Source of the DNA: Bacillus sp. SB49 | GTDB taxonomy: Bacteria > Bacillota > Bacilli > Bacillales > Halobacillaceae | Direction of reading: 5' to 3' | Length of the DNA stretch: 64,000 nucleotides | NCBI RefSeq assembly: GCF_000469135.2 | Contig: NZ_CP048117.1 | Coordinates: 3,695,501-3,759,500 of the forward strand | Shown here: piece by piece, positions 1 through 64,000 of the stretch | Layout: the number at the start of each line of letters is the position of its first letter | How positions within the stretch are numbered: position 1 is the first letter of the stretch | Program-made: the position numbers and the translations under genes | Notes under the pieces: model-generated | The model's input: the letters and a program-made list of their open reading frames with translations, nothing else | What the model was told of the DNA's origin: nothing | Database searches by the model: none

Positions 1-1117
1 CTCCTTCACTCATACCCTTATGAAGTTGACTAAACAAAGTGTTAAATAGTTCACTGAAAGACATATCGGAGTGCAAATCAGAAGGAATCGTTAAATATGC
101 CAAATCAGAATACGTACGAATCCAATTTATTAATTTCTCCTTCTCCATCATTTGCTCTTCATTATTCAACCGATCAAGTTCTTCAACCAATTTTTGGTAT
201 GATTGTATATCTTTATTTGGGTTACGTGTGTTATGGCTCAAATGCGACATCGTGTGAATGTGAACAAAAAGATTTTTAGCATTCTTTTTGATGAACTGGA
301 AATCCAGAACAGCATTTCGATAGCTTCCAACGCCTGTTTCCCAATCAAAGGTGAAGTGAAGAGGATTCATAAATTCTGTCGAATGAGCATTCCCAAACCT
401 TTGAGCGTTCCTTAAGAATTGGAGGACGTATTGAAAAACATAATAGTGTATGAGATGAAAGAAATGAGTAATAAAGTAATCCTTATGTTCACTTAAAAAC
501 ATAAAATCACACGCAAACATTTCTTTTATATCTGGGCTAATACTTGAGAATTTAGTTGCATTTAAATGATCTCCTGTATTAGCCTCCAAATCCGGAAGTG
601 AAGAAATGATTAGCTCTGTTAAAAGGTTGTCTGTGTCTTTTTTAGAGAACAAAGAGGATATTTCTGGCTTGTTATAGAATAATAAATCATAAATAAACCT
701 CGCGTACTTTCCTTTTTCTCCTTTGTTTTCCGTGCTTGTAATATAATTAAACAAGTATAGGTGAAGCGGCTTTAAATCTGACCCATTCTTGTATAAATAC
801 TCCTCCAAAAACTTCGTAAGTACCTCCTGATGCATATCTTCAGGAAAACTCACATCTTCAATTACCATGTTTACTAAGGGATACTCAGAAAAATAATAAT
901 CCCCTTCATACTTTAAATTGGGTTCTTTTAAGCTATTACTTAATCGAACCAACTCTCCAATGATCTCGTTGATTCCCTCGCTAAAAACGTTAGACTTACG
1001 AGAAGAATTAAAGGGGAAAGCGTTTTTTATATCCCCTGTATCATGTGACAAACGACCATCTTTTTGCTTTTTACGTAAGATTCCTTCAATAGGTTCAAAA
1101 TTAAAAAATCCGCTCAT
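1..1117 (-). CDS. dptG: DNA phosphorothioation-dependent restriction protein DptG (partial)
   Basis: The frame is open on the minus strand from an ATG at 1117 to the window edge, about 372 codons, so the C-terminus is missing. The start shares one base with the dptF stop (TAATG), which indicates translational coupling. The protein starts MSGFFNFEPIEG and is hydrophilic with aromatic-rich helices. It shows no nuclease or ATPase motif that I can see. The call rests mainly on position immediately downstream of dptF and opposite dndBCDEA, since dptF-dptG-dptH is the usual order of the restriction arm. In that family DptG acts with DptF and the helicase/nuclease DptH on DNA lacking phosphorothioate. 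dptH would be expected just outside the left edge. Family assignment is an inference from context and length. Confidence 0.72.
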   Translation of the reverse strand, partial: MSGFFNFEPIEGILRKKQKDGRLSHDTGDIKNAFPFNSSRKSNVFSEGINEIIGELVRLSNSLKEPNLKYEGDYYFSEYPLVNMVIEDVSFPEDMHQEVLTKFLEEYLYKNGSDLKPLHLYLFNYITSTENKGEKGKYARFIYDLLFYNKPEISSLFSKKDTDNLLTELIISSLPDLEANTGDHLNATKFSSISPDIKEMFACDFMFLSEHKDYFITHFFHLIHYYVFQYVLQFLRNAQRFGNAHSTEFMNPLHFTFDWETGVGSYRNAVLDFQFIKKNAKNLFVHIHTMSHLSHNTRNPNKDIQSYQKLVEELDRLNNEEQMMEKEKLINWIRTYSDLAYLTIPSDLHSDMSFSELFNTLFSQLHKGMSEG

Positions 1118-3429
1118 TAATCTTCCACCTTCTCAAATGCAAATAATCCCGTAAATTGCTTTTCCAAGCTAAACAAATCTTTTTCCCCATGATAATGAAT
1201 AAGAAGATCCGAATTTTTACTTTTCGAGATTAACTGATCCATAAATGTTATAAAACTCAGCCCGTCTTCATAATCCTTTTTGTTAGGTCGATATCCATCG
1301 GATACCTTGGAGAGTAACTGAAATAATGGATAGTCTATTTCTAGGCAAAGGTCATTAGATGGCATACTCCCAACGAATCTCAAGGAAATAGTTGTGCTGA
1401 AAGACTCAAATTCTTCGTGTGTAATTTGTGCTTTTGAAGTATCTAGCAATGGTCTATATTCGAGTTTTTGAGCCACTCTATAAGATTCACTCAAGTTGTT
1501 TATATATATATATCCTCGCTTAGGTGAACCTTTCCAAGAAAAAATAACATTCCTAATTTTTTCATAGATTTCTGTGATGATTTTTTTGTCACCGCGATTA
1601 TATCCATACAGAAAGCGAATATACTGCTTCATATATTGGTTATCTAATTCCTCTTGTAAGATAGGATCAGTAAGATAGCCAGCGCGCAGAAAGCACTTTG
1701 TTAATGATTGGAACACTTCGTCTTCAAGTGAGTTCTCACTTTCTTGAAGCAATTCGATAATTGGATTAAAGATTTTTTTGTAACTCTTCTCACCTATATT
1801 TTCATGAACTACTTTTTTGAAATTATTAGTGCTGTAAATACTATTTATAACTTTATCTAAAGTTTTTGACCTTAAATGTATTGGGTCATACTTATAAAAG
1901 CGGTCAATTAATTCACTTTTGCCTCTGTTACTAAAGATAAGGGAAGGCAAAGAGTACTCTATGCGCTCAAACTCTGTCATATTCTCAATACGGATATCTT
2001 CTAAATCTGTATTTGATGGAATTAAAATATCAGCAAGGAAATTTAAAAATGATCTAGTAGAAATAACTACTTTATCCTCTAAGATCATAGAACAAAGAAG
2101 CTTATTTAAGATTCTTTGCGTTTGCTCATTAGATAGTAGTTCATAATTTAAATGAACAGCAGTATAAACATTCTTTTTAAGATCTGATTGAAATGCTTGG
2201 TAAAAAGGATTACTTTTACTTACTTCCGTAATCTTATTCATTATTTGGTCAAAATATTGCGAAAAAGCCTTCGTTTCTTGTAATTTGAATGCTTGATAAT
2301 CTGAAAAGTTAATAATGGATAAACAGTCTTCGCTATATACCTCCGTAACCTCTTCAGAGAACAAACCACTATCTTTAATAAAACCCTCTAACTTTGAAAA
2401 AGTGTGCGAAGAATGTTCGTAGCTAATAAAGTTATGTAGCACTCCTAAATTAATCGCCAGTATTATTTTTTCGTTTCCTTCTTCGTAATGTTCATCACTA
2501 AAACCTGCAAGTTTATCTGTTAGTGTTTCTAAACTGCTTTTTTCTGGGGAATCACTTTCCGTAGCATCATTGATTATAGTGAAATCCTTAATTAGTTCAG
2601 ACTTATTTTCCGTTAAGTAAGAGAGCAAGTGTGACTTACCATCTCCTACACTTCCCGAGAGTAAGACGAGTTTCTTAGTCTCACCTTTAGCATTTTCGAG
2701 TTCCTTTTCTAAGTTAAACTGAATATTTCTCTCTACATGCATATAATTCTTAAACTTGGAAAAACGCCCTACATTCTCTAGCGCTTCCTGCGAAGAAGCC
2801 TTTAACCTATTTAGCTCTCGTATTAAATAACTTTCGTTCTCATCTAAGTCTTCAGAAATCTCAAAAGTAATTTCGCTTTCTTCTTCGTAAGTCTCCATAC
2901 CTTCTTGTGGACGAGCTTCTGGTATAAGATTACCCTCCGTGAATTTACTAATATGCTGTTTGATCAAGTCTTGTATATGTTCCTCACTTAAACTTTGGGC
3001 TGGTTTTGGTTCTTCGTATTTCGGCATTTCAAAATCAGCAGATCCGTAAACCTCTTTATACCAACCGGCTAACTTAAAAACTTTCTTATGTACTTTTAGA
3101 GATGCAATCAGTGAGTGGTCTCGAGTATCATGTGCCGCCTTATTCCCATGAAGTCGTAAAAATTCTAAGTCTTCTTGTAACTTCTTAGAGAATACCCCTT
3201 CTCTATATAATTCTTTCAACATATCATAAAGTTTCGGACAAGCTCGTTCATCCTTTACATCTTTTTCAATTATATATATTTCTTTTAATAGAGTCTCTGT
3301 GAATTTTCTTCCCTGAAATACAGCGGAAGTAGCATCAACGTAGACAAGGTCATCCACCTTTTGGGCTATTTTGTACAAGTTCTCGCTAAAATCTTCTAAA
3401 AAAGAGCAAAATGCACCTTGTTGTTGCAT
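1117..3429 (-). CDS. dptF: DNA phosphorothioation-dependent restriction protein DptF, with DUF4145-like N-terminus
   Basis: This 770-aa P-loop protein belongs to the restriction arm of the Dnd system, which attacks DNA lacking the phosphorothioate mark. A Walker A loop GSVGDGKSH lies at residues 259-267, preceded by hydrophobic LVLL and followed by a large alpha-helical region. The first 120 residues carry a different pattern (LEFLRLHGNKAAHD near 88-101, basic and helical). It resembles the DUF4145/HEPN-like domain found at the N-terminus of restriction subunits and appears fused to the DptF ATPase. The start is an ATG with GGAGG nine bases upstream. It is divergent from dndB across 169 bases and coupled to dptG. 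Recognition is by the P-loop form and context, and the N-terminal domain name is tentative. Confidence 0.82.
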   Translation of the reverse strand: MQQQGAFCSFLEDFSENLYKIAQKVDDLVYVDATSAVFQGRKFTETLLKEIYIIEKDVKDERACPKLYDMLKELYREGVFSKKLQEDLEFLRLHGNKAAHDTRDHSLIASLKVHKKVFKLAGWYKEVYGSADFEMPKYEEPKPAQSLSEEHIQDLIKQHISKFTEGNLIPEARPQEGMETYEEESEITFEISEDLDENESYLIRELNRLKASSQEALENVGRFSKFKNYMHVERNIQFNLEKELENAKGETKKLVLLSGSVGDGKSHLLSYLTENKSELIKDFTIINDATESDSPEKSSLETLTDKLAGFSDEHYEEGNEKIILAINLGVLHNFISYEHSSHTFSKLEGFIKDSGLFSEEVTEVYSEDCLSIINFSDYQAFKLQETKAFSQYFDQIMNKITEVSKSNPFYQAFQSDLKKNVYTAVHLNYELLSNEQTQRILNKLLCSMILEDKVVISTRSFLNFLADILIPSNTDLEDIRIENMTEFERIEYSLPSLIFSNRGKSELIDRFYKYDPIHLRSKTLDKVINSIYSTNNFKKVVHENIGEKSYKKIFNPIIELLQESENSLEDEVFQSLTKCFLRAGYLTDPILQEELDNQYMKQYIRFLYGYNRGDKKIITEIYEKIRNVIFSWKGSPKRGYIYINNLSESYRVAQKLEYRPLLDTSKAQITHEEFESFSTTISLRFVGSMPSNDLCLEIDYPLFQLLSKVSDGYRPNKKDYEDGLSFITFMDQLISKSKNSDLLIHYHGEKDLFSLEKQFTGLFAFEKVED

Positions 3430-3531
3430 AAGAATATACCTCCGAATAAATGTCTAATTTACTGCAATCTTAACATAAAATAACACTTAATTAGATAGTT
3501 AATATTTTTTGGTATTTACAAACATGAATTC

Positions 3532-3560
3532 TTGTGATGAGAGCTTATGGCAGATATAAT
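3532..3560 (+). promoter_or_regulatory. Sigma-A-type promoter of the dndBCDEA operon
   Basis: TTGTGA at 3532-3537 and a perfect TATAAT at 3555-3560 are separated by 17 bases. They lie 39 bases upstream of the dndB start, in the AT-rich gap between the divergent dptF and dndB genes. DndB homologues repress their own operon in Streptomyces, so this is the natural place to look for an operator. I see no clear palindrome here. Confidence 0.7.
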
Positions 3561-3598
3561 ATAATCATGAAACTACGTACGTAATCAGGAGGATGGTC

Positions 3599-4696
3599 AT
3601 GGATTTTGGTTTTAGTTACAACTTCCCTGCTATAAAAGGGGTGCAAGCTGGACAAGAGTATTATATTGCCATGTGCCCGTTGAGAGTGATACCAAAGATT
3701 TTCTTGTTTGATGAGGAAGAAATACCACCAGATTACCGTGCACAAAGGATTATTAATAAAAACCGCATTCCCGAAATGACCAACTATATTGTTAATAATA
3801 AGGATGATTATGTATTTTCTTCACTTACTGCGTCGATTGATGGAGATGTGGAGTTCCACTCTATTTCAAGTCAACCCTCTCTCAATGATATAGGCATGCT
3901 CACCATTTCATTAGACTCTCGATTCTTAATTAATGATGGGCAGCATAGAAGAGCAGCAATCGAAGAAGCTTTAAAGATAAATCCGGAACTTGGTAGTGAA
4001 ACGATCTCTGTAGTATTCCTAATAGATTCTGGCTTGAAAAAATCGCAGCAGATATTTTCAGATCTAAATCGTCATGCGGTGAATACTACTTCTTCTTTAG
4101 GAATTTTGTATGATCATCGCGACCAATTGGCGAACGCTACAAGAAAAGTAATAGAAAATAATACATTTCTAAAGAGATATACTGATCGAGAAAGAGTTTC
4201 CCTATCAAAAAACTCACCAAAAATAATTGCACTGAATCATATTTTCAATACTAATTTAAAACTTCTCGGAGTGTCTAAAGGGCAAAACATTAACAAAGAA
4301 GATGAGGAATTCTTGATTGATTTTTGGAATACATTAACCGACTCTATTTCAGAGTGGAAGCAAGTTCTAAACAGGGAGTTAACACCTAAAGAATTGCGGA
4401 TAAATTTCATAGTTGGGCACGGTGTATTCGTTGAGGCTCTAGGATATATAGGAAAAGAATTACGTGAGACACATCCACAACATTGGAAAAAGATTATAAA
4501 ATCTTTGGATAAGATTGATTGGTCAAGAACCAACACAATCCACTGGCAAGGAAGAGCTATTAATCACAATGGACGGGTCCAAAAGACAACGAACACCGTC
4601 CGATTAACCGCTATACAAATTAAAAAACAATTGGGTCTTTCATTAAACAAACAGGAAGAATTAATAGAAGACCAATTTATGAAAGGAACATCATAA
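3599..4696 (+). CDS. dndB: DNA sulfur modification protein DndB
   Basis: DndB is the regulatory member of the phosphorothioation operon. In Streptomyces it represses dnd transcription and tunes the level of modification. The DndB/DGQHR signature is visible as INDGQHRRAAIEEA around residues 111-124, and the family length (about 365 aa) fits. An ATG at 3593 also lies in frame but touches the AGGAGG at 3587-3592. The ATG at 3599 gives a normal six-base spacing and is preferred. It is the first gene of the operon, directly behind a TTGTGA/TATAAT promoter. Its stop is adjacent to the dndC start. Codon use is AT-rich like the rest of the island. Confidence 0.93.
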   Translation: MDFGFSYNFPAIKGVQAGQEYYIAMCPLRVIPKIFLFDEEEIPPDYRAQRIINKNRIPEMTNYIVNNKDDYVFSSLTASIDGDVEFHSISSQPSLNDIGMLTISLDSRFLINDGQHRRAAIEEALKINPELGSETISVVFLIDSGLKKSQQIFSDLNRHAVNTTSSLGILYDHRDQLANATRKVIENNTFLKRYTDRERVSLSKNSPKIIALNHIFNTNLKLLGVSKGQNINKEDEEFLIDFWNTLTDSISEWKQVLNRELTPKELRINFIVGHGVFVEALGYIGKELRETHPQHWKKIIKSLDKIDWSRTNTIHWQGRAINHNGRVQKTTNTVRLTAIQIKKQLGLSLNKQEELIEDQFMKGTS

Positions 4697-6262
4697 ATGA
4701 AAGGCATAATTTCACAAGCATTTGACGAAAAGACATCCATAACAGACGCGGCTAAAGAGGAGGTAAAACAAACATACTTAGGAGATGATCGTCCCTGGGT
4801 TATTGGATATAGTGGAGGAAAAGACTCCACTGTTGTAGTTCAATTAGTCTTTGAAGCCCTTTGTGAGCTTCCAAAGGATCAACTAACGAAAAAAATTCAT
4901 GTCATATCATCAGATACTTTAGTAGAAACTCCTTTAATCATTCAATCTATCAACACCACACTTCGTCGTATTGAAGAAAAAGCTTTGGAGTTAAAACTTC
5001 CTATTGAAACACATAAAGTTAAACCGATGGTTGATCAGTCATTTTGGGTAAATATAATCGGTAAAGGTTACCCATCTCCGAACCAACAATTTAGATGGTG
5101 TACCGATCGCCTGAAGATTGATCCTGCCAACCAATTTATAAAAGATAAAGTAGATTCTTTTGGGGAAGTTATTATGGTATTAGGTGTTCGTGAGTCTGAA
5201 AGTGCAACTCGTGCCAACGTTATAAAGTCTCACTCTGTCGAGGGTAAAACACTTATGCGACACTCGACCTTATCTAATGCCTACGTATATGCTCCAATTC
5301 GAAAGTTTGATATTGATGATGTATGGAATTATCTCCTTACATTTGATTCTCCATGGGGAGATGATAATTATGAGCTTCATCGTTTATATAAAGAATCTGG
5401 AAGTGGCGAGTGTCCTTTAGTAGTAGATAAAACTGTTAAAGAATCCGCAGGGTCTTGTGGTAACTCAAGGTTCGGATGTTGGGTTTGTACAGTAGTAAAT
5501 GAAGACAAAGCTCTAAGTGGGTTTATAGATAGTGGTCACGATTGGATGAAACCTTTACTAGACTTCCGGAACTGGCTTGCTTCAATTAGAGATGACAGGA
5601 CAAGAAGAATGAAATATCGAATGGATGGACAGGTATACTTTAGGCCAATGCAGATTAAAGAGATTGACGATGTCTCCTATGTTCTAATACCTAAAAAAGG
5701 TAGCCGTCGCAAAGATCTAATTAATTTAGAAGAATTCGAAATTATTGAGAAATCTGAGCTAAAACAATATTTAAACAGCCATAATATTGACCTGTCTTCT
5801 TCTGATGATCCAATGGTGTTAATTAAAGATGAGAAAGGCAACTTATGCCGCCTTGGGCTTGGTCCTTTCACACTCGAGGCTAGAAAGGAAATCCTTCAAA
5901 AACTATTAGAAGTGCAACACAATCTTACACACCCTTTTGATGAAGAATATGACTTGATTAAGGAAGAAGAGCTAAAAGAAATTAGAAAGATCTGGTTCAG
6001 TCACGGGGATTTCGTTGACAGCTTGCCTACTATTTATGAAGAGGTTTTCAATGAAAATCTTAATTGGGAAAAAGATGAACGTTTATTCTTCGATCAAGAT
6101 GAACTTCACCATCTTGAAATGTTATGTCAAGAACAGGATATAGATTTTAAGCTTGTAAAAAAACTGTTATTGATTGAAAAAGATTATACAGGTTTTAAAG
6201 TACGCCGGGGATTAATGGATCAATTATCCTCAGCACTACAACAAGACTACTTACACTTATAA
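4697..6262 (+). CDS. dndC: DNA sulfur modification protein DndC (PAPS reductase/ATP pyrophosphatase family)
   Basis: DndC is an iron-sulfur, ATP pyrophosphatase-like enzyme. With DndD and DndE it replaces a non-bridging phosphate oxygen of DNA with sulfur delivered from the DndA cysteine desulfurase. The PP-loop GYSGGKDSTVV is at residues 37-47. A cysteine set (CPLVVDK at about 238, then CGNSRFGCWVC at about 254-264) can hold the 4Fe-4S cluster. Length is 521 aa. The ATG follows the dndB TAA with no gap, and its ribosome site AAAGGAAC lies within the dndB 3' end, so the two genes are translated together. All key residues appear intact. Confidence 0.96.
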   Translation: MKGIISQAFDEKTSITDAAKEEVKQTYLGDDRPWVIGYSGGKDSTVVVQLVFEALCELPKDQLTKKIHVISSDTLVETPLIIQSINTTLRRIEEKALELKLPIETHKVKPMVDQSFWVNIIGKGYPSPNQQFRWCTDRLKIDPANQFIKDKVDSFGEVIMVLGVRESESATRANVIKSHSVEGKTLMRHSTLSNAYVYAPIRKFDIDDVWNYLLTFDSPWGDDNYELHRLYKESGSGECPLVVDKTVKESAGSCGNSRFGCWVCTVVNEDKALSGFIDSGHDWMKPLLDFRNWLASIRDDRTRRMKYRMDGQVYFRPMQIKEIDDVSYVLIPKKGSRRKDLINLEEFEIIEKSELKQYLNSHNIDLSSSDDPMVLIKDEKGNLCRLGLGPFTLEARKEILQKLLEVQHNLTHPFDEEYDLIKEEELKEIRKIWFSHGDFVDSLPTIYEEVFNENLNWEKDERLFFDQDELHHLEMLCQEQDIDFKLVKKLLLIEKDYTGFKVRRGLMDQLSSALQQDYLHL

Positions 6263-6292
6263 TGTGCAACCATTGAAAGGAACATTCACTTT

Positions 6293-8299
6293 ATGATCTT
6301 AAAAAAGATTATTATAAACAACATCGGCCCATATGAAGGGCTAAACTCATTTAACTTCCAAACAAAGGAAGATGCCAGCACTGTTCTAATTGGCGGAAAG
6401 AATGGTGCAGGTAAAACTACTTTTCTTAACAGTGTGCGCATCGCTTTGTATGGACCGTTAGCTTTTGGCTACAAAACTGTCTCAAATGAATATATAAAGA
6501 AAATACGAGCTCTTTTAAACTCTCAGGCCGTAAAGCAAAACCAAAATGATTTAAAAGAATACCAAAATGAATTTAAAGTACGCATCGATTTTTCAATGAT
6601 AGAAAATTTTCAAAGGGTACATGCATCTATAATCCGCTATTGGGATATCACTGGTACCTTTAGAGAGAATGTTAGTGTAATCAAAAACGGTGTAGAAGTA
6701 AATGAGGTAGAGAAAGATCAATTTTTCACTCACCTACGCACAAGTTTCCCCCCTTCCTTGTTAGAACTTTGTTTCTTTGACGGGGAAGAAATTTCTCATT
6801 TAACAGATGAGAATAATTTATCTAATTATCTTAAGGTACTATCGTCTAAAATCTTCAATTTAGACCTTTTCCAAAACTTAGAAAAAGATTTAGGTTTGTA
6901 TTTAGATCAAAGCTCCAAATCTGAGGAGCAAGCTCGACTAGAAAACGATGAAAAACTAGCAGAAGAAGATTTGCGTCAACTACTTAAGCATATTAGTGAG
7001 CTGAATGAGGAACTAGAAAACACTCAAAACGAATTAGAGCTGAATAAGCAAAAATACAGTGCTGTAAAAAATGATTTTTCAGTACATGGTGGAGTGGCTT
7101 ATGACGAGAGAGAGAAAATACAGGACAAACTTAACACTATTGAAGGTCAAAGGAAGCACCTCTTAGAGAAAACCAAAGAATTTATAGCAAATGAGCTTCC
7201 GTTTTTCATTGCCTTCCCCACTGTGTACGATTTAGTAGAGCAATTAAAGAATGAAGAAGAATATCACGTTTCCAATATTCTGAGAGGAAAAATAAATCAG
7301 CTTCCAATGGAGTCCATGTTAGAAAATCTTAACTTGAACTTATCGAACGACGATGCACAAAATTTAAAAGAAACACTTTCTTCCCATCTGGTTAATACAA
7401 ACAGTACTCAAATAATACACAATGCTTCAAATACCGAAGCTAACCAAGTGTACACGTTGCTCGAAGAAACAAATTTAATTCGCTTGAATGAAATAATAGA
7501 AATCATTAGACAAAATCACAGTCTACTAAAAGAGGCACAAAGGTTAAGAAAAATTCTCAAGGACAATCATGAATCAAATGAATTCAATAAAATGATAGAA
7601 AGCATGGAAGACTACAGTAGAAGGATTGTAGATCTTGAAGATAAGATATCGTCCTTAAACAGTCAGAAAGAAGAAGCGAGTATTAACGTAGACAATAGAA
7701 ATAAAGAGTACGAAAGAATTAAGCAGCAGCTATACAAGATACGTAAAACTAAATCATCCTTTGCTGAGTCCCAAAAAATTATTAATATCAGCCGAAAATT
7801 CCAACAACAGCAACTTAGAAATAAATTAAAAGATATTGAATACTTCTCTTCAAAAATGTTTAAAGATCTTTTACGCAAGAAATCATTTATAAAACACATC
7901 ATGATTGACCCAGAGTCTTTTGAACTAACAATTATTGACCACAATAATGACTCTATAAATAAAGATATACTTTCTGCAGGAGAAAAGGAATTACTGGCCC
8001 TTTCCATAATATGGGGTACTATAAAATCTTCTAAAAAAGAGCTACCACTCATCCTTGATACGCTTTTAGGAAGACTTGATAATGAACATAAGCTTGCCAT
8101 TATTTCTAAGCTTCTACCACGCCTTGGCGTGCAAAACATTGTTCTTTCTACCGATTCAGAAATTGATTACAAATTATACTCAAATCTTCGTAAAAATGTA
8201 GCTAATGAATATACACTAAATTACGACAACAACAACAAGAAGACTAATATTGAAAGACACTTCTTTAATTTTGAGAAAGAAAAGGTGGAGCAAGAATGA
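6293..8299 (+). CDS. dndD: DNA sulfur modification protein DndD (SMC-like ATPase)
   Basis: This is a 668-aa SMC/Rad50-type ATPase of the phosphorothioation complex. It is thought to open or nick DNA for sulfur insertion with DndC and DndE. Walker A GGKNGAGKTTF is at residues 34-44, followed by the family motif CFFDGEEI near 162-169 and a long coiled-coil centre. The ABC signature LSAGEKELLAL is near 561 and Walker B LPLILDTLLGRLD near 583-595. The start has AAAGGAAC upstream and sits 30 bases after dndC. The stop overlaps the dndE start (ATGA). It should not be confused with the second, clearly different DndD-like protein at 14157-16166. Confidence 0.95.
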   Translation: MILKKIIINNIGPYEGLNSFNFQTKEDASTVLIGGKNGAGKTTFLNSVRIALYGPLAFGYKTVSNEYIKKIRALLNSQAVKQNQNDLKEYQNEFKVRIDFSMIENFQRVHASIIRYWDITGTFRENVSVIKNGVEVNEVEKDQFFTHLRTSFPPSLLELCFFDGEEISHLTDENNLSNYLKVLSSKIFNLDLFQNLEKDLGLYLDQSSKSEEQARLENDEKLAEEDLRQLLKHISELNEELENTQNELELNKQKYSAVKNDFSVHGGVAYDEREKIQDKLNTIEGQRKHLLEKTKEFIANELPFFIAFPTVYDLVEQLKNEEEYHVSNILRGKINQLPMESMLENLNLNLSNDDAQNLKETLSSHLVNTNSTQIIHNASNTEANQVYTLLEETNLIRLNEIIEIIRQNHSLLKEAQRLRKILKDNHESNEFNKMIESMEDYSRRIVDLEDKISSLNSQKEEASINVDNRNKEYERIKQQLYKIRKTKSSFAESQKIINISRKFQQQQLRNKLKDIEYFSSKMFKDLLRKKSFIKHIMIDPESFELTIIDHNNDSINKDILSAGEKELLALSIIWGTIKSSKKELPLILDTLLGRLDNEHKLAIISKLLPRLGVQNIVLSTDSEIDYKLYSNLRKNVANEYTLNYDNNNKKTNIERHFFNFEKEKVEQE

Positions 8300-8688
8300 A
8301 CTTTCGTCTGAAAACAACGGTTGAAACCGCAGAATTACTCAAAGGCCTTCAAAATTCCACCGGATTGACGCCAAATATTTTAGCTAGACTTGCAATCTCA
8401 CTATCTGTATTAATCCCTGAAGAACCCGAGTTGGTCTCTTCCGATAGCAAAGGGTTAGAATTTAACCGGAATACCTTAACAGGTGACCGTGATTACTTTT
8501 ATAAAGCAATAATTCGGCAAAATGCAGTGAGAGAGATTCATGAAGATGAGTACTTCCCCACTATGTTTAATGCACATTTGTCTAGAGGAACAAAGCTTTT
8601 AAACGAAGAATATAAGCACTCTGGTAATTATGATAAACTGCTTAAAAATTTACTTAAGCTTGCGGAAGAAAACATAAAGGGGGCGTAG
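8296..8688 (+). CDS. dndE: DNA sulfur modification protein DndE
   Basis: DndE is a small essential subunit of the phosphorothioation machinery. Family members form tetramers that bind nicked double-stranded DNA. The 130-aa product begins MNFRLKTTVETAELLKGLQ and is basic and mainly helical, with no signal or membrane segment. The ATG overlaps the dndD stop by four bases and has GGTGGAG upstream, so it is translationally coupled. It is followed directly by dndA. A second protein of similar size and pattern is encoded at 16166-16528. Confidence 0.9.
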   Translation: MNFRLKTTVETAELLKGLQNSTGLTPNILARLAISLSVLIPEEPELVSSDSKGLEFNRNTLTGDRDYFYKAIIRQNAVREIHEDEYFPTMFNAHLSRGTKLLNEEYKHSGNYDKLLKNLLKLAEENIKGA

Positions 8689-8691
8689 GTG

Positions 8692-9810
8692 ATGCTCTAT
8701 CTGGATAACAGCGCTACTACACATATTCTTCCAGAAGTAAAAGAAGCTATGGAAACGTTCCTAACATCTGAGTATGGAAACCCTTCAGGTAAATATTACA
8801 ATTTAGCAATAAATGCAGAATCAGCAATTAGTCAAGCTAGAGAGCATGTTTCTAAGCTTATTAATTCATCGAGTAAAGAGGTCATTTTTACTAGTGGTGC
8901 TACAGAGAGTAATAATATGGTCATTAAAGGTGTTGCTGATTATTATTCAGATAAGGGAAAACACATAATTACATCAAAAGCAGAACATAATGCAGTACTA
9001 GATGTTTGCGTGTTTCTTGAAGAAAAAGGCTTTGAAGTTACTTATTTAGACGTTGATCAATATGGAAGAGTGAATCCTTTAGAATTTCAAGCTTCCATTA
9101 GAAAAGATACAATCCTAGCAACTATTATGTGGGGTAATAATGAACTTGGCTCACTTAATGATATTAATTATCTATCAAAAATCTGTGCGGAAAACAATAT
9201 TCTATTTCACACCGACGCTACCCAAGTTATGGGTAAAGTAGAAATTAATTGGAATGATTTAGATAGTGTGAGCTTCTTGTCTTGTTCTGCACACAAAATG
9301 CACGGACCAAAAGGAGTCGGGGCGTTGGTCATTAGAGCAGATCAATATGGAAGACTAATCCCTTTTACTCCTCTTCTTCATGGTGGTGGGCAAGAGAATG
9401 GGATTAGAAGCGGAACCTACTCTGTCCATAATATTGTCGGCTTTGGCGTAGCAGCAAAAATAGCCAAAAATAATTTACAGAAACATATGAAACATCTATG
9501 GAATCTAGAAGAGAAACTGCGAAAAATACTGATGGATCAGTTTGCTGATAACATTGCATTTAATTCAGATGATGAAAATAAGATTCCTGGTGTCTTGAAT
9601 GTTAGATTTAAAGGGTTAAATAACGAAGTTCTACTAAAGAAACTGGCACCTGTAATTGCTGCCTCTTCGGGATCCGCTTGTAGTAGCGCTCATCCTTCTC
9701 ATGTTTTACAGGCCACGGGGTTAAATTTAAAGGAGGTTAGAGAGTCTATACGATTTTCCTTCTCCCCTTACACTAGCATAGAAGAAGTTGATATTTTCAC
9801 GGAATTATAA
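8692..9810 (+). CDS. dndA: Cysteine desulfurase DndA (IscS/NifS family)
   Basis: This PLP-dependent cysteine desulfurase supplies the sulfur for DNA phosphorothioation by forming a persulfide and passing it to DndC. Residues visible include the N-terminal LDNSATT, the PLP lysine in SAHKMHGPKG near residue 202, and the persulfide cysteine in SSGSACSSAHPSH near residue 330. Length is about 372 aa. GTG at 8689 and ATG at 8692 are both possible starts; GGGGG about eight bases upstream favours the ATG. It is the last gene of the dnd operon, with dndE one base away, and a terminator follows. Many dnd operons lack dndA and borrow a housekeeping IscS, but here it is encoded. Confidence 0.95.
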   Translation: MLYLDNSATTHILPEVKEAMETFLTSEYGNPSGKYYNLAINAESAISQAREHVSKLINSSSKEVIFTSGATESNNMVIKGVADYYSDKGKHIITSKAEHNAVLDVCVFLEEKGFEVTYLDVDQYGRVNPLEFQASIRKDTILATIMWGNNELGSLNDINYLSKICAENNILFHTDATQVMGKVEINWNDLDSVSFLSCSAHKMHGPKGVGALVIRADQYGRLIPFTPLLHGGGQENGIRSGTYSVHNIVGFGVAAKIAKNNLQKHMKHLWNLEEKLRKILMDQFADNIAFNSDDENKIPGVLNVRFKGLNNEVLLKKLAPVIAASSGSACSSAHPSHVLQATGLNLKEVRESIRFSFSPYTSIEEVDIFTEL

Positions 9811-9835
9811 AGAGCAAGGTATAATACCTTGCTCT
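9811..9835. terminator. Bidirectional terminator between dndA and the convergent associated genes
   Basis: AGAGCAAGGTAT and its complement form a 12-bp stem with almost no loop, flanked by A-runs on the left and T-runs on the right. It lies between the converging stops at 9810 and 9841 and can serve both operons. Confidence 0.88.
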
Positions 9836-9840
9836 TTTTA

Positions 9841-10305
9841 TTACAAGTTCAAATCTTTTAATAAACGATTTTTATTTAGCTCTTCACAATCACTAATCGA
9901 TTCAAATTCTTGAATATAATCAATGACTATTTGTAACGCATTTTTTTCATCTTGCATAATTAATTCTTGTAACTTTTTTATCCCAGCGCATGCATACTCT
10001 TCAGCTATTGTTATTTTACTGTGAAACTGTTCTTCTGATCCATTCATTGCGAACGAAAGATCCCCTGTATCTAGCACAGCAATTAAATTAATCAAAGGTT
10101 CGTCCGTACGCTCTTTAAATACTTGCCATGGAATTGGCTCTGCTGATTCATTAAAAGAAATACGTTCACTTTCTAAGAATCCTATAACCAAAGACAGCAT
10201 AAATATATCCTTATACGTGTCAAAAATACCAAATTCTTTTTTATTAGTTAATCTTAAATATAGCTCTTCCTGATCTTTTGGCCTTCTTATTCTCCGATTG
10301 TACAT
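9841..10305 (-). CDS. DNA phosphorothioation-associated protein 4 family
   Basis: This acidic, helical 154-aa protein starts MYNRRIRRPKDQEEL. The early basic RRPK patch, the central ESERISFNESAEPIPWQVF and a conserved-looking LINLIAVLDTG region match my memory of the small family called DNA phosphorothioation-associated protein 4. A GTG further upstream (10317) overlaps the preceding stop. The ATG at 10305, with GGAGGT ten bases upstream, is preferred. It is the last gene of a minus-strand set with an SMC-like ATPase and a helicase. Function is unknown. In haloarchaea, a homologue reportedly belongs to the Pbe effector module that blocks viral replication, but I cannot confirm orthology. Confidence 0.68.
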   Translation of the reverse strand: MYNRRIRRPKDQEELYLRLTNKKEFGIFDTYKDIFMLSLVIGFLESERISFNESAEPIPWQVFKERTDEPLINLIAVLDTGDLSFAMNGSEEQFHSKITIAEEYACAGIKKLQELIMQDEKNALQIVIDYIQEFESISDCEELNKNRLLKDLNL

Positions 10306-10310
10306 ACCTT

Positions 10311-12284
10311 TTACCACCTCCGTATTTCTGTATATTCATGTGAATCATTCTTTCGAGGATCATGATAATGTAATTCATAGTGATTACTTACATAAGGAGA
10401 CAAGGACCTTTCTACTTCGCCCTTCCACTGAGAAGTGGAGACTATTACTATTATTTGTTCAGAGAGCTTCGGGATCCCTTCAGCGACTCTTTCTCTATGA
10501 TTAGAATCTAAAGCTCCAAAAGGAGAATCCATTACTAATGGATAAATACCACCTTCATTTATTACTTTCGTTGCTTTTCTTTGATAATGCTTCCGCGCAA
10601 TATCAACAATTGCTCCAATAAAAGATAAACTAGTAATTTGCCTTTCCCCTTGAGATAATGGTACCTTTTCTCCATAATGATTCTTAACCTCTAGTTTAAA
10701 GTCATCCGTTAAAGATATTTTGTATCCTTTGCGTAAGAAATTACTGTACACCCCTTCTATCGTTTCCTGAAGATCTGTTTTCACTTCTTTTTCTTTTAAT
10801 ACGTATATTTTCTGCATAACTTCTTTAAGTTTGTTACTGGTGTTTAGTCTTCTTTTTGCTAATTGAGCTTTGTCTTCTATCTGCTGTTGCTTGCTAATTT
10901 GTTTCGCTACTTCTCTTCTTCTCTTATCAAGATCCTCTAAAGTATGTTCTATAACTCCGATTCTCTTCTGATATTTAATACTTTTCTCCTGGTGTTCCCT
11001 TCGATTATTCTCAAGAGCTGATACATTCTCTACACTACGATTACTGAGGTCATGGCTTATTTCTTCTAATCTGTTTCCAATATCTCTAACTAATTCTTTT
11101 AATTGATACAGTTCTCTCTCATGTGTGGATACATCTTCCATAAACCACTCTTTTTTATCTAAAATTAGAGCTATTTGAGAATATAAATTATTCTTTAGCA
11201 TCGTTTGGTTTTGCGGCCCCAATTGCCCCAACAAAGATTCCAAATGTTTTTTTTGTTGATTACATAAGTCCTGTCCACAAATACAGACATTTTTATTCAG
11301 AATTGCTTCTATAAGATCAGTAGATAAATTTGGATAAACGATCCCCTCTGGTTCACCAACACTTTTAAATTTTTCTTTTGCCTTCTCTGAAAGAATGCTG
11401 CTCATCGCCAAGTAGCCATATTTACTTACTAATCTACTGAGAGCATCTTCTTTGTGATCCATTTTTTGTTTTGTTTCTTTTAAATTCGCTTCCAGTTCTT
11501 TTCTTTCCTTATACCTTTCTTCAATACCCCTCACTAAGTTCAACTGTCCGTCTATATCTGCGACTTGTCTTGTAAGTATTTTTATATTACTTTTTAATTG
11601 TGCTTCTTCTTCTATAAGATCTGTCTTTTCTGACTCTAAGGCCTCTTCCGTCTCTAGTAATTCCTTTGTTTTCTCATCCGCTAAGCTAATCCATTCTTTC
11701 TGGAATTCTTTTCCTACATCCTCTATGTGTTTAATTCCTCTATCAATAATTTCTAGGTCCATTACTATTTTTACAGCATCTTGTATTTCACCATTATCCT
11801 CATGTCGGGATAAACTGTCTATTCGTTCCCCATCAAAAAAGAAATAGTTTCTTAAATTCTCAGGCATAACTCTATTAATTTCTACTGAAGGGTTACTAAG
11901 CTTTTTCAACCGGCCCTCTTCATAAAATTGAAGCAGTACATCACTTTCCTCATTTCTTATTTCTCCAGTATTCTTCCTACCTGTCTTGCTTCTTTTAAGT
12001 ATGTAGGTGATTTCTTTAGATATAAACTCCATTTCTACAAACATAGCTATAGTATCTCCACTTTCGGTGGTCTCAACAGCCTGTGAGTTCATTAATTGGT
12101 TAGAGTCAGGTAAGTCCGTTACCCCGTATAAGCACCAGTTAAAGGCATTAAGCAGCGCTGTTTTTCCCGATCCGTTCTCTCCATGAATGACAGTTACATT
12201 TTTATCGTTTGAATTGGAAAACTCAATGGTTTGGGTTCCATAGTATTGACGAAAATTATGCAAAGTAATTTTATTAATAATCAC
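10311..12284 (-). CDS. SMC/Rad50-like AAA ATPase of the phosphorothioation-linked module
   Basis: This 657-aa ATPase has Rad50/DndD architecture. Walker A GENGSGKTALLNAF is at residues 35-48, FFFDGERID is near 152, and a long coiled coil is interrupted by a cysteine pair NVCICGQDLC near 330-340, reminiscent of a zinc hook. The signature PLSQGERQI is near 540 and Walker B LVMDSPFGALD near 588. The start is GTG, placed immediately after the TAA of the 55-aa gene, and the stop runs into the next gene, so four genes form one transcript. It probably acts on DNA ends or recruits the helicase. It differs from DndD at 6293 and from the DndD-like protein at 14157, so the island holds three such ATPases. 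Confidence 0.85.
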   Translation of the reverse strand: MIINKITLHNFRQYYGTQTIEFSNSNDKNVTVIHGENGSGKTALLNAFNWCLYGVTDLPDSNQLMNSQAVETTESGDTIAMFVEMEFISKEITYILKRSKTGRKNTGEIRNEESDVLLQFYEEGRLKKLSNPSVEINRVMPENLRNYFFFDGERIDSLSRHEDNGEIQDAVKIVMDLEIIDRGIKHIEDVGKEFQKEWISLADEKTKELLETEEALESEKTDLIEEEAQLKSNIKILTRQVADIDGQLNLVRGIEERYKERKELEANLKETKQKMDHKEDALSRLVSKYGYLAMSSILSEKAKEKFKSVGEPEGIVYPNLSTDLIEAILNKNVCICGQDLCNQQKKHLESLLGQLGPQNQTMLKNNLYSQIALILDKKEWFMEDVSTHERELYQLKELVRDIGNRLEEISHDLSNRSVENVSALENNRREHQEKSIKYQKRIGVIEHTLEDLDKRRREVAKQISKQQQIEDKAQLAKRRLNTSNKLKEVMQKIYVLKEKEVKTDLQETIEGVYSNFLRKGYKISLTDDFKLEVKNHYGEKVPLSQGERQITSLSFIGAIVDIARKHYQRKATKVINEGGIYPLVMDSPFGALDSNHRERVAEGIPKLSEQIIVIVSTSQWKGEVERSLSPYVSNHYELHYHDPRKNDSHEYTEIRRW

Positions 12285-12452
12285 TTATTTCACACCCTCT
12301 CGGATGAAATTGTATATGTCTTTCTTAATAGAGGTCCCTTGAAGAGACTTTCGATGCAATAAATCTTTTTCAGCCTTAACAATCTTCATAAATATTTCTT
12401 GCTCATTGTTTTCTAACTCATCTAAAATACGATATAAATCATTCTCGTTCAT
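12285..12452 (-). CDS. 55-aa DNA modification system-associated small protein (putative)
   Basis: This short gene lies between the helicase and the ATPase. The ATG at 12452 follows AGGGAG, and the TAA is directly adjacent to the GTG of the ATPase gene. The product is charged and helical, with the pattern KIVKAEKDLL followed by KKDIYNFI. The 62-aa protein at 13966-14154 has a similar layout (KLLKESKK then AEIENLI). Both small proteins precede an SMC-like ATPase gene in the same operon. Short proteins of this style are sometimes annotated as DNA modification system-associated small protein. The function is unknown; an accessory subunit of the neighbouring ATPase or helicase is an inference. Confidence 0.62.
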   Translation of the reverse strand: MNENDLYRILDELENNEQEIFMKIVKAEKDLLHRKSLQGTSIKKDIYNFIREGVK

Positions 12453-12466
12453 GTAATAAACACTCC

Positions 12467-13828
12467 CTATATATCCATTAAATTGAATTCTTTTTTAAGT
12501 TCCCATATAACATCTTCCGCTTCAGGTCCATTAATAGCTAAACTGGAAAATTCTTTAAATCTCAAAAATTCTTTTTTTAACTGCGACCTAACCATATTGT
12601 GGTAATCATCTGAAGCGTCCGAAATTTCTGCTAGATCGGGGGGGACCACAATGAAATCATATATTGTAGCCGCCTTCTTACCGCTATGTTTTCTAAGCAC
12701 TCTTCCACGCCTTTGTACAAACTCCTTAGGGTTACCGGAACTTGCTATCAAATACGCGTATTTAGTTGCAGGGACATCAATCCCTTCATCTAAACACTTG
12801 ATTGCAACTAAAGCCTGCGTGCTACCGGCCTCAAAATTTGAAAGGAGATCATCTCTTTCCAAATTTGTTTCCCTGGATGTAAATCGACTTGCTTTTAGCT
12901 CAAAGTGCTCTCTTAATATCTTTACTACCACATCTACCTGTCTTTCCCCTTCAAATTCTCCATCCCCACAATAAAATAAAGAGTGAGAGTTGACTCCTGT
13001 TTCTTTTAACAGTCGAATGAGCTCATATAATTTATTTTCGGCAGACTGAATAATACGAGCACGTCGTAAAGATAACTTTTCCATCGATTCCTTAGCAGAA
13101 GAATCCTCTTTAGAACGAAAGTACAGTTTCTTAATTTTCTTTGTAAGCTCGACATACTCTTCAGTCTCACGATCATTTAAATGAACTAGCCTTGGATAAT
13201 AATAATATTTAGTTAAAAAACCCATTTCTATAGCTTCTTTTAGGGAAAAGGAAAAGACAACTTCATTTCCAAAGTAGGATAAGAGGTTATCCGTCCCTTC
13301 TATATCTCTCCATCTAGTTGGAGTAGCTGTCAAAGCTAACCTATACTTCACGTGCTGTGGTAAGGACCTATTTAATTTATTTGCGCCGAAGTAATGGGCT
13401 TCATCCACAATTAATAGTGTGTTTTCGTCCATTTTGTTTAATTTTTCTTGAAAAGAAGGCATGGAGAAGGTAGCATTTGTTGTTACAGTCACTACCAAGT
13501 CCGTATAGCCCTTCTTGTAAGCTCTAATGGCGTCATCTAATTGTGCTTGCCATAACTTTGAAGCTTGGTATCCTTTTATGGGTTTCAAGCCGAAGTTTCG
13601 GCACTCATCCATCCATTGGGACGATAACTGAGTAAACGGAGTAACAATTATAATATTAAGTCTTTTCATATCCTGGAATAGATCACTTGCCAATGCCAGT
13701 GCGGTAATTGTCTTACCCGTGCCCGTGGCCATTTCCAGCAAGCCCGTACCTTTATTTTGTCTCCAATTTCTTATTGCCTTCTTTTGATAATCCCTTAGCT
13801 GAATATATTCAGGTAAGTGAAAAGTCAT
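12467..13828 (-). CDS. SF2 DEAD/DEAH helicase, phosphorothioation system restriction-enzyme family
   Basis: This 453-aa superfamily 2 helicase carries the Q-like RDYQKKAI motif, Walker A ATGTGKT at residues 34-40, VDEAHYFG near 139 and TATPTR near 167. The C-terminal motif VI is QRRGRVLRKH. No nuclease domain is visible, so it is a translocase/helicase core rather than a complete HsdR. Its size and context match the family named DNA phosphorothioation system restriction enzyme. A GTG at 13837 is in frame but overlaps GAGAGGG. The ATG at 13828, eight bases from that site, is preferred. It is the first gene of the minus-strand arm and is divergent from the 62-aa gene. Confidence 0.85.
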   Translation of the reverse strand: MTFHLPEYIQLRDYQKKAIRNWRQNKGTGLLEMATGTGKTITALALASDLFQDMKRLNIIIVTPFTQLSSQWMDECRNFGLKPIKGYQASKLWQAQLDDAIRAYKKGYTDLVVTVTTNATFSMPSFQEKLNKMDENTLLIVDEAHYFGANKLNRSLPQHVKYRLALTATPTRWRDIEGTDNLLSYFGNEVVFSFSLKEAIEMGFLTKYYYYPRLVHLNDRETEEYVELTKKIKKLYFRSKEDSSAKESMEKLSLRRARIIQSAENKLYELIRLLKETGVNSHSLFYCGDGEFEGERQVDVVVKILREHFELKASRFTSRETNLERDDLLSNFEAGSTQALVAIKCLDEGIDVPATKYAYLIASSGNPKEFVQRRGRVLRKHSGKKAATIYDFIVVPPDLAEISDASDDYHNMVRSQLKKEFLRFKEFSSLAINGPEAEDVIWELKKEFNLMDI

Positions 13829-13903
13829 GTATAACACCCTCTCTTCCTAACACTATTCTACCAAATCATTATTCAAATTTTTAAGTCAAATTACTATCAC
13901 ACC

Positions 13904-13933
13904 TTGCTTATAAGCAATATTAATTAGTAAAAT
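13904..13933 (+). promoter_or_regulatory. Promoter with palindromic operator for the second DndD/DndE-like operon
   Basis: TTGCTT at 13904-13909 and TAAAAT at 13928-13933 are 18 bases apart, upstream of the 62-aa gene. The -35 hexamer is part of a perfect 14-bp palindrome (TTGCTTATAAGCAA, 13904-13917) in the 137-base gap between two divergent arms. It could bind a dimeric repressor controlling both directions. Confidence 0.5.
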
Positions 13934-13965
13934 GAGAGTAGTTCTGCTAAAAAAGGAGAAAGTAT

Positions 13966-14154
13966 ATGCATTATACTGAAAGATTATTGGTTCATAAATT
14001 AGTGAAAAAACATAATATAAGTTTTGAAATGGTACAAAAACTTCTAAAAGAGTCGAAAAAAAGTTCCTACGAAAATCAAAAAGACTCAAAGAAAATTGCT
14101 GAAATAGAAAACCTTATTACGTTCTATGTAAAGAAAGAAGAAAAGAGTGATTAA
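13966..14154 (+). CDS. 62-aa small protein of the second phosphorothioation-linked arm
   Basis: A 62-aa basic, helical protein begins MHYTERLLVHKLVKKHN. AAGGAGA lies six bases before the ATG, and the gene ends two bases before the DndD-like gene. The C-terminal half (KLLKESKK, then KKIAEIENLI) parallels the 55-aa protein at 12285-12452, so both arms seem to carry one member of a small family. No known domain is evident by eye. Location and spacing argue that it is translated and works with the following ATPase. Confidence 0.65.
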   Translation: MHYTERLLVHKLVKKHNISFEMVQKLLKESKKSSYENQKDSKKIAEIENLITFYVKKEEKSD

Positions 14155-14156
14155 GG

Positions 14157-16166
14157 ATGAGATTTAAAAAAATTGCATTTGAAAATTACAAAACATATTA
14201 TGGAAACCAAGAGATAGACTTATCTCTTTCGAATGACGATCAAGAACATGGGCGAAACATTATATTATTGGGTGGATTAAATGGTGCTGGTAAGACTACT
14301 ATCCTAAAAGCAATTCGATACGCTTTATTTGGAAAAAGAGGGATCACCAAAGAAGAACAAGAGCGGCTGGTAGCTAACACTATTAATAATACATACTTTG
14401 AAGAAGGTGGAAGGGATTGTTCTGTTTCCTTATCTCTTCAAATGGATTCAGGAGAAGAGTGGCGTTTAAAAGTTAAATGGCGCTTTGATTCTCGCAAAAA
14501 AAACACAGGAGAATATAGAGAAATATTTGTAAAAAAATCTCCTGCTTCCTTAGAAAAAAAATTAAATGTTACCGATCTAGCATCATTTAACTACTTCATT
14601 GATCGGATTATTCCATATAATGCTGCGCCATTCTTCATTTTTGACGGAGAAGAAATTAAAGAATTAATTACCAAACAAAGCAGTGCAGAAATGAAAAGAG
14701 CCATTCACCAAATTACTGGATTGGACAGCTACAAACTATTAGTTAGCAATCTAAATACACTAGAGTCTCAATTGTATAAAAAACTTTCTTCTGCTACTAA
14801 TCAAGATACAGTTAATCAAAAACAAAAAGAGCTACAATCATTAGAAAAAGATATTCTGAAATATGAAAAGTATATTAAAAAAACAAAAAAAGAACTACAA
14901 GAGGTCGACGAATCCTTAGCAAAAGTGACAGATGAGAGGAACCAAAAAATATCCAGTAATTCTAAGTCTCGGGAAACACTGGTGAAGAAACAAGCAGAGC
15001 TTGCTACCAAACTAAAGTTAAAGAAAGAAGAATTTGAGACAGTGTATAAAGACAATATTTTATACATTATCTTAAGTGATGAAATTAAGAGCTTAAAGAG
15101 TAGCTTGAAGAAAGAAAATGATGTTAAAAACAAAAAGATCATGAGAGAGAATGCACTAGAACCTTATAATACATTCATAAACAATTTATTAGGAAAAGAT
15201 ATTGATCCTCCATTAACAAAAGAACAACTCAATCAGATCAAGAAGATTGGAGAAAGTGTTTGGTTGAAAGAAGACAACCAATCATCCGAAGTGAAGGCAC
15301 CTGAAATCCACGACCTATCTACAAGAGATCAGTCCATATTAAATAGCTTACCTATAAAGGATAGACACCTTCTTTATAAAATTAAAGAGGACTTATCTAA
15401 ATTAATAGAAAAACACCAGCTAATGGAGCAAGAGATCCTTTCTGCGCCCGAATCTGTAAATATAGAAAAAGAAAGCAAACAAATTGCTTATTTACAAGAG
15501 AAACGAGGGGTCTTAAACGATAATATCCGCAAGGCATTTAAGAAGTTAACACCGATGAAAGAGCAATTAACAAATGTCAGAAATCAATTAACACGCCTTA
15601 CATCTTCAGATGTATCATCTGAGGAATTAACTAAGAAATTAGAATATACTACTTACACCAAAGAGTTTGCAGAAGAATTCTTAAATGAAGCAACTCAACT
15701 TAAAGCCACAATGATTAGAGATGAATTTGAAGCTATGCTCAAAAAACTCTTCAGAAAGACAGATGAATTCGATGACGTGGTTTTCGATATAAACAATTAT
15801 TCTATAAGACTTTATAATGAGCTAGGACAAGAAATCAGCATTTTAGATCGTTCTGCTGGCGAAATGCAAATGATTTCATCTGCTCTTATTTGGGCTCTCA
15901 TTAAGGCTTCAGACTTAGATCTTCCTATGGTAATCGATACGCCTTTGGGTCGCTTAGATAGTGTCCACAGAAACAATTTAATTGAAAACTATTATAAAGA
16001 GCTTTCGGATCAAGTAATTATTCTATCGACAGATACAGAAATTACAAAAGAGTACGTTGATATGATGAAAAACCATTCCGCAAAGCAATATCTTTTAGAC
16101 TATAATGAAGAACATAAATATACATTAATTCGTGACGGATATTTTGATATAGTGGAGGTAAATTGA
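14157..16166 (+). CDS. Second DndD-like SMC ATPase
   Basis: This 669-aa ATPase has the same layout as DndD. Walker A LGGLNGAGKTT lies near residues 38-48, FFIFDGEEI near 160-168, and a long lysine-rich coiled coil follows. The signature RSAGEMQM is near 564 and Walker B LPMVIDTPLGRLD near 585-600. It would often be annotated simply as DndD, yet the genuine DndD is at 6293 and the two differ widely outside the motifs. It follows the 62-aa gene by two bases, and its TGA overlaps the start of a DndE-like gene (TGATG). This reproduces the dndD-dndE order of the modification operon. A role in an effector or sensing complex is inferred. Confidence 0.86.
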   Translation: MRFKKIAFENYKTYYGNQEIDLSLSNDDQEHGRNIILLGGLNGAGKTTILKAIRYALFGKRGITKEEQERLVANTINNTYFEEGGRDCSVSLSLQMDSGEEWRLKVKWRFDSRKKNTGEYREIFVKKSPASLEKKLNVTDLASFNYFIDRIIPYNAAPFFIFDGEEIKELITKQSSAEMKRAIHQITGLDSYKLLVSNLNTLESQLYKKLSSATNQDTVNQKQKELQSLEKDILKYEKYIKKTKKELQEVDESLAKVTDERNQKISSNSKSRETLVKKQAELATKLKLKKEEFETVYKDNILYIILSDEIKSLKSSLKKENDVKNKKIMRENALEPYNTFINNLLGKDIDPPLTKEQLNQIKKIGESVWLKEDNQSSEVKAPEIHDLSTRDQSILNSLPIKDRHLLYKIKEDLSKLIEKHQLMEQEILSAPESVNIEKESKQIAYLQEKRGVLNDNIRKAFKKLTPMKEQLTNVRNQLTRLTSSDVSSEELTKKLEYTTYTKEFAEEFLNEATQLKATMIRDEFEAMLKKLFRKTDEFDDVVFDINNYSIRLYNELGQEISILDRSAGEMQMISSALIWALIKASDLDLPMVIDTPLGRLDSVHRNNLIENYYKELSDQVIILSTDTEITKEYVDMMKNHSAKQYLLDYNEEHKYTLIRDGYFDIVEVN

Positions 16167-16528
16167 TGGCAAATAAAAAAATGAACTTATCCAAAACAGG
16201 AAAAGAACTTCTAGAAAATGCTATCAATTCATTAGATTTGGATAGGCCTTTAGTAATAAAAATAGCATTAGCTAAAGGGCTAGCCTACAATGGTGAATTT
16301 GAATTTAATACTGATTCGACACCAAAATGGCCAATACCAGAAGGAATTATTAAGAATAACGAGTACTTAATGTTTAAACACATCATCATTAACAACCTTC
16401 AAAAAACTATAGAAGACCAAGAGGTTTCTACCTACATGTTACATTACTTGGAAAAAGGATTACGTGTTATTGATTCTGTAATTAAAGAGAAAAATAGCCT
16501 AGAAGACAGTAGGTTTGTTATTTTATAA
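16166..16528 (+). CDS. Second DndE-like protein
   Basis: The 120-aa basic, helical product resembles DndE in order and spacing of features. An N-terminal KTGKELLENAINSLDL matches the position of the DndE segment TAELLKGLQNSTGL. A central NEYLMFKHIIINN matches DYFYKAIIRQN, and a late HYLEKGLRVI matches AHLSRGTKLL. The ATG at 16166 overlaps the upstream stop and has GGAGG seven bases before it; a TTG at 16163 is less likely. It ends the operon just before a strong terminator. The paralogy call is from eye alignment of short stretches, and no key catalytic residue is known for the family. Confidence 0.66.
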   Translation: MANKKMNLSKTGKELLENAINSLDLDRPLVIKIALAKGLAYNGEFEFNTDSTPKWPIPEGIIKNNEYLMFKHIIINNLQKTIEDQEVSTYMLHYLEKGLRVIDSVIKEKNSLEDSRFVIL

Positions 16529-16571
16529 AAAAAGCAGTAAAAGGTTTCAAGTAACCCTTTTACTGCTTTTT
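16529..16571. terminator. Terminator at the right edge of the defence island
   Basis: AAGCAGTAAAAGG pairs with CCTTTTACTGCTT across a nine-base loop, with A-runs before and T-runs after. It sits between the converging DndE-like gene and the M20 amidohydrolase and can stop both. Base composition changes sharply to higher GC immediately to its right. Confidence 0.9.
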
Positions 16572-16572
16572 T

Positions 16573-17730
16573 TCATTCAGAAACCGCCAACCGCACGACA
16601 AGCTCCAATCCCGTTTCCAACACATCCTCATCCAAATCGAACTTCGGATGGTGGTGAGGATACCGGCTCTTCTCCCCCTGCATGCCCACGTTGATGAACA
16701 CTCCTTCTTTCTCCTTCAAGTAATAAGAGAAATCTTCCGCTCCCATCACCGGTTCCAGCTCCATGAAGGCGTCCGCACCGAAGCTCGTTTCGATGAGGGC
16801 TTTCGCTTTCTTGCAGGATTCCGGATGGTTATAGAGCGGCGGGGTGCCTTCGATGAATTGGTAGTGGCCTTTGGCACCGAAGCTGTCGCTGATTTTTTCC
16901 GTGAGGGTCACGGTTTTCTGGTGCATCATGTCCGCGCCTTCGAACGTGAGGGCGCGGATCGTCCCCTTCAAATGGACTTTATCCGGCACGATGTTGTAGG
17001 AGTGTCCCGCTTCCATCTTGCCGAAAGAGATCACGCCAGGGTGCATCGGGTTCAGGTTACGGCTGATGATCGACTGGAAGCTTTGGATCAGATGGGTCGC
17101 GATATAGATCGGATCGACCGTTTCGTGCGGGTTGCCGCCGTGGCCGCCGTTTCCTTCGATCGTGATGTCGAAGTCATTGCAGGACGCCATCGCGTAGCCC
17201 TCGGCGAAGCCGATTTTTCCTTTCGGGACGTTGGACATGTAATGGATGCCGTAGATGGCATCCACGCCTTCGAGCACTCCGTCTTTCACGAGCTGCTGGG
17301 CGCCGCTCGGCGATTCCTCTTCCGAGCTTTGGAAAATCAACACGATGTCGTGCTTGATCTGATCCGGGTGCTCCGTCATCCATTTGGCCGCACCGAGCAG
17401 CGTCGCCGTATGGCCATCGTGGCCGCAGGCATGCATGACGCCGGGCACTGTAGAGGTATAGGGATTGTCGCCTTCTTCCTGAATAGGAAGGGCGTCCATA
17501 TCGGCACGGAGGGCGATCGTTTTCTTCCCTTCCGTCCCTTTGAAAAGGGCGACGACGTTCGGTTCCGAGAATCCAGGCAGAACCGGGATGCCGAGTTCCT
17601 CCAGCTGTTTCTTTACGTAAGCGGACGTCTCGTGCTCCTGACCGGACAGTTCCGGGTGCTTATGGAAGTGTCTCCGCTGGTCGATCGTCCATTGGGTCAG
17701 TTGTTTATCTATCGCTATCGTTGTCATCAT
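16573..17730 (-). CDS. M20 family amidohydrolase/metallopeptidase
   Basis: A 385-aa M20D-type metal-dependent amidohydrolase. Visible signatures are the metal ligand motif HACGHDGHTA, the first catalytic region RADMDALPI, SSEEESPSGA and the late GAEDFSYY. Family members hydrolyse N-acyl or N-carbamoyl amino acids or indole-amino acid conjugates; the substrate cannot be read from sequence. GGAGG lies eight bases before the ATG. It is 27 bases downstream of a YfcC-type permease in the same direction, so the pair probably imports and deacylates an amino-acid derivative. The gene is GC-rich, unlike the neighbouring island. Confidence 0.9.
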   Translation of the reverse strand: MMTTIAIDKQLTQWTIDQRRHFHKHPELSGQEHETSAYVKKQLEELGIPVLPGFSEPNVVALFKGTEGKKTIALRADMDALPIQEEGDNPYTSTVPGVMHACGHDGHTATLLGAAKWMTEHPDQIKHDIVLIFQSSEEESPSGAQQLVKDGVLEGVDAIYGIHYMSNVPKGKIGFAEGYAMASCNDFDITIEGNGGHGGNPHETVDPIYIATHLIQSFQSIISRNLNPMHPGVISFGKMEAGHSYNIVPDKVHLKGTIRALTFEGADMMHQKTVTLTEKISDSFGAKGHYQFIEGTPPLYNHPESCKKAKALIETSFGADAFMELEPVMGAEDFSYYLKEKEGVFINVGMQGEKSRYPHHHPKFDLDEDVLETGLELVVRLAVSE

Positions 17731-17757
17731 GTCAGCTACCTCCGTTGGTCATAAAGC

Positions 17758-19179
17758 TTAGAATGGGCCGAATTGGATGGCCTGGGCGATCAGCAGGAAG
17801 ACGATGGCCATGCCGATCTGGATAAGGATGAGCGGGTACACCCACTTCACCCACTTCGTATATGGAATGCCCGCCATGGCAAGTCCTGCGACGAGGACGC
17901 CCGATGTCGGGAAAATCGAGTTCGAAATACCGTCGCCGAGCTGGAAGGCGAGGACGGCTGTCTGTCTCGTCACACCGACGAGGTCCGCGAGTGGTGCGAT
18001 GATCGGCATCGTCAGCGCCGCCTGTCCGCTTCCGGACGGGACGAGGAAGTTCAGGAACAGCTGGACGAAGAACATGCCGGTCGCGTTCAAGGCAGGCGTC
18101 AGTTCTCCTAAGAAGCTCGCTGCATAGAACAGGATCGAATCCATCAATTTCCCGTCCTGGAAGACGACGATGATCGCCTGGGCGAAACCGATGATGAGGG
18201 CGCCCGCCATCACCTGTTTGGCACCGTCCATCAGGCTGTCCGCGATTTTATTCGGGGACATTCTCGCAATGATTCCGACGAGGACGCCGAACAAAAGGAA
18301 GAGTGCAGCGATCTCTCTGATATACCAGCCGAACTGTAGCACACCGTAAATCAGTACGCCGAAGTTCGCAAGGAAGACGAGAAGGATCCATTTGTGATGC
18401 GTCTCCATCTTCACTTCCGATGTCGTCTTGAATTTATCTTTCGGAGCATTTCCGAAATAACGGAGCTCCGGATACTTTTTCACTTTTTTCGCATAGCGGT
18501 AAATGTAGAAGACTGCGACCAGATAGAAGCTCGCAAGCAGGATGATCCGGAATCCCATGCCGGAATAAAGCGGCAGTTCGGCGATCCCTTGAGCGACAGC
18601 GACGTTGAACGGGTTCATCACCGCACTCATGAAGCCGATGTTCGCCCCGACCGCAACCATGGCGTAGCCGACGATCGAGTCGAATCCGAGTGAAATCGCA
18701 AGCGGAGCGACGATGGCGATGTAGATGATCGTCTCCTCCGCCATCCCCATCAACGACCCGAGGATCGCGAAGAACAGGGTCAGCACAGGTATCAGCAGCA
18801 GTTCCTTATCCGCAAGCTTCTTCGTAAGCGTGAAAATCAGCGCATCCAGCGCCCCGGTCGCCTTCAGGATTCCGAAGGCACCTCCGATGATGAGGACGAA
18901 GAAGATGATCCCCGCTCCGTTCACCATTCCGGTATGGATGCTTCCGAATACGTCGAAGAAGCCGACCGGCGACTGATCCGTGAACTCGAAGGAATCAGGA
19001 TCGACGACCGTACGTCCGTCCTGTTCGACCCGCTGGTATTCCCCCGCCGGCAGGATATAGGTCAGTACCGCGGAAAGGATGATGACCCCGAAGATGAGTG
19101 CAAAGGCGTTGATGTTGATTCCCTTATTCTCCTTCGGTTGATTCGGTTGTGGTGTCGTTTGCTGATTACTATGTGCCAT
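17758..19179 (-). CDS. YfcC family membrane transporter
   Basis: This 473-aa protein has about 12 hydrophobic segments. After a short Gln/Pro-rich N-terminus the first membrane segment reads FALIFGVIILSAVLTYILPAGEY, typical of the YfcC/ArcD-like ion transporter superfamily of amino acid and dicarboxylate carriers. The conserved NPSGSG-type signature appears as LVPSGSGQAA. The frame stays open 48 codons upstream (to 19323). However, the ATG at 19179 has AGGAGAT at the right distance, and a terminator hairpin lies inside the upstream stretch, so the extension is not coding. It precedes the M20 amidohydrolase in an operon. The substrate is unknown. Confidence 0.87.
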   Translation of the reverse strand: MAHSNQQTTPQPNQPKENKGININAFALIFGVIILSAVLTYILPAGEYQRVEQDGRTVVDPDSFEFTDQSPVGFFDVFGSIHTGMVNGAGIIFFVLIIGGAFGILKATGALDALIFTLTKKLADKELLLIPVLTLFFAILGSLMGMAEETIIYIAIVAPLAISLGFDSIVGYAMVAVGANIGFMSAVMNPFNVAVAQGIAELPLYSGMGFRIILLASFYLVAVFYIYRYAKKVKKYPELRYFGNAPKDKFKTTSEVKMETHHKWILLVFLANFGVLIYGVLQFGWYIREIAALFLLFGVLVGIIARMSPNKIADSLMDGAKQVMAGALIIGFAQAIIVVFQDGKLMDSILFYAASFLGELTPALNATGMFFVQLFLNFLVPSGSGQAALTMPIIAPLADLVGVTRQTAVLAFQLGDGISNSIFPTSGVLVAGLAMAGIPYTKWVKWVYPLILIQIGMAIVFLLIAQAIQFGPF

Positions 19180-19216
19180 CTGCCTGATCTCCTTTTCGTG
19201 AAGCTGGAAGTAAACG

Positions 19217-19244
19217 AAAAACAGCAGCGTCCCCGCCGCTGCTG
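19217..19244 (-). terminator. Intrinsic terminator/attenuator in the leader of the YfcC gene
   Basis: On the minus strand a perfect 8-bp stem (CAGCAGCG/CGCTGCTG) with a seven-base loop is followed directly by TTTTT. It lies 38 bases before the YfcC start, and no other gene ends just upstream. That suggests conditional readthrough, but no T-box or known riboswitch consensus was recognised in the leader. Confidence 0.6.
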
Positions 19245-19429
19245 CATCAGTAGGTATGTATCCATCATGCCGTGACAATGATTCCGATCCAAGCTTCCCT
19301 CTGACTGCGCTTTTGACGTCCAACTCTATGAATGTTTATGCATTATATCGTATATTAAAACAATCAATAACGCAAGGAGATAATCAATTAATTTGAATAA
19401 AAAGATGGATTTTTGTATAAATATTCGTT

Positions 19430-19816
19430 TTACAGCTTCATACTCTCATAGATTTCCAGAAGCGTACCGGCCGGATCCCGGAAATGGGCGACCTTGATCC
19501 CCCAATCCTTCTGTTCCGTCGGCGTAGTAAGAAACGTCACCTTCTCCCGCATCTCCTCATACACCGCTTCCACATCATCCACCCGGAAGATCAGCGCCGC
19601 CGTATCGACCCGAGGGATTTCCTCCTTATATATCTCCCCGACCGCCTCCATCATCTGCCTGCGCTCGAACAGACCGAGCGTACAGCCTTGGAAACGGAAG
19701 TCAGCATAGTTCGAATCCTCATCTCCCCAAACGACCGCAAAGCCGAGGACAGTCTTATAGAAGTGAAAGCATTCCTTGTAGTTATCGACAAGAAGGCGGG
19801 TGTGCGTCATTTCCAT
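19430..19816 (-). CDS. VOC (glyoxalase/bleomycin resistance/dioxygenase) family protein
   Basis: A 128-aa single VOC unit begins MEMTHTRLLVDNYKECFHFY, continues LGFAVVWGDEDSNYADF and ends with FRDPAGTLLEIYE. The second metal-ligand glutamate is visible in the last motif. VOC proteins include glyoxalases, antibiotic-binding proteins and dioxygenases; the role of this one cannot be read. The frame extends further upstream through a terminator hairpin, but AAAGGAGA seven bases before the ATG at 19816 marks the real start. Confidence 0.88.
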   Translation of the reverse strand: MEMTHTRLLVDNYKECFHFYKTVLGFAVVWGDEDSNYADFRFQGCTLGLFERRQMMEAVGEIYKEEIPRVDTAALIFRVDDVEAVYEEMREKVTFLTTPTEQKDWGIKVAHFRDPAGTLLEIYESMKL

Positions 19817-19876
19817 CTGCAGGTCTCCTTTTACGGTTTCCTTCATTTTACCAAATTTTCTAACTATTTTCTCCAC

Positions 19877-19910
19877 AAAAAAAAGCAAGGCTCCATAGAG
19901 TCCTGCTTCT
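19877..19910 (-). terminator. Terminator of the GNAT gene
   Basis: On the minus strand GCAGGACTC pairs with GAGCCTTGC (one mismatch, one G-U) around a short loop, followed by eight T residues. It lies 26 bases past the stop of the acetyltransferase gene. Confidence 0.7.
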
Positions 19911-19935
19911 TTCATAGCGGTCTGTCCAGCCAGCC

Positions 19936-20748
19936 TCAGCCGATGCTTTTTCTCATCTGATACTGTTGGATGACATCCCCCGCCACAAGATCCGCCAACC
20001 CTTCATATTCCTTCGTATCCATCATTAAATTATGAACGGAAAGCTGTTCGATTCCGAAGTCCACCTTCAACTGCTGGAGGATGGCGGGGATGCGGGACGT
20101 CAGCGATTGATCGGTCACCTGCATCTGCAGGACCATCGCCTTCGCTTCTCTCTGCATGAAGGATATCCAGCCGACCCTTTCCCCGTCCAGACAGATGTGG
20201 TACGCATTCCCCGTCCGTTCCAGGCGGTTCTGCCACGGCGTGCGGTACGGTTCCGTCACATCCTCCTCCTCTTTTTCAAAGCGTATGTCCGGAAGACCAT
20301 CATCCGGGGACGGCAAAGCGCCAAGCCCGGCGACCATCAGTTCGTTGATGGTTTCGAATCCGTATGCCTCATAAATCTGCCAGGCACGTGTGTTTTCCGT
20401 GATGACTTCAAGCAGGACTTCGGCACAGTCCGCTTCTTCCGCGGTTTTGACAGCGAAGTCCAGCAGTTTTCGGGCGATGCCCCTTCCCCGGAACTTCGGA
20501 CGGACGGCCATGCCGCCGATCCACGCCTGCTTCGTCTCCTGGAACACATCGATCCCGAGCAGCAGAACGGCGGCGATTTTCCCTTCTTCTATGTACACGA
20601 CCGAGTGCTCCTTCGATAATCCCTGCTTCTCGATACGGTTCGCGAGTTGCTCTTCTGTCATCTGCATCGGCACGACGTAATCGGAGAATCCGTCGTTCAT
20701 CGCCTCCGTCACATCCCCGAGCGGCACAGCTTGCATAGATTGGAACAT
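19936..20748 (-). CDS. GNAT family N-acetyltransferase
   Basis: A 270-aa protein with an N-terminal GNAT fold. The acetyl-CoA binding signature VRPKFRGRGIARKLL lies near residues 81-95, and the later IYEAYGFE is the usual motif B end. The remaining 120 residues form a second, poorly conserved GNAT-like half. Substrate unknown. A TTG two codons upstream is possible, but GAGGAGG sits eight bases before the ATG at 20748. It is a single gene, with its own terminator at 19877-19910. Confidence 0.88.
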   Translation of the reverse strand: MFQSMQAVPLGDVTEAMNDGFSDYVVPMQMTEEQLANRIEKQGLSKEHSVVYIEEGKIAAVLLLGIDVFQETKQAWIGGMAVRPKFRGRGIARKLLDFAVKTAEEADCAEVLLEVITENTRAWQIYEAYGFETINELMVAGLGALPSPDDGLPDIRFEKEEEDVTEPYRTPWQNRLERTGNAYHICLDGERVGWISFMQREAKAMVLQMQVTDQSLTSRIPAILQQLKVDFGIEQLSVHNLMMDTKEYEGLADLVAGDVIQQYQMRKSIG

Positions 20749-20911
20749 TTCCAACGCCTCCTCTAGCCCTTTTCTATTATTATACCAAGAACCCCCTCCC
20801 TAAAGTCATAGAACGATAGGTACATATCCCCCGAAACCCGTTGAAATCCTTTCCAGTTATGTTACGGTGGAATTAACTGGAAGTTATCAAACAACTAAAG
20901 GAGTGGAGCGC

Positions 20912-21577
20912 ATGAGAAAAAGCTTTCAGCTGTTAGGCATGGCCGTCGTCCTTTTGGTTTTCGGTTTCAGTCTCCCGATCACATCCTTCGCCGCCGGCAC
21001 GGGTGGACAGTCGGGATCGATCGACCTTGCGAACTTGAATGATAACGAAAACGTTACGATTGAAAAATTGACCTATGATGAGATGATTGAAGAAATCGCC
21101 GCCAATGAGGGTATTTCCGTCGAGAAGGCGAAAGCCCAGCACCCGGATAAATCGAACGAACTGCAGAACGCCGCATCCAAACGTGCGACGACAGAAGGAA
21201 GCTCTTGCGGAGCCGTCGACCCGCACCGGATCGGCGTCAGCCTTGATGTGAGTTCTTCGTACAAGCCGACCCTGAACCTCTATGTCTGGACATGCGGTAG
21301 CGGGTCCTTCTATTCTTTTGAAGAAATCGAGGATGTCGATATCAACCGCTCCTACAATGGAACATCAAAAGGCTTCGGTGGCAGCATCAAAGCCGAATTG
21401 ACGAGCTCGACGACCATCTGGTGGAAGGTGAACGGAGATTTCTATAACAACCAGGAAATGACGATCTCCGGCTCTGCGACAGCGAGCGGCCTCGTCTGGT
21501 CCGGAACAGCCTCTGTCAGCAGCACATCCAACCACTACGCCTATATCTACGACTATGACACGTATTCCATTTATTAA
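20912..21577 (+). CDS. Secreted protein of unknown function
   Basis: The 221-aa product has a clear Sec signal peptide (MRKSFQLL, hydrophobic core to about residue 28, cleavage near SFAA-GT). The mature part is rich in Ser, Thr and Gly with two cysteines (SSCGAVD and WTCGSG). A beta-rich C-terminal half contains repeated TIWWKVNGDF-like and SGSATASG stretches. I do not recognise the family. The ATG at 20912 follows GGAGTGGAG; a GTG-type extension to 20867 has no binding site. It stands alone upstream of a lipoprotein gene in the same direction. Confidence 0.7.
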   Translation: MRKSFQLLGMAVVLLVFGFSLPITSFAAGTGGQSGSIDLANLNDNENVTIEKLTYDEMIEEIAANEGISVEKAKAQHPDKSNELQNAASKRATTEGSSCGAVDPHRIGVSLDVSSSYKPTLNLYVWTCGSGSFYSFEEIEDVDINRSYNGTSKGFGGSIKAELTSSTTIWWKVNGDFYNNQEMTISGSATASGLVWSGTASVSSTSNHYAYIYDYDTYSIY

Positions 21578-21668
21578 AAAAACGACCAAATAGAGGCATC
21601 CGCCTATTCAACAAAATCGGTCCATCTGTTAAGGTGTCTATAAATACGGCTCCAAAGAGGTGCATACC

Positions 21669-22229
21669 ATGAAGCTATTCAAATGCTTGATTGTCGGTTT
21701 ATCCGCCCTGGCTCTGGTCGCATGCCAAAGCCAGGACACCGCATCCGGAAACGAAACGGAAGATACCGGGGCTTCGGAAGAGGAAGCGTCCTATGACGGG
21801 AAGCCCCTCGTCTTTGCTTACGCAGGGGAAGACGAACCGCCGGAAGTGGAGAACCTGGAATTGGTCCCTGTCGATTTGGCAGAGCTTGAGAGCGATGAAC
21901 GCGACTATGACGGCTTGATCGTATCGAAGGATGCCTTCGATACGGCCGACGGGAACGAGTACGTCGAGTTTTACGAGCAGTCCCCGTACCCGATTTTCTT
22001 CCTCGGAGCGGATGAGACGCACATTCATGCGTTTCTGATGGAAGACCTGTCTGTCGGTACCGTGAATAACGAAGGTGCCGGCTACGTCCAGGGCGTCTAC
22101 AACAGCCCGGACGGCGAGAAGAAGACGTGGGACATCTACCCGGAAGAAGGAGAGGAGAACGTCGATGAAGCGATGATCTACGAGATTGCCGACGTCGTGG
22201 AGACGTTCCAGAACGAACAGGAAGCATGA
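21669..22229 (+). CDS. Predicted lipoprotein of unknown function
   Basis: A 186-aa protein with a lipoprotein signal peptide: MKLFKCLIVGLSALALVAC, with lipobox LVAC and cysteine at residue 19. A highly acidic linker (Glu/Asp/Ser/Thr) leads to a compact domain with YPIFFLGADETH and a GYVQGVYNSPDG segment. It would be anchored on the outer face of the membrane. No family is recognised. The ATG at 21669 follows AAGAGGTG. An upstream in-frame start at 21660 lacks a better site. A strong terminator follows. Confidence 0.78.
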   Translation: MKLFKCLIVGLSALALVACQSQDTASGNETEDTGASEEEASYDGKPLVFAYAGEDEPPEVENLELVPVDLAELESDERDYDGLIVSKDAFDTADGNEYVEFYEQSPYPIFFLGADETHIHAFLMEDLSVGTVNNEGAGYVQGVYNSPDGEKKTWDIYPEEGEENVDEAMIYEIADVVETFQNEQEA

Positions 22230-22233
22230 TCAT

Positions 22234-22275
22234 AGAAGCCGCCGCGCCTGTCCCCCGATGGGCGCGGCGGCTTCT
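22234..22275 (+). terminator. Strong terminator after the lipoprotein gene
   Basis: A 15-bp GC-rich perfect stem (AGAAGCCGCCGCGCC and its complement) with a 12-base loop starts four bases after the stop codon. The T-tract is short and split (TGATGTTTT). Confidence 0.8.
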
Positions 22276-22344
22276 TGATGTTTTGACTCCCATAATTTTC
22301 TTCCCGTATGATGGAAGGGACAAAACCATAGGGAAGTGTAACCA

Positions 22345-23295
22345 GTGAATAAAAGGATAAACCAGGAGCTGCGGGAACATCTCGACCAGTTTCCCGGCTT
22401 TGACGACTACATGAACGAAGCCTATCTGCCTGCGATCCGTGCGAATTCCGCGGAAAGGAAAGAGCCGTACACGGATCCGGCCGTTTCCATTACCGATGAG
22501 ACGATCACAGGACCGGACGGCGATGCGCTGAAATGGAAAATCTACCGGCCGAAGGACAGCGACGAGACGCTGCCCGTCCTGTTGTGGATGCATGGCGGCG
22601 GATTCATCCTCGGCGCGTATGACGAAAGCGACGGCCTGTGCAGCGACATCGTCAAGACGGCCGGCTGTGTCGTCGTTTCCGTCGACTACCGCCTTGCCCC
22701 GGAGCACCCGTATCCCGCTGCCCTCGAGGATTGCTATGCGGCGCTGACGTGGATCGCCGACCATCACGAAGCGATGAACATCGACCGCGACCGGATCGGC
22801 GTCGCCGGCGTTAGTGCCGGAGGCGGCTTGACGGCGGCACTCGCCCTGCTTGCCCGTGACCGGCAATACCCGTCGATCTGTTTCCAAATGCCGCTCTATC
22901 CGATGATCGACGACCGCAACGACACTCCATCGGCGCACGAAATCACCGAAGGGATGGTCTGGAACCACAAGACGAACGCCTTCGGCTGGCGGATGTATTT
23001 AGGTGCTCTTCACGACACGGACGACGTCCCCGCCTACGCCGCCCCTGCCCGGGCCGCGGACTACAGCGGACTGCCGTACACGTACACGTGCATCGGCCAG
23101 CTCGACCCCTTCCGCAGCGAAACGCTCACCTATGTCACGAAGCTTGCCGAAGCAGGGGTGGACGTCGAATTCCACCTCTATCCCGGCGCCTACCACGGCT
23201 TCGAACAAGTCGCACCGGAAGCAGCCTTATCGAAGCGCGCCCGGGAAGAATACATCCAGGCCGTGAAGCAGGCCTTCGAACGGACGGAAACATAA
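22345..23295 (+). CDS. Alpha/beta hydrolase (hormone-sensitive lipase-type esterase)
   Basis: This 316-aa esterase has the HSL-family oxyanion motif WMHGGGFILG near residue 88 and the nucleophile elbow GVSAGGG near 156. The later catalytic Asp (GQLDPFRSE) and His (PGAYHGFE) are also visible. It probably cleaves short-chain esters in the cytoplasm; no signal peptide is present. The start is GTG with a modest AGGGAAG site. It is a single gene between two terminators, and converges on the YerD-like gene. Confidence 0.9.
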   Translation: MNKRINQELREHLDQFPGFDDYMNEAYLPAIRANSAERKEPYTDPAVSITDETITGPDGDALKWKIYRPKDSDETLPVLLWMHGGGFILGAYDESDGLCSDIVKTAGCVVVSVDYRLAPEHPYPAALEDCYAALTWIADHHEAMNIDRDRIGVAGVSAGGGLTAALALLARDRQYPSICFQMPLYPMIDDRNDTPSAHEITEGMVWNHKTNAFGWRMYLGALHDTDDVPAYAAPARAADYSGLPYTYTCIGQLDPFRSETLTYVTKLAEAGVDVEFHLYPGAYHGFEQVAPEAALSKRAREEYIQAVKQAFERTET

Positions 23296-23296
23296 A

Positions 23297-23328
23297 AAGG
23301 ACGGAGCCGAAGCTCCGTCCTTTTTTTC
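23297..23328. terminator. Bidirectional terminator between esterase and YerD-like gene
   Basis: AAGGACGGAGC pairs perfectly with GCTCCGTCCTT around a four-base loop, flanked by A-run and T-run, between the converging stops at 23295 and 23333. Confidence 0.9.
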
Positions 23329-23332
23329 TGAT

Positions 23333-24898
23333 TCATGCCATCCGATCCTCCGTCACCGCTTTGCGGAAGTCGGAATGATAGACGATGTGCTCCCGGTTGA
23401 ACTCGACGGGCGACTTCAATCCGGCGATGGCGGCGAGGTCGAAGAGCCCTTTACGGAGTGCGATCAAATAATTGGTGACGCGGTACTCCTTCTCCTCGAT
23501 CGTCAACGCCTCCTGAAGCTTCTTGTCCGTCGTGGCGACGCCGACCGGGCACGTGTTCTTATGGCATACCTGCGACATGATGCAGCCGACGCTGATCATG
23601 AAGCCGCGGGCGATGTTGATCAGATCCGCCCCGAGCGCAAGCGCCATCGCGATCTTATCCGGCGTCAGCAGCTTCCCGGAAGCGATGATCTTCGTCCGCT
23701 CCCGCAGGCCGTGCCGCTTCAAGGCGTCATCGACCATCGGAACTGCTGAGAACGCCGGCAGTCCGACCGAATTGGCGAGGGCATAATAGGACGCGCCCGT
23801 ACCGCCCTCGCTGCCGTCGACCGTGATGAAATCCGGGACGATGTTTTCCTCCTCCATCGCTGTGATCAGCCGCTCCAGCTGGTTCTCGCTTCCGACGACG
23901 ATCTTCATGCCGACCGGCTTGTCCCCGACCGTCCGCAGCTCCTCGAGAAAATGAAGCAGCTGTGCCGGCGTATCGATCCCGGGGAAGCGGTTCGGACTGT
24001 CGATCTCCTCGCCCGCCTTCACCTTACGGATCTCGGCGATTTCTTCGGTGACCTTCCTGCCGTCGACGTGCCCGCCCCTCGTCTTCGCGCCTTGGGCGAG
24101 CTTCAGTTCGAAAGCCTTGATCTGATCGGTCCCGGCATGGTTACGGAACTCCTCCCAGGAAAAATCGCCGTCTTTCGTGCGCACGCCGAACAAGCCCGGG
24201 CTGATCTGCATGATGATATCGACGTCGCCCTTCAAGTGGTAGGGCGACACACTGCCTTCCCCCGTATTCATCCACGTACCGCCCGCACGGCCGAGCCCTT
24301 TCGACAGCGCCGTGATCGCATGATCGCCGAGCGACCCGAAGCTCATCGCCGACTGGCCGATCAATCCCTTCGGTCTGAACGGCTGTGTCACCGTATCCTG
24401 CCCTAACACGACACGATCGTCCTCATGAAGATAGACCGGATCGAGCTCGCCATCCTCCGCATGCTCCCGCCGGCTGAACAGCTTCTCCTTATCGACGTCA
24501 TACAGCTTCGTCGCGACCGGTGCCGCTTCCTCTTTGCGCAGCTCCTCATCCTTGACCGGGAACATGTCGTTCACCAAATAGTACCCGTCTTCCGTGAAAT
24601 CCCGCTCCGCGCCGTACGACATCAGCCGGGAATTGTATTTCGCCGCCTTGTTGACGAATTCGAATTCCTTGCGGTTGAACGGCTTCCCTTCCCTGTCATT
24701 ATGGAACAGATACTGCCGCAGCTCCGGACCCATCTTCTCGATTATGTAGCGGAACTTCCCGAGCAGCGGATAATTGCGCAGGACCGAATGCTCCTCCTGC
24801 TTCTCATCATGAATATACAGCCGCAGCAAAAGCACGACCGGAACAAAAACGACAATCGCGAACAATACGGACAAACTCACCAACAGCACACTGTCCAC
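23333..24898 (-). CDS. FMN-binding glutamate synthase-domain protein (YerD-like)
   Basis: A 521-aa protein with an N-terminal membrane anchor (residues 3-28) followed by a GltB-like FMN/Fe-S domain. Visible features are GLIGQSAMSFGSLG, the acceptor region DGSEGGTGASYYA, and a 3Fe-4S cysteine set C-x5-C-x4-C in the CIMSQVCHKNTCPVG stretch. The glutaminase domain of true glutamate synthase is absent. B. subtilis YerD is of this length and layout; its physiological role is not well defined. The start is GTG with AAGGAG upstream. Single gene. Confidence 0.9.
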   Translation of the reverse strand: MDSVLLVSLSVLFAIVVFVPVVLLLRLYIHDEKQEEHSVLRNYPLLGKFRYIIEKMGPELRQYLFHNDREGKPFNRKEFEFVNKAAKYNSRLMSYGAERDFTEDGYYLVNDMFPVKDEELRKEEAAPVATKLYDVDKEKLFSRREHAEDGELDPVYLHEDDRVVLGQDTVTQPFRPKGLIGQSAMSFGSLGDHAITALSKGLGRAGGTWMNTGEGSVSPYHLKGDVDIIMQISPGLFGVRTKDGDFSWEEFRNHAGTDQIKAFELKLAQGAKTRGGHVDGRKVTEEIAEIRKVKAGEEIDSPNRFPGIDTPAQLLHFLEELRTVGDKPVGMKIVVGSENQLERLITAMEEENIVPDFITVDGSEGGTGASYYALANSVGLPAFSAVPMVDDALKRHGLRERTKIIASGKLLTPDKIAMALALGADLINIARGFMISVGCIMSQVCHKNTCPVGVATTDKKLQEALTIEEKEYRVTNYLIALRKGLFDLAAIAGLKSPVEFNREHIVYHSDFRKAVTEDRMA

Positions 24899-25131
24899 TG
24901 TGCTCCACTCCTTCCAAATATGGGAATATAACTTTTCTACCCCGGAAGAAGCCGATAAAACATGAAAATCCTTGATGTAAAGGATTTCCTACACATGGAG
25001 AAGCCCCGTTCCCTTGCACTTTTCGGCCAATACCATTAAAGTATATACTGGTTGAAATCCAGTCTGACTGGTTATAGATAAAGTAAGAAGTCATTCACTG
25101 AACAATTCTCATAAAAGAAAGGGTTTCCTAT

Positions 25132-26133
25132 ATGATGAAAGATAATTTTTGGCATGAGCTGCCGCGGCCGTTTTTTGTTCTTGCACCGATGGAAGCTGTG
25201 ACGGATGTCGTTTTTCGTCATGTCGTGACCGAAGCAGCGAGACCGGACGTGTTCTTCACGGAATTCACTAATACAGAAAGCTACTGTCATCCGAAAGGGA
25301 AAGACAGCGTACGGGGACGCCTGACGTTCACGGAAGACGAACAGCCGATCGTCGCCCACATCTGGGGCGACAAACCCGAATACTTCCGCCAGATGAGCAT
25401 CGGCATGGCCGAAATGGGCTTCAAGGGCATCGACATCAACATGGGCTGTCCTGTCCAGAACGTCGCCGGGAACGGCAAAGGCTCCGGCCTGATCCGCCGT
25501 CCGGAAGTCGCCGCCGAGCTGATCGAAGCAGCCAAAGCGGGAGGACTTCCCGTCAGCGTCAAGACCCGCCTCGGCTACACGAAAGTCGACGAGTGGTTCG
25601 ACTGGCTCAAGCACCTTCTCGAGCAGGACATCGTCAATCTGTCCATCCACCTCCGCACGAAGAAGGAAATGAGCAACTACGATGCCCACTGGGAGCTGAT
25701 CCCGGACATCGTCAAGCTCCGCGATGAAGTGGCTCCGGATACCCTGATCACCATCAACGGGGACATCCCGGACCGCCAGAAAGGTCTTGAGCTCGCCGAG
25801 AAATATGGCGTCGACGGCATCATGATCGGACGTGGCATTTTCCACAACCCGTTCGCCTTCGAAACAGAGAAGAAAGAGCACACGAGCGCCGAACTGCTCG
25901 ACCTGCTCCGCCTGCAGCTCGACCTGCACGACAAATATTCCGAAGAACTGGAGCCGCGTCTCTTCAAACCGCTCCGCCGCTTCTTCAAAATCTACGTCCG
26001 CGGCTTCCGCGGCGCAAGCGAGCTGCGGAACCAGCTGATGAGCACGAACTCGACCGACGAAGTGCGCGCGCTTCTGGATGAATTCGCAGCGGGAGACGGC
26101 GTGGAGGAAGCAGAAGGGTTTTCGGTTAAGTAA
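25132..26133 (+). CDS. tRNA-dihydrouridine synthase
   Basis: A 333-aa flavoenzyme that reduces uridines in the tRNA D-loop to dihydrouridine. The N-terminal [12 protein letters not shown] matches the Dus signature APMxGxTDxxFR, with Ala in place of the usual Gly. The catalytic cysteine is in [11 protein letters not shown] near residue 106, followed by [17 protein letters not shown] and the phosphate-binding [18 protein letters not shown] precedes the ATG. It is monocistronic, with a terminator 20 bases downstream. Bacilli usually have more than one Dus; this looks like the divergent copy rather than the one beside lysS. Confidence 0.9.
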
Positions 26134-26150
26134 TGGCATAGAGTGATGAA

Positions 26151-26182
26151 GAGAGGAGGGCCGTCGCGGCTCTCCTTTTTTT
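26151..26182 (+). terminator. Terminator of the dus gene
   Basis: AGGAGGGCCG pairs with CGGCTCTCCT (one G-U type irregularity) around a three-base loop, followed by seven T residues. Confidence 0.85.
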
Positions 26183-26192
26183 ATTGGAAAAG

Positions 26193-26218
26193 AAAAAAGC
26201 CTTCCATGGTGTTGGAAG
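26193..26218 (-). terminator. Terminator of the DeoR-family regulator
   Basis: On the minus strand CTTCCA pairs with TGGAAG around a six-base loop, followed by GCTTTTTT, 75 bases past the regulator stop. Confidence 0.7.
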
Positions 26219-26293
26219 ACTCACATTTTTTGCTGTTCCCATCTCTTCCTAGCTCTCTACCCCTTAACAGATAGAAAATACCTATCAATAACT

Positions 26294-27043
26294 TCAGTCC
26301 AGGATGGTAACACTTTGTTGTTCATACAGTTTCTTTATATCAGGATTGACCTTCTCGGTTATCAGATAAGTCAACTCTTCCGTAGGACATACGATATGAT
26401 TGGAAATGGTGTCGAGCTTATCACTGGTGACCATGCCTAGAATTTCCGTCGATACGGCGGCCATTTTCCGTTTGACGAGCGCTTCCGCCATACTGGGGAC
26501 GCTGATTCCATTCTGAGCATCGATTTTATAAATCCCCATGATATACAAATCGGCTCTCATGGCATTCAAAGATTCGAACGTATCAATGCCTAAGTTGACC
26601 ATCGACTGCTTGAACAGCGTCCCACCAACCATAATAACCTCTACCGATTCATGATTAGTAAGAGCCGTCGCTATCGGAGGACTGTTCGTAATGACCGTGG
26701 CCTTTAAGGACATGGGAAGTTGATGGACCAACTGCAGGTTCGTCGTTCCACCGTCAATCAACAAAACCATGTCGTCATGGATAAACTCCAGCGCCTTGGA
26801 TGCCAGGCTCAATTTAGATTCGTTATAGATCCCCTGTCTCGTTGAGAAGTCTTCAACGGGAGGTCCCTTCCTCAGTGCTCCGCTGTGAACCCTCTTGATC
26901 ACCCCTTGATTATGCAGTTCTTTCAAATCTCTCCTTATCGTATCTTCCGAGACCGAAAGCCGTTTACTCAAATCACTGGCGATCACCTTGTGTTCTTCGT
27001 TAAGAATATCAACAATTTTTTGTTGGCGTTCCTGCTTCAGCAT
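26294..27043 (-). CDS. DeoR/GlpR family sugar-operon repressor
   Basis: A 249-aa regulator. The N-terminal DeoR helix-turn-helix (ERQQKIVDILNEE, then VSEDTIRRDLKEL) is followed by the sugar-phosphate sensing domain with IDGGTTNLQL, VITNSPPIA and a PSMAEALVKRKM segment. It is divergent from the PTS hexitol operon that starts at 27194 and most likely controls it in response to a phosphorylated intermediate. The ATG at 27043 has AAGGAGT nine bases upstream; eight further codons upstream lack a ribosome site. A terminator is present at 26193-26218. Confidence 0.9.
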   Translation of the reverse strand: MLKQERQQKIVDILNEEHKVIASDLSKRLSVSEDTIRRDLKELHNQGVIKRVHSGALRKGPPVEDFSTRQGIYNESKLSLASKALEFIHDDMVLLIDGGTTNLQLVHQLPMSLKATVITNSPPIATALTNHESVEVIMVGGTLFKQSMVNLGIDTFESLNAMRADLYIMGIYKIDAQNGISVPSMAEALVKRKMAAVSTEILGMVTSDKLDTISNHIVCPTEELTYLITEKVNPDIKKLYEQQSVTILD

Positions 27044-27113
27044 ATGTGAAATACTCCTTATTATCATTTCTTAAATTATAGCACACCCCACGCACAAACA
27101 TGCAAATCCAAGC

Positions 27114-27129
27114 AAAGAAAACGCTTTAC
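27114..27129. promoter_or_regulatory. Possible catabolite-responsive (cre-like) element
   Basis: AAAGAAAACGCTTTAC keeps the central AACGCTTT-type core of the CcpA site but deviates at the outer TG/CA positions. It lies between the DeoR gene and the PTS operon, where carbon catabolite control is expected. Confidence 0.4.
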
Positions 27130-27193
27130 TTTTCTGATAACCTGCATTAACATGATAAAAAAGGCATTAACAATTACTCAAGGAGGCACAAAC

Positions 27194-27901
27194 ATGCAAA
27201 AAGAAGTAACCATTGCCCCATCTATCATGTGCGCGGATCTTCTCAATTTAGAAAGTGGAGTAAAGGAGCTGGAAAAGGAAGGGTTGGATACCTTACACAT
27301 CGATATCATCGATGGATCGTTCAGCCCAAGCATGCCGCTCGGTTTATCCACGGTTGAACAATTGCGAAAGAAAACCGACATGAATTTCGATGTCCATATC
27401 ATGTCCGAAGACAACGAATTCTTCATCAATGAAATGCTGAAGATCGGAGCGGAACAGATCACCTTCCACATCGAAACCAGCTCCCACATCGACCGCTACA
27501 TCAAGCTGATCAAACAGCAGGGCGCAAAAGTCGGTATTGCATTAAACCCTGCCACGCCGCTGTCGGTTCTGGAGTATGTACTGCCACAATGCGATACCGT
27601 TCTTTTGATGCTTATCAATCCAGGTTTTGCTACGGACAAGAATGAAAAACAAGTCTCGTATGCCGTAGAAAAAGTAGAAGCATTGGCACGGATGATCTCA
27701 GACAAAGGACTTGATACAAAAATAGAAGTAGACGGGCGTGTCTCTTTCGATACGATACCAGAGCTGGTTAGCGCCGGCGCAGATATCTTAGTCGCAGGGA
27801 GCACGAGCTTGTTCCAATCCGACCATTCTACAGCGCATAACAAGAAATTGATGGAACAGTTGATTGCAGAAGGATTGAAAGAGGAGGTCAAACAATTATG
27901 A
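27194..27901 (+). CDS. Ribulose-phosphate 3-epimerase family enzyme (hexulose/allulose-6-phosphate type)
   Basis: A 235-aa TIM-barrel sugar-phosphate epimerase. Family features seen are IAPSIMCADLLNL at the N-terminus, the metal/active-site HIDIIDGSFSPSMPLG, FDVHIMSEDNE, ALNPATPL, VLLMLINPGF and the phosphate-binding VAGSTSLF. Housekeeping Rpe has FVPN after the DG and usually MVDPGFGGQ; here the residues are SFSPSMPLG and LINPGFATD. That points to a specialised epimerase such as the AlsE/UlaE-like group. It is the first gene of a PTS hexitol operon and overlaps the next gene by four bases. AGGAGG precedes the ATG. Confidence 0.86.
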   Translation: MQKEVTIAPSIMCADLLNLESGVKELEKEGLDTLHIDIIDGSFSPSMPLGLSTVEQLRKKTDMNFDVHIMSEDNEFFINEMLKIGAEQITFHIETSSHIDRYIKLIKQQGAKVGIALNPATPLSVLEYVLPQCDTVLLMLINPGFATDKNEKQVSYAVEKVEALARMISDKGLDTKIEVDGRVSFDTIPELVSAGADILVAGSTSLFQSDHSTAHNKKLMEQLIAEGLKEEVKQL

Positions 27902-28458
27902 GCAGCTATACGGCAGCACAAAGAAAAATCACTGAAGAGATCACAACCACGTTGACCAACGTAAACAGCGAAGATGTCGATCGTCTGATTGCAGAAATAA
28001 ACAAAGCGGAGAAAGTATTTTTTGTAGGAGTCGGGCGCGTGCTTTTATCCCTGAAGTCCATAGCAAAGCGTTTGTCCCATATCGGAATCCAAACGTATGT
28101 CGTCGGGCAGATTACAGAGCCCGCCATTACAGATAAAGATCTATTGATCGTCGGTTCAGGAAGTGGAGAGACACAGTTCCCGCTGATCATAGCCGGCAAA
28201 GCCAAGCAGTTCCATGCAAAAGTCGCTCATATCGGAACAAACCCGGACAGCTCGATGAGCAAATACGCGGACCTTTTCATAAGAATTCCAATCACTTCAA
28301 ACACCGAAGATGAAGGAGCTGTCGTATCGGAACAACCAATGAAAAGCCTGTTTGAACAAAGCCTATTATTGCTTGGGGATACGTTAGCGTTGATGATGGT
28401 CGACGAAAAGAACATCGAATTGAACTCCCTTTGGGAATATCACGCAAACCTGGAATAG
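27898..28458 (+). CDS. SIS-domain sugar isomerase (6-phospho-3-hexuloisomerase-like)
   Basis: A 186-aa single SIS domain in the HxlB/YckF style, with KVFFVGVGRVLLSLKSIAKR near residues 39-58, LIVGSGSGET near 83 and a helical tail. Such enzymes interconvert 3-hexulose 6-phosphate and fructose 6-phosphate. No formaldehyde-fixing hexulose-phosphate synthase is beside it, so a role in rearranging a hexulose phosphate from an imported hexitol is more likely than formaldehyde detoxification. The start overlaps the epimerase stop (ATGA). Confidence 0.83.
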   Translation: MSSYTAAQRKITEEITTTLTNVNSEDVDRLIAEINKAEKVFFVGVGRVLLSLKSIAKRLSHIGIQTYVVGQITEPAITDKDLLIVGSGSGETQFPLIIAGKAKQFHAKVAHIGTNPDSSMSKYADLFIRIPITSNTEDEGAVVSEQPMKSLFEQSLLLLGDTLALMMVDEKNIELNSLWEYHANLE

Positions 28459-28480
28459 CCAGAAGAAAGGAGGCCTTCTT

Positions 28481-29653
28481 ATGAAATCGCTGCATTTTGG
28501 TGCCGGGAATATCGGAAGAGGATTGATCGGCTGCCTGTTGAACAAAACCGGATTGGATGTCTGCTTTGTCGATGTTAACGAAGAGACCGTGGATCAGCTC
28601 AACCGCCAAAAGGGATACGCCGTCAAAATTTTGGATGACCAACACTCGAAGTATTGGATAGAGCCCGTTCACGCGATCTCCGGCCGCTCCGAAGATGTGA
28701 GCAAAGCCATTATCGAAACGGACCTCATCACAACATCGGTAGGGCCGGATAATTTGGCTAAAATCGCTCCCGCCATTGCCAAGGGGCTAATGGAACGAGT
28801 AAAGCAGGACAAGAAGCCGATCCAAGTCATCGCCAATGAGAATATGGTGAATGCCTCTACTAAATTACAAGAGGAAGTATACAAACACATCCCGGAAGAT
28901 GAAAAGAGTGCTATACTTTCAAAGGTCGGCTTCCCGAATTCGGCCATCGACCGTTTATCCCTTTCTGAATCCAGCCCGGACGGCGAAATTACGTTAGTAG
29001 AACCTTACTATGAGTGGATCATTGAAACCGGAGGAAAGCGCAGCCAAGACCTGCCTCCTATAAAAGATGTCACATATGTCGAAACACTGGGTCCATTCAT
29101 AGAAAGAAAATTATTCATGGTCAACCTCGGCCATGCAGCGGTGGCATACACCGCCTTCCTTAAAGGACATTCCACCATACAAAGTGCACTGGATGACCCG
29201 GAAGTGGAAGGGATTCTTAAGAGAACCCTTCAAGAATCCTCTGCCTACTTTATGGAAGCTTATGACTTTAATAAAACAGAGATGGATGAGTTCATAGACA
29301 GAACCATCCAACGCTTCAAAAATAAGAATATACGTGATGACGTCACACGTGTCGCTCGTTCTCCTATCAGAAAGCTGGGCTTTCAGGAAAGGATCATTGC
29401 TCCGATGCGCTCCTTGTTCCAATTGGAATTACCAATCGACAACTTGTTGAGCGTAGCAGCGGCTGCTCTTTCCTACGATAATCCGGAAGATGAAGAGTCC
29501 GTCGCACTTCAGAATCATATTCGTGACCACGGCATAGAAGAAGCGATCATCCACTTCACTTCCATAAAGGAAAGCGCTTTACGTACGAGGATCAAAGACT
29601 GCTATCTCAAGGTGCAGAACAGTCAAACAAAGACAATAAATAACGGAAGGTGA
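28481..29653 (+). CDS. mtlD: Mannitol-1-phosphate 5-dehydrogenase family
   Basis: A 390-aa NAD-dependent polyol-phosphate dehydrogenase. The N-terminal HFGAGNIGRGLIG is the dinucleotide-binding loop. NENMVNASTKLQ, VGFPNSAIDRL and the catalytic-region lysine in GGKRSQDLPPIKDV followed by VNLGHAAVAY match MtlD. It oxidises mannitol 1-phosphate to fructose 6-phosphate, or a related hexitol phosphate to its ketose phosphate. AAGGAGG precedes the ATG. It is third in the operon, after an epimerase and isomerase that ordinary mannitol operons lack, so the true substrate may not be mannitol. Confidence 0.9.
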   Translation: MKSLHFGAGNIGRGLIGCLLNKTGLDVCFVDVNEETVDQLNRQKGYAVKILDDQHSKYWIEPVHAISGRSEDVSKAIIETDLITTSVGPDNLAKIAPAIAKGLMERVKQDKKPIQVIANENMVNASTKLQEEVYKHIPEDEKSAILSKVGFPNSAIDRLSLSESSPDGEITLVEPYYEWIIETGGKRSQDLPPIKDVTYVETLGPFIERKLFMVNLGHAAVAYTAFLKGHSTIQSALDDPEVEGILKRTLQESSAYFMEAYDFNKTEMDEFIDRTIQRFKNKNIRDDVTRVARSPIRKLGFQERIIAPMRSLFQLELPIDNLLSVAAAALSYDNPEDEESVALQNHIRDHGIEEAIIHFTSIKESALRTRIKDCYLKVQNSQTKTINNGR

Positions 29654-29658
29654 TACAC

Positions 29659-30099
29659 ATGTTAGCTAACTATTTAGAAGGAAATATAAGATTCCTATCA
29701 TCCGTAGATTCTTGGGAAGAAGGCATTCAAGAAGCTGCCGCCCCGTTACTTCAAAGCGGGACCATAACTTCCAAATATATTGACGACATGATACAAAACG
29801 TACATGTGAACGGTCCTTATATCGTTATCGTTCCCGGAGTGGCCATGCCGCACGCTAAAAATGAAGGAAGCGTGGTCAAAACCAGCGTTTCTTACTTGAA
29901 ACTGGAAGAAGCAGTGAAATTCCCTAAAGACAAAGAGGTAAAGACATTCTTCGTTTTGGCCGCAGAAGACAGCACCGGCCACTTGGATTTGATTTCTGAT
30001 TTATCCACGATTCTGATCGAAGATGAACTTAAGAACAAATTGGAAGAGTCCAACAGCGAGAAGGAAGTTTTGGAAGTATTGAAGATGGTTGAACAGTAA
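29659..30099 (+). CDS. PTS EIIA component (ascorbate/mannitol-type)
   Basis: A 146-aa PTS IIA domain. The phosphorylated histidine lies in VPGVAMPHAKNEG near residues 56-68. The flanking DDMIQNVHVNGPYIVI and the AAEDSTGHLDLI region look closer to the ascorbate (UlaC) type EIIA than to classical MtlF. It relays phosphate from HPr to the IIB domain of the following IICB protein. The ATG at 29659, eight bases after GGAAGG, is chosen over a GTG three codons upstream. It is fourth in the operon. Confidence 0.88.
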   Translation: MLANYLEGNIRFLSSVDSWEEGIQEAAAPLLQSGTITSKYIDDMIQNVHVNGPYIVIVPGVAMPHAKNEGSVVKTSVSYLKLEEAVKFPKDKEVKTFFVLAAEDSTGHLDLISDLSTILIEDELKNKLEESNSEKEVLEVLKMVEQ

Positions 30100-30163
30100 A
30101 CCATGTCTAAGGTTCAAAATTTTTAACCTGAACTAATTGAAAATTCAGAAAGGGATGACGGAT

Positions 30164-31591
30164 ATGCCGAATACAGCACAGGCTTCGAATAATGTTGTAG
30201 ATTTGAACCCTCCCTCTACCCGCGCCAGAGTACAAGCATTTGGCGGTTTCTTAACGAATATGGTCCTGCCTAACATCGGTGCCTTTATTGCATGGGGACT
30301 GCTGACCGCTTTATTCATACCAACCGGTTGGTTCCCGAATGAGGACCTTGCCCAAATTGTCGGTCCTGCCATCACGTATCTCCTTCCTTTGCTGTTAGCC
30401 ATCACAGGAGGACGGATGGTCGCCGGGCAAAGGGGAGCGGTCATCAGTGCCATTGGTGCCATCGGTCTCATAGTCGGATCGGATATCCCGATGTTTCTTG
30501 GAGCCATGGTTATCGGACCCTTAGGCGGATGGGTCATTAAGAAGTTCGATCAAATGATTGAAAACAGAATTCCTGCAGGGTTTGAAATGATCATCAATAA
30601 TTTCTCTCTCGGAATTATCGGTTTCCTGCTGATGATTCTATCCTTTTACGTCATCGGACCGACCATAGAATCAGCGAACAATTTGGTGACAGCAGCCATC
30701 GAAGCATTGGTTGCTACAGGGTTGCTGCCTTTGCTCTCTGTCATCAACGAACCCGCCAAAGTGTTGTTTCTCAATAACGTGATCGACCAAGGCATTTATT
30801 ATCCCCTGGGAATGCAGGCGGCAGCAGAAGCAGGTAAGTCCATCTACTTCACTGTAGCTTCCAACCCTGGTCCAGGCCTTGGATTATTACTCGCCTTCAC
30901 TGTATTCGGTCAAAAGGCGGCGAAAAGAACGGCTCCAGGCGCCATTATCATTCACTTTTTCGGGGGAATCCATGAACTGTATTTCCCATACGTATTGATG
31001 AAACCACTTACAATCATTGGTATGATTGCCGGAGGCATGTCCGGTATAGCTGTATTCAGCTTGTTTGATGCAGGTCTCGTAGCAGGACCAAGCCCGGGAT
31101 CTATCTTCTCTTACCTTGGATTGACTCCGAAGGGGAGCTTCCTGGGAATCATCGCCGGAGTCCTAGTAGCAGCGGCCGTCACATTCTTAGTCACTGCCGT
31201 CATCTTGAAACTGGACAAAAGTAAAGAAGGCGACCTCTCTGAATCCATGGAAAAATCCAAAGCGATGAAACAGGCAGGTAAAAAAGCTCCAAAACCCGCT
31301 CAAGAAGAAAAAGCTATCCAGAAAATTTCGTTCGCATGTGATGCCGGAGCCGGAAGCAGCGCAATGGGTGCTACTACGTTCCGAAAGAGGCTGCAAAAGA
31401 ATGAAATCGAAGGACTGGACGTCAAACACTACCGGATCGAAGATGTCCCTGAACACTCGGATATCATGGTGGTCCATGAAGATTTACAGGAACGCGCGCG
31501 AAGAGCTCACCCGGAATTGGAAATTATCACGATCAGCAACTATTTAAGCGATCCAGCCTTAGAACAACTGATAGAACGCTTGAAGAAGTAG
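30164..31591 (+). CDS. mtlA: PTS mannitol-type EIICB component
   Basis: A 475-aa membrane permease with a fused IIB domain. The IIC part opens RVQAFGGFLTNMVLPNIGAF and has the typical AGQRGAVI, NNFSLGIIG, SNPGPGLG and HFFGGIHELYFPY elements. After a charged linker rich in Lys/Ala, the IIB domain carries the phosphocysteine in FACDAGAGSSAMGA near residue 402. It imports and phosphorylates a hexitol. Start choices at 30155 and 30164 differ by three codons; AAAGGG nine bases upstream favours 30164. It is the last gene before a long terminator. Confidence 0.9.
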   Translation: MPNTAQASNNVVDLNPPSTRARVQAFGGFLTNMVLPNIGAFIAWGLLTALFIPTGWFPNEDLAQIVGPAITYLLPLLLAITGGRMVAGQRGAVISAIGAIGLIVGSDIPMFLGAMVIGPLGGWVIKKFDQMIENRIPAGFEMIINNFSLGIIGFLLMILSFYVIGPTIESANNLVTAAIEALVATGLLPLLSVINEPAKVLFLNNVIDQGIYYPLGMQAAAEAGKSIYFTVASNPGPGLGLLLAFTVFGQKAAKRTAPGAIIIHFFGGIHELYFPYVLMKPLTIIGMIAGGMSGIAVFSLFDAGLVAGPSPGSIFSYLGLTPKGSFLGIIAGVLVAAAVTFLVTAVILKLDKSKEGDLSESMEKSKAMKQAGKKAPKPAQEEKAIQKISFACDAGAGSSAMGATTFRKRLQKNEIEGLDVKHYRIEDVPEHSDIMVVHEDLQERARRAHPELEIITISNYLSDPALEQLIERLKK

Positions 31592-31621
31592 AAATCCGTC
31601 GTTCTTAAGCGATGAACAAAG

Positions 31622-31677
31622 AAAGAGGAAGAGACTAAGAAAACATGGATGAATGTTTCTTAGTCTCTTCCTCTTTT
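31622..31677. terminator. Long inverted-repeat terminator after the PTS operon
   Basis: AAAGAGGAAGAGACTAAGAAA is matched by its perfect complement about 13 bases later, ending in CTTTT. It lies between the PTS operon and the convergent bacteriocin gene and could stop both. Confidence 0.88.
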
Positions 31678-31696
31678 ATGGAACTCTCCTTATCCT

Positions 31697-32485
31697 CTAT
31701 CCACAAATCGCGTCCGTAGCCGCCGCGCAGCCGAGACTTCCGATCATCCCGCAGACTGCCGCAAGCGCTACTCCACCGACACCAGACGTGATCCCGAGCG
31801 CTCCTGCAAGGGCGTAGCACCCGGCACTCCCGCCCGCACCGCAGAGAGCCGTGACCGCATACTCACAGAAACCCAAGCTCTGTACGTCGTTACCTTCCGC
31901 CTGCTTGCCGAGCATCTCCTTGATCTTATTATTCGCGTCTGTCGTCACCTGCTGCTGCGTAAGCGCAAGCCCGTCGATATCCGTCAGATTCCCGTCCTTA
32001 TCGACGTCCACGTTGTAAAGCTCCGTTTCCTCATCGCCCACTCCGTACAGGACACTCATATTAAAGCTGCCGTCCGTCCCGAGCGATTCCGCAAATAATC
32101 CCTGATCCGCAACGACCTCTTTATTCTTCATGTCATACGTGAACTGCGCATACACGAGGTTGCCGCTTTTCGCAGACTGATTCTTATCGAAGACGAATTC
32201 GATGTACGCATAATCCCCGCCTGCCCCCTCCACCTTATTGATGACGATGTTATGCTTGGAAACCGCATTGATTTTCGTTTTCGCCTTATACTTCTTATAC
32301 GCTTTCGTATGCTTCAGATCATTCCTGATTTTGTTGAATTCTTTCTGGCTGACATTGGATTCCATATTGGCAGTGAAATCACCCGAATGAGCCGTAACGA
32401 CCGTGGAGAAAGAGAAGCTGGACAAGATCAAGGCGAGCATGACCATCACCAAAGATACCGACTTGAACCGACGCATTTTTTTCAT
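31697..32485 (-). CDS. Halocin C8-like bacteriocin precursor
   Basis: A 262-aa secreted precursor. A signal peptide (MKKMRRFKSVSLV, cleavage near VVTAHS) is followed by a charged domain of about 170 residues. A cysteine/glycine/alanine-rich C-terminal module of about 58 residues begins at FCEYAVTALCGAGG and ends CAAATDAICG. Its six cysteines and the ALGITSGVGG core resemble the halocin C8 mature peptide. In halocin C8 the C-terminal piece is released as the toxin and the upstream part confers immunity; that may hold here by analogy. GGAGAGTGA lies upstream. No export or maturation gene adjoins, but a 28-aa membrane peptide gene is 12 bases upstream. Confidence 0.8.
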   Translation of the reverse strand: MKKMRRFKSVSLVMVMLALILSSFSFSTVVTAHSGDFTANMESNVSQKEFNKIRNDLKHTKAYKKYKAKTKINAVSKHNIVINKVEGAGGDYAYIEFVFDKNQSAKSGNLVYAQFTYDMKNKEVVADQGLFAESLGTDGSFNMSVLYGVGDEETELYNVDVDKDGNLTDIDGLALTQQQVTTDANNKIKEMLGKQAEGNDVQSLGFCEYAVTALCGAGGSAGCYALAGALGITSGVGGVALAAVCGMIGSLGCAAATDAICG

Positions 32486-32497
32486 TCATTCACTCTC

Positions 32498-32584
32498 CTA
32501 TTTCTTCTTGTTATTGAATCTCATCAGAGCCAATGTTCCAAATAAAATGATAATAAAAGCGATGACGACAAGGGTCCAGTCCAC
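32498..32584 (-). CDS. 28-aa single-span membrane peptide upstream of the bacteriocin gene
   Basis: A GTG start at 32584 preceded by GGAGGAAGGG opens a 28-codon frame. It encodes a hydrophobic helix (WTLVVIAFIIILFG) ending in a basic tail FNNKKK. It ends 12 bases before the bacteriocin gene, whose ribosome site is right after its stop, so the two are likely co-transcribed. It could aid immunity, membrane localisation or simply translational coupling. Confidence 0.6.
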   Translation of the reverse strand: MDWTLVVIAFIIILFGTLALMRFNNKKK

Positions 32585-32748
32585 TTCCCTTCCTCCTCTC
32601 TCCAGGTTCCATTTACCCTACTAAAGGTAAAATAACCCATAATTGTTAACATTTTAGTGTAATTAATTGGAAATATAGTTTAATTATGATAAACTCATTT
32701 CTATAAAAAAATCTATTAAACCTACACATAGGGAAGGAGGACATTGGT

Positions 32749-33090
32749 TTGTTTGACGAAACCAAATATGTAGATGCCAGGAATCGCTACGAGCGTGAAA
32801 AAAGTGCTGGCGGGTTAATAGTCTTAGAATCACTACTTGTCGCAATGATGGTGCTGGGGTACTTTCAATCTTGGAGAGCAAGCTTACTAGTATTTTTAGG
32901 CCTCCTGTTTTTTGGATGGATTCGTCCAATTTCCATTATATTTTCAATTACCTTTAGTATATGTTGGACTTTAGTGGGTTTCTTATTAGGAATAAGTGTT
33001 TTTAACTCCAATATAGTTGCCATTATTTTTGCAATCGTTGCTTTTATTATCTCATTAAGGCTTCACTTTGAGGTTTTTCGTATTACTTAA
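32749..33090 (+). CDS. Small integral membrane protein, unknown
   Basis: A 113-aa protein with a charged N-terminus (MFDETKYVDARNRYERE) and three or four hydrophobic helices, one reading SIIFSITFSICWTLVGFLLG. The start is TTG at 32749, eight bases after AAGGAGG; no ATG is better placed. It is divergent from the bacteriocin pair across 164 bases and AT-rich. A membrane immunity protein is one possibility, but transcription on the opposite strand argues against a shared operon. Family not recognised. Confidence 0.68.
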   Translation: MFDETKYVDARNRYEREKSAGGLIVLESLLVAMMVLGYFQSWRASLLVFLGLLFFGWIRPISIIFSITFSICWTLVGFLLGISVFNSNIVAIIFAIVAFIISLRLHFEVFRIT

Positions 33091-33284
33091 TGCTCTCCAA
33101 TTATTATTTCATAAGGTTTGTGATAGAAAAAATCAAGGCCTGTTCGTAAAGGCGCTAAAGAGCACTTTTTACATGCCTTGATCTGTTTCTGCTTAAAAAT
33201 AAATTACTTGTACATAGCTTAGTTACAAAATGTTTAGAGGGAAAAATTATTAATATAAGCAATTTAAATAGCTAAATAATATTT

Positions 33285-35756
33285 TCACGTCATTAAATTT
33301 ACTATTTCCTTAAATACTCCATTTACGTTCCTCATCAATTGATTATAGGTGAAAGAAATGTTACCCCCACCAGAGCTCACCGTAACCTCCTCCGCACTCG
33401 CCTCTACAGATAACTCCTTAGAAAGAGGATAATAGGAGGTAACTTTACCAGCCTCTCTAAGATCCTTATGGTCAAGACTTAATCGAATCTCTTTAGAGAA
33501 CCTCCTAAGTAGCTCCCATAGCTGTTTTTCTTTAGCATTCTTCATATAAAGCTGCGGCAATTCTTTGGCTGTTTTTAAATTAGTCAATGTGGTTAAGGTA
33601 GACGTACTAATTCCATAGCCTACTGGCTTAATTTTATGTTTCAGCCTCTTCCAGGAAGCTATGCGGAAACTAATTCCGTTGCGACTATACTCTACTTCCA
33701 TTTCTAATAATGTAGCGTATTGGGAAATCCCACATTCCTCTTTGAAAATGGATTTCGGTTTATACAAGGCGATTTGGCTAGCGGATTTCCAACCTTTACA
33801 CAAAGAAGCATCTGATACAAACACGTAGCCCGTTTGAATAATATTTCTTAAGTGCTCTTCACTTTCTACCTTTACGACCAATACTTGCTCATCTATTCTA
33901 GAGTTCCATTCTTCGATGGTGCCTTTAGGCAAGATCCCTTCTTCTTGCAATTGCTTTGGGGAACATTCAATTAATCGATCTAAGAAGCGCTCGACTAACG
34001 TCGTGGATTGAGGTAAAAAAGGGAACCCACCTATATTTACTTTTTGGATACTCTGATAAAACGCATGCTTTTCGTACTCCTGCTCATCCCCCCATGGGAA
34101 CAACACATACGCTCCGAAGGTATTGTGCTCATAAGTATCATCCTTACTTTGCACCAATGCATCGCGATAACGATGCATCGTATTAATATCTTCCTCTAGT
34201 GGACCAGGACTACCATACGCTCGTCCGTAATAACTTCCCTCTGCAGCAAAGTCGACCCGATATTTTGCATCGAAAACGTATTCGTACACGTGGTCTTTCC
34301 CAGCCTTTTCTATACTTAGCATAGAATCGGGTTTCTGTCTGACTGTCGGCAATCGGCCGGAATGGTTCTGAAAATATAACGTGATGGTTTCATTCGTATG
34401 AGGATGGCGGAAAACTCTTTTCGCTGCTTTGGACTGATTTAGCGTTATGAATAGCCCATCACGATTTACTTTGATAATATCCTGGCTTATCATTGTGTAC
34501 TTGGAAGCTAACATTTGTCCGAGCTTAAGGAACGTCCAATACTCGTAAAGCGTAGCCACATCCTTCACAGACATCCTTGCTAATTCTCCGTGTAGTACTA
34601 GGCCGCGAGATAAAGTGAGATACGTTTGATAAGCATCCCGATATCCAGGTGCCATTTGCAAAACGAGAGACATAACAGATCGATCCAGCTTACTAATACC
34701 TCTCCAAAAAGGGGAATCCAGCCTTGCTTGAATGGAGGTTTCCATCTTTTTTATGCGGTCTACTTTATCTTCGTTCCTTTGTGGGTAGGAAAAAGGACTA
34801 CGTTCTTCCAGCTTTCGCTTCAATGAATCCATTCGATGGGAAAGCCGGACCATCATCCATTTAATGAAACGGTTCTCTAACGTATAGTAGGTAGGTTCCT
34901 TATGGACATTCCACCCTTTTGTAGGCATTATCTTTTGATTATAGATAGGCACGCCACGGGCAGACTCCACAAACAAATCCGGACGTTTTCGGAGGTATTT
35001 TAATCCTGCCGTATCTTGCCTTTTAAGTTGGTCACCTCTCACTAATCTGTGTTCCTTTTTTAATTGGTGATGTGGTTGACGTTCAACATGAGAAACAGCT
35101 CTTACGAATTGGTTAAAATAACCCATTAGTAAGCGATAGAATTCTGTCCAGGAAGAGTCCACTGTTTGAGTAGTGGTAGCCTCTAAATAGGTTCTCTTTA
35201 CGAAATGATAGGATAAGTTATAAATTTCTTCATTTACTTCTTCCATTAGCTGTAGGTAATCTTCTTTATAAGACAGTTTAGATGGAAACACCTCTAACGT
35301 AATTTCTAACTGCTTCTTCCCTTCACAAAGAATAGTGAAAGTGGTATAGCCCACTTCATTAGTAAACGTAAGATTTCCCATTAGCAATTGGTAAGGAGGC
35401 TTCCCTACCTTACTAACCGCTTTCCTTAGCCCGGGATGTTCATGATCAAACTCTAGTGACACGTCCCTCTTAGGTGTAACAACAAGCTGGTACACACCAT
35501 TTTCAAAGAAAAGTGGTGGAACGGTCGTGCGCTCTGTTAATTGCTCTTCTTTTACATCAAAGATTTTCACAGAGTTAATGGATGCTTCTCCATTTACTGA
35601 GAAATGCATGGATTCGTGAGGCTGAATTGTTTTATATTGCTTCAAGCTCTCGTATCGACTGTGATAAGGCTTCCCCTTTATATATAGAGATAATAAATCC
35701 GTCTCAATTTCTATTAACTCTCTTTCCTCAGCTGCTCCAGAAGGATGTGAATCCAT
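33285..35756 (-). CDS. DUF2357 protein with PD-(D/E)XK nuclease domain (McrC-like partner)
   Basis: An 823-aa protein. The N-terminal half has the DUF2357 pattern, including the EEVNEEIYNLSYHFVKRT helix and a YYTLENRFIKWMM segment. The C-terminal half has a PD-(D/E)XK-type nuclease core with EYVFDAKYR near residue 493. A downstream GPLEEDINTMHRYRDA helix follows, as in the DUF524 nucleases. The start overlaps the end of the upstream MrcB-like gene by 29 bases, and GAGGTGA precedes the ATG. With its partner it forms a two-gene, McrBC-like type IV restriction system that cuts modified foreign DNA. The gene is AT-rich, unlike the chromosomal genes around the block. Confidence 0.82.
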   Translation of the reverse strand: MDSHPSGAAEERELIEIETDLLSLYIKGKPYHSRYESLKQYKTIQPHESMHFSVNGEASINSVKIFDVKEEQLTERTTVPPLFFENGVYQLVVTPKRDVSLEFDHEHPGLRKAVSKVGKPPYQLLMGNLTFTNEVGYTTFTILCEGKKQLEITLEVFPSKLSYKEDYLQLMEEVNEEIYNLSYHFVKRTYLEATTTQTVDSSWTEFYRLLMGYFNQFVRAVSHVERQPHHQLKKEHRLVRGDQLKRQDTAGLKYLRKRPDLFVESARGVPIYNQKIMPTKGWNVHKEPTYYTLENRFIKWMMVRLSHRMDSLKRKLEERSPFSYPQRNEDKVDRIKKMETSIQARLDSPFWRGISKLDRSVMSLVLQMAPGYRDAYQTYLTLSRGLVLHGELARMSVKDVATLYEYWTFLKLGQMLASKYTMISQDIIKVNRDGLFITLNQSKAAKRVFRHPHTNETITLYFQNHSGRLPTVRQKPDSMLSIEKAGKDHVYEYVFDAKYRVDFAAEGSYYGRAYGSPGPLEEDINTMHRYRDALVQSKDDTYEHNTFGAYVLFPWGDEQEYEKHAFYQSIQKVNIGGFPFLPQSTTLVERFLDRLIECSPKQLQEEGILPKGTIEEWNSRIDEQVLVVKVESEEHLRNIIQTGYVFVSDASLCKGWKSASQIALYKPKSIFKEECGISQYATLLEMEVEYSRNGISFRIASWKRLKHKIKPVGYGISTSTLTTLTNLKTAKELPQLYMKNAKEKQLWELLRRFSKEIRLSLDHKDLREAGKVTSYYPLSKELSVEASAEEVTVSSGGGNISFTYNQLMRNVNGVFKEIVNLMT

Positions 35757-37461
35757 CTAAATCACCTCGCTGGATCATCTCAAACACCTTTTGTCCGCTT
35801 CTAGGGAAACGCGAATCATTTAATATATCATCTAATTGAGTGGAAGAGGTATCTTCTTCGTAAGAATGATTCGTGAAGAAAGTAAACAAATCTTTCAATA
35901 CTTGAAAAGCCCGACCATTACTCGCCGTTAATCTTGGTAAAATCTTTTGATATATTTGATAATCTAATGCCTCATCCAACGACAATAAGTAGCGGCTATA
36001 AATGGTATAAAAACAAATTTCATCTCGAACACGATAACCGACATGTGCCTGAATAGGCTTAAGGAGTTCATTTAATGCAACTAACTCTTGTGTTACGTGA
36101 TTTATGGTTTCTGAATTAGCAGAATAAGCATCCTTTAAGCGAAGGTAATTAGACTTCAACCGTTCATTTGTTAATGTTATCGGGTTTACGAACTCTTGCT
36201 GCTCATCAAGAAAAGCTAAATTATCCAAATGAACATCGTTACACTCAATCGTATTGGCACGATCTAACACCTTTTTACTGAATGGATGGGTCGTTTCATC
36301 CATATTTACGGTCCCGATGATATATAAGTTAGAAGGAATAGTTAACCGTTCTCCTACTTCCTCTTCCTTCATAATTGGGAAGGTTTCCACTTCGCCATTT
36401 ACCCATTTTCTACTTTCCATTACGCTTAGAAAATCACTAAAGTAATATTCCACACGGGACAAGTTCATTTCATCTAGCACAACGAAATAGGGAAGTTCTT
36501 TATTCAAGGAAGCTTCTTTAATCACAGAAGTTAACGGTCCCTCCTTAAAATCTCCCTTAATATCGGTATAACCTAATAAATCAGACCCGTCGCTCCAATC
36601 AGGCCGAACTGGAATTAAAGTAAACTGCTTATTCTCCTCCGTCGCCCCAACACTCTCCGCAAACAGCTCGATAATTTTCGTTTTCCCTGTACCTGATATT
36701 CCAGATAAAATGACGAACGGCTTTGTTTTAAGTGACAAGTATAAGTTCTTCACATCTTCCAACCTATAAAAGAACCCTTGATCTCTTATGTAAGCATGAA
36801 TATGGTCAATTATCTTTTCGTCTGTCCACTCTATCTGTTCTCCTCTATCATCTTCTACCACACGTTCACTTTGAACCTTCACATAATACTCATAGATTTC
36901 TATCATGGATAGTAAATCCTGCTGCAATTCATCTTCAGAAGGGAGAGAGGCAGAATCATATGGTATGTAAAGAGCTGTGGACTCTTCATAATCTTTTGCT
37001 TTAGAGCTGCTTCCCAGGTTTATCTCGTCATCTTTATGTATGGAAGAAGTAGCATATTGGTCCGTTTCAATCGCACCTCTAATATTATCTTTCATATATT
37101 TCAGCTGTTCTTTAGTAGATTCCGTAACACCTTGAGCAAAAGTTAAATAGACCCTACTCATATCCTCACTAAATAAATAAACTAGATAGTATCCACGTTG
37201 CGTACTAGTCGTGATGCTTTTATGAAGAATGGAAATCCAAGGTACCTGCGCCCAATTTCCTTGGCCAACAGATCCTTTCACTACGAAGTGTTCTTCGTCA
37301 ATAAATCCGAGAGAGTTAACGATCTTTGGGACTTCTGATCGGACAAATTTCCCTAACGTATTGCTTTTAAACGGAGACTGTCTTTCCATCAAATATTCGC
37401 TTGTTATTTTAGTTAATAATTTTTGAAGTTTGTTGTTATCTATGTTCCATTGATCACTCAT
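35728..37461 (-). CDS. McrB-like AAA+ GTPase/ATPase with MrcB N-terminal domain
   Basis: A 577-aa protein. Residues 8-180 match the MrcB N-terminal (DUF3578) style, with NWAQVPWISIL and YYLVYLFSEDMSRVYLTF, probably the modified-DNA-binding part. The AAA+ module has Walker A GISGTGKT near residues 250-257, RPDWSDGSDLLGY, the McrB-type DEMNLSRVEYYF near 325-337 and the later NIIGTVNMDETTHPFS-like sensor (IIGTVNMDETTHPF). It would drive the DUF2357 nuclease encoded downstream. The start at 37461 is preceded by AGAGAGGG. Together they form an AT-rich defence block between the bacteriocin and CPBP genes. Confidence 0.88.
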   Translation of the reverse strand: MSDQWNIDNNKLQKLLTKITSEYLMERQSPFKSNTLGKFVRSEVPKIVNSLGFIDEEHFVVKGSVGQGNWAQVPWISILHKSITTSTQRGYYLVYLFSEDMSRVYLTFAQGVTESTKEQLKYMKDNIRGAIETDQYATSSIHKDDEINLGSSSKAKDYEESTALYIPYDSASLPSEDELQQDLLSMIEIYEYYVKVQSERVVEDDRGEQIEWTDEKIIDHIHAYIRDQGFFYRLEDVKNLYLSLKTKPFVILSGISGTGKTKIIELFAESVGATEENKQFTLIPVRPDWSDGSDLLGYTDIKGDFKEGPLTSVIKEASLNKELPYFVVLDEMNLSRVEYYFSDFLSVMESRKWVNGEVETFPIMKEEEVGERLTIPSNLYIIGTVNMDETTHPFSKKVLDRANTIECNDVHLDNLAFLDEQQEFVNPITLTNERLKSNYLRLKDAYSANSETINHVTQELVALNELLKPIQAHVGYRVRDEICFYTIYSRYLLSLDEALDYQIYQKILPRLTASNGRAFQVLKDLFTFFTNHSYEEDTSSTQLDDILNDSRFPRSGQKVFEMIQRGDLDGFTSFWSS

Positions 37462-37591
37462 CAGACCGCCCTCTCTTAAAGTAGAAATGTAAGTTGCTTT
37501 ATGTATTATAATAAACCTTCTAATTCCACCACATTATACCATTTACTCCTCATGAAAAAGAGAACCCCCACCCTCCCCTTCTAAAAAAACC

Positions 37592-37619
37592 TTGCAGGTG
37601 ACGTAGCGTCATCTACTAT
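37592..37619 (+). promoter_or_regulatory. MerR-type operator within the promoter of the CPBP gene
   Basis: TTGCAG (37592-37597) and TACTAT (37614-37619) flank an interrupted palindrome, GCAGGTGACG-TAG-CGTCATCTAC (37594-37616), matching at eight of ten positions per arm. A dyad spanning -35 to -10 is characteristic of MerR-family activators. No MerR gene lies in this window. Confidence 0.45.
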
Positions 37620-37656
37620 GGTTGAATTATTCAATCTGTAGAAAGTGGGTAGTCGA

Positions 37657-38361
37657 ATGAACAATCAAGACACGAGCTGGAAAGAAAAAGATCCATGGGG
37701 CAGGAAGGAATTATTATTTTTATTAGGAATCGAGTTTTTTGTGGGGATCATATTCATCAAATTCGTTCTTCATCCTATCTATTCAGACTTTCTGGAGGAT
37801 GATTTATATGCAGGGACGTTAGTGGGGCTTACATTAGCCATCACGTTAATTTCGGGGGTCTATTTCATTGCTCTTCGACCTAAGAATCTCTCTTGGAGCG
37901 CAGTAGGAGTGAAACCATTCCGTAAAAAGGATTGGAAGTTGATTTTCATCTATTCCATAACATTACTCGTCGGTGCTGTCATCATCGTCGTACTCACCAG
38001 TTTCATAGGGAATACGTGGGAAAATAATAAGACCGAGGCGCTCCAGCGGGACGTCACGTTTCTTACCGTCCTCCTTGCCTTCGTCTCTGCAGCAATCATC
38101 TCACCGATTTATGAAGAAATCTTTTACCGCGGGTTTTTATACAGGTGGTTCCGCACCCGTTATGGGTTATGGATTGCCGTCCTGCTAAGTTCGTTCGTCT
38201 TCACCATCGTCCATATCCCGACTTACAATGTCATGCCCGTGAATTTCTTCAGTGGGATCATTTTCGCCTTGGCCTATGAACGTACCAACTCCATTTGGCC
38301 TGCCGTCCTTATTCACGGCCTCACGAATGGAACGATGGTTTTATTGACGAGTTTGGGATAG
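37657..38361 (+). CDS. CPBP family intramembrane metalloprotease
   Basis: A 234-aa membrane protein of the CAAX protease/bacteriocin-processing (Abi) family, with seven or eight hydrophobic segments. Motif 1 is ISPIYEEIFYRGFLYR near residue 152, motif 2 is FTIVHIPTY, and motif 3 is AVLIHGLTNG. Members cut membrane peptides, and some give self-immunity to bacteriocins. A link to the bacteriocin 5 kb away is only a possibility. A GTG four codons upstream (37645) is possible; the ATG at 37657 is chosen, although its ribosome site is weak. Confidence 0.87.
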   Translation: MNNQDTSWKEKDPWGRKELLFLLGIEFFVGIIFIKFVLHPIYSDFLEDDLYAGTLVGLTLAITLISGVYFIALRPKNLSWSAVGVKPFRKKDWKLIFIYSITLLVGAVIIVVLTSFIGNTWENNKTEALQRDVTFLTVLLAFVSAAIISPIYEEIFYRGFLYRWFRTRYGLWIAVLLSSFVFTIVHIPTYNVMPVNFFSGIIFALAYERTNSIWPAVLIHGLTNGTMVLLTSLG

Positions 38362-38384
38362 GCGGGGTTACCGCCCGTCTTCCT

Positions 38385-39056
38385 TCATCTATTCTTGATC
38401 GCTTCTGCCAGCTCCTCCAACGCATGCTTGTTCAGAATCCGATAGTTTCTCCCTTCTTTTTGAAGGTACCCTTTTTCGCAAAACTGTGCCAAAACATGCA
38501 GGAGATGGCGGTAGGAAACGCCTAAATAGTCACAGACGATCACGTGCTTTTCTTTGTATATCCCTTTGTCTGCCGTCTGTAGAATGAAGTCCGCCAGCCT
38601 GTTTTCCAAAGGAAAAGCCAGGCTTTGTGAATATTTAGCTGCCATGGACGTCGCTTTGACACTCAGGAACTTCGTCAATTCCCGAAGAAACTTCGCGTCT
38701 TCCATTAACTTCGTACGATACTGCAGAAACGGCAGGGCAAAACAAATCGTTTTTGTGGAGGCCTGGATCCCTTTTGTATAGTACACGTCATTCAACAGTT
38801 CCATCTCGCCGATATAATCGTGCGCATTAATGAAATTGATCAGCGAAACTTTCCCGTTTTGATGCGTTACATAGATCTTCGCTTTTCCTTCTGTCATATA
38901 AAATAAAAAGTCCGGCCGCCTGTCTTCCCGGATGATCCATTCATCCCGCTGATACTCCCTCACTTCAAGAAACTCTTCCATCGGAAAAGAAAACCGATCG
39001 GCAATGGAATGCTCCTCTATATACATTCGCTTCTTTTCACCTTTGTAAATTTCCAC
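38385..39056 (-). CDS. Crp/Fnr family regulator (YeiL-like)
   Basis: A 223-aa regulator with an N-terminal cyclic-nucleotide-binding-type beta barrel (DEWIIREDRRPDFLFYMTEG, ISYGEM-like YIGEMELL). The C-terminal winged helix has ENRLADFIL, VCDYLGVSYRHLLHVLAQF and LQKEGRNYRI. It resembles the YeiL family. Glycines of a true cAMP pocket are not obvious. The GTG at 39056 has GGAGG six bases before it; an upstream extension to 39107 lacks a site. It is divergent from an MFS transporter it may control. Confidence 0.85.
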   Translation of the reverse strand: MEIYKGEKKRMYIEEHSIADRFSFPMEEFLEVREYQRDEWIIREDRRPDFLFYMTEGKAKIYVTHQNGKVSLINFINAHDYIGEMELLNDVYYTKGIQASTKTICFALPFLQYRTKLMEDAKFLRELTKFLSVKATSMAAKYSQSLAFPLENRLADFILQTADKGIYKEKHVIVCDYLGVSYRHLLHVLAQFCEKGYLQKEGRNYRILNKHALEELAEAIKNR

Positions 39057-39140
39057 TTTGCGCCTCCAAAATGTGAGATATCTCCTATTATTCGTATCTA
39101 CTCCCATGATACCATGCGATTATCAATAAGGAGGATGCGT

Positions 39141-40313
39141 ATGAACACACAGCGTTGGATGAGCACACACTTTTTCAGCTTCTTTCTGACATGGGGGATT
39201 TTTCTACCCTATTGGGCAGGCTGGATGATCCAGACGAAAGGAATCAGCGTTTCAGAAGCCAGCTTGATCATGAGTATCGGCTTAGTGGCGAGAGGGCTTT
39301 CCACATTATTCGCTTTCCCGTATATATTAGAACGAGTGAGCAATAAAACACTGTTGAACATTGCGGCAATCGGCACGCTGCTGGGAATCCTTTGTTACAT
39401 ACCAGCTGATTCATTCCCAAGCTTACTCATAGTAACCGTCTTTCTGCATATTTTTTATCCGACGTTAATGCCGGCCCTGGACAGCGTAGCCGGTGTCCTT
39501 GTCCAAAGCAAGGAATTGAAACACTACGGAAAAAGCCGCCAATGGGGATCGATCGGGTTCGTCTCTGTAGGAATCCTGTTAACTGTATTTACAGGAATGT
39601 TCGGCGATGACGTGATTTTCTGGGCGCTCTTGCTTGGCAACAGCTGCTTTACAGCTCTCAGCTTCACACGTGCTCCGGACATTTTAACCCGGAAGCCTCA
39701 AGCCGACCAGGCGAAAAGAGTGAACATCTTAGACCTGTTCCGCACCAAACATTTTTTAATCGTACTGATTATTGTCGTCCTGCTTCAAGCCGCCCATGCT
39801 ACCTATTACAACTACGGCTATATTTTCTTACAAGAGATTGATGCCCCCATTTATTTAATTGGAGTCATCATCAACATTGCCGTCCTGGCCGAAATCATTT
39901 TCTTTTCCATTGCAGATAAGCGTTTCAACCGCTTTTCACCCGGAACCTTATTGGCATTGGCCGCGGCTGGATCTTCCCTGCGGTGGGTACTCGTATTCGC
40001 CTTTCCGAACGTCCTAGTCTTTTGTTTCGCACAGATCCTGCATGCCTTTTCCTTTGCCATGGGGCACTACGCCTTTATGAAGTACTTAACAGCAAACATC
40101 CCACACACACATATTCCGAAAGCTCAAGGGATCTACTCCGCTTTTGCGCTCAGCTGGAGCACCGCGGTATTCACCGTTTTCGGCGGCTTCTTATATGAAA
40201 TAGAGCCGAGGTTCGCTTTCATTGGAATGCTTGCGTGCAGCCTGCCTGCGATGTTGGTTGCGCTTATGTATCGCAAGTTGGAAGGGGAAAAGAAGGTTTT
40301 ATTGTCTGCTTAG
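39141..40313 (+). CDS. MFS transporter (HcaT/YwbF-like, 3-phenylpropionate permease family)
   Basis: A 390-aa, 12-helix transporter opening MNTQRWMSTHFFSFFLTWGIFLPYW. The VARGLSTLFAFPYI and KSRQWGSIGFVSVG segments are typical of the MFS_1_like group (PPP/HcaT and nucleoside permease relatives). The substrate is unknown. AAGGAGG precedes the ATG at 39141; earlier in-frame starts run through the divergent promoter. The regulator gene is transcribed away from it. A terminator follows at 40331-40365. Confidence 0.85.
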   Translation: MNTQRWMSTHFFSFFLTWGIFLPYWAGWMIQTKGISVSEASLIMSIGLVARGLSTLFAFPYILERVSNKTLLNIAAIGTLLGILCYIPADSFPSLLIVTVFLHIFYPTLMPALDSVAGVLVQSKELKHYGKSRQWGSIGFVSVGILLTVFTGMFGDDVIFWALLLGNSCFTALSFTRAPDILTRKPQADQAKRVNILDLFRTKHFLIVLIIVVLLQAAHATYYNYGYIFLQEIDAPIYLIGVIINIAVLAEIIFFSIADKRFNRFSPGTLLALAAAGSSLRWVLVFAFPNVLVFCFAQILHAFSFAMGHYAFMKYLTANIPHTHIPKAQGIYSAFALSWSTAVFTVFGGFLYEIEPRFAFIGMLACSLPAMLVALMYRKLEGEKKVLLSA

Positions 40314-40330
40314 ATATTCGGTTCAATGAA

Positions 40331-40365
40331 AAAGAAGCTGGTGTATGGGAAACCAGCTTCTTCTT
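40331..40365. terminator. Terminator between the MFS gene and rlmH
   Basis: AAGAAGCTGGT pairs with ACCAGCTTCTT around a nine-base loop, then CTTTCTT. Convergent genes flank it. Confidence 0.85.
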
Positions 40366-40384
40366 TCTTATATAAATTGAACTT

Positions 40385-40864
40385 CTATTTATGGTACGGT
40401 TCATTCCGATTAATCTTAAACGCCCGATACACCTGCTCCACCAGCATCAACCGCATCAACTGGTGCGGGAACGTCATATTCGAGAACGACAGCCCGAAAT
40501 CACTCCGCTCCAGCACCTCATCACTCAATCCGAGCGATCCGCCGATCACGAAGGCCACTTTGCTTTTCCCGTAAGTCGCAAGCTCGTCCATTTTCTTCGC
40601 CAGCTTCTCGGAGGTGAGCTGTTTACCTTCGATCTCCAGGGTGATGACGTACGTATCCGGGGAGATCTTCGCAAGGATGCGTTCGCCTTCCTTCTGTTTC
40701 ACTTCGAGCATTTGGGCTTCGCTCAGGTTTTCGGGTGCTTTTTCGTCAGGGACTTCGATGACGTCGACTTTGGCGTAGGGGCCGAGGCGTTTCGTGTATT
40801 CGGCGATGCCCTGCTTCAAGTATTTTTCTTTCAGTTTTCCGACTGTTACGATCGTTAGTTTCAT
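40385..40864 (-). CDS. rlmH: 23S rRNA (pseudouridine1915-N3)-methyltransferase RlmH
   Basis: A 159-aa SPOUT methyltransferase, the standard RlmH length. It starts [20 protein letters not shown], contains the knotted AdoMet-binding region [14 protein letters not shown] and ends with the conserved [19 protein letters not shown]. It modifies helix 69 of 23S rRNA on assembled ribosomes. The ATG has GGAGGAA upstream; the 19-codon extension to 40921 is not coding. In B. subtilis rlmH lies close to the htrA-like end of the wal locus. Here about 12 kb including an IS, a ketone-body operon and transporters separate them. Confidence 0.96.
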
Positions 40865-40965
40865 TCGTGTTCCTCCGTCTCCTCGTTTTTCTGCCTTTAG
40901 TGTATCATGAATCCTCGTCATTCTGCGGGGAGAGGTGTATGGGCAGAGTCCGGGGCATCACACAA

Positions 40966-40998
40966 ACAATCCCCGCAGCTCATATCTGCGGGGATTGT
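40966..40998. repeat. Hairpin flanking IS copy 1 (left)
   Basis: ACAATCCCCGCAG pairs perfectly with CTGCGGGGATTGT around a seven-base loop. The same stem recurs at 42688-42714 on the other side of the repeat-plus-IS, with a different loop. No T-tract follows on either strand, so it is not a clear terminator here. Confidence 0.75.
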
Positions 40999-41107
40999 CA
41001 TGGATGTCGAGAAACCCTGTGCTATGGACGAAAAGGGTAAACATCCCGATCAACCAGCGATAACTATAGATGATAGAAAAAACAAAAGAAAGACATGTAT
41101 GGCTTAG

Positions 41108-41170
41108 GGCGGAGGGGAATGGAGCAGACTCCTGTGGGAATAGTGGCACAGGTGAGACCCCGGAAGAGCA
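41108..41170 (+). repeat. Left part of interrupted Bacillaceae intergenic repeat, locus 1
   Basis: This sequence contains AGCAGACTCCTGTGGGAATAG and CAGGTGAGACCCCGGAAGAGC, and is cut by the IS at 41171. The matching half is at 42589. The same repeat, inverted, is cut by the second IS at 60707. I recognise it as a family common between genes in Bacillus-type genomes; it has no evident coding function. Confidence 0.75.
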
Positions 41171-41201
41171 TGAAATGAACCCATGAACTTGGACAATGTT
41201 T

Positions 41202-41957
41202 TTATGACGCTTTATTAAATTTCTCACGAAATTGAATCGGACTCATGCGGAGTTTCGACTTAATTCTTTGATGATTATAATTATCCATAAACGCTGCCAG
41301 TTGCTCTTTGAAGTGCTCGATACTTTCAAATTCTTTGTAGTATAAAAGCTCTGATTTCATGATGCCGAAGAAGTTTTCTATCACGGCATTATCGTGACAG
41401 TTCCCTTTTCTAGACATACTTTGGGTGATGCCTGCCTCTTGAAGACGTTCTCGATAGGGACGCATTTGATAATGCCATCCCTGGTCGGAATGCATCATTA
41501 ATTCGTCTTCCGGGTTCAAACGCTGAAGGCCGTTCTCCAACATTTCCGCTACCAAGGCGTACGTAGGGCGCAACCCGATCGTATACGTAATGATTTCACC
41601 ATTAAATAAGTCCAGAATGGGAGAAAGATAGAGTTTTTCACCAAACAATTTAAACTCCGTAATATCCGTTACCCATTTCTGATTCGGTTTCGAAGCTGTA
41701 AATTCCCTATTCAAGAGATTATCGGCTACTTCACCGACTTTCCCTTTATAAGAATGGTATTTCTTCATGCGAACTTGGCATCGAAGGCCTAACTCTTTCA
41801 TCAGGCGGTAAACTTTTTTATGATTCACATGAATACCTTCATTCTCCAACTGATTTTGAACCCGACGATACCCGTATTTCCTATCAGATTGATGGAAGAT
41901 TTCCGTGATCTTTTCTTTCAGCTCACGATCAGGATCTGTTTTCCCCATCTGCTTCAC
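41202..41957 (-). CDS. IS3-family transposase OrfB (DDE integrase core), copy 1
   Basis: The 251-aa catalytic part of the transposase. HTH_21-like FHQSDRKYGYRRVQNQL leads to the rve core, with DDE residues in WVTDITEF, MMHSDQGWHYQ and NAVIENFFG, and the end IQFREKFNKAS. The frame is open upstream to about 42046, covering AQTVFELRHAFPVYKLVKVAG, and lies -1 to orfA. The working protein is therefore probably an OrfAB fusion made by slippage at CAAAAAG (42047-42053), not a product of the internal GTG start used for these coordinates. One Ala/Ser difference separates it from copy 2. Confidence 0.92.
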   Translation of the reverse strand: MKQMGKTDPDRELKEKITEIFHQSDRKYGYRRVQNQLENEGIHVNHKKVYRLMKELGLRCQVRMKKYHSYKGKVGEVADNLLNREFTASKPNQKWVTDITEFKLFGEKLYLSPILDLFNGEIITYTIGLRPTYALVAEMLENGLQRLNPEDELMMHSDQGWHYQMRPYRERLQEAGITQSMSRKGNCHDNAVIENFFGIMKSELLYYKEFESIEHFKEQLAAFMDNYNHQRIKSKLRMSPIQFREKFNKAS

Positions 41958-42025
41958 GTGATAGTAGTAAGTACTACGGGGGATACCAGCTACCTTGACG
42001 AGTTTATATACAGGGAAGGCGTGCC

Positions 42026-42544
42026 TTAGTTCGAAGACCGTTTGGGCTTTTTGCCTTTCGGTTGGTTCTTGGTTTCCTCTTCGACTAAGGCATTTAATTT
42101 TTTTAGATAAGCGTTCTCCATGCGTAGGTATTCGATTTCTTCTTCTATCGATTTGAAAGAACGAGACGGTTTATTGGATTTGTCCTTAGCCATAAGTAGT
42201 TGATCCTCCTGTGCAGGACCCAAGGCCGCCAGGCCGCCCTGTTTCCACTTCACGATCCATCGGCGAACCATGGAGAAGTCTGGAATGTGAAAGAGAGCGG
42301 AAGCTTCACGTATGGAGGCTCCTGTTTCCTGAATATAGTTAATTACCTTCAGTTTAAAGGCAGGAGGGTAGTTTGTATAGGGAAAGTGAAAAGCTTCATT
42401 CCCATGATACTCAAACAATTTGACCCAATATCGTAACGAAGAATTATCGATGTCGAGTTCTTCGGAAAGTCCTCGTATACTGATGTTTTCGTTTTGATAT
42501 CTCCACACAATGCTTAACTTTTCTTCTTTACTCCATTTATTCAT
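42026..42544 (-). CDS. IS3-family transposase OrfA (helix-turn-helix), copy 1
   Basis: A 172-aa DNA-binding subunit beginning MNKWSKEEKLSIVWRYQ. Two helix-turn-helix units are visible (SIRGLSEELDIDNSSLRYW and SIREASALFHIPDFSMVRRW). A C-terminal leucine-zipper-like helix EEEIEYLRMENAYLKKL precedes a basic tail. The ATG at 42544 follows AGGGGG. The frame extends 26 codons further into the inverted repeat and flank, but that is not coding. A slippery CAAAAAG near its 3' end can shift ribosomes into orfB. Confidence 0.92.
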   Translation of the reverse strand: MNKWSKEEKLSIVWRYQNENISIRGLSEELDIDNSSLRYWVKLFEYHGNEAFHFPYTNYPPAFKLKVINYIQETGASIREASALFHIPDFSMVRRWIVKWKQGGLAALGPAQEDQLLMAKDKSNKPSRSFKSIEEEIEYLRMENAYLKKLNALVEEETKNQPKGKKPKRSSN

Positions 42545-42588
42545 AGAAATGCCCCCTGAATATTGTCCAATATTCAGGGGGCATTTCA

Positions 42589-42658
42589 GCGCAGCGATGA
42601 GGAGGCTCACCGGCCACCCCACGGAAAGCGCTCTATTCCCCGGAGCCCGCTCGCTTCT
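42589..42658 (+). repeat. Right part of interrupted intergenic repeat, locus 1
   Basis: This piece contains CAGCGATGAGGAGGCTCACCG and CCCCACGGAAAGCG, and continues the repeat broken at 41170. The complementary sequence is at 60640-60706 beside IS copy 2. Confidence 0.75.
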
Positions 42659-42687
42659 TATGAAAAGTACTTCTTCAACAAGCTGAT

Positions 42688-42714
42688 AATCCCCGCAGCA
42701 TGCCTGCGGGGATT
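42688..42714. terminator. Hairpin downstream of the GntP-type gene; flanks IS copy 1 (right)
   Basis: AATCCCCGCAG/CTGCGGGGATT forms an 11-bp stem with a five-base loop, four bases beyond the permease stop. On the minus strand there is no real T-run, so termination would be imperfect. It duplicates the stem at 40966-40998. Confidence 0.55.
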
Positions 42715-42718
42715 GTTT

Positions 42719-44002
42719 TCATAGAATGCCGATCGTGTTCAAAAGGATGACGGCGGCGACGGAGATGACCGGAATGAGGACAGCGACGACGAAGATGTCT
42801 TTGTAGCTGTCTTTGTGGGTCATGCCCGTAATGGCGAACAGGGTGAGCACGGCGCCGTTGTGGGGCAGGGCGTCGAGTCCGCCGGATGAGAGGGAAGCGA
42901 CGCGGTGGAACGCTTCCGGGCTGATGCCTGTGTTCATGGCGATTTCGTAATATTTCGAGCCGAGGGCTTCGAGGGCGATGCCCATGCCGCCGGATGCAGA
43001 GCCGGTGGCGCCTGCGAGGACGTTGACGGCGATGGCTTCGGAGATGAGCGGATTGCCTTTGATGCTCATCAGGGCCTGGGTGAGGCTCTGGAAGCCGGGT
43101 ACTTCACGGACGACGGTACCGAAGCCGACGGCTGCACTCGTGTTGATGATGGCGATGACGGAGCCGGATGCGCCGCCGTTGATGGACGGAATGAATTTCT
43201 TGAACATCGTGATGTTCAAGAGCATGATCAGTACGATTCCTGATATAAGGGCGATAACGATATCCCAGTCCAACAGATTCAAAGTAAGTAAGACGGTCAG
43301 TAACGGCAGGAGCGACAGGAAGAAGTTCGGCATTCTCGTCTGTTTCTCGGTTTCTTTCTTCTCTTGTGGTTCTGTGAAGACTTCCCCTTTTTGGGTGAGC
43401 TTCTTCTCCCTCCACCTTAAGTAGAAGTAGCCTCCGACGGCCATGATGATGGCTGCAATGATTCCCATGGCTGGTGCGGCGGTAGCGCTCGTCTGGAAGT
43501 ATTCCATCGGGATCAGGTTCTGGATCTGCGGCGAACCTGGCAGGGCCGTCATCGTGAAGGTGAAGGCACCGAGGGCGACGGTCGCCGGGATCAGCTTCCT
43601 GCTGATGTTGGCTTCGCGGAACAGGGACAGAGCGAGCGGGTAGACGGCGAAGACGACGACGAACAGGCTGACGCCTCCGTAGGTCAGGACGGCTGCCGAG
43701 ACGAGGACGCCGAGGATGGCGCGTTTCGTTCCGATCAGCTTCGTAAGGGCGACGGCGACGGAACGGGCCATGCCGGTGTCCTCCATCAGTTTTCCGAAGA
43801 TGGCTCCGAGCATGAAGACGGGGAACCAGTCTTTGGCGAAGGCGACGAAGCCTCCCATGTACGTATCTTTATAGGCATCGAGCAGGTCGAGGCCGCCGGT
43901 GATGGCGACGACTCCTGCTGCGATCGGGGCTACCCAGATGATCGACCAGCCGATATAGGCGAGGGCCATCAGGACAGCGAGTCCGAGAAATATTCCTAGC
44001 AT
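42719..44002 (-). CDS. GntP family permease (3-hydroxybutyrate/gluconate-type)
   Basis: A 427-aa, 12-13 helix transporter of the GntP/SLC13-like family. It shows YGGVSLFVVVFAVYPLAL, the TALPGSPQIQN motif and a late GGLDALPHNGAVLTLF. It is the last of five genes for 3-hydroxybutyrate and acetoacetate use, so it most likely imports a short-chain hydroxy or keto acid. The B. subtilis yxjC-scoA-scoB-yxjF operon has a related permease. GAGGAGG precedes the ATG, 21 bases after the thiolase. Confidence 0.88.
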   Translation of the reverse strand: MLGIFLGLAVLMALAYIGWSIIWVAPIAAGVVAITGGLDLLDAYKDTYMGGFVAFAKDWFPVFMLGAIFGKLMEDTGMARSVAVALTKLIGTKRAILGVLVSAAVLTYGGVSLFVVVFAVYPLALSLFREANISRKLIPATVALGAFTFTMTALPGSPQIQNLIPMEYFQTSATAAPAMGIIAAIIMAVGGYFYLRWREKKLTQKGEVFTEPQEKKETEKQTRMPNFFLSLLPLLTVLLTLNLLDWDIVIALISGIVLIMLLNITMFKKFIPSINGGASGSVIAIINTSAAVGFGTVVREVPGFQSLTQALMSIKGNPLISEAIAVNVLAGATGSASGGMGIALEALGSKYYEIAMNTGISPEAFHRVASLSSGGLDALPHNGAVLTLFAITGMTHKDSYKDIFVVAVLIPVISVAAVILLNTIGIL

Positions 44003-44023
44003 CGAGGGTTCCTCCTCTTTCTG

Positions 44024-45202
44024 TTATTGGGCTTCGACGACCATGGCGATTCCCTGGCCGCCTCCGATGCACAAGGAAGCGACGCCGTAGCGCTTGCCGC
44101 TCCGCTTCAGTTCTTTGATCATCGTGTACAGGACGCGGGTTCCGCTCGCGCCGACCGGATGGCCGAGGGCGATGGCGCCGCCGTTGACGTTGGTTTTGTC
44201 TCGATCGAGGCCGAGTTCTTTTTCGACCGCGAGATACTGCGAGGCGAACGCTTCGTTCACTTCGATCAGGTCCATATCGGCAAGGCTCAGACCGGCTTTT
44301 TCGACGGCATCACGGATGGCGGGCGCGGGTCCGATGCCCATGTATTCGGGATCGACGCCGGCGACGGACCAGGAGAGGATCTTCGCGATCGGCTGGACGC
44401 TGTTCTTGGAAACATAGTCTTCGCCTGCCAAAATGACGGCCCCCGCTCCGTCGTTGATGCCGCTCGCATTGCCGCCGGTGACGCTCCCGTCCTTCTTGAA
44501 GGCGGGCTTCAGGCGGCTGAGCTTCTCGACGTCGGTGTCTTCACGGATATGTTCATCTTCTTTTATGGTGACGGTGCCTTTTCTCGTTTTCACTTCGACA
44601 GGGGCGATTTCTTCCTCGAACCTGCCGCTCCGGCGCGCTTCGGCTGCGAGCTGGTGGCTGCGGACGGCGTATTCGTCCTGGGCTTCGCGGCTGATTTCAT
44701 ATTTATCGGCAAGGTTCTCCCCGGTCATGCCCATACCGGCACCTATGTACTCATCGGTCAGCGCGGCCCAGAGCGTATCGTCGACCTTCGGTGCGGACAG
44801 CTTCGTCCCGAACCGGCTTCCCCTTAAGGCATAGGGGGCGAGGCTCATGCTGTCGACGCCGCCTGCGAGTGCGGTGTCGCCTTCACCGAGCTGGATCGAC
44901 TGGGCAGCGGAGATGACGGACTGGAGGCCGGAGCCGCACAGTCGATTGACGGCGAGTGCCGGACTCGTCGTCGGGATGCCTGTTTTCAAGGCGATGTGTC
45001 TCGCTAAATACGGGGCGTTCTGGGAGGAGTGGATGACGTTGCCGATGACGCTGAAATCAATGTCCTCCGCCCGGATGCCGCTCCGTTTCAATGCTTCCTT
45101 ACCGGCTGTGACGCCGAGGGTCGTCGGATCGACGTCTTTCAGCGCACCTCCGAATGTCCCGAACGGGGTACGTGCTCCTTCGATGATATAAACAGATTTC
45201 AT
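44024..45202 (-). CDS. Acetyl-CoA C-acetyltransferase (thiolase)
   Basis: A 392-aa type II biosynthetic/degradative thiolase that splits acetoacetyl-CoA with CoA into two acetyl-CoA. The nucleophilic cysteine is in NRLCGSGLQS near residue 89. GGNASGINDGAG, NVNGGAIALGHPVGASG and the C-terminal CIGGGQG (second catalytic Cys) are all present. It is fourth in the ketone-body operon, between the hydroxybutyrate dehydrogenase and the permease, and has AAAGGAG before the ATG. Confidence 0.94.
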   Translation of the reverse strand: MKSVYIIEGARTPFGTFGGALKDVDPTTLGVTAGKEALKRSGIRAEDIDFSVIGNVIHSSQNAPYLARHIALKTGIPTTSPALAVNRLCGSGLQSVISAAQSIQLGEGDTALAGGVDSMSLAPYALRGSRFGTKLSAPKVDDTLWAALTDEYIGAGMGMTGENLADKYEISREAQDEYAVRSHQLAAEARRSGRFEEEIAPVEVKTRKGTVTIKEDEHIREDTDVEKLSRLKPAFKKDGSVTGGNASGINDGAGAVILAGEDYVSKNSVQPIAKILSWSVAGVDPEYMGIGPAPAIRDAVEKAGLSLADMDLIEVNEAFASQYLAVEKELGLDRDKTNVNGGAIALGHPVGASGTRVLYTMIKELKRSGKRYGVASLCIGGGQGIAMVVEAQ

Positions 45203-45220
45203 AGGATCTTCTCCTTTCGT

Positions 45221-45997
45221 TTATTGGGTCGTGTAGCCGCCGTCGATGACGGTAGCCTGGCCTGTGATTCCTTTTGCCTGGTCGCTTGCGAGGAACAGCG
45301 CGTAATCGGCGATCTCCTCGACTTCAAGCAGACGCTTCTGTGGAACGAGCGGGTAAATGACTTCTTCCAAGACCTTTTCAAGCTCGATGCCGCGGTTGGC
45401 GGCGAGATCTTCCAGCTGGTTGCGGACGAGCGGCGTATCGACATAGCCCGGGCAGATGGCGTTAACGGTGATGCCGTGCTCTGCCCCCTCGAGCGCCGTC
45501 ACTTTGGTCAGGCCGATGACGCCGTGCTTCGCGCTGTTGTAAGCGGATTTTCCGGCGAATCCGATCAGGCCGTTGATCGAGGACATGTTGAGAATACGGC
45601 CGAAGCCCTGCTTTTTCATGATCGGGAAGACGTGCTTCGTCGCCATGAACGGCGCGACAAGCATGATCTTCGTGATCAGCTCGAACTTCTCCGTCGGAAA
45701 ATCTTCGATGGACGCCACGTGCTGGAGTCCCGCATTGTTGATGAGGACGTCGAGTCGGCCGTATGTGTCGACCGTCTGATCGACAGCTGCCTTGATCTGC
45801 TCTTCCTTCGTGACGTCACAGACGAGTCCGATCGCCTCCAGTCCCTCCTCCTTCAAGCCTGCGGCCGCTTGTTCGACCTTCTCCTTGTTGATGTCGCTGA
45901 GGGCGACCTTCGCTCCTTGTCTTGCGAAGGCGGCACCGAGCTGGTAGCCGATTCCGCTTGCTGCTCCTGTGATGAAAACAATTTTATTGTTGACCAT
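45221..45997 (-). CDS. 3-hydroxybutyrate dehydrogenase (SDR family)
   Basis: A 258-aa short-chain dehydrogenase that oxidises (R)-3-hydroxybutyrate to acetoacetate with NAD. The cofactor loop is TGAASGIGYQLG near residues 10-21, NNAGLQH is present, and the catalytic Tyr/Lys lie in KSAYNSAKHG near 154-162. The LQHVA and LVPQKRLLEVEEIA segments are typical of D-beta-hydroxybutyrate dehydrogenases. The middle position in an operon with acetoacetate CoA-transferase and thiolase supports the assignment. Confidence 0.93.
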   Translation of the reverse strand: MVNNKIVFITGAASGIGYQLGAAFARQGAKVALSDINKEKVEQAAAGLKEEGLEAIGLVCDVTKEEQIKAAVDQTVDTYGRLDVLINNAGLQHVASIEDFPTEKFELITKIMLVAPFMATKHVFPIMKKQGFGRILNMSSINGLIGFAGKSAYNSAKHGVIGLTKVTALEGAEHGITVNAICPGYVDTPLVRNQLEDLAANRGIELEKVLEEVIYPLVPQKRLLEVEEIADYALFLASDQAKGITGQATVIDGGYTTQ

Positions 45998-46018
45998 GGG
46001 GGTTCCTCCTCTACCGGG

Positions 46019-46693
46019 TTACGTAGTCATTTTTACGAGCTCATCGCTGATGATGAGTGCTGCTTCTGTCGATGCCTCGATTTCTTCGACGCTCCAGCCT
46101 TCGGCGATTTCGACGAGCTTCAGCCCTTCTTCCGTCACGTCCATGACGGCACGTTCGGTGATGATCCGGTCGACGACGCCTTTACCGGTCAGGGGCAGGC
46201 TGCAGGACTTCAGGATTTTCGGATCGCCATGTTTATTGACGTGATCCATGATGATGACGACCTTCTTCGAGCCGTGGACGATATCCATCGCGCCGCCCAT
46301 GCCTTTGATCATTTTCCCCGGGATCATCCAGTTGGCGAGGTCGCCGTTCTCTGCGACTTCCATGCCGCCGAGGATCGCCAAGTCCAAATGCTCGCCGCGG
46401 ATCATCGCGAACGATTCGGCGCTGCTGCAGTAGGAAGCACCGACGGATGCAGTGACCGTCTCCTTACCTGCATTGATCAGATCCGGGTCGACTTCATCTT
46501 CGGTCGGGAAGCGGCCGATTCCGAGCAGTCCGTTCTCCGACTGGAGGACGACTTCTTTGTCTTCCTGGATGTAGTTCGCGACCATCGTCGGCATCCCGAT
46601 CCCTAAATTGACATAGTAACCGCTTTCAATTTCCTGTTCGGCACGTCTTGCGATCATTTCTCTCACTTGCTTCTTATCGAGTTGTACAGCCAT
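46019..46693 (-). CDS. scoB: 3-oxoacid CoA-transferase subunit B
   Basis: The 224-aa beta subunit that activates acetoacetate with CoA from succinyl-CoA. It starts MAVQLDKKQVREMIARRAEQE, has YVNLGIGMPTMVANY and the catalytic glutamate in QSENGLLGIGRFP near residue 53. Later come GGMEVAENGDLANWMIPGK and KCSLPLTGKG-like features. It is 18 bases after scoA, with GGAGGAG before the ATG. Confidence 0.95.
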   Translation of the reverse strand: MAVQLDKKQVREMIARRAEQEIESGYYVNLGIGMPTMVANYIQEDKEVVLQSENGLLGIGRFPTEDEVDPDLINAGKETVTASVGASYCSSAESFAMIRGEHLDLAILGGMEVAENGDLANWMIPGKMIKGMGGAMDIVHGSKKVVIIMDHVNKHGDPKILKSCSLPLTGKGVVDRIITERAVMDVTEEGLKLVEIAEGWSVEEIEASTEAALIISDELVKMTT

Positions 46694-46711
46694 TGTTTCT
46701 CCTCCTTCGTA

Positions 46712-47404
46712 TTATGCCTGTGTGACGGTACGGCGTTCGATCCGCTTCTCCTGTGCGCCTTCGATCAATCCTTGGACGTAAATGCCCGGCGTATGGATAC
46801 GATCGGCATCGAGTTCCCCCGGTTCGACGAGCGTTTCGACTTCGGCGATCGTGACGGCTCCTGCTGTCGCCATCATCGGGTTGAAATTACGCGCCGTCTT
46901 GTTATAGACGAGGTTGCCGTAGCGGTCGCCCTTCCAGGCACGCACGAGGCTGAAATCGGCGGTGAGCCCTGTCTGCATGAGGTACTCCTTGTCGCCAAAC
47001 GTCCGCACTTCCCTGCCTTCCGCAATCGGCGTTCCGACGCCCGCCGGTGTGTAGAAGGCCGGAATACCCGCGCCGCCTGCACGGATTCGTTCTGCGAGCG
47101 TCCCCTGCGGCGTCAGCTCGACCTCGAGCTCCCCTGCGAGCACCTGGCGTTCGAATTCCTTGTTCTCCCCGACGTAGGAGCCGATCATTTTATCGATTTG
47201 TTTATTTTTAAGCAGAAGTCCGAGCCCCCAATCGTCGACCCCGCAGTTGTTCGAGATGACGGTGAGGTGTTTCACGTTCGATTCGACGAGGGCGAGGATC
47301 AAGTTCTCCGGAATACCGACGAGCCCGAACCCTCCGACCATGATCGTGGCATGGTCTTTTATGTCTTTGACCGCTTCTTGATAAGATGAATAAATTTGTT
47401 TCAT
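46712..47404 (-). CDS. scoA: 3-oxoacid CoA-transferase subunit A
   Basis: The 230-aa alpha subunit of the CoA-transferase. MVGGFGLVGIPENLI near residues 22-36 is the glycine-rich CoA motif, followed by SNNCGVDDWGLGLLL and GAGIPAFYTPAGVGT. It is the first gene of the ketone-body operon, directly behind a canonical sigma-54 promoter. The ATG at 47404 (after GGGAGTGG) is preferred. A ten-codon extension to 47434 would run across the -12 element. Confidence 0.94.
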   Translation of the reverse strand: MKQIYSSYQEAVKDIKDHATIMVGGFGLVGIPENLILALVESNVKHLTVISNNCGVDDWGLGLLLKNKQIDKMIGSYVGENKEFERQVLAGELEVELTPQGTLAERIRAGGAGIPAFYTPAGVGTPIAEGREVRTFGDKEYLMQTGLTADFSLVRAWKGDRYGNLVYNKTARNFNPMMATAGAVTIAEVETLVEPGELDADRIHTPGIYVQGLIEGAQEKRIERRTVTQA

Positions 47405-47432
47405 GTGTTTTCCACTCCCTTCACCCTTATAC

Positions 47433-47450
47433 ATGCAAGTTCCATGCCAA
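47433..47450 (-). promoter_or_regulatory. Sigma-54 (SigL) -24/-12 promoter of the ketone-body operon
   Basis: The minus strand reads TTGGCATGGAACTTGCAT, with the invariant GG and GC doublets separated by the required ten bases. It lies 29 bases before scoA. The gene just upstream encodes a sigma-54-dependent activator. Confidence 0.9.
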
Positions 47451-47491
47451 CTTCCGAACCGCCGGGTCTGCGCCGTTCGACAGATTCCTTT

Positions 47492-47507
47492 TTCCAGAAT
47501 ACCGGAA
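47492..47507. promoter_or_regulatory. Possible activator-binding site (imperfect dyad)
   Basis: TTCCAGAATACCGGAA is an imperfect palindrome with half-sites like the TTCCGGAA arms of the terminator at 47567-47588. It lies about 45 bases upstream of the -24 element. Confidence 0.4.
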
Positions 47508-47550
47508 TAGATGAATAGATATTCATGAAAACCCTTACAAAGAGGGCAAA

Positions 47551-47598
47551 AAAGAAGCCTTCCATCATTCCGGAACAGTTTCCGGAATCGTGGAAGGC
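47551..47598 (-). terminator. Terminator of the sigma-54 activator gene, also a candidate enhancer
   Basis: On the minus strand GCCTTCCA and ATTCCGGAA pair with their complements around a short loop, then TTCTTTTTT follows, two bases beyond the stop. The inner ATTCCGGAA/TTCCGGAAT dyad (47567-47588) is also a plausible protein-binding site. Confidence 0.85.
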
Positions 47599-47599
47599 A

Positions 47600-48994
47600 T
47601 CAGAGGCCGTATTTTTTCACTTTGTCATAGAAGCTTGATTTGCCGATCCGGAGTCTCGCGGCGGCTTTCGTCTTGTCACCGCCGCAGGCGTCCAGTGCGC
47701 GGGCGATGGCTTGCTTCTCCGCATGCTCGACGACGTCCTTGAGCGACTGCTCCCCGTCGAGCCCTTCCTGCATGCTGGTGAGATGGGAAGGAAGATCGAT
47801 CAGCGTAATTTTCTCCCCGTCGGCCATGTGGACGGCGGACTCGATGACGTTTTCGAGTTCGCGGACGTTCCCGGGCCAAGGGTAGGACGTGAATAAGGCT
47901 TCGACCGCTTCATCGAACTCCCGGATACGCTTCCCTGTCCGGGCGGTGATTTTTTGCAGCAGGTATTTCGCAAGGACGCGCTGGTCATCGCCTCTGGCCC
48001 GGAGCGGCGGGATATCGATCTGGACGACGTTGATCCGGTAATAGAGATCTTCCCGGAACGTCTGGTTCTTGATCATCTCCTCGAGCGACTGGTTGGTCGC
48101 AGCGATGATCCGGACGTCGATGTCCTGCGGATGGACGGCACCGACCGCTTCGACCTCCCCTTCCTGAAGCACGCGGAGGATTTTCACCTGGGCGTGCATC
48201 GGCATGTCCCCGATCTCATCAAGAAAAAGCGTCCCGCCGTTCGCGAGCTGGAATTTGCCCGGCTTGCCGCCCTTTTTCGCCCCCGTGAAGGCACCCTCCT
48301 GATAGCCGAACAGCTCCGCTTCGATCAGATGCTCCGGAATGGCGGCACAGTTCACTTTGATGAACGGCTGATGGCTGCGTTCGCTCAAGTGATGGATGCT
48401 GTGGGCGAACAGCTCCTTGCCCGTTCCGCTCTCGCCGCGCAGGAGAATGGAGATGTCGCTGTGGGCGGTCTTGCGGATCTTCTCCTTCAGCGCAAGCATC
48501 CCGGGCGACTGGCTGATGATATCGTGCAGCGAGTATTTCGCCCCGTTCAGCTGCTGCATCTGACTCCGGTATGTCTCCAATTCCAAAAGAAGGTCCTTGA
48601 TATGGGAATTCATGATCTTCCACTCATCCGTATCACGGAAAAGCACCATGCCGAGCGCACCGATGATCTCGCCGTTTTCATAAAGCGGAATCCGGTGGGC
48701 GATCATGTAGTCGCCGCGGATCTGCTGAAGGTCCGCCATCTCCTCCTCGCCGGTCTCGACGACGATGTGCATCCGCGTGTTCTCGATCACTTCCGTCACA
48801 TGCCGGCCGCCGACCTTCGCTTGATCGACCGCGAGAAACCGGCAGTAGCTTTCGTTCATATAAGAGATGAGTCCTTCCTTATCGACAACGACGATACAGT
48901 GCTCGACATTTCCGAACAGTGTCTCCAATACGTGGTTCCGTTGGTTTTCCAATGAAAGCATCTGCTCCGCCTCCGTTTTTGATAGCGTTTCCAA
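47600..48994 (-). CDS. Sigma-54-dependent transcriptional activator (PAS-AAA-Fis)
   Basis: A 464-aa enhancer-binding protein. An N-terminal PAS-type sensor covers about residues 20-130 (CIVVVDKEGLISYMNESY). The AAA+ domain has GESGTGKELFA near 187, the sigma-54 contact loop GAFTGAKKG near 234, LDEIGDMP and an arginine-finger region. The C-terminal Fis helix-turn-helix is KTKAAARLRIGKSSFYDKVKK. It has no response-regulator domain, so a small ligand probably signals through PAS. It sits immediately upstream of, and most likely activates, the -24/-12 promoter of the ketone-body operon. Confidence 0.93.
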   Translation of the reverse strand: METLSKTEAEQMLSLENQRNHVLETLFGNVEHCIVVVDKEGLISYMNESYCRFLAVDQAKVGGRHVTEVIENTRMHIVVETGEEEMADLQQIRGDYMIAHRIPLYENGEIIGALGMVLFRDTDEWKIMNSHIKDLLLELETYRSQMQQLNGAKYSLHDIISQSPGMLALKEKIRKTAHSDISILLRGESGTGKELFAHSIHHLSERSHQPFIKVNCAAIPEHLIEAELFGYQEGAFTGAKKGGKPGKFQLANGGTLFLDEIGDMPMHAQVKILRVLQEGEVEAVGAVHPQDIDVRIIAATNQSLEEMIKNQTFREDLYYRINVVQIDIPPLRARGDDQRVLAKYLLQKITARTGKRIREFDEAVEALFTSYPWPGNVRELENVIESAVHMADGEKITLIDLPSHLTSMQEGLDGEQSLKDVVEHAEKQAIARALDACGGDKTKAAARLRIGKSSFYDKVKKYGL

Positions 48995-49042
48995 TAACCG
49001 TCATTTCCAATTTTACCAAATGTTCAGAAATGGAACCAGCTC

Positions 49043-49071
49043 AAAAAAGGACACCCTTGTGCAGGGCGTCC
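49043..49071 (-). terminator. Terminator of the M48 protease gene
   Basis: On the minus strand GGACGCCCT pairs with AGGGTGTCC (one G-U) around a five-base loop and is followed by six T residues, eight bases past the stop. Confidence 0.85.
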
Positions 49072-49078
49072 CTTCCCG

Positions 49079-50353
49079 TCATTCCGTTTTCTCCACATCC
49101 TTGCCGTATGTCTCCAACATATGGATCCGTTCCATCATCGTCGGGTGGCCGTAGCGCAGGTACTTCACGAGCGCCGGCGGGTCGACGTCGCTGAGTCCGT
49201 TGACGGTGAGTTCCTGGAACGAACCGATCGCCGCCTCGGTATCCTCGGTCATTTCGATCGCATAGCGGTCCGCATCCGTCTCCGCATTTCTTGAAATAGC
49301 GAGCTCGATCGGATTGGCTAGGAACGAAAGCAGCGTCAGAAGCAGATAGAACATCGGCAGGCTCGAGATGTCGGAGACTCTATCGAAGCCGAGCTTCCTG
49401 CCCCATTTGCGGACGGCTGTCTTCATTAAATGGTACGTGAACAAAAGTCCGAAGAAGGTGGAGACGATGACCCCCGCCAAATTCCAATACAGGTGGTTCA
49501 TCACATAGTGACCGATTTCATGGGCCATGATGAACAGCACTTCGTTCTCCTTCAACCGGTTCAACGTCGTGTCCCACAGGACGATCCGCAGGTTGGAGCC
49601 GATGCCGTTCACGTAGGCATTCATGCTGTTCGTCTTCTCCGACATGTTCACTTCATACACCCGCTCCGCCGGTACGCCGGCATTATCGGCAAGGGTGAGG
49701 ATCTTTTCCTCGAGCTGCTTATTCTGCAGCTCGCTGAAATCGTTATATAACGGATCGATCACGACCGGCTGCAGGTACATCATGAAGAAAAGAAACGGAA
49801 TCATCAAGAACCAGGCGATCAGCCACCAGCGCCGTTCGAACTTTTTCATCAGGAAATAGAGGACGGTGATCAGGAGCGCCATGATGAGATAGCCGATCCA
49901 GAAACCGATCAGTTCATCCCGCATCCAGCTCGAGAACGACTGTGTCGAGATGCCGTATTCGACGGAAAGCCGGCGTCTGGCGTAGTCGAACGGGAACGTC
50001 AGGATCGTCGTCAACGTCAAAAGCAGCAGTACGAACAACGGCACACGGATGATCGTGAACCGCGAGACCTTGCTGCCGAATTCCTTGAAGGCCTTCGAAA
50101 CACCGAAAATCATCACGCCGAGGTAGATGATCCACTCCAGCGGCTCGGCCAGAAAGGAAAGGAAATTCTGATAACGCGAGTATTCCTGACTGAGCATGAG
50201 CTCCCGATCGCTCATGAACGTTTTCGGATCCGCCGCGGTCCCCTCATAGGCGGCAGGGACGCCGATGTCGCTCCACTGAAAGAAATAAAGAGCCAGGAAG
50301 ATGCCGTAAACGGCATATAGAATAAGGGTCCAAGTGAGAAACTTTTTTTTCAC
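49079..50353 (-). CDS. M48 family (Ste24/CAAX-type) membrane metallopeptidase
   Basis: A 424-aa integral membrane zinc protease. The zinc motif HEIGHYVMNHL is near residue 276, with the third ligand in RNAETDADRYAIEM. About six or seven hydrophobic segments flank it, and the conserved YNDFSELQNKQLEEKI region is present. Length and layout match B. subtilis YhfN. It probably cleaves membrane or misfolded proteins. The start is GTG at 50353 with GGAGGTGGAG upstream; the 12-codon extension to 50389 includes that ribosome site. Confidence 0.92.
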   Translation of the reverse strand: MKKKFLTWTLILYAVYGIFLALYFFQWSDIGVPAAYEGTAADPKTFMSDRELMLSQEYSRYQNFLSFLAEPLEWIIYLGVMIFGVSKAFKEFGSKVSRFTIIRVPLFVLLLLTLTTILTFPFDYARRRLSVEYGISTQSFSSWMRDELIGFWIGYLIMALLITVLYFLMKKFERRWWLIAWFLMIPFLFFMMYLQPVVIDPLYNDFSELQNKQLEEKILTLADNAGVPAERVYEVNMSEKTNSMNAYVNGIGSNLRIVLWDTTLNRLKENEVLFIMAHEIGHYVMNHLYWNLAGVIVSTFFGLLFTYHLMKTAVRKWGRKLGFDRVSDISSLPMFYLLLTLLSFLANPIELAISRNAETDADRYAIEMTEDTEAAIGSFQELTVNGLSDVDPPALVKYLRYGHPTMMERIHMLETYGKDVEKTE

Positions 50354-50547
50354 TTCTCCACCTCCATTGGAAAGTAAGACTCGTCTCATTGTACGAGTTC
50401 CCCGGTACGCTTAGAACTTCTGTGCTATCCCTATCCATACTACATAGACGGGCAGAATTCCTGTCGCCGGTCCTCTTTTCACTCATAATGCCCGGTCCTG
50501 CACATACATATAGACGGTACCATCCATTCCAAAGAGGAGATGATCAG

Positions 50548-50844
50548 ATGAGTCCGAACAACAACTCTAAGGATAAGGAACAAGGCCCGGAAGGAAAAGA
50601 CGGCTTCTTCAAAAGCGTGTCCAAGGAAGCCAACCACGTCGTCCAAAACACCGTCGACACCTCGGGAAAAATCATTAAATCGATTACCGGGGAAGGCGGC
50701 CTGATCGGCAAGACCCTTGATTCCTCCGGCAACATCATCAAGAAAGCGTCGGAGAAAGGGACGGAAGCATTCGATAAGACCGTCGATACATCGTCCGAGA
50801 CGTTCAAAAAGATTAAGGATAAAGCCTTTAATAGGAAGAAATAA
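50548..50844 (+). CDS. 98-aa hydrophilic repeat protein, unknown
   Basis: A small, highly charged protein without signal or membrane segments. Three imperfect units are visible: TVDTSGKIIKSI, TLDSSGNIIKKA and TVDTSSETFKKI, each ending in a Lys-rich helix. The layout recalls amphipathic stress or desiccation-type proteins, but no family is recognised. AGAGGAGATGATC precedes the ATG at 50548. It is divergent from the M48 protease and single. Confidence 0.68.
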   Translation: MSPNNNSKDKEQGPEGKDGFFKSVSKEANHVVQNTVDTSGKIIKSITGEGGLIGKTLDSSGNIIKKASEKGTEAFDKTVDTSSETFKKIKDKAFNRKK

Positions 50845-51020
50845 TTTTCCGGAGCGTTCACCGTCAGCCCTTTCCGCAAGTCTATCTCTTCCCCCTCGCT
50901 TCGATCCGGTCCGTAGATCCTATAAAGAAAAACACATTCGATAGGTCGTTGTACACCTTTTTCCCCTTTTAATGGTAATATAGTTCTTGAAATGACAAAG
51001 GAATAATTTGGAGGGGAACC

Positions 51021-51509
51021 ATGAACATTTACAAGGACTGGTGGATTTTGTGGATGGCTGTTGCAGTTGCCGGAGGAATTGCAGCTGGTGTAGGGGATGC
51101 GTCTTTGATCACAGACACGGAAGATTTTGCTTTGGAAGAACCTCTTACAAGCGAGACGGAGCCGACGGAAGAAGCTGCTCAGGAAGAAGCACCTGTGGAG
51201 GAAGCAGCAGCAGAAGACGCCTCTGTTTCCCAAGAAAACGCGGACGGAAAAGCCGTGGAATACATCAACATATTGGCCTTTTCGAAGAGCGGGTTGATCG
51301 AACAATTAGAGTTCGAGGGGTTCTCCAATGAGGAAGCGACCCTGGCTGTCGAGAGCTTGGATGTCGACTGGAACGAACAGGCCGGCAAGAAAGCACAGGA
51401 ATACCTGGACGTCATGTCCTTTTCAAGAAGTGAATTGGTCGATCAACTGGAGTTCGACGGATTCACTCCGGAACAAGCAGAATATGGTGTCGATCAAACA
51501 GGGCTGTGA
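51021..51509 (+). CDS. Ltp family (host cell surface-exposed) protein
   Basis: A 162-aa protein. An N-terminal hydrophobic segment (WWILWMAVAVAGGIAAG) acts as anchor or signal, without a lipobox cysteine. An acidic Glu/Ala/Pro linker leads to two tandem Ltp repeats of about 43 residues (YINILAFSKSGLIEQLEFEG and YLDVMSFSRSELVDQLEFDG). Ltp proteins of some phages block DNA entry of related phages at the membrane. No phage genes are near, so the role here is open. GGAGGGG precedes the ATG. A terminator follows 45 bases later. Confidence 0.85.
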   Translation: MNIYKDWWILWMAVAVAGGIAAGVGDASLITDTEDFALEEPLTSETEPTEEAAQEEAPVEEAAAEDASVSQENADGKAVEYINILAFSKSGLIEQLEFEGFSNEEATLAVESLDVDWNEQAGKKAQEYLDVMSFSRSELVDQLEFDGFTPEQAEYGVDQTGL

Positions 51510-51549
51510 TGGCTTGCTGTAAAGGTCCGTCTCTTCTTTTAGAACTCCC

Positions 51550-51581
51550 AAAAAGAAACCCGTAACGGGTTTCTTTTTTTC
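51550..51581. terminator. Terminator after the Ltp gene
   Basis: GAAACCCGT and ACGGGTTTC form a near loop-less stem with an A-run before and seven T residues after. Confidence 0.88.
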
Positions 51582-51742
51582 TTCTCTATCCCATCTCCTC
51601 CATTTTCTTCATAAAACCTGCCGAATTCCCTTCCAAATTCCCGCCAACGTTCGATTTCCGGGAAATAATCCTTGCTGAAAAACGTTTTCACGTGCGATAC
51701 TCGTCCCTATACTCGTACATTAGAAAAGGAAGGGACAGAAAA

Positions 51743-53086
51743 TTGGAACGATTAACAGACGTATTCATTCATATAAATAGTTTCTTATGGGGCCCGGTCA
51801 TGCTCATTTTCCTTCTTGGCACCGGCGTATGGCTCACGCTCCAGCTTCGCTTCATCCAGGTCCGGTATCTCGGAGAGGGGTTCAAGCAGACGTTCGCTCC
51901 CCTGTTCAAGAAGGAGAAGCAGGAAGGTATCCATTCATTCAAAGCCCTCGCGACATCCATCTCCGCCCAGGTCGGAACCGGTAACCTCGCCGGTGTAGCG
52001 ACAGCCATCGCAGCCGGCGGTCCGGGAGCGATCTTTTGGATGTGGATCAGCTCATTCTTCGGGATGGCCACGATTTTCGCAGAGGCCGTACTCGCTCAAC
52101 TCTATAAAGTGAAGAAGGGCGATCAGGTGCACGGCGGCCCTGCCTACTACATCCGCGACGGACTCGGAAGCAAGTGGCTGGCCGGCTTTTTCGCGGTCGC
52201 GATCATCATCGCTCTCGGATTCGTCGGCAATATGGTCCAGTCGAACGCCATTACGACAGCGATGAACGAGGCGACAGGGACCACATCGCCATTCGTCAAC
52301 CTGATCATCGGCGTCGTCATCGCCGTGTTGATCGGCTTGATCCTGTTCGGCGGCATCAACCGAATCTCAAGCTTCGCAGGTAACGTCGTTCCCGTCATGG
52401 CTCTCTTGTACATCATCGGAAGTCTCGTCATTCTCATCCAATATTGGGATCATGTCCTGCCGACGATCGCCCTGATCGTTGAATCGGCCATCAGTCCGGA
52501 AGCAGCGGGCGGCGGTGTTCTCGGTGCAACGATCAAAGAAGCGATTCGTTACGGCCTTGCCCGCGGCTTGTTCTCCAACGAAGCCGGAATGGGTTCGACC
52601 CCGCACGCACACGCAGTCGCGAATGTGAAGAAGCCGTCGCAGCAGGGACTTGTCGCAATGGTCGGTGTGTTCATCGACACAGCCATCATCTGTACGATGA
52701 CGGCGATGGTCATCCTCGTCACCGATGCCCATCATTCCGGTCTCGCAAGCAGCGCCATCACTCAGGAAGGCTTCGCCCGCGGCTTAGGCGAATTCGGCGT
52801 CCCGTTCATCGCCGTCTGCCTGCTGTTCTTCGCCTTCACGACGATCCTCGGCTGGGCATACTTCGGAGAAGTCAACGTCAAGTTCCTGTTCGGGGAGAAA
52901 AGGGTTCCCGTCTACCGCGCCATCGTCCTTGTCTGCATCGTCCTCGGTGCGCTTGTGCAAGTCGATTTCGTCTGGGAAATGGCCGACACCTTCAACGCTC
53001 TGATGGTCCTGCCCAACTTGATCGCCGTCCTGGCATTGACGAAGCTGATCAAGAAGACGTGGAAAGAAGACAAAACAATCGGATAA
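51743..53086 (+). CDS. Alanine/glycine:cation symporter (AGCS) family transporter
   Basis: A 447-aa secondary transporter with about 11 helices. AGCS signatures are present: ATSISAQVGTGNLAGVATAI, GGPGAIFWMW, HGGPAYYI, NEAGMGSTPHAHA and TTILGWAYFGE. It moves alanine or glycine with sodium. The start is TTG at 51743 after GGAAGGG; upstream codons to 51692 have no ribosome site and no homology. A terminator follows at 53091-53148. Confidence 0.93.
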   Translation: MERLTDVFIHINSFLWGPVMLIFLLGTGVWLTLQLRFIQVRYLGEGFKQTFAPLFKKEKQEGIHSFKALATSISAQVGTGNLAGVATAIAAGGPGAIFWMWISSFFGMATIFAEAVLAQLYKVKKGDQVHGGPAYYIRDGLGSKWLAGFFAVAIIIALGFVGNMVQSNAITTAMNEATGTTSPFVNLIIGVVIAVLIGLILFGGINRISSFAGNVVPVMALLYIIGSLVILIQYWDHVLPTIALIVESAISPEAAGGGVLGATIKEAIRYGLARGLFSNEAGMGSTPHAHAVANVKKPSQQGLVAMVGVFIDTAIICTMTAMVILVTDAHHSGLASSAITQEGFARGLGEFGVPFIAVCLLFFAFTTILGWAYFGEVNVKFLFGEKRVPVYRAIVLVCIVLGALVQVDFVWEMADTFNALMVLPNLIAVLALTKLIKKTWKEDKTIG

Positions 53087-53090
53087 AACG

Positions 53091-53148
53091 AAAAAACCGG
53101 ATGCTTGTCCGTCCTCTCCATAGAGAGGCGGGAGCGTCCGGTTTTTTT
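53091..53148 (+). terminator. Terminator after the AGCS gene
   Basis: AAAACCGGA at 53093 pairs with TCCGGTTTT near 53137 around an internal hairpin CCTCTCC/AGAGAGG, ending in seven T residues. Confidence 0.8.
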
Positions 53149-53242
53149 CGGCCTACTATCGGGGGACGTTACTTTTAGACAAAATCCAGCGGATCTGTCC
53201 GTGAATTTCCACTCCTTTTTCAAGAAAGAAAAAGCCAATTTA

Positions 53243-53475
53243 TTATTCACATGTGGAAAAATTCCGCTAACGGAAATAGTTACCCACATTTGTCCACAGA
53301 CTTATGCACAAAACTTGTTAATTTTCTGATATTCACAGGTAACCCCACACTATAAACAGGTTATACACAGATTTTATCCACATATTCACAAGCGACTCAG
53401 CTATATGGTGGCGAACATAGATTCTTATACCATATATATGACTTATCCAGAGAAGTATTCACAGGGTGTGGATAA
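53243..53475. promoter_or_regulatory. Cluster of DnaA boxes in the AGCS-htrA intergenic region
   Basis: The 372-base gene-free stretch between the AGCS terminator and the htrA terminator (53149-53520) holds two perfect TTATCCACA boxes (53374-53382 on plus, 53467-53475 on minus). Six single-mismatch versions are at 53243, 53280, 53290, 53302, 53361 and 53443, and looser ones also occur. Nearly all point the same way. The locus is close to the origin in relatives, so this may titrate DnaA or modulate initiation or neighbouring transcription. No AT-rich unwinding trio pattern or dnaA gene is in view, so I do not call it oriC. Confidence 0.75.
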
Positions 53476-53520
53476 GTTTCTGTGGAATAAAAGCGAAAAT
53501 TATCGAATGATGACAAAAGA

Positions 53521-53542
53521 AAAGCACCCGATTGTGGGTACT
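53521..53542 (-). terminator. Terminator of htrA
   Basis: On the minus strand AAGTACCC pairs with GGGTGCTT (one mismatch) around a six-base loop, then TTTCTTTT, directly after the htrA stop. Confidence 0.75.
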
Positions 53543-54766
53543 TTACTCTTGTGATCCTAAGGTCACGGTTGTCGTATTCTTTTCTCCATCACGATAGTAC
53601 GTGACTTCCAACTCTTCTCCCGGATCCTTCTCATCATAGAGGTATTTCCGGAGGTCGATGATATTCTCGACTCCATTGCCGTCCAATTCCGTGATGACAT
53701 CAAGCGGCTCCAAGCCTGCTTTGGCAGCTGGAGACATTTGACGGATGCTGCGGATATAAAGGCCGCCTTCTACATCCTCCGGAAGATTCAACGTGCCTCT
53801 CCATTCGGATGTCGGTACTTCATTCAATCCATAAGCCTCCACACCGATATACGGGCGGTTCACCTGTCCGAACTCTTCCAACTCATCGATGATCGGTTTC
53901 GCCGCATCGATCGGAATGGCAAAGCCGATTCCTTCCACAGCGGATTCCGCAATCTTCATGGAGTTGATGCCGATCAGCTGACCGTCGATGTTGATCAGGG
54001 CGCCTCCGCTGTTCCCCGGGTTAATGGCAGCATCGGTCTGAATAACTTCCGACTGCCAGTCATCCAGGCCGTCTCCATCGAAATCCTGCGGAATGGCTCG
54101 TTCTTTCCCACTGATGATTCCCTGAGTGACGGATCCTGCGAAGCTGAGTCCGAGCGGGTTACCAATGGCAATGGCCGGTTCGCCGACTTTCAGCGCATCC
54201 GAGCTCCCGATTTCCGCTACATGCTCCACTTGGTCTCCCGGCATTTCCAGCACAGCCAGGTCTGTGAATATATCACTTCCGACCAGCTCTGCCTGGATGC
54301 GGGTGTCATCGGATAAGACGACTTCGATTTCATTCGCCCCTTCGATGACGTGGTTATTCGTCACGACATAGGCCGTTCCATCCGCTTTCTTATAAATGAC
54401 TCCGGAACCGACGCCGGCCTCCTGTTGGCCGCCTTCCTGCTGCCAGAAGTTCTCCTGCGACTGCAGATTGACAACGCCGACGACCGACGGTGTCACTTTA
54501 CCGACGATATCGGTGATCTGGGTCGTCACATCCAGTTCGACATTCTTCTGCGTATCCCCGGTCAGTTCCTGGTCGTCGTTAACCAGTCCGCTTTCATCTT
54601 CCGGAATAGTGATGTCATATGGCAATAAGTCCGTCTGAACGAGCGCGGGCAGCGCCAGCAGGACCAGTACCGCGCCAAGGATGCCGCCGACGACCGTCGG
54701 CATGACCCAGCGCCTGCGCTGCTTCTTCTCACGCCCGGACTGGGAATGATCATCATAATAGCCCAA
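53543..54766 (-). CDS. htrA: HtrA/DegP-type serine protease (HtrC/YyxA-like)
   Basis: A 407-aa membrane-anchored quality-control protease. A basic N-terminus and one transmembrane segment (VVGGILGAVLVLLALPALV) precede the trypsin-like domain. The catalytic triad lies in TNNHVIEG (His near 139), TDLAVL (Asp near 170) and GNSGGAL (Ser near 252). A single PDZ domain follows at about 300-400. It is the last gene of the wal locus, as in other bacilli. The start is TTG with AGGTGA six bases upstream. Secreted or membrane misfolded proteins are the likely substrates. Confidence 0.94.
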   Translation of the reverse strand: MGYYDDHSQSGREKKQRRRWVMPTVVGGILGAVLVLLALPALVQTDLLPYDITIPEDESGLVNDDQELTGDTQKNVELDVTTQITDIVGKVTPSVVGVVNLQSQENFWQQEGGQQEAGVGSGVIYKKADGTAYVVTNNHVIEGANEIEVVLSDDTRIQAELVGSDIFTDLAVLEMPGDQVEHVAEIGSSDALKVGEPAIAIGNPLGLSFAGSVTQGIISGKERAIPQDFDGDGLDDWQSEVIQTDAAINPGNSGGALINIDGQLIGINSMKIAESAVEGIGFAIPIDAAKPIIDELEEFGQVNRPYIGVEAYGLNEVPTSEWRGTLNLPEDVEGGLYIRSIRQMSPAAKAGLEPLDVITELDGNGVENIIDLRKYLYDEKDPGEELEVTYYRDGEKNTTTVTLGSQE

Positions 54767-54837
54767 ACCTCTTCACCTGGCCTTTCCTCATGGGTTTGTA
54801 AAGTATTGTTACCTTATTCTTCGCAACTTCAAACCAT

Positions 54838-55632
54838 TTAAACCTCAAAGATAGGAGTCGCCTGTTCAGGGTCGGTGTCATGGAGTTGAATTCTCGATCC
54901 AAGCTCGAATCCCCGCTCTTCCAATACGTTCTTCACAGACATACGTGCCAGGTCCTTCATGTTGTTGTCGAGACTGAGGTGTGCCAGGTAGATCCGCTTC
55001 GTCTTATCTGTGATGATATCCGTCAACGCAAGCGCACAGTCTTCGTTCGAAACGTGGCCGGAATCCCCGAGGATCCTCCGTTTGACGTTCCATGGATAGC
55101 GCCCCATCCGCAGCATGCTGACGTCATGATTCGATTCGAAAATATAGGCATCCGCACCTTCTACCGTCTTCTTGATCCGTTCGGATACATAGCCGAGGTC
55201 GGTGACGAGCGCCACTTTTCTGCCGTCCTGATGAAAGGTGTAAAACATCGGGTCGGCCGCATCATGGGATACGGAGAACGATTCGACATCCAAGCCGCCG
55301 AACGTCTGCGTCTCTTCCATCTTGAACTCGAATTTCTGGTCGACCGACAGCTTGCCGATATGGCCTTCCATCGCCTTCCACGTTTTTTCATTCGCATACA
55401 CAGGCAGGTTGTAGCGCCGTGCCATAATTCCGAGACCCTTGATGTGATCACTGTGCTCATGGGTGACGAGGATTCTCGAAAGCGTACTCGGATCGACGCC
55501 GACCTGATCGAACAAACCCTCTATCTTCTTACCGCTCAGCCCGGCATCCACCAGAATCCGCTCTTCCCCTGATTCAATAAAAAACGCGTTCCCCGTACTG
55601 CCCGAAGCAAGTACACTAAAACGTAATGTCAT
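54838..55632 (-). CDS. walJ: WalJ/YycJ metallo-beta-lactamase-fold nuclease
   Basis: A 264-aa MBL-fold protein ([14 protein letters not shown] at the start, zinc motif [12 protein letters not shown] near residue 58, [19 protein letters not shown] and [12 protein letters not shown]). YycJ is linked to coordination of cell division and DNA replication or repair and is encoded with walRK in bacilli. The ATG at 55632 follows GGAG; three upstream codons to 55641 are not needed. It sits 29 bases after walI. Confidence 0.95.
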
Positions 55633-55661
55633 TCGATACACTCCATTTAATTCGTTTCTCC

Positions 55662-56552
55662 TTAATCTCCCTGTCCATCTGATTCTTCTGAAGGGCTTTC
55701 GTTGAGATCATATCTCGACAGGACCCCTTCGATGAAATCCGACTCCGATATGTCGATGATCGTACCGGAATACGCATATAAGAACTTGTTGTCTTCTTCA
55801 TTGACCGTCACTTTCCACGTCGGTGCAAACATCTGCGGGCCATAGTCTTCGCCGGGCTCGAGATTGAAGCTGCTGTGGTAACCGATACTCATCGCTGTAA
55901 TTTCATCACCAGAGCTGATTTCACCGGCATCATACAACTTCTTGACAGCGTTGACCGGTCCGATAACGTCGCCGCCCTGACTCGCCTCTCCGGCTTCCGG
56001 TTCCCCGAACGAAAGCATGGCTGCGACATAGCCGTTCATGTCTCCTCCCGAGACGTCGACAAGCAGGTAGCCACCCTCATTGAAATAGACGGTCCTGTCA
56101 TTCGCCTTCTGGAAGAACAGGGCGACCCCCTGCTCCTCATTCCAACCCCAGAACGAATACTGGGACCCGAAGGGAATGTGTTCATTCACTTTATTTTGAA
56201 TATCATCCTTCGTCACTTCGATCGGTTCATTGAAGGTGCCGCGGACGACGTTATCTTCCACCTCGACCGACTGTTCATCTTTATCGACCTCCTCCACCTG
56301 CGAGTCGATCTCCTCCAACAGTTCGTCATTAATCCGCGATTGCAGCCCTTCTACGTTAGGCACCTCCTCCGCAAGTACATCGTCGGCAAAGGTGATATCG
56401 TTTGAAGCAAGCTCTTCTTCCGCGTTTTCGGATTCTGTTGATATTTGACTCAGCTCGGTTTCTTCCTGTTTATCAAGGAACTGGGTGAACAAGAAGATGT
56501 CCAGCACAAGGAAGCTGAGAATGAATAACAATTTAATTTGACCCCACTGCAT
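55662..56552 (-). CDS. walI: WalI/YycI regulator of WalK
   Basis: A 296-aa bitopic membrane protein. The N-terminal anchor [18 protein letters not shown] is followed by an acidic extracellular region and the YycI/YycH-type beta domain ([22 protein letters not shown]). With WalH it binds WalK in the membrane and tunes kinase activity. GGAGGCGG precedes the ATG; the gap to walH is 17 bases. The extracellular linker is richer in acidic residues than in B. subtilis by memory, which fits a halophile. Confidence 0.93.
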
Positions 56553-56569
56553 CTTCTCCGCCTCCCTGC

Positions 56570-57916
56570 TTAAGAAATCTCTTCATTCTGACCTTGGTTC
56601 CTTTCAAATAACGGCTGCCATCCGGAAGACGTCTGGATATACCATTCCGGAATCAGATTATAAGCAAGCCTGTTCGTCTGTTCCTCCAGCGTGTAGCTGA
56701 TCCGGATATCCTGAATGGAAGCGTAGTCGATGTTATTGTTCTGCAGATAACGAACGACTTCTTCTCCGGATTCCAGCGCTCCGATCGTTTCCGAAATCGT
56801 CTTGAATTTAACAAGTGGACGGATGTAGCGCTGGATCTCGTCCTGCTCATACGATAGGGCGATCGTCGCCAGCTGATAGGTCCCCTGCCCTTCCATGACT
56901 GGAATATCATTGTATTTCATCCGGTACTGGACCATATCGGAAGAATTGGAGACGAGCTGGAACTGGTTCGTCCAGCCAAGGTGGCCGTTGACGTCCGTAA
57001 TGCTGCGTCGCAGCAGCTCATAGCCGTCCAAGTTGCCGGAATTGACCGAGTTCGGAATCATGTAGAGATATTCCATCCGCCGGTCGCCGTCCAATACATC
57101 AAGGCGACGCCCTTCGGAAGCCCGGAATCTCGGTTCCCCGCTGCTTGTTTTGTACCTGGATACAAGGGAAGTCGACGGAAACAATGCATTCCTCAGTGTA
57201 GCGATCGGTACAGGATCGGTTTGAAGCACATATTCTTCGATGTTCTTACGCTTCTCCGGGATATAAATATGGTCATACGCCGAAGTATCCGCATTAGGGA
57301 AAGCATCGGAGAGACGGAGCTGCTTGTTCAGCTTCTGCTCGTCTTCCAGCTCACGAAAAGCACGGTCACCATCAGCGGAGTTGATTGTAGCCCGGAGCAC
57401 AGGAGCTTGTTCTTCCGTATTGACGAACCACACTTGATAACTGGGTGCCTTTTCCCCTTGAGGAGCGGTCAAAAAGACACGGTCGAATTTCTGCCGGACG
57501 TTCTCGATCTGCTCTTTGTCCACTTGGAAAAGGTCCCCGATCACTTTGACCGGTACCTGGGCAGGGAAAATAACCTCCACCGCATCCTTCTGCTGGTCTG
57601 CCGATATTTCCTTCGGATTGACGTTCAAGTTGTTGAGCGTCCACTCCTGCATATCTTTATAAAAGGACGAGCGTTCCAGCTCCTCTTTGTAGGCATAGAA
57701 GTTCCCCTGATCATGGAAGACGACCTTTTCCGGTTCGATCAGTTCCGATAATGTCCGTTCCTGACCGAGATTGTCCAGTGTCGTATCGTCGATAAGCGTA
57801 TTTTCACTGTCGTCACTTTCCGCCACCGGCTGATAGTTCCATAGCGCAACGGTCAGCACGAGACTGAAAGCGATCAATATAATCAAAACGACGGTCTTCA
57901 TCGTTTCTCTCTTCAC
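56570..57916 (-). CDS. walH: WalH/YycH regulator of WalK
   Basis: A 448-aa bitopic protein with an N-terminal transmembrane segment (TVVLIILIAFSLVLTVALW) and a large extracellular three-domain region. The WSYQPxxE-like start appears as NYQPVAESDD, and WYIQTSSGWQPL is near the C-terminus. It partners WalI to restrain WalK. The GTG start overlaps the walK stop (GTGA), indicating coupled translation. Confidence 0.93.
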   Translation of the reverse strand: MKRETMKTVVLIILIAFSLVLTVALWNYQPVAESDDSENTLIDDTTLDNLGQERTLSELIEPEKVVFHDQGNFYAYKEELERSSFYKDMQEWTLNNLNVNPKEISADQQKDAVEVIFPAQVPVKVIGDLFQVDKEQIENVRQKFDRVFLTAPQGEKAPSYQVWFVNTEEQAPVLRATINSADGDRAFRELEDEQKLNKQLRLSDAFPNADTSAYDHIYIPEKRKNIEEYVLQTDPVPIATLRNALFPSTSLVSRYKTSSGEPRFRASEGRRLDVLDGDRRMEYLYMIPNSVNSGNLDGYELLRRSITDVNGHLGWTNQFQLVSNSSDMVQYRMKYNDIPVMEGQGTYQLATIALSYEQDEIQRYIRPLVKFKTISETIGALESGEEVVRYLQNNNIDYASIQDIRISYTLEEQTNRLAYNLIPEWYIQTSSGWQPLFERNQGQNEEIS

Positions 57917-59739
57917 GATTGTCCCCTCCGCTTCTGAATGAGCGGCAGCGTAAAGTGGACGGTCGTCCCTTTTCCTTCTTTACTTTCCGCCCAGATCTTC
58001 CCGTGGTGGGCTTCAATCATTTCCCGGGCAATAGCGAGCCCGAGTCCGGTCCCGCCCATTTCCCGGGCACGGGATTTGTCGACCCGGTAGAAACGATCGA
58101 AAATCTTATCGACCGTATCCGGCGGCATCCCGATCCCTTCATCTTTGATGCTCACGCGCAGCTGTTTCCTTGTCGCATGGGCATCGAAGCGGATCGTCCC
58201 GCCTTCCGGTGAATATTTAATGGCATTGGATATGACGTTATCCAGCACCTGGGTAATCTTATCTTTGTCGATCCATACATACATGTCTTTACCCGATAGG
58301 TTGCGGACGAACGTCATTTTCTCATCTTTGTTCATCTCGAACCGATCGATGACATGGTGGAAGAAGCCGCCGAATTCGACACGCTCTTTCATCAGCGGCG
58401 TTTCTTTATGATCCATTTTCGTCAGCTGCAAAAGGTCGTTGACGAGACGGATCATCCGGTCGGTTTCATTCTGTGTGACGTCAAGGAAGCGCGGAGCGAT
58501 CTCCGGATCCTGCCAGGCACCATCATTCAACGCCTCGATATAGCTGCGCATCGTCGTAAGCGGCGTCCGCAGCTCATGGGATACGTTCGAGACGAACTCC
58601 CGGCGCTCCTGCTCGACCTTCTCCTGCTCGGTGACGTCACTGATCACGGTGATGAATCCATCCATTTCGTCGTTCTCATCCTCGACGACAGAGAAGTTCG
58701 CCTTCAAGAGCAGCTGCTGCTGTTCATCGCTCAAATCGATGATCATCGAACCCTGCTCCTCCACTTCGGACATCTCTTCAATCTGATCGTTCAAATCAAG
58801 CACATCGATCAGCGACTGTCCCTGAACGTCCTCGAACGAACGGCCGATCAGCTTCGAAGCGGGAGCGTTCATAAGGATGATTGCACCAAGCCGGTCTGTC
58901 GCGATGACACCATCCGACATGTTGGAAAGGACCGAACTCAGCTTTCTCCGCTCTCCTTCCGTCGTCGCCTGGGAGAGCTTCAGTTTATCGTTCAGCTCAT
59001 TGAACGTATGACCGAGCTGGCCGATTTCATCGTTTCCTTTGACGTCGACCTTCTGCGAAAAGTCACCAGTCGCCATGATCTGCGCCTGTTCTTCCATTTC
59101 CGTCAGCGGTCTCGTAATCGCGCGGGCGACCAAAATCCCGAGCAAAGCGGTAACGGCGATCGCCAAGACCGTCCCTTTGGCGAAGATGCTGTTGATATCC
59201 TGCATCTGCTCGTAAATCTCGTTCGTCGATACCTCGTAGTGGAGGACGCCGACGATCTCATTCCCCGCTTCGTTCGTAATCGGTCTCGAACCGACATAGA
59301 GCCGTTCGTTCGTCTCGCTGTCCCTTACATTCCTCGGCTCGGTCGCCTCTCCCAGAATAAACACTTTCGTAATTCTCGTATCCGTCACCTTTTTGCCGAT
59401 GATTCCATCTTCCGAACCGAAGGCGGCGATGACATTCGGGCTGTTGTCGACGACCCACAGCTTCCTTATGTTCTCATCATCCAGGGAATAGAGCAGACTG
59501 TTGACATCGGAGGCGAGCGATGGCGTATCCTCATCACGCTCGACGCTGAAGGCATTCTGCAGGCTGAAGGTAAGAGAGTTCAGCTGCGATTCTACGGAAC
59601 TCTCGAAGTTGTTCGTCAACTGATCTTCCAAGCGCTTAACAAAATAGGCCCCAATTACTTGGATGCCTAGTAAAAGTAATAAAATGTAGACTAGAATCAA
59701 TTTCAGCCGAACCGACTGAAAAAAGCCGACTTTCTTCAT
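57913..59739 (-). CDS. walK: Sensor histidine kinase WalK
   Basis: A 608-aa essential cell-wall homeostasis kinase. TM1 is at about residues 12-32, an extracellular PAS-like domain follows to about 180, and TM2 is near 185-203. HAMP (ARAITRPLTEMEEQ), a cytoplasmic PAS (DGVIATDRLGAIILMN) and HisKA with the phospho-histidine in SNVSHELRTPL near 386 come next. The HATPase domain shows the N, G1 and G2 boxes (NAIKYSPEGG, DEGIGMP, GTGLGLAI). It signals to WalR and is restrained by WalHI. It is six bases downstream of walR. Confidence 0.97.
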   Translation of the reverse strand: MKKVGFFQSVRLKLILVYILLLLLGIQVIGAYFVKRLEDQLTNNFESSVESQLNSLTFSLQNAFSVERDEDTPSLASDVNSLLYSLDDENIRKLWVVDNSPNVIAAFGSEDGIIGKKVTDTRITKVFILGEATEPRNVRDSETNERLYVGSRPITNEAGNEIVGVLHYEVSTNEIYEQMQDINSIFAKGTVLAIAVTALLGILVARAITRPLTEMEEQAQIMATGDFSQKVDVKGNDEIGQLGHTFNELNDKLKLSQATTEGERRKLSSVLSNMSDGVIATDRLGAIILMNAPASKLIGRSFEDVQGQSLIDVLDLNDQIEEMSEVEEQGSMIIDLSDEQQQLLLKANFSVVEDENDEMDGFITVISDVTEQEKVEQERREFVSNVSHELRTPLTTMRSYIEALNDGAWQDPEIAPRFLDVTQNETDRMIRLVNDLLQLTKMDHKETPLMKERVEFGGFFHHVIDRFEMNKDEKMTFVRNLSGKDMYVWIDKDKITQVLDNVISNAIKYSPEGGTIRFDAHATRKQLRVSIKDEGIGMPPDTVDKIFDRFYRVDKSRAREMGGTGLGLAIAREMIEAHHGKIWAESKEGKGTTVHFTLPLIQKRRGQS

Positions 59740-59745
59740 CAGACG

Positions 59746-60450
59746 TTACTCCTGCTCCGGGTTTCTCAAATAGTACCCTACTCCGCGGCGGGTGACGATC
59801 CAAATCGGATTACTTGGATTCTCTTCGATTTTCTCACGAAGACGGCGTACCGTAACATCGACGGTCCGGACGTCACCATAATAGTCGTAACCCCAAACCG
59901 TTTCCAACAGATGCTCCCTCGTCATGACCTGTCCGATATGGCGGGCCAGATAATGAAGCAGTTCGAATTCACGATGGGTAAGCTCGATATAATTGCCGTC
60001 ACGCGTCACTGTGTATGCATCAGGATGAATCGACAAACGGCCGATCGTAATATCCTTCGTCTGCTGGGAGCTGTCTTCCGGCTCCTGCTGATGACGGCGG
60101 AGATTCGCTTTGACACGGGCGATCAATTCCCGGTTGCTGAACGGTTTCGTCACGTAATCATCCGCACCCATTTCAAGGCCAAGGACTTTGTCGATTTCTG
60201 CATCCTTCGCCGTCAGCATGATGATCGGCATATTGTGACGCTTCCTTACTTCTCTGCACACTTCATTTCCGTCTTTGTTCGGAAGCATGATATCAAGCAG
60301 GATCAGCTCCGGCTGCTCTTCGTCCGCTTTGGCGATGGCTTCATCCCCATCATGAGCGCACACTACCTCATATCCTTCCTTTTCTAAATTGAACTTCAAT
60401 ATATCTGCAATCGGTTTCTCATCGTCTACTACTAGAATCTTTTGTGCCAC
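59746..60450 (-). CDS. walR: Response regulator WalR
   Basis: A 234-aa OmpR/PhoB-type regulator of cell-wall hydrolase genes. The receiver has [12 protein letters not shown], the phospho-aspartate in [13 protein letters not shown] near 54 and the KPF switch lysine near 103. The winged helix contains [25 protein letters not shown] and [13 protein letters not shown]. The start is GTG with AAAGGATG upstream. It is the first gene of the wal operon. IS copy 2 and an intergenic repeat sit between it and the upstream M23 gene, with a terminator at 60587 in between. Confidence 0.97.
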
Positions 60451-60586
60451 CTTGCGTCACATCCTTTTCTTCGACTTCTCTTTCTTTCCCTCATTTTAAC
60501 TCATTTGAAGCTAAATGTCTTATTTGACTCCAAAGCTTCCACGGATCCTTCCTGTCCCCCTTAGTTTTATACCAAAACAAACAAAA

Positions 60587-60614
60587 AATCCGCTATGAAT
60601 AATCATAGCGGATT
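60587..60614 (-). terminator. Terminator upstream of walR; hairpin flanking IS copy 2 (left)
   Basis: AATCCGCTATGA and TCATAGCGGATT form a perfect 12-bp stem with a four-base loop, followed on the minus strand by TTTTTT. It would stop transcripts entering walR from the IS or the M23 gene. A close copy of the stem lies at 62323-62349. Confidence 0.85.
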
Positions 60615-60639
60615 CCTGCATGGAGGTGGGTATTTCTTG

Positions 60640-60706
60640 TGGAGAGGGCGGGTTCCGGGAAATGGGACGCTTTCCACGGGGCGTCCGGTGAGCCTCCTCA
60701 TCGCTG
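60640..60706 (-). repeat. Left part of interrupted intergenic repeat, locus 2
   Basis: Read on the minus strand it contains CAGCGATGAGGAGGCTCACCG and CCCCGTGGAAAGCG, matching 42589-42658. It is interrupted by IS copy 2. Confidence 0.75.
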
Positions 60707-60738
60707 TGAAATGAACCCATGAACTTGGACAATGTTTT

Positions 60739-61494
60739 TTATGACGCTTTATTAAATTTCTCACGAAATTGAATCGGACTCATGCGGAGTTTCGACTTAA
60801 TTCTTTGATGATTATAATTATCCATAAAAGCTGACAGTTGCTCTTTGAAGTGCTCGATACTTTCAAATTCTTTGTAGTATAAAAGCTCTGATTTCATGAT
60901 GCCGAAGAAGTTTTCTATCACGGCATTATCGTGACAGTTCCCTTTTCTAGACATACTTTGGGTGATGCCTGCCTCTTGAAGACGTTCTCGATAGGGACGC
61001 ATTTGATAATGCCATCCCTGGTCGGAATGCATCATTAATTCGTCTTCCGGGTTCAAACGCTGAAGGCCGTTCTCCAACATTTCCGCTACCAAGGCGTACG
61101 TAGGGCGCAATCCAATCGTATACGTAATGATTTCACCATTAAATAGGTCCAGAATGGGAGACAGATAGAGTTTTTCACCAAACAATTTAAACTCCGTAAT
61201 ATCCGTTACCCATTTCTGATTCGGTTTCGAAGCTGTAAATTCCCTATTCAAGAGATTATCGGCTACTTCACCGACTTTCCCTTTATAAGAATGGTATTTC
61301 TTCATGCGAACTTGGCATCGAAGGCCTAACTCTTTCATCAGGCGGTAAACTTTTTTATGATTCACATGAATACCTTCATTCTCCAATTGATTTTGAACCC
61401 GACGATACCCGTATTTCCTATCAGATTGATGGAAGATTTCCGTGATCTTTTCTTTCAGCTCACGATCAGGATCTGTTTTCCCCATCTGCTTCAC
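60739..61494 (-). CDS. IS3-family transposase OrfB, copy 2
   Basis: 251-aa DDE transposase differing from copy 1 by a Ser for Ala near the C-terminus (QLSAFMDNY). Catalytic acidic residues in WVTDITEF, MMHSDQGWHYQ and NAVIENFFG are intact. As in copy 1, the frame is open upstream to the slippery CAAAAAG (61584-61590) in orfA, so an OrfAB fusion through -1 frameshifting is expected. Confidence 0.92.
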   Translation of the reverse strand: MKQMGKTDPDRELKEKITEIFHQSDRKYGYRRVQNQLENEGIHVNHKKVYRLMKELGLRCQVRMKKYHSYKGKVGEVADNLLNREFTASKPNQKWVTDITEFKLFGEKLYLSPILDLFNGEIITYTIGLRPTYALVAEMLENGLQRLNPEDELMMHSDQGWHYQMRPYRERLQEAGITQSMSRKGNCHDNAVIENFFGIMKSELLYYKEFESIEHFKEQLSAFMDNYNHQRIKSKLRMSPIQFREKFNKAS

Positions 61495-61562
61495 GTGATA
61501 GTAGTAAGTACTACGGGGGATACCAGCTACCTTGACGAGTTTATATACAGGGAAGGCGTGCC

Positions 61563-62081
61563 TTAGTTCGAAGACCGTTTGGGCTTTTTGCCTTTCGGTT
61601 GGTTCTTGGTTTCCTCTTCGACTAAGGCATTTAATTTTTTTAGATAAGCGTTCTCCATGCGTAGGTATTCGATTTCTTCTTCTATCGATTTGAAAGAACG
61701 AGACGGTTTATTGGATTTGTCCTTAGCCATAAGTAGTTGATCCTCCTGTGCAGGACCCAAGGCCGCCAGGCCGCCCTGTTTCCACTTCACGATCCATCGG
61801 CGAACCATGGAGAAGTCTGGAATGTGAAAGAGAGCGGAAGCTTCACGTATGGAGGCTCCTGTTTCCTGAATATAGTTAATTACCTTCAGTTTAAAGGCAG
61901 GAGGGTAGTTTGTATAGGGAAAGTGAAAAGCTTCATTCCCATGATACTCAAACAATTTGACCCAATATCGTAACGAAGAATTATCGATGTCGAGTTCTTC
62001 GGAAAGTCCTCGTATACTGATGTTTTCGTTTTGATATCTCCACACAATGCTTAACTTTTCTTCTTTACTCCATTTATTCAT
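61563..62081 (-). CDS. IS3-family transposase OrfA, copy 2
   Basis: 172-aa helix-turn-helix subunit, the same as copy 1, starting at the ATG at 62081 behind AGGGGG. The frame happens to stay open for 61 more codons through the inverted repeat and the adjacent intergenic repeat (to 62264). That extension is flank sequence, not part of the transposase, and differs from the flank of copy 1. Confidence 0.92.
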   Translation of the reverse strand: MNKWSKEEKLSIVWRYQNENISIRGLSEELDIDNSSLRYWVKLFEYHGNEAFHFPYTNYPPAFKLKVINYIQETGASIREASALFHIPDFSMVRRWIVKWKQGGLAALGPAQEDQLLMAKDKSNKPSRSFKSIEEEIEYLRMENAYLKKLNALVEEETKNQPKGKKPKRSSN

Positions 62082-62125
62082 AGAAATGCCCCCTGAATAT
62101 TGTCCAATATTCAGGGGGCATTTCA

Positions 62126-62197
62126 CTGCGCTCTTCCGGGGTCTCACCTGTTCCGCTAATCCCGCTGGAGTCTGCCCATTTCCCTCCACCCTCTTCT
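62126..62197 (-). repeat. Right part of interrupted intergenic repeat, locus 2
   Basis: On the minus strand it contains GCAGACTCCAGCGGGATTAGC and AACAGGTGAGACCCCGGAAGA, matching 41108-41170. Joined to 60640-60706 it restores one repeat of roughly 130 bases. Confidence 0.75.
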
Positions 62198-62322
62198 TAA
62201 AAAGTTTCTCCTTGATTCGCTTATAAGACAAACGCTTGGCCAAAAGAACAAATCTTCTCTCCATATTGCTCGTCTATCCAACCCGTCTGTTATCAAACGA
62301 TTAAAACGATTAAAAAGCCAGA

Positions 62323-62349
62323 GATCCGCTATGAAAATCATAGCAAATC
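62323..62349 (-). terminator. Hairpin after the M23 peptidase gene; flanks IS copy 2 (right)
   Basis: GATTTGCTATGA and TCATAGCGGATC on the minus strand form a stem with two mismatches, three bases beyond the M23 stop, with CTTTTT some bases further. It resembles the stem at 60587-60614. Confidence 0.55.
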
Positions 62350-62352
62350 CAT

Positions 62353-63651
62353 CTATTTGGATACATAGTCCAAAGGATTCTTTAATGCTCCGTCTTTATG
62401 AATTTCAAAATGGAGATGGACACCGGTGGAGTGGCCGGTCGTTCCCATTTTCCCGATTTTGCCGCCCTGTTTCACGACATCGCCCCGTTTCACATCGATC
62501 GACTCGAGATGTGCATAGATCGTTTCATATCCGTTGCCGTGGTCGATGACGACTTTGTTGCCGAAACTCTTCTTGAAGCCTGCTTCCACGACTTTCCCAT
62601 TGTCCGCAGCTTTGATCGTCTTATCCTTCACACCGGCGATATCGATTCCTTTATGATAACGTCCCCACCTTTCTCCCTGCTTACTTGTGATTACACCACC
62701 GACAGCGGGCCAGATGAATGTACCGTCTCCTCTGGACGGAACAGCCTTCGTACCTTCGATGATCACTTTCTTCACAGGCTCTTTCGTCGTCTCTTCCTTT
62801 ACGACCTCTTCTTCCTGCTTCTCTCCGTTTGTAAAGACGAACTTGGTGTGAATTTCCTTTTCACCAGGCTGTCCTTCCTGCTTCACTTCTTTTTCTCCTT
62901 TATAGAGATCGTCCGATCGTTTGACTTCGACCGGATAGTCCACTTCCTCTTCCTTCACCCGCATCTTCCGGACGATGACATCAAGGGAAGGGGCAGGGTT
63001 ATCCGTAAGCAGTGTATCGACATCCGGATAAGCTGTCGTCCATTCTTCTTTTGTCAGGTCGGAATCGAACGTGTCCCCTTCTTTTATACGATCGACCGCC
63101 TCATCCACCGTATCGACGAAACGGACCGGGACTGCCTGCTCGTCATAGGATACCTTCTCCCCAAGGCTTACATCCATCACCTTCGTTTCCCCAGGCTTTG
63201 GATCCGCCGGTTCGCCTTCCTCCAACTGCTGGAGCACTTCCGGCTGAACGTATTCTTCCTTATATTTCTCTACGACTTGATCCGCTTCCGCTTCATCCGG
63301 AACGTGTGCCACCGGGCGGCCGTCAATGTTGACCTGCACCGTGTTCACCGTCACACGCACTTCTTCATCAAGCGCATCCAGCACCTGCTTCTCTTCCGGA
63401 TCGGCAGAGAAAACCCGCTCCGCTTTGTAGGAAACGTCTTTATCCAACTTCGTATCCCATTCCTCCGGGACGTCCGCTTCTTCAAGTTTCTGATCCAAAT
63501 ACGACTCGACCTTCGATTTATCTGTGACCGTCCCGACAGGTTTATCATCCACATAAACGTGGTATACCGTGTCCAAAGAACGTTCTGCATAAACTGTACC
63601 TACACTAAGACTCGTGACCGCGACCGCCGTGACAGCAACTTTCTTCCACAT
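62353..63651 (-). CDS. Secreted M23 family peptidase with G5 domain
   Basis: A 432-aa peptidoglycan endopeptidase. A signal peptide (VAVTAVAVTSLSVGTVYA) is followed by a charged region of about 200 residues and a G5 domain (DYPVEVKRSDDLYKGEKEV, about 235-315). The LytM-type M23 domain has HKGIDIAG near residue 331, YAHLESIDV and the zinc ligands HLHFE near 410. It probably cuts cell-wall cross-bridges during growth. Its position just upstream of walR suits a WalR-regulated wall hydrolase, though I found no convincing WalR site. AGGAGG precedes the ATG. Confidence 0.93.
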   Translation of the reverse strand: MWKKVAVTAVAVTSLSVGTVYAERSLDTVYHVYVDDKPVGTVTDKSKVESYLDQKLEEADVPEEWDTKLDKDVSYKAERVFSADPEEKQVLDALDEEVRVTVNTVQVNIDGRPVAHVPDEAEADQVVEKYKEEYVQPEVLQQLEEGEPADPKPGETKVMDVSLGEKVSYDEQAVPVRFVDTVDEAVDRIKEGDTFDSDLTKEEWTTAYPDVDTLLTDNPAPSLDVIVRKMRVKEEEVDYPVEVKRSDDLYKGEKEVKQEGQPGEKEIHTKFVFTNGEKQEEEVVKEETTKEPVKKVIIEGTKAVPSRGDGTFIWPAVGGVITSKQGERWGRYHKGIDIAGVKDKTIKAADNGKVVEAGFKKSFGNKVVIDHGNGYETIYAHLESIDVKRGDVVKQGGKIGKMGTTGHSTGVHLHFEIHKDGALKNPLDYVSK

Positions 63652-63930
63652 CTACCAAGTCCTCCTGAGTATAATTAATAAATTTATAAGAATTTATAAC
63701 AATCCTGTAAAATCCTCATTTAATCTATCACAGCAGAGGGCTTGATAAAACAACAATTCCGAATTGTAAAGAAGATATAATTTTCTTGGCAAAATTACGA
63801 AAGATACGGTTTAAATACATACAATTCGTGTATATTTACTCTATTTAAGTACAATATATTTAAAGTTTAAATGTGGTAACACTAGAATATTATCTATTAA
63901 TCTTCAACTTTTTCCAAAGAATAAAATATC

Positions 63931-63961
63931 AAAAAACGCCTGCGTAGAATACGCAGACGTT
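63931..63961 (-). terminator. Terminator following the tRNA gene
   Basis: On the minus strand AACGTCTGCGTA pairs with TACGCAGGCGTT (one G-U) around a three-base loop, then TTTTTT, seven bases past the tRNA end. Confidence 0.88.
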
Positions 63962-63968
63962 CTGGTAG

Positions 63969-64000
63969 TGGCTCGGGACGGAATCGAACCGCCGACACAC
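63969..64000 (-). tRNA. tRNA-Phe, 3' part
   Basis: On the minus strand the visible 32 bases hold the variable loop end, a T-arm GGCGG-TTCGATT-CCGTC and the acceptor strand CCGAGCC plus discriminator A. This equals the 3' half of Bacillus tRNA-Phe as I remember it. CCA is not encoded (CTA follows). The anticodon is beyond the window, so the identity rests on the T-arm and acceptor only. Confidence 0.75.

Follow-up and report, generated by a model that had tools for sequence, protein, structure and literature searches.

Gene content of the locus

The window analyzed here is a stretch of 64,000 nt from Bacillus sp. SB49 (GCF_000469135.2, contig NZ_CP048117.1, positions 3,695,501–3,759,500 of the forward strand). 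Seven intact ORFs at 9841–16528 form two divergent, tightly packed sets adjoining dndBCDEA and the DptF and DptG genes (Table 1), just as the first-pass annotation had placed them. Within the left set, neighboring genes are separated by −7, 0 and 14 bp; for the right set, the spacings are 2 and −4 bp. The sets themselves lie 128 bp apart when counted from the GTG start of PbeA; the 137 bases of the earlier description are obtained when counting starts from the ATG at 13828. The divergent promoter proposed for this region was not recovered, as a promoter and terminator scan returned no more than shuffled sequences did. Only a few short A+T-rich stretches between 13838 and 13965 are conserved among relatives. 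A shared DndB operator was rejected, the palindrome upstream of dndB being absent from this interval.

Table 1. Features of the two divergent gene sets and of the neighboring dnd and dpt genes
Feature	Position	Strand	Remarks
DptH, motorless, outside the window at its left edge	L001:5756-9757		TIGR03237; 1333 aa
DptG, 5' part only in the window	1..1117	-	whole gene L001:9705-11117; TIGR03236
DptF	1117..3429	-	TIGR03238, 299.6 bits
dndB, dndC, dndD, dndE, dndA modification operon	3593..9810	+	holds the genome's only DndC
PbeD (dnd_assoc_4, TIGR04062)	9841..10317	-	158 aa, of DndE fold; PbeC partner
PbeC, CxC-type ABC ATPase	10311..12284	-	657 aa; CxC present as CIC (residues 334-336)
PbeB small protein	12285..12452	-	55 aa; same place and nearly same length in relatives
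PbeA, SF2 helicase without N-terminal HKD nuclease	12467..13837	-	456 aa from GTG; 453 aa from ATG at 13828
Divergent intergenic region, PbeA / second arm	13838..13965	.	128 bp
SP2 small protein, second arm	13966..14154	+	62 aa; weak PF20306; conserved in relatives
DndD2, second DndD-type ABC ATPase	14157..16166	+	669 aa; TIGR03185 and motifs
DndE2, DndE homologue	16163..16528	+	121 aa

The seven-gene arrangement is more than a product of chance, because three further genomes, G108, G400 and G420 (Thalassobacillus devorans), carry all seven genes, the two small ORFs among them, with order and orientation preserved and at 53–91% identity, third codon positions changing most in every gene. The wider island comprises 15 genes and is syntenic in four genomes including the window, and each of its genes shows third-position-biased change.

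The PbeABCD module and the HKD nuclease

The Pbe-like character proposed for the left set is borne out by its ABC ATPase and its helicase. The ATPase matches the PADLOC PbeC model at 898 bits, carries Walker A, signature and CxC motifs, and reaches only 174.5 bits against the DndD model TIGR03185 (cut-off 245.85). The CxC motif occurs in 74 of 83 PbeC-labeled proteins and in 1 of 35 labeled DndD, the automatic labels being uncertain in distant loci, where CxC is present in 5 of 17 DndD2-labeled proteins and absent from nine of the 83 PbeC-labeled ones. The protein previously described as associated protein 4 (P0001) does match dnd_assoc_4, at 80.5 bits over a cut-off of 74.25. It is more exactly PbeD, whose DndE fold was seen by fold comparison only, the likeness not being recovered when PbeD and DndE sequence profiles were compared. 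The helicase had likewise been assigned to a dnd-associated family, and here the match stayed below the family cut-off, at 562 bits against 600 for TIGR04095. It matches the PADLOC PbeA model at 540 bits, in an alignment that begins no earlier than position 247 of the 682 in the profile, and displays the helicase motifs TGTGKT, DEAH, TATP and QRRGR.

The locus therefore shows the marks of PbeABCD, namely a CxC ATPase beside a DndE-fold protein, an SF2 helicase, and PbeB between helicase and ATPase. What it lacks is the fused nuclease: PbeA is far shorter than the HKD-fused form (about 690 aa), and only 37 residues precede its helicase motif I, with no HxK and no match to an HKD profile. Judged from these domains, the module is a nuclease-less variant of PbeABCD. 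A free-standing HKD gene nearby was rejected as a substitute, none being present in the stretches read from the lineage of the window; HKD-only ORFs do occur in L019, L039, L056 and L065 among the stretches read. In the PbeA tree, from which L016 and L020 were omitted as duplicates, the no-HKD labels of L027, L056, L061 and L065 may reflect contig edges or split or fused frames. Solved structures for PbeC, PbeD and DptH were sought by sequence, and none was gained.

The dnd operon and DptFGH

In the adjoining modification operon, DndB and DndE were matched by PADLOC/Pfam-type HMMs and DndC and DndD by NCBIfam-type HMMs, and a class V aminotransferase occupies the dndA place. The DptFGH-type arm recognized earlier is complete, DptH lying just beyond the left edge of the window. 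DptF, DptG (208.7 bits) and DptH (848.8 bits) all exceed the cut-offs of their core models (Table 1), the NCBIfam DptH model spanning only the part ahead of the ATPase. DptH is short against the usual length of about 1700 aa, and its C-terminal HerA/FtsK motor is missing: no Walker A and no Pfam HerA match were found in it, and its C-terminal end is clean in the alignment. The nuclease motif SDD...EVK (PD-(D/E)XK) is kept and the Walker A of DptF is intact; the full-length Dpt genes are 60–65% identical across genera, with third-position-biased change.

A free-standing HerA replacing the lost motor nearby was also rejected, since a HerA profile built from five Bacilli DptH motors, which misses at least one further kind of ATPase (G369, G033), matched only motor-bearing DptHs. 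No DptH-type HerA domain was found in another gene in the stretches read around motorless loci. DUF87 gave no match in the whole genomes of the window (G000) and G400, and weak matches elsewhere in the genomes of G420, G108, G784 and G785.

The second SP–DndD–DndE set

The ATPase of the right set is labeled DndD2 here since its score exceeds the curated cut-off for DndD (TIGR03185, 348 bits against 245.85) and a CxC motif was not found in it. The label is putative, as PADLOC files the same protein under PbeC, a model of that set reaching 958 bits and the best PADLOC DndD model 355 bits. DndE2, which no family HMM matched, was recognized as DndE by profile comparison (hhalign) and fold, so that a DndD-like ATPase and a DndE-like protein are found where the first-pass annotation had them. 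The resemblance of SP2 to Pfam PF20306 (Sp-DndD) is a resemblance only, at 19.9 bits against a gathering threshold of 27.2 (E 8.3e-4).

The set comes without a DndC of its own. A single DndC match was detected in the window genome and in 13/13 searched genomes carrying the second set; on this gene count, the second set has to rely on one shared DndC and DndA. A PT-free action of the second DndDE set in some hosts was rejected, as DndC turned up in both G056 (further along the same contig) and G223 (on another contig), the first stretches of which held none.

The DndD2–DndE2 pair adjoins DptH in nine Pbe-free loci (L132–L140), with the small protein recognized in five of the nine, and accompanies Pbe in L018 and L019, where DptF is absent. 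Among the 11 genomes with PbeA and DptF, six retain PbeA and the second set in divergent orientation, namely the window, G108, G400, G420, G786 and G056 (L128, L129). The position or orientation of the pair relative to PbeA differs in G784, G125, G176, G223 and G785 (L125, L126, L127, L107 and L130).

Co-occurrence of the two domain losses

HKD loss and motor loss are both found in the three other genomes that carry the syntenic island. A motorless DptH is paired with an HKD-less PbeA in 6/6 genomes, a count that covers the genomes read, with the surroundings of the motorless P0135, P0136 and P0166–P0168 outside it. In an order-wide sample, motor loss affects two of 29 DptF-bearing genomes, and no others among the 29 have an HKD-less PbeA, which these two do (Fisher p 0.0025, uncorrected), misses being possible as only the best four and best three candidates per genome were scored.

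In a hand-picked set, PbeA lacks an intact nuclease in 8/11 genomes with DptF versus 4/27 without (Fisher p 0.0011, uncorrected; 7/11 and p 0.0052 when the mutated HKD of G125 is counted as present), a non-random comparison in which 26 of 80 loci had been chosen so as to include carriers of Dpt, of a second DndDE set or of a short PbeA. These 38 genomes are the 40 hand-picked ones covered by whole-genome DptF and DndC searches (14 of 16 hits, G010 and G085 omitted, and 26 of the 80 loci) minus L027, which lies at a contig edge, and L065, whose HKD is encoded by a separate ORF. An independent-contrast test of PbeA nuclease against DptF, with only three to four independent pairs, gave no significance.

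The motorless DptHs of the window's type form one clade (11 rows in the first tree, 10 in the second), and the Exiguobacterium motorless type may or may not represent a second origin (AU p 0.48). The broken G119 and the split G033 are absent from the first tree; the second omits nine further rows and adds eleven new ones. A phylum-wide DptH search gained only one genome, its 2 of 398 including that of the window. One exception was found, in Salipaludibacillus (L032/G786), where an HKD-less PbeA stands alongside a motor-bearing DptH, and PbeA is HKD-less without DptF in four genomes; HKD loss alone therefore does not imply a partnership. With one or two evolutionary origins and one exception, the link between the PbeA motor and DptH is suggestive only.

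Comparison with known systems

The DndCDEA–PbeABCD system of Haloterrigena jeotgali A29, in the available text of PMC6459918, has the same cassette of helicase, small protein, ABC ATPase and small DndE-like protein beside dnd genes. The SB49 locus differs in being bacterial, in a PbeA without HKD/PLD, and in the company of DptFGH and a second DndDE set. With the CxC ABC-ATPase–DndE systems described in the accessible parts of PMC10853773 it shares the CxC motif, the SP, the DndE cognate, a DndB-less second DndDE pair and DndFGH co-occurrence. In the window and its three relatives, the CxC pair is flanked on one side by a DndDE set that includes DndB and on the other by one that lacks it. Unlike the vast majority of those systems, in which HKD is fused to the helicase, PbeA carries none here, and PbeB is strongly conserved over the four genomes (82–91% identity across the three relatives), whereas the published SP is termed rapidly evolving. 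Both DndDE sets lie on the + strand with Pbe on the − strand between them. For such duplications in general the published description gives opposite directions, and it states no orientation for the 39 taxa cited below. The Dpt proteins, all above their NCBIfam cut-offs, share the REase motif with DndFGH, but DptH stops before the HerA/FtsK ATPase listed there in the constant DndH architecture.

The first-pass annotation had considered such a combination unusual. It is in fact already in print, with pbeAC, dndFGH and PT genes reported together in 25 bacterial strains (PMC6459918) and the CxC–DndE pair between duplicated DndBDE/DndDE clusters in 39 taxa, DndFGH co-occurring in many (PMC10853773). 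The two domain losses apparently are not, as neither an HKD-less PbeA like this one nor a motorless DptH was found in the accessible parts of the literature searched.

A possible division of labor between Pbe and Dpt

We tentatively read the stretch as two parts, separable from each other, of a phosphorothioate (PT) defence island of 15 genes, the PbeABCD/CxC module and the second SP–DndD–DndE set, and it seems reasonable to suggest, with equal reserve, that PbeA supplies translocation for the motorless DptH nuclease. The loss of the DptH motor should matter because DndFGH nicks during translocation, PT marks repressing its ATPase (PMC11662687, available in part). According to the same source, DndFGH is harmful to Salmonella deprived of PT. 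By family, DndCDE would write the PT marks. PbeC–PbeD, an ABC ATPase plus a DNA-binding protein of DndE fold, would scan DNA and load the SF2 motor PbeA where marks are missing; along this DNA PbeA would translocate and deliver the DptFGH nuclease; both domain losses are seen in the genes, and the coupling is what we infer from them. Restriction would require both arms, Pbe as the motor and Dpt for the cut. The second DndD–DndE would perhaps most likely give the shared DndC extra target contacts, or else mark a second class of sites. That the locus is a composite restriction machine in which, after both losses, the PbeA motor recruited by the PbeC–PbeD scanner drives the DptFGH nuclease, neither arm cutting phage DNA alone, is a further step that we consider rather doubtful.

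A serious competing possibility is that the arms are independent, the nuclease-less PbeABCD halting phage replication by clamping or translocation and the motorless DptFGH serving as a local, non-translocating nickase, the losses being coincidental in one old lineage. Haloarchaeal Pbe does protect without DNA cleavage and without DndFGH (PMC6459918, accessible text), HKD loss without DptFGH occurs in the four genomes mentioned, and the motorless state of DptH goes back to one or two origins only. Against this, the published action of DndFGH is translocation-dependent, all 27 remaining DptH loci in the order-wide sample retain the motor, and motorless DptH always occurs with PbeA in the six genomes read.

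It is somewhat unlikely that the second SP–DndD–DndE set acts as an additional specificity unit of the one DndC, producing two PT motifs, with the seven genes otherwise ordinary. The single DndC of the 13 genomes and the recurrence of the set beside DptH, with and without Pbe, would fit, but motif choice is mainly assigned to a DndC loop (PMC12193691, available in part), and this loop is NQQ in most Bacilli in which the pattern found it, with and without Pbe. No PT mapping for these strains was seen in the parts of the literature accessible to our search. A motorless DptFGH acting as sensor, regulator or inhibitor, with Pbe the sole effector, would explain the missing translocase domain and is nevertheless improbable, given the retained nuclease motif, the intact DptF Walker A and the constraint on the full-length genes; it would also leave the island's effector, PbeA, without any nuclease. 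The first-pass reading of one two-arm effector module under a single divergent promoter is highly improbable, as the divergent arrangement persists in six of 11 genomes but is altered in the others, and the nine loci with DndD2–DndE2 beside DptH and without Pbe rule out the seven genes as one module.

Whether PbeABCD and DndFGH cooperate in one cell is open in print (PMC6459918, PMC10853773), as is whether Pbe cuts DNA, a point on which the available texts of these papers are at odds. A nuclease-less Pbe helicase together with a motorless Dpt nuclease in one lineage offers a natural test of their coupling. A need for both arms in restriction would mean that the two systems are coupled; arms that each work alone would show the DptFGH translocase and the Pbe nuclease to be dispensable. 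Whichever result was obtained, a current model would have to change.

Gene content and conservation of the island

The first-pass annotation had described 9841..16528 as two tightly packed, divergent gene sets beside dndBCDEA, and this holds: the seven open reading frames of the block are real and intact, and the locus is conserved and non-decayed. Within the left and right sets the intergenic gaps range from -7 to 14 bp, and the spacer between the sets measures 128 bp, or the 137 bp originally proposed if PbeA starts at ATG. DptG straddles the boundary of the window, and DptH is encoded beyond it in L001, a stretch reaching further left; the genome is a single contig of 3.77 Mb. It probably belongs to Halobacillus, since G400, assigned to the same genus, carries a PbeA nearly identical to one from Halobacillus litoralis.

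Features of the island, its surroundings and three other DptFGH loci (window coordinates unless a locus is named)
Feature	Coordinates	Strand	Length	Position in transcription order
DptF	1117-3429
Palindrome	3574-3583
dndBCDEA	3593-9810
PbeA		minus	456 aa	left set, 1st
PbeB	12285-12452	minus	55 aa	left set, 2nd
PbeC		minus	657 aa	left set, 3rd
PbeD		minus	158 aa	left set, 4th
62-aa protein		plus	62 aa	right set, 1st
DndD2		plus	669 aa	right set, 2nd
DndE2		plus	121 aa	right set, 3rd
McrBC-like system	33285-37461
PvuRts1I-like endonuclease	L001:2192-3076
WYL-domain regulator	L001:3266-4249
SF2 helicases	L149:14075-17236; L142:13319-16207; L147:16069-18909

PbeABCD is equated with the CxC system (PMC10853773). 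The layout initially thought unusual is already in print: CxC–DndE pairs flanked by duplicated DndBDE/DndDE clusters are reported from 39 taxa, with DndFGH co-occurring in many genomes (PMC10853773), and pbeAC, dndFGH and phosphorothioate (PT) genes are reported together in 25 bacterial strains (PMC6459918).

Fifteen genes keep the window's order in three relatives (G108, G400 and Thalassobacillus devorans, G420), all with a short PbeA and a short DptH, at 53-91% identity to the window. Differences affect 42-62% of third codon positions, 9-40% of first and 2-23% of second positions, the third exceeding the other two in every gene and every pair compared. PbeB (82-91% identity among relatives) ranks with DndC (85-89%) and above PbeC (55-64%); it is thus among the island's most conserved proteins, whereas the PbeB-type small protein has been described as rapidly evolving (PMC10853773).

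Several neighbouring elements were also recorded. A perfect palindrome, TACGTACGTA, occurs once in the window, directly upstream of the dndB ribosome site; it also precedes dndB in four relatives, with two copies in Bacillus aerolatus, was not found in the Pbe promoter region, and is probably an autoregulatory operator. The WYL-domain regulator is 64-71% identical to an island-adjacent gene in G108 and G400, where the homologue sits at the opposite island end. A gene near DptH encodes an SRA-domain protein, a modification-dependent endonuclease of the PvuRts1I-like type. The two-gene McrBC-like system comprises a MrcB_N AAA protein and a DUF2357 PD-(D/E)XK protein, and its relatives (63-66%) directly adjoin the island in G108.

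Loss of the PbeA nuclease and the DptH motor

Window PbeA has 37 residues ahead of helicase motif I and no HKD nuclease domain, in contrast to the vast majority of PbeA helicases in CxC systems (PMC10853773). Window DptH (1333 aa) terminates after the REase domain, retaining the SDD...EVK motif, and shows no Walker A and no Pfam match, whereas published DndH averages 1700 residues with a HerA/FtsK ATPase as part of its constant architecture (PMC10853773). Neither a motorless DptH nor an HKD-less PbeA is mentioned in the main-text sections and term matches of PMC10853773, nor in the titles and abstract openings of the papers listed by keyword searches of the open-access literature. The published layout here takes a new form, in which PbeA has no nuclease and the DptH beside it no motor.

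Eleven genomes carrying both PbeA and DptF, each identified through its PbeA, were examined. DptH lacks the motor in the window, G108, G400, G420, B. aerolatus (G784) and Exiguobacterium (G785), and PbeA is HKD-less in all six. Motor-bearing DptH accompanies an HKD-domain PbeA in G056, G125 (HKD mutated), G176 and G223; the exception is Salipaludibacillus (G786), with a motor-bearing DptH and a PbeA without HKD. The association gives Fisher p 0.015 in these PbeA-selected genomes. In a less biased, order-wide draw, 34 of 397 genomes matched DptF at E 0.001, 29 of them over the cut-off, and DptH was read in all 29. A motor with Walker A is kept in 27 and missing in two, the window genome and G108; among the 27, DptH is broken in G119 and split in G033 with the motor piece present, and in G369 and G033 the ATPase is of a different type, unmatched by the HerA profile used. 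PbeA was found at E 1e-60 in 6/29, and the two motorless genomes are the only ones with an HKD-less PbeA (Fisher p 0.0025, the window being one of the two). A phylum-wide draw added one further genome, motor-bearing.

Among database relatives of window DptH, 10/35 are short (1308-1326 aa, own included) and 25/35 span 1714-2016 aa; seven of the ten short ones (own included) have an apparent counterpart record among HKD-less PbeA matches. With Exiguobacterium DptH as query, 3/28 are short (1350 aa) and 25/28 span 1692-1790 aa.

Across 38 hand-picked genomes whose PbeA could be read and which were searched in full for DptF, an intact HKD site is missing from PbeA in 8/11 with DptF versus 4/27 without (Fisher p 0.0011). 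The domain is absent in seven of the eight; in G125 (L104), whose DptFGH is motor-bearing, it is present with the catalytic H and K substituted, probably a dead nuclease judging by these residues (p 0.0052 with G125 scored intact). The trees temper this association: the window lineage forms one clade in both DptH and PbeA trees, Exiguobacterium may represent a second origin of motorless DptH or share the first (AU p 0.48), and the independent pairs on well-supported branches number 3-4, too few for any test.

The second DndDE arm

DndD2 and DndE2 occur in 11/11 genomes with PbeA and DptF, DndD2 being cut by the stretch edge in G785 and separated from DndE2 by a gap in G223; the arm's small protein was recognised in six (window, G108, G400, G420, G784 and G056). 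The islands of G056 (L106, L129) and G223 (L107, L131) are rearranged or split, with dndBC located past DptF but still within one contig in G056, and on a separate contig in G223. The pair is also found in nine DptFGH loci without Pbe (L132-L140; small protein recognised in five), and with Pbe but without DptF in L018 and L019. It was not seen in 14 other DptFGH loci (L141-L154; 14-20 kb read each), two of which carry dndBCDEA. Exactly one DndC was found in each of the 13 arm-bearing genomes searched. The arm is therefore associated with the dnd locus rather than Pbe. A single DndC must serve both DndDE pairs, unless the second of them is non-modifying. A DndC loop has been linked to the PT motif (PMC12193691); in the window it reads NQQ, and a guess from these residues would place it nearest the NQT of GATC-type systems.

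In three DptFGH loci that lack Pbe (L149, L142, L147), an SF2 helicase assigned by PADLOC to type IV restriction is encoded no more than 2.3 kb from DptH; one of the three helicases matches the HKD profile.

Proposed working of the variant

DndFGH nicks during translocation, and its ATPase is repressed by PT marks (PMC11662687). The gene content, domain losses, conservation and co-occurrence are observed here; a motor coupling between the two systems is an inference. Without a HerA/FtsK motor, DptFGH would need another; the only candidate in the island that combines SF2 translocase motifs with the lack of a nuclease would be PbeA, which PbeC–PbeD could place on unmarked DNA. It is almost as likely that Pbe and DptFGH are two independent arms with no shared machine. 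The variant makes the coupling of the Pbe and DptFGH systems testable.
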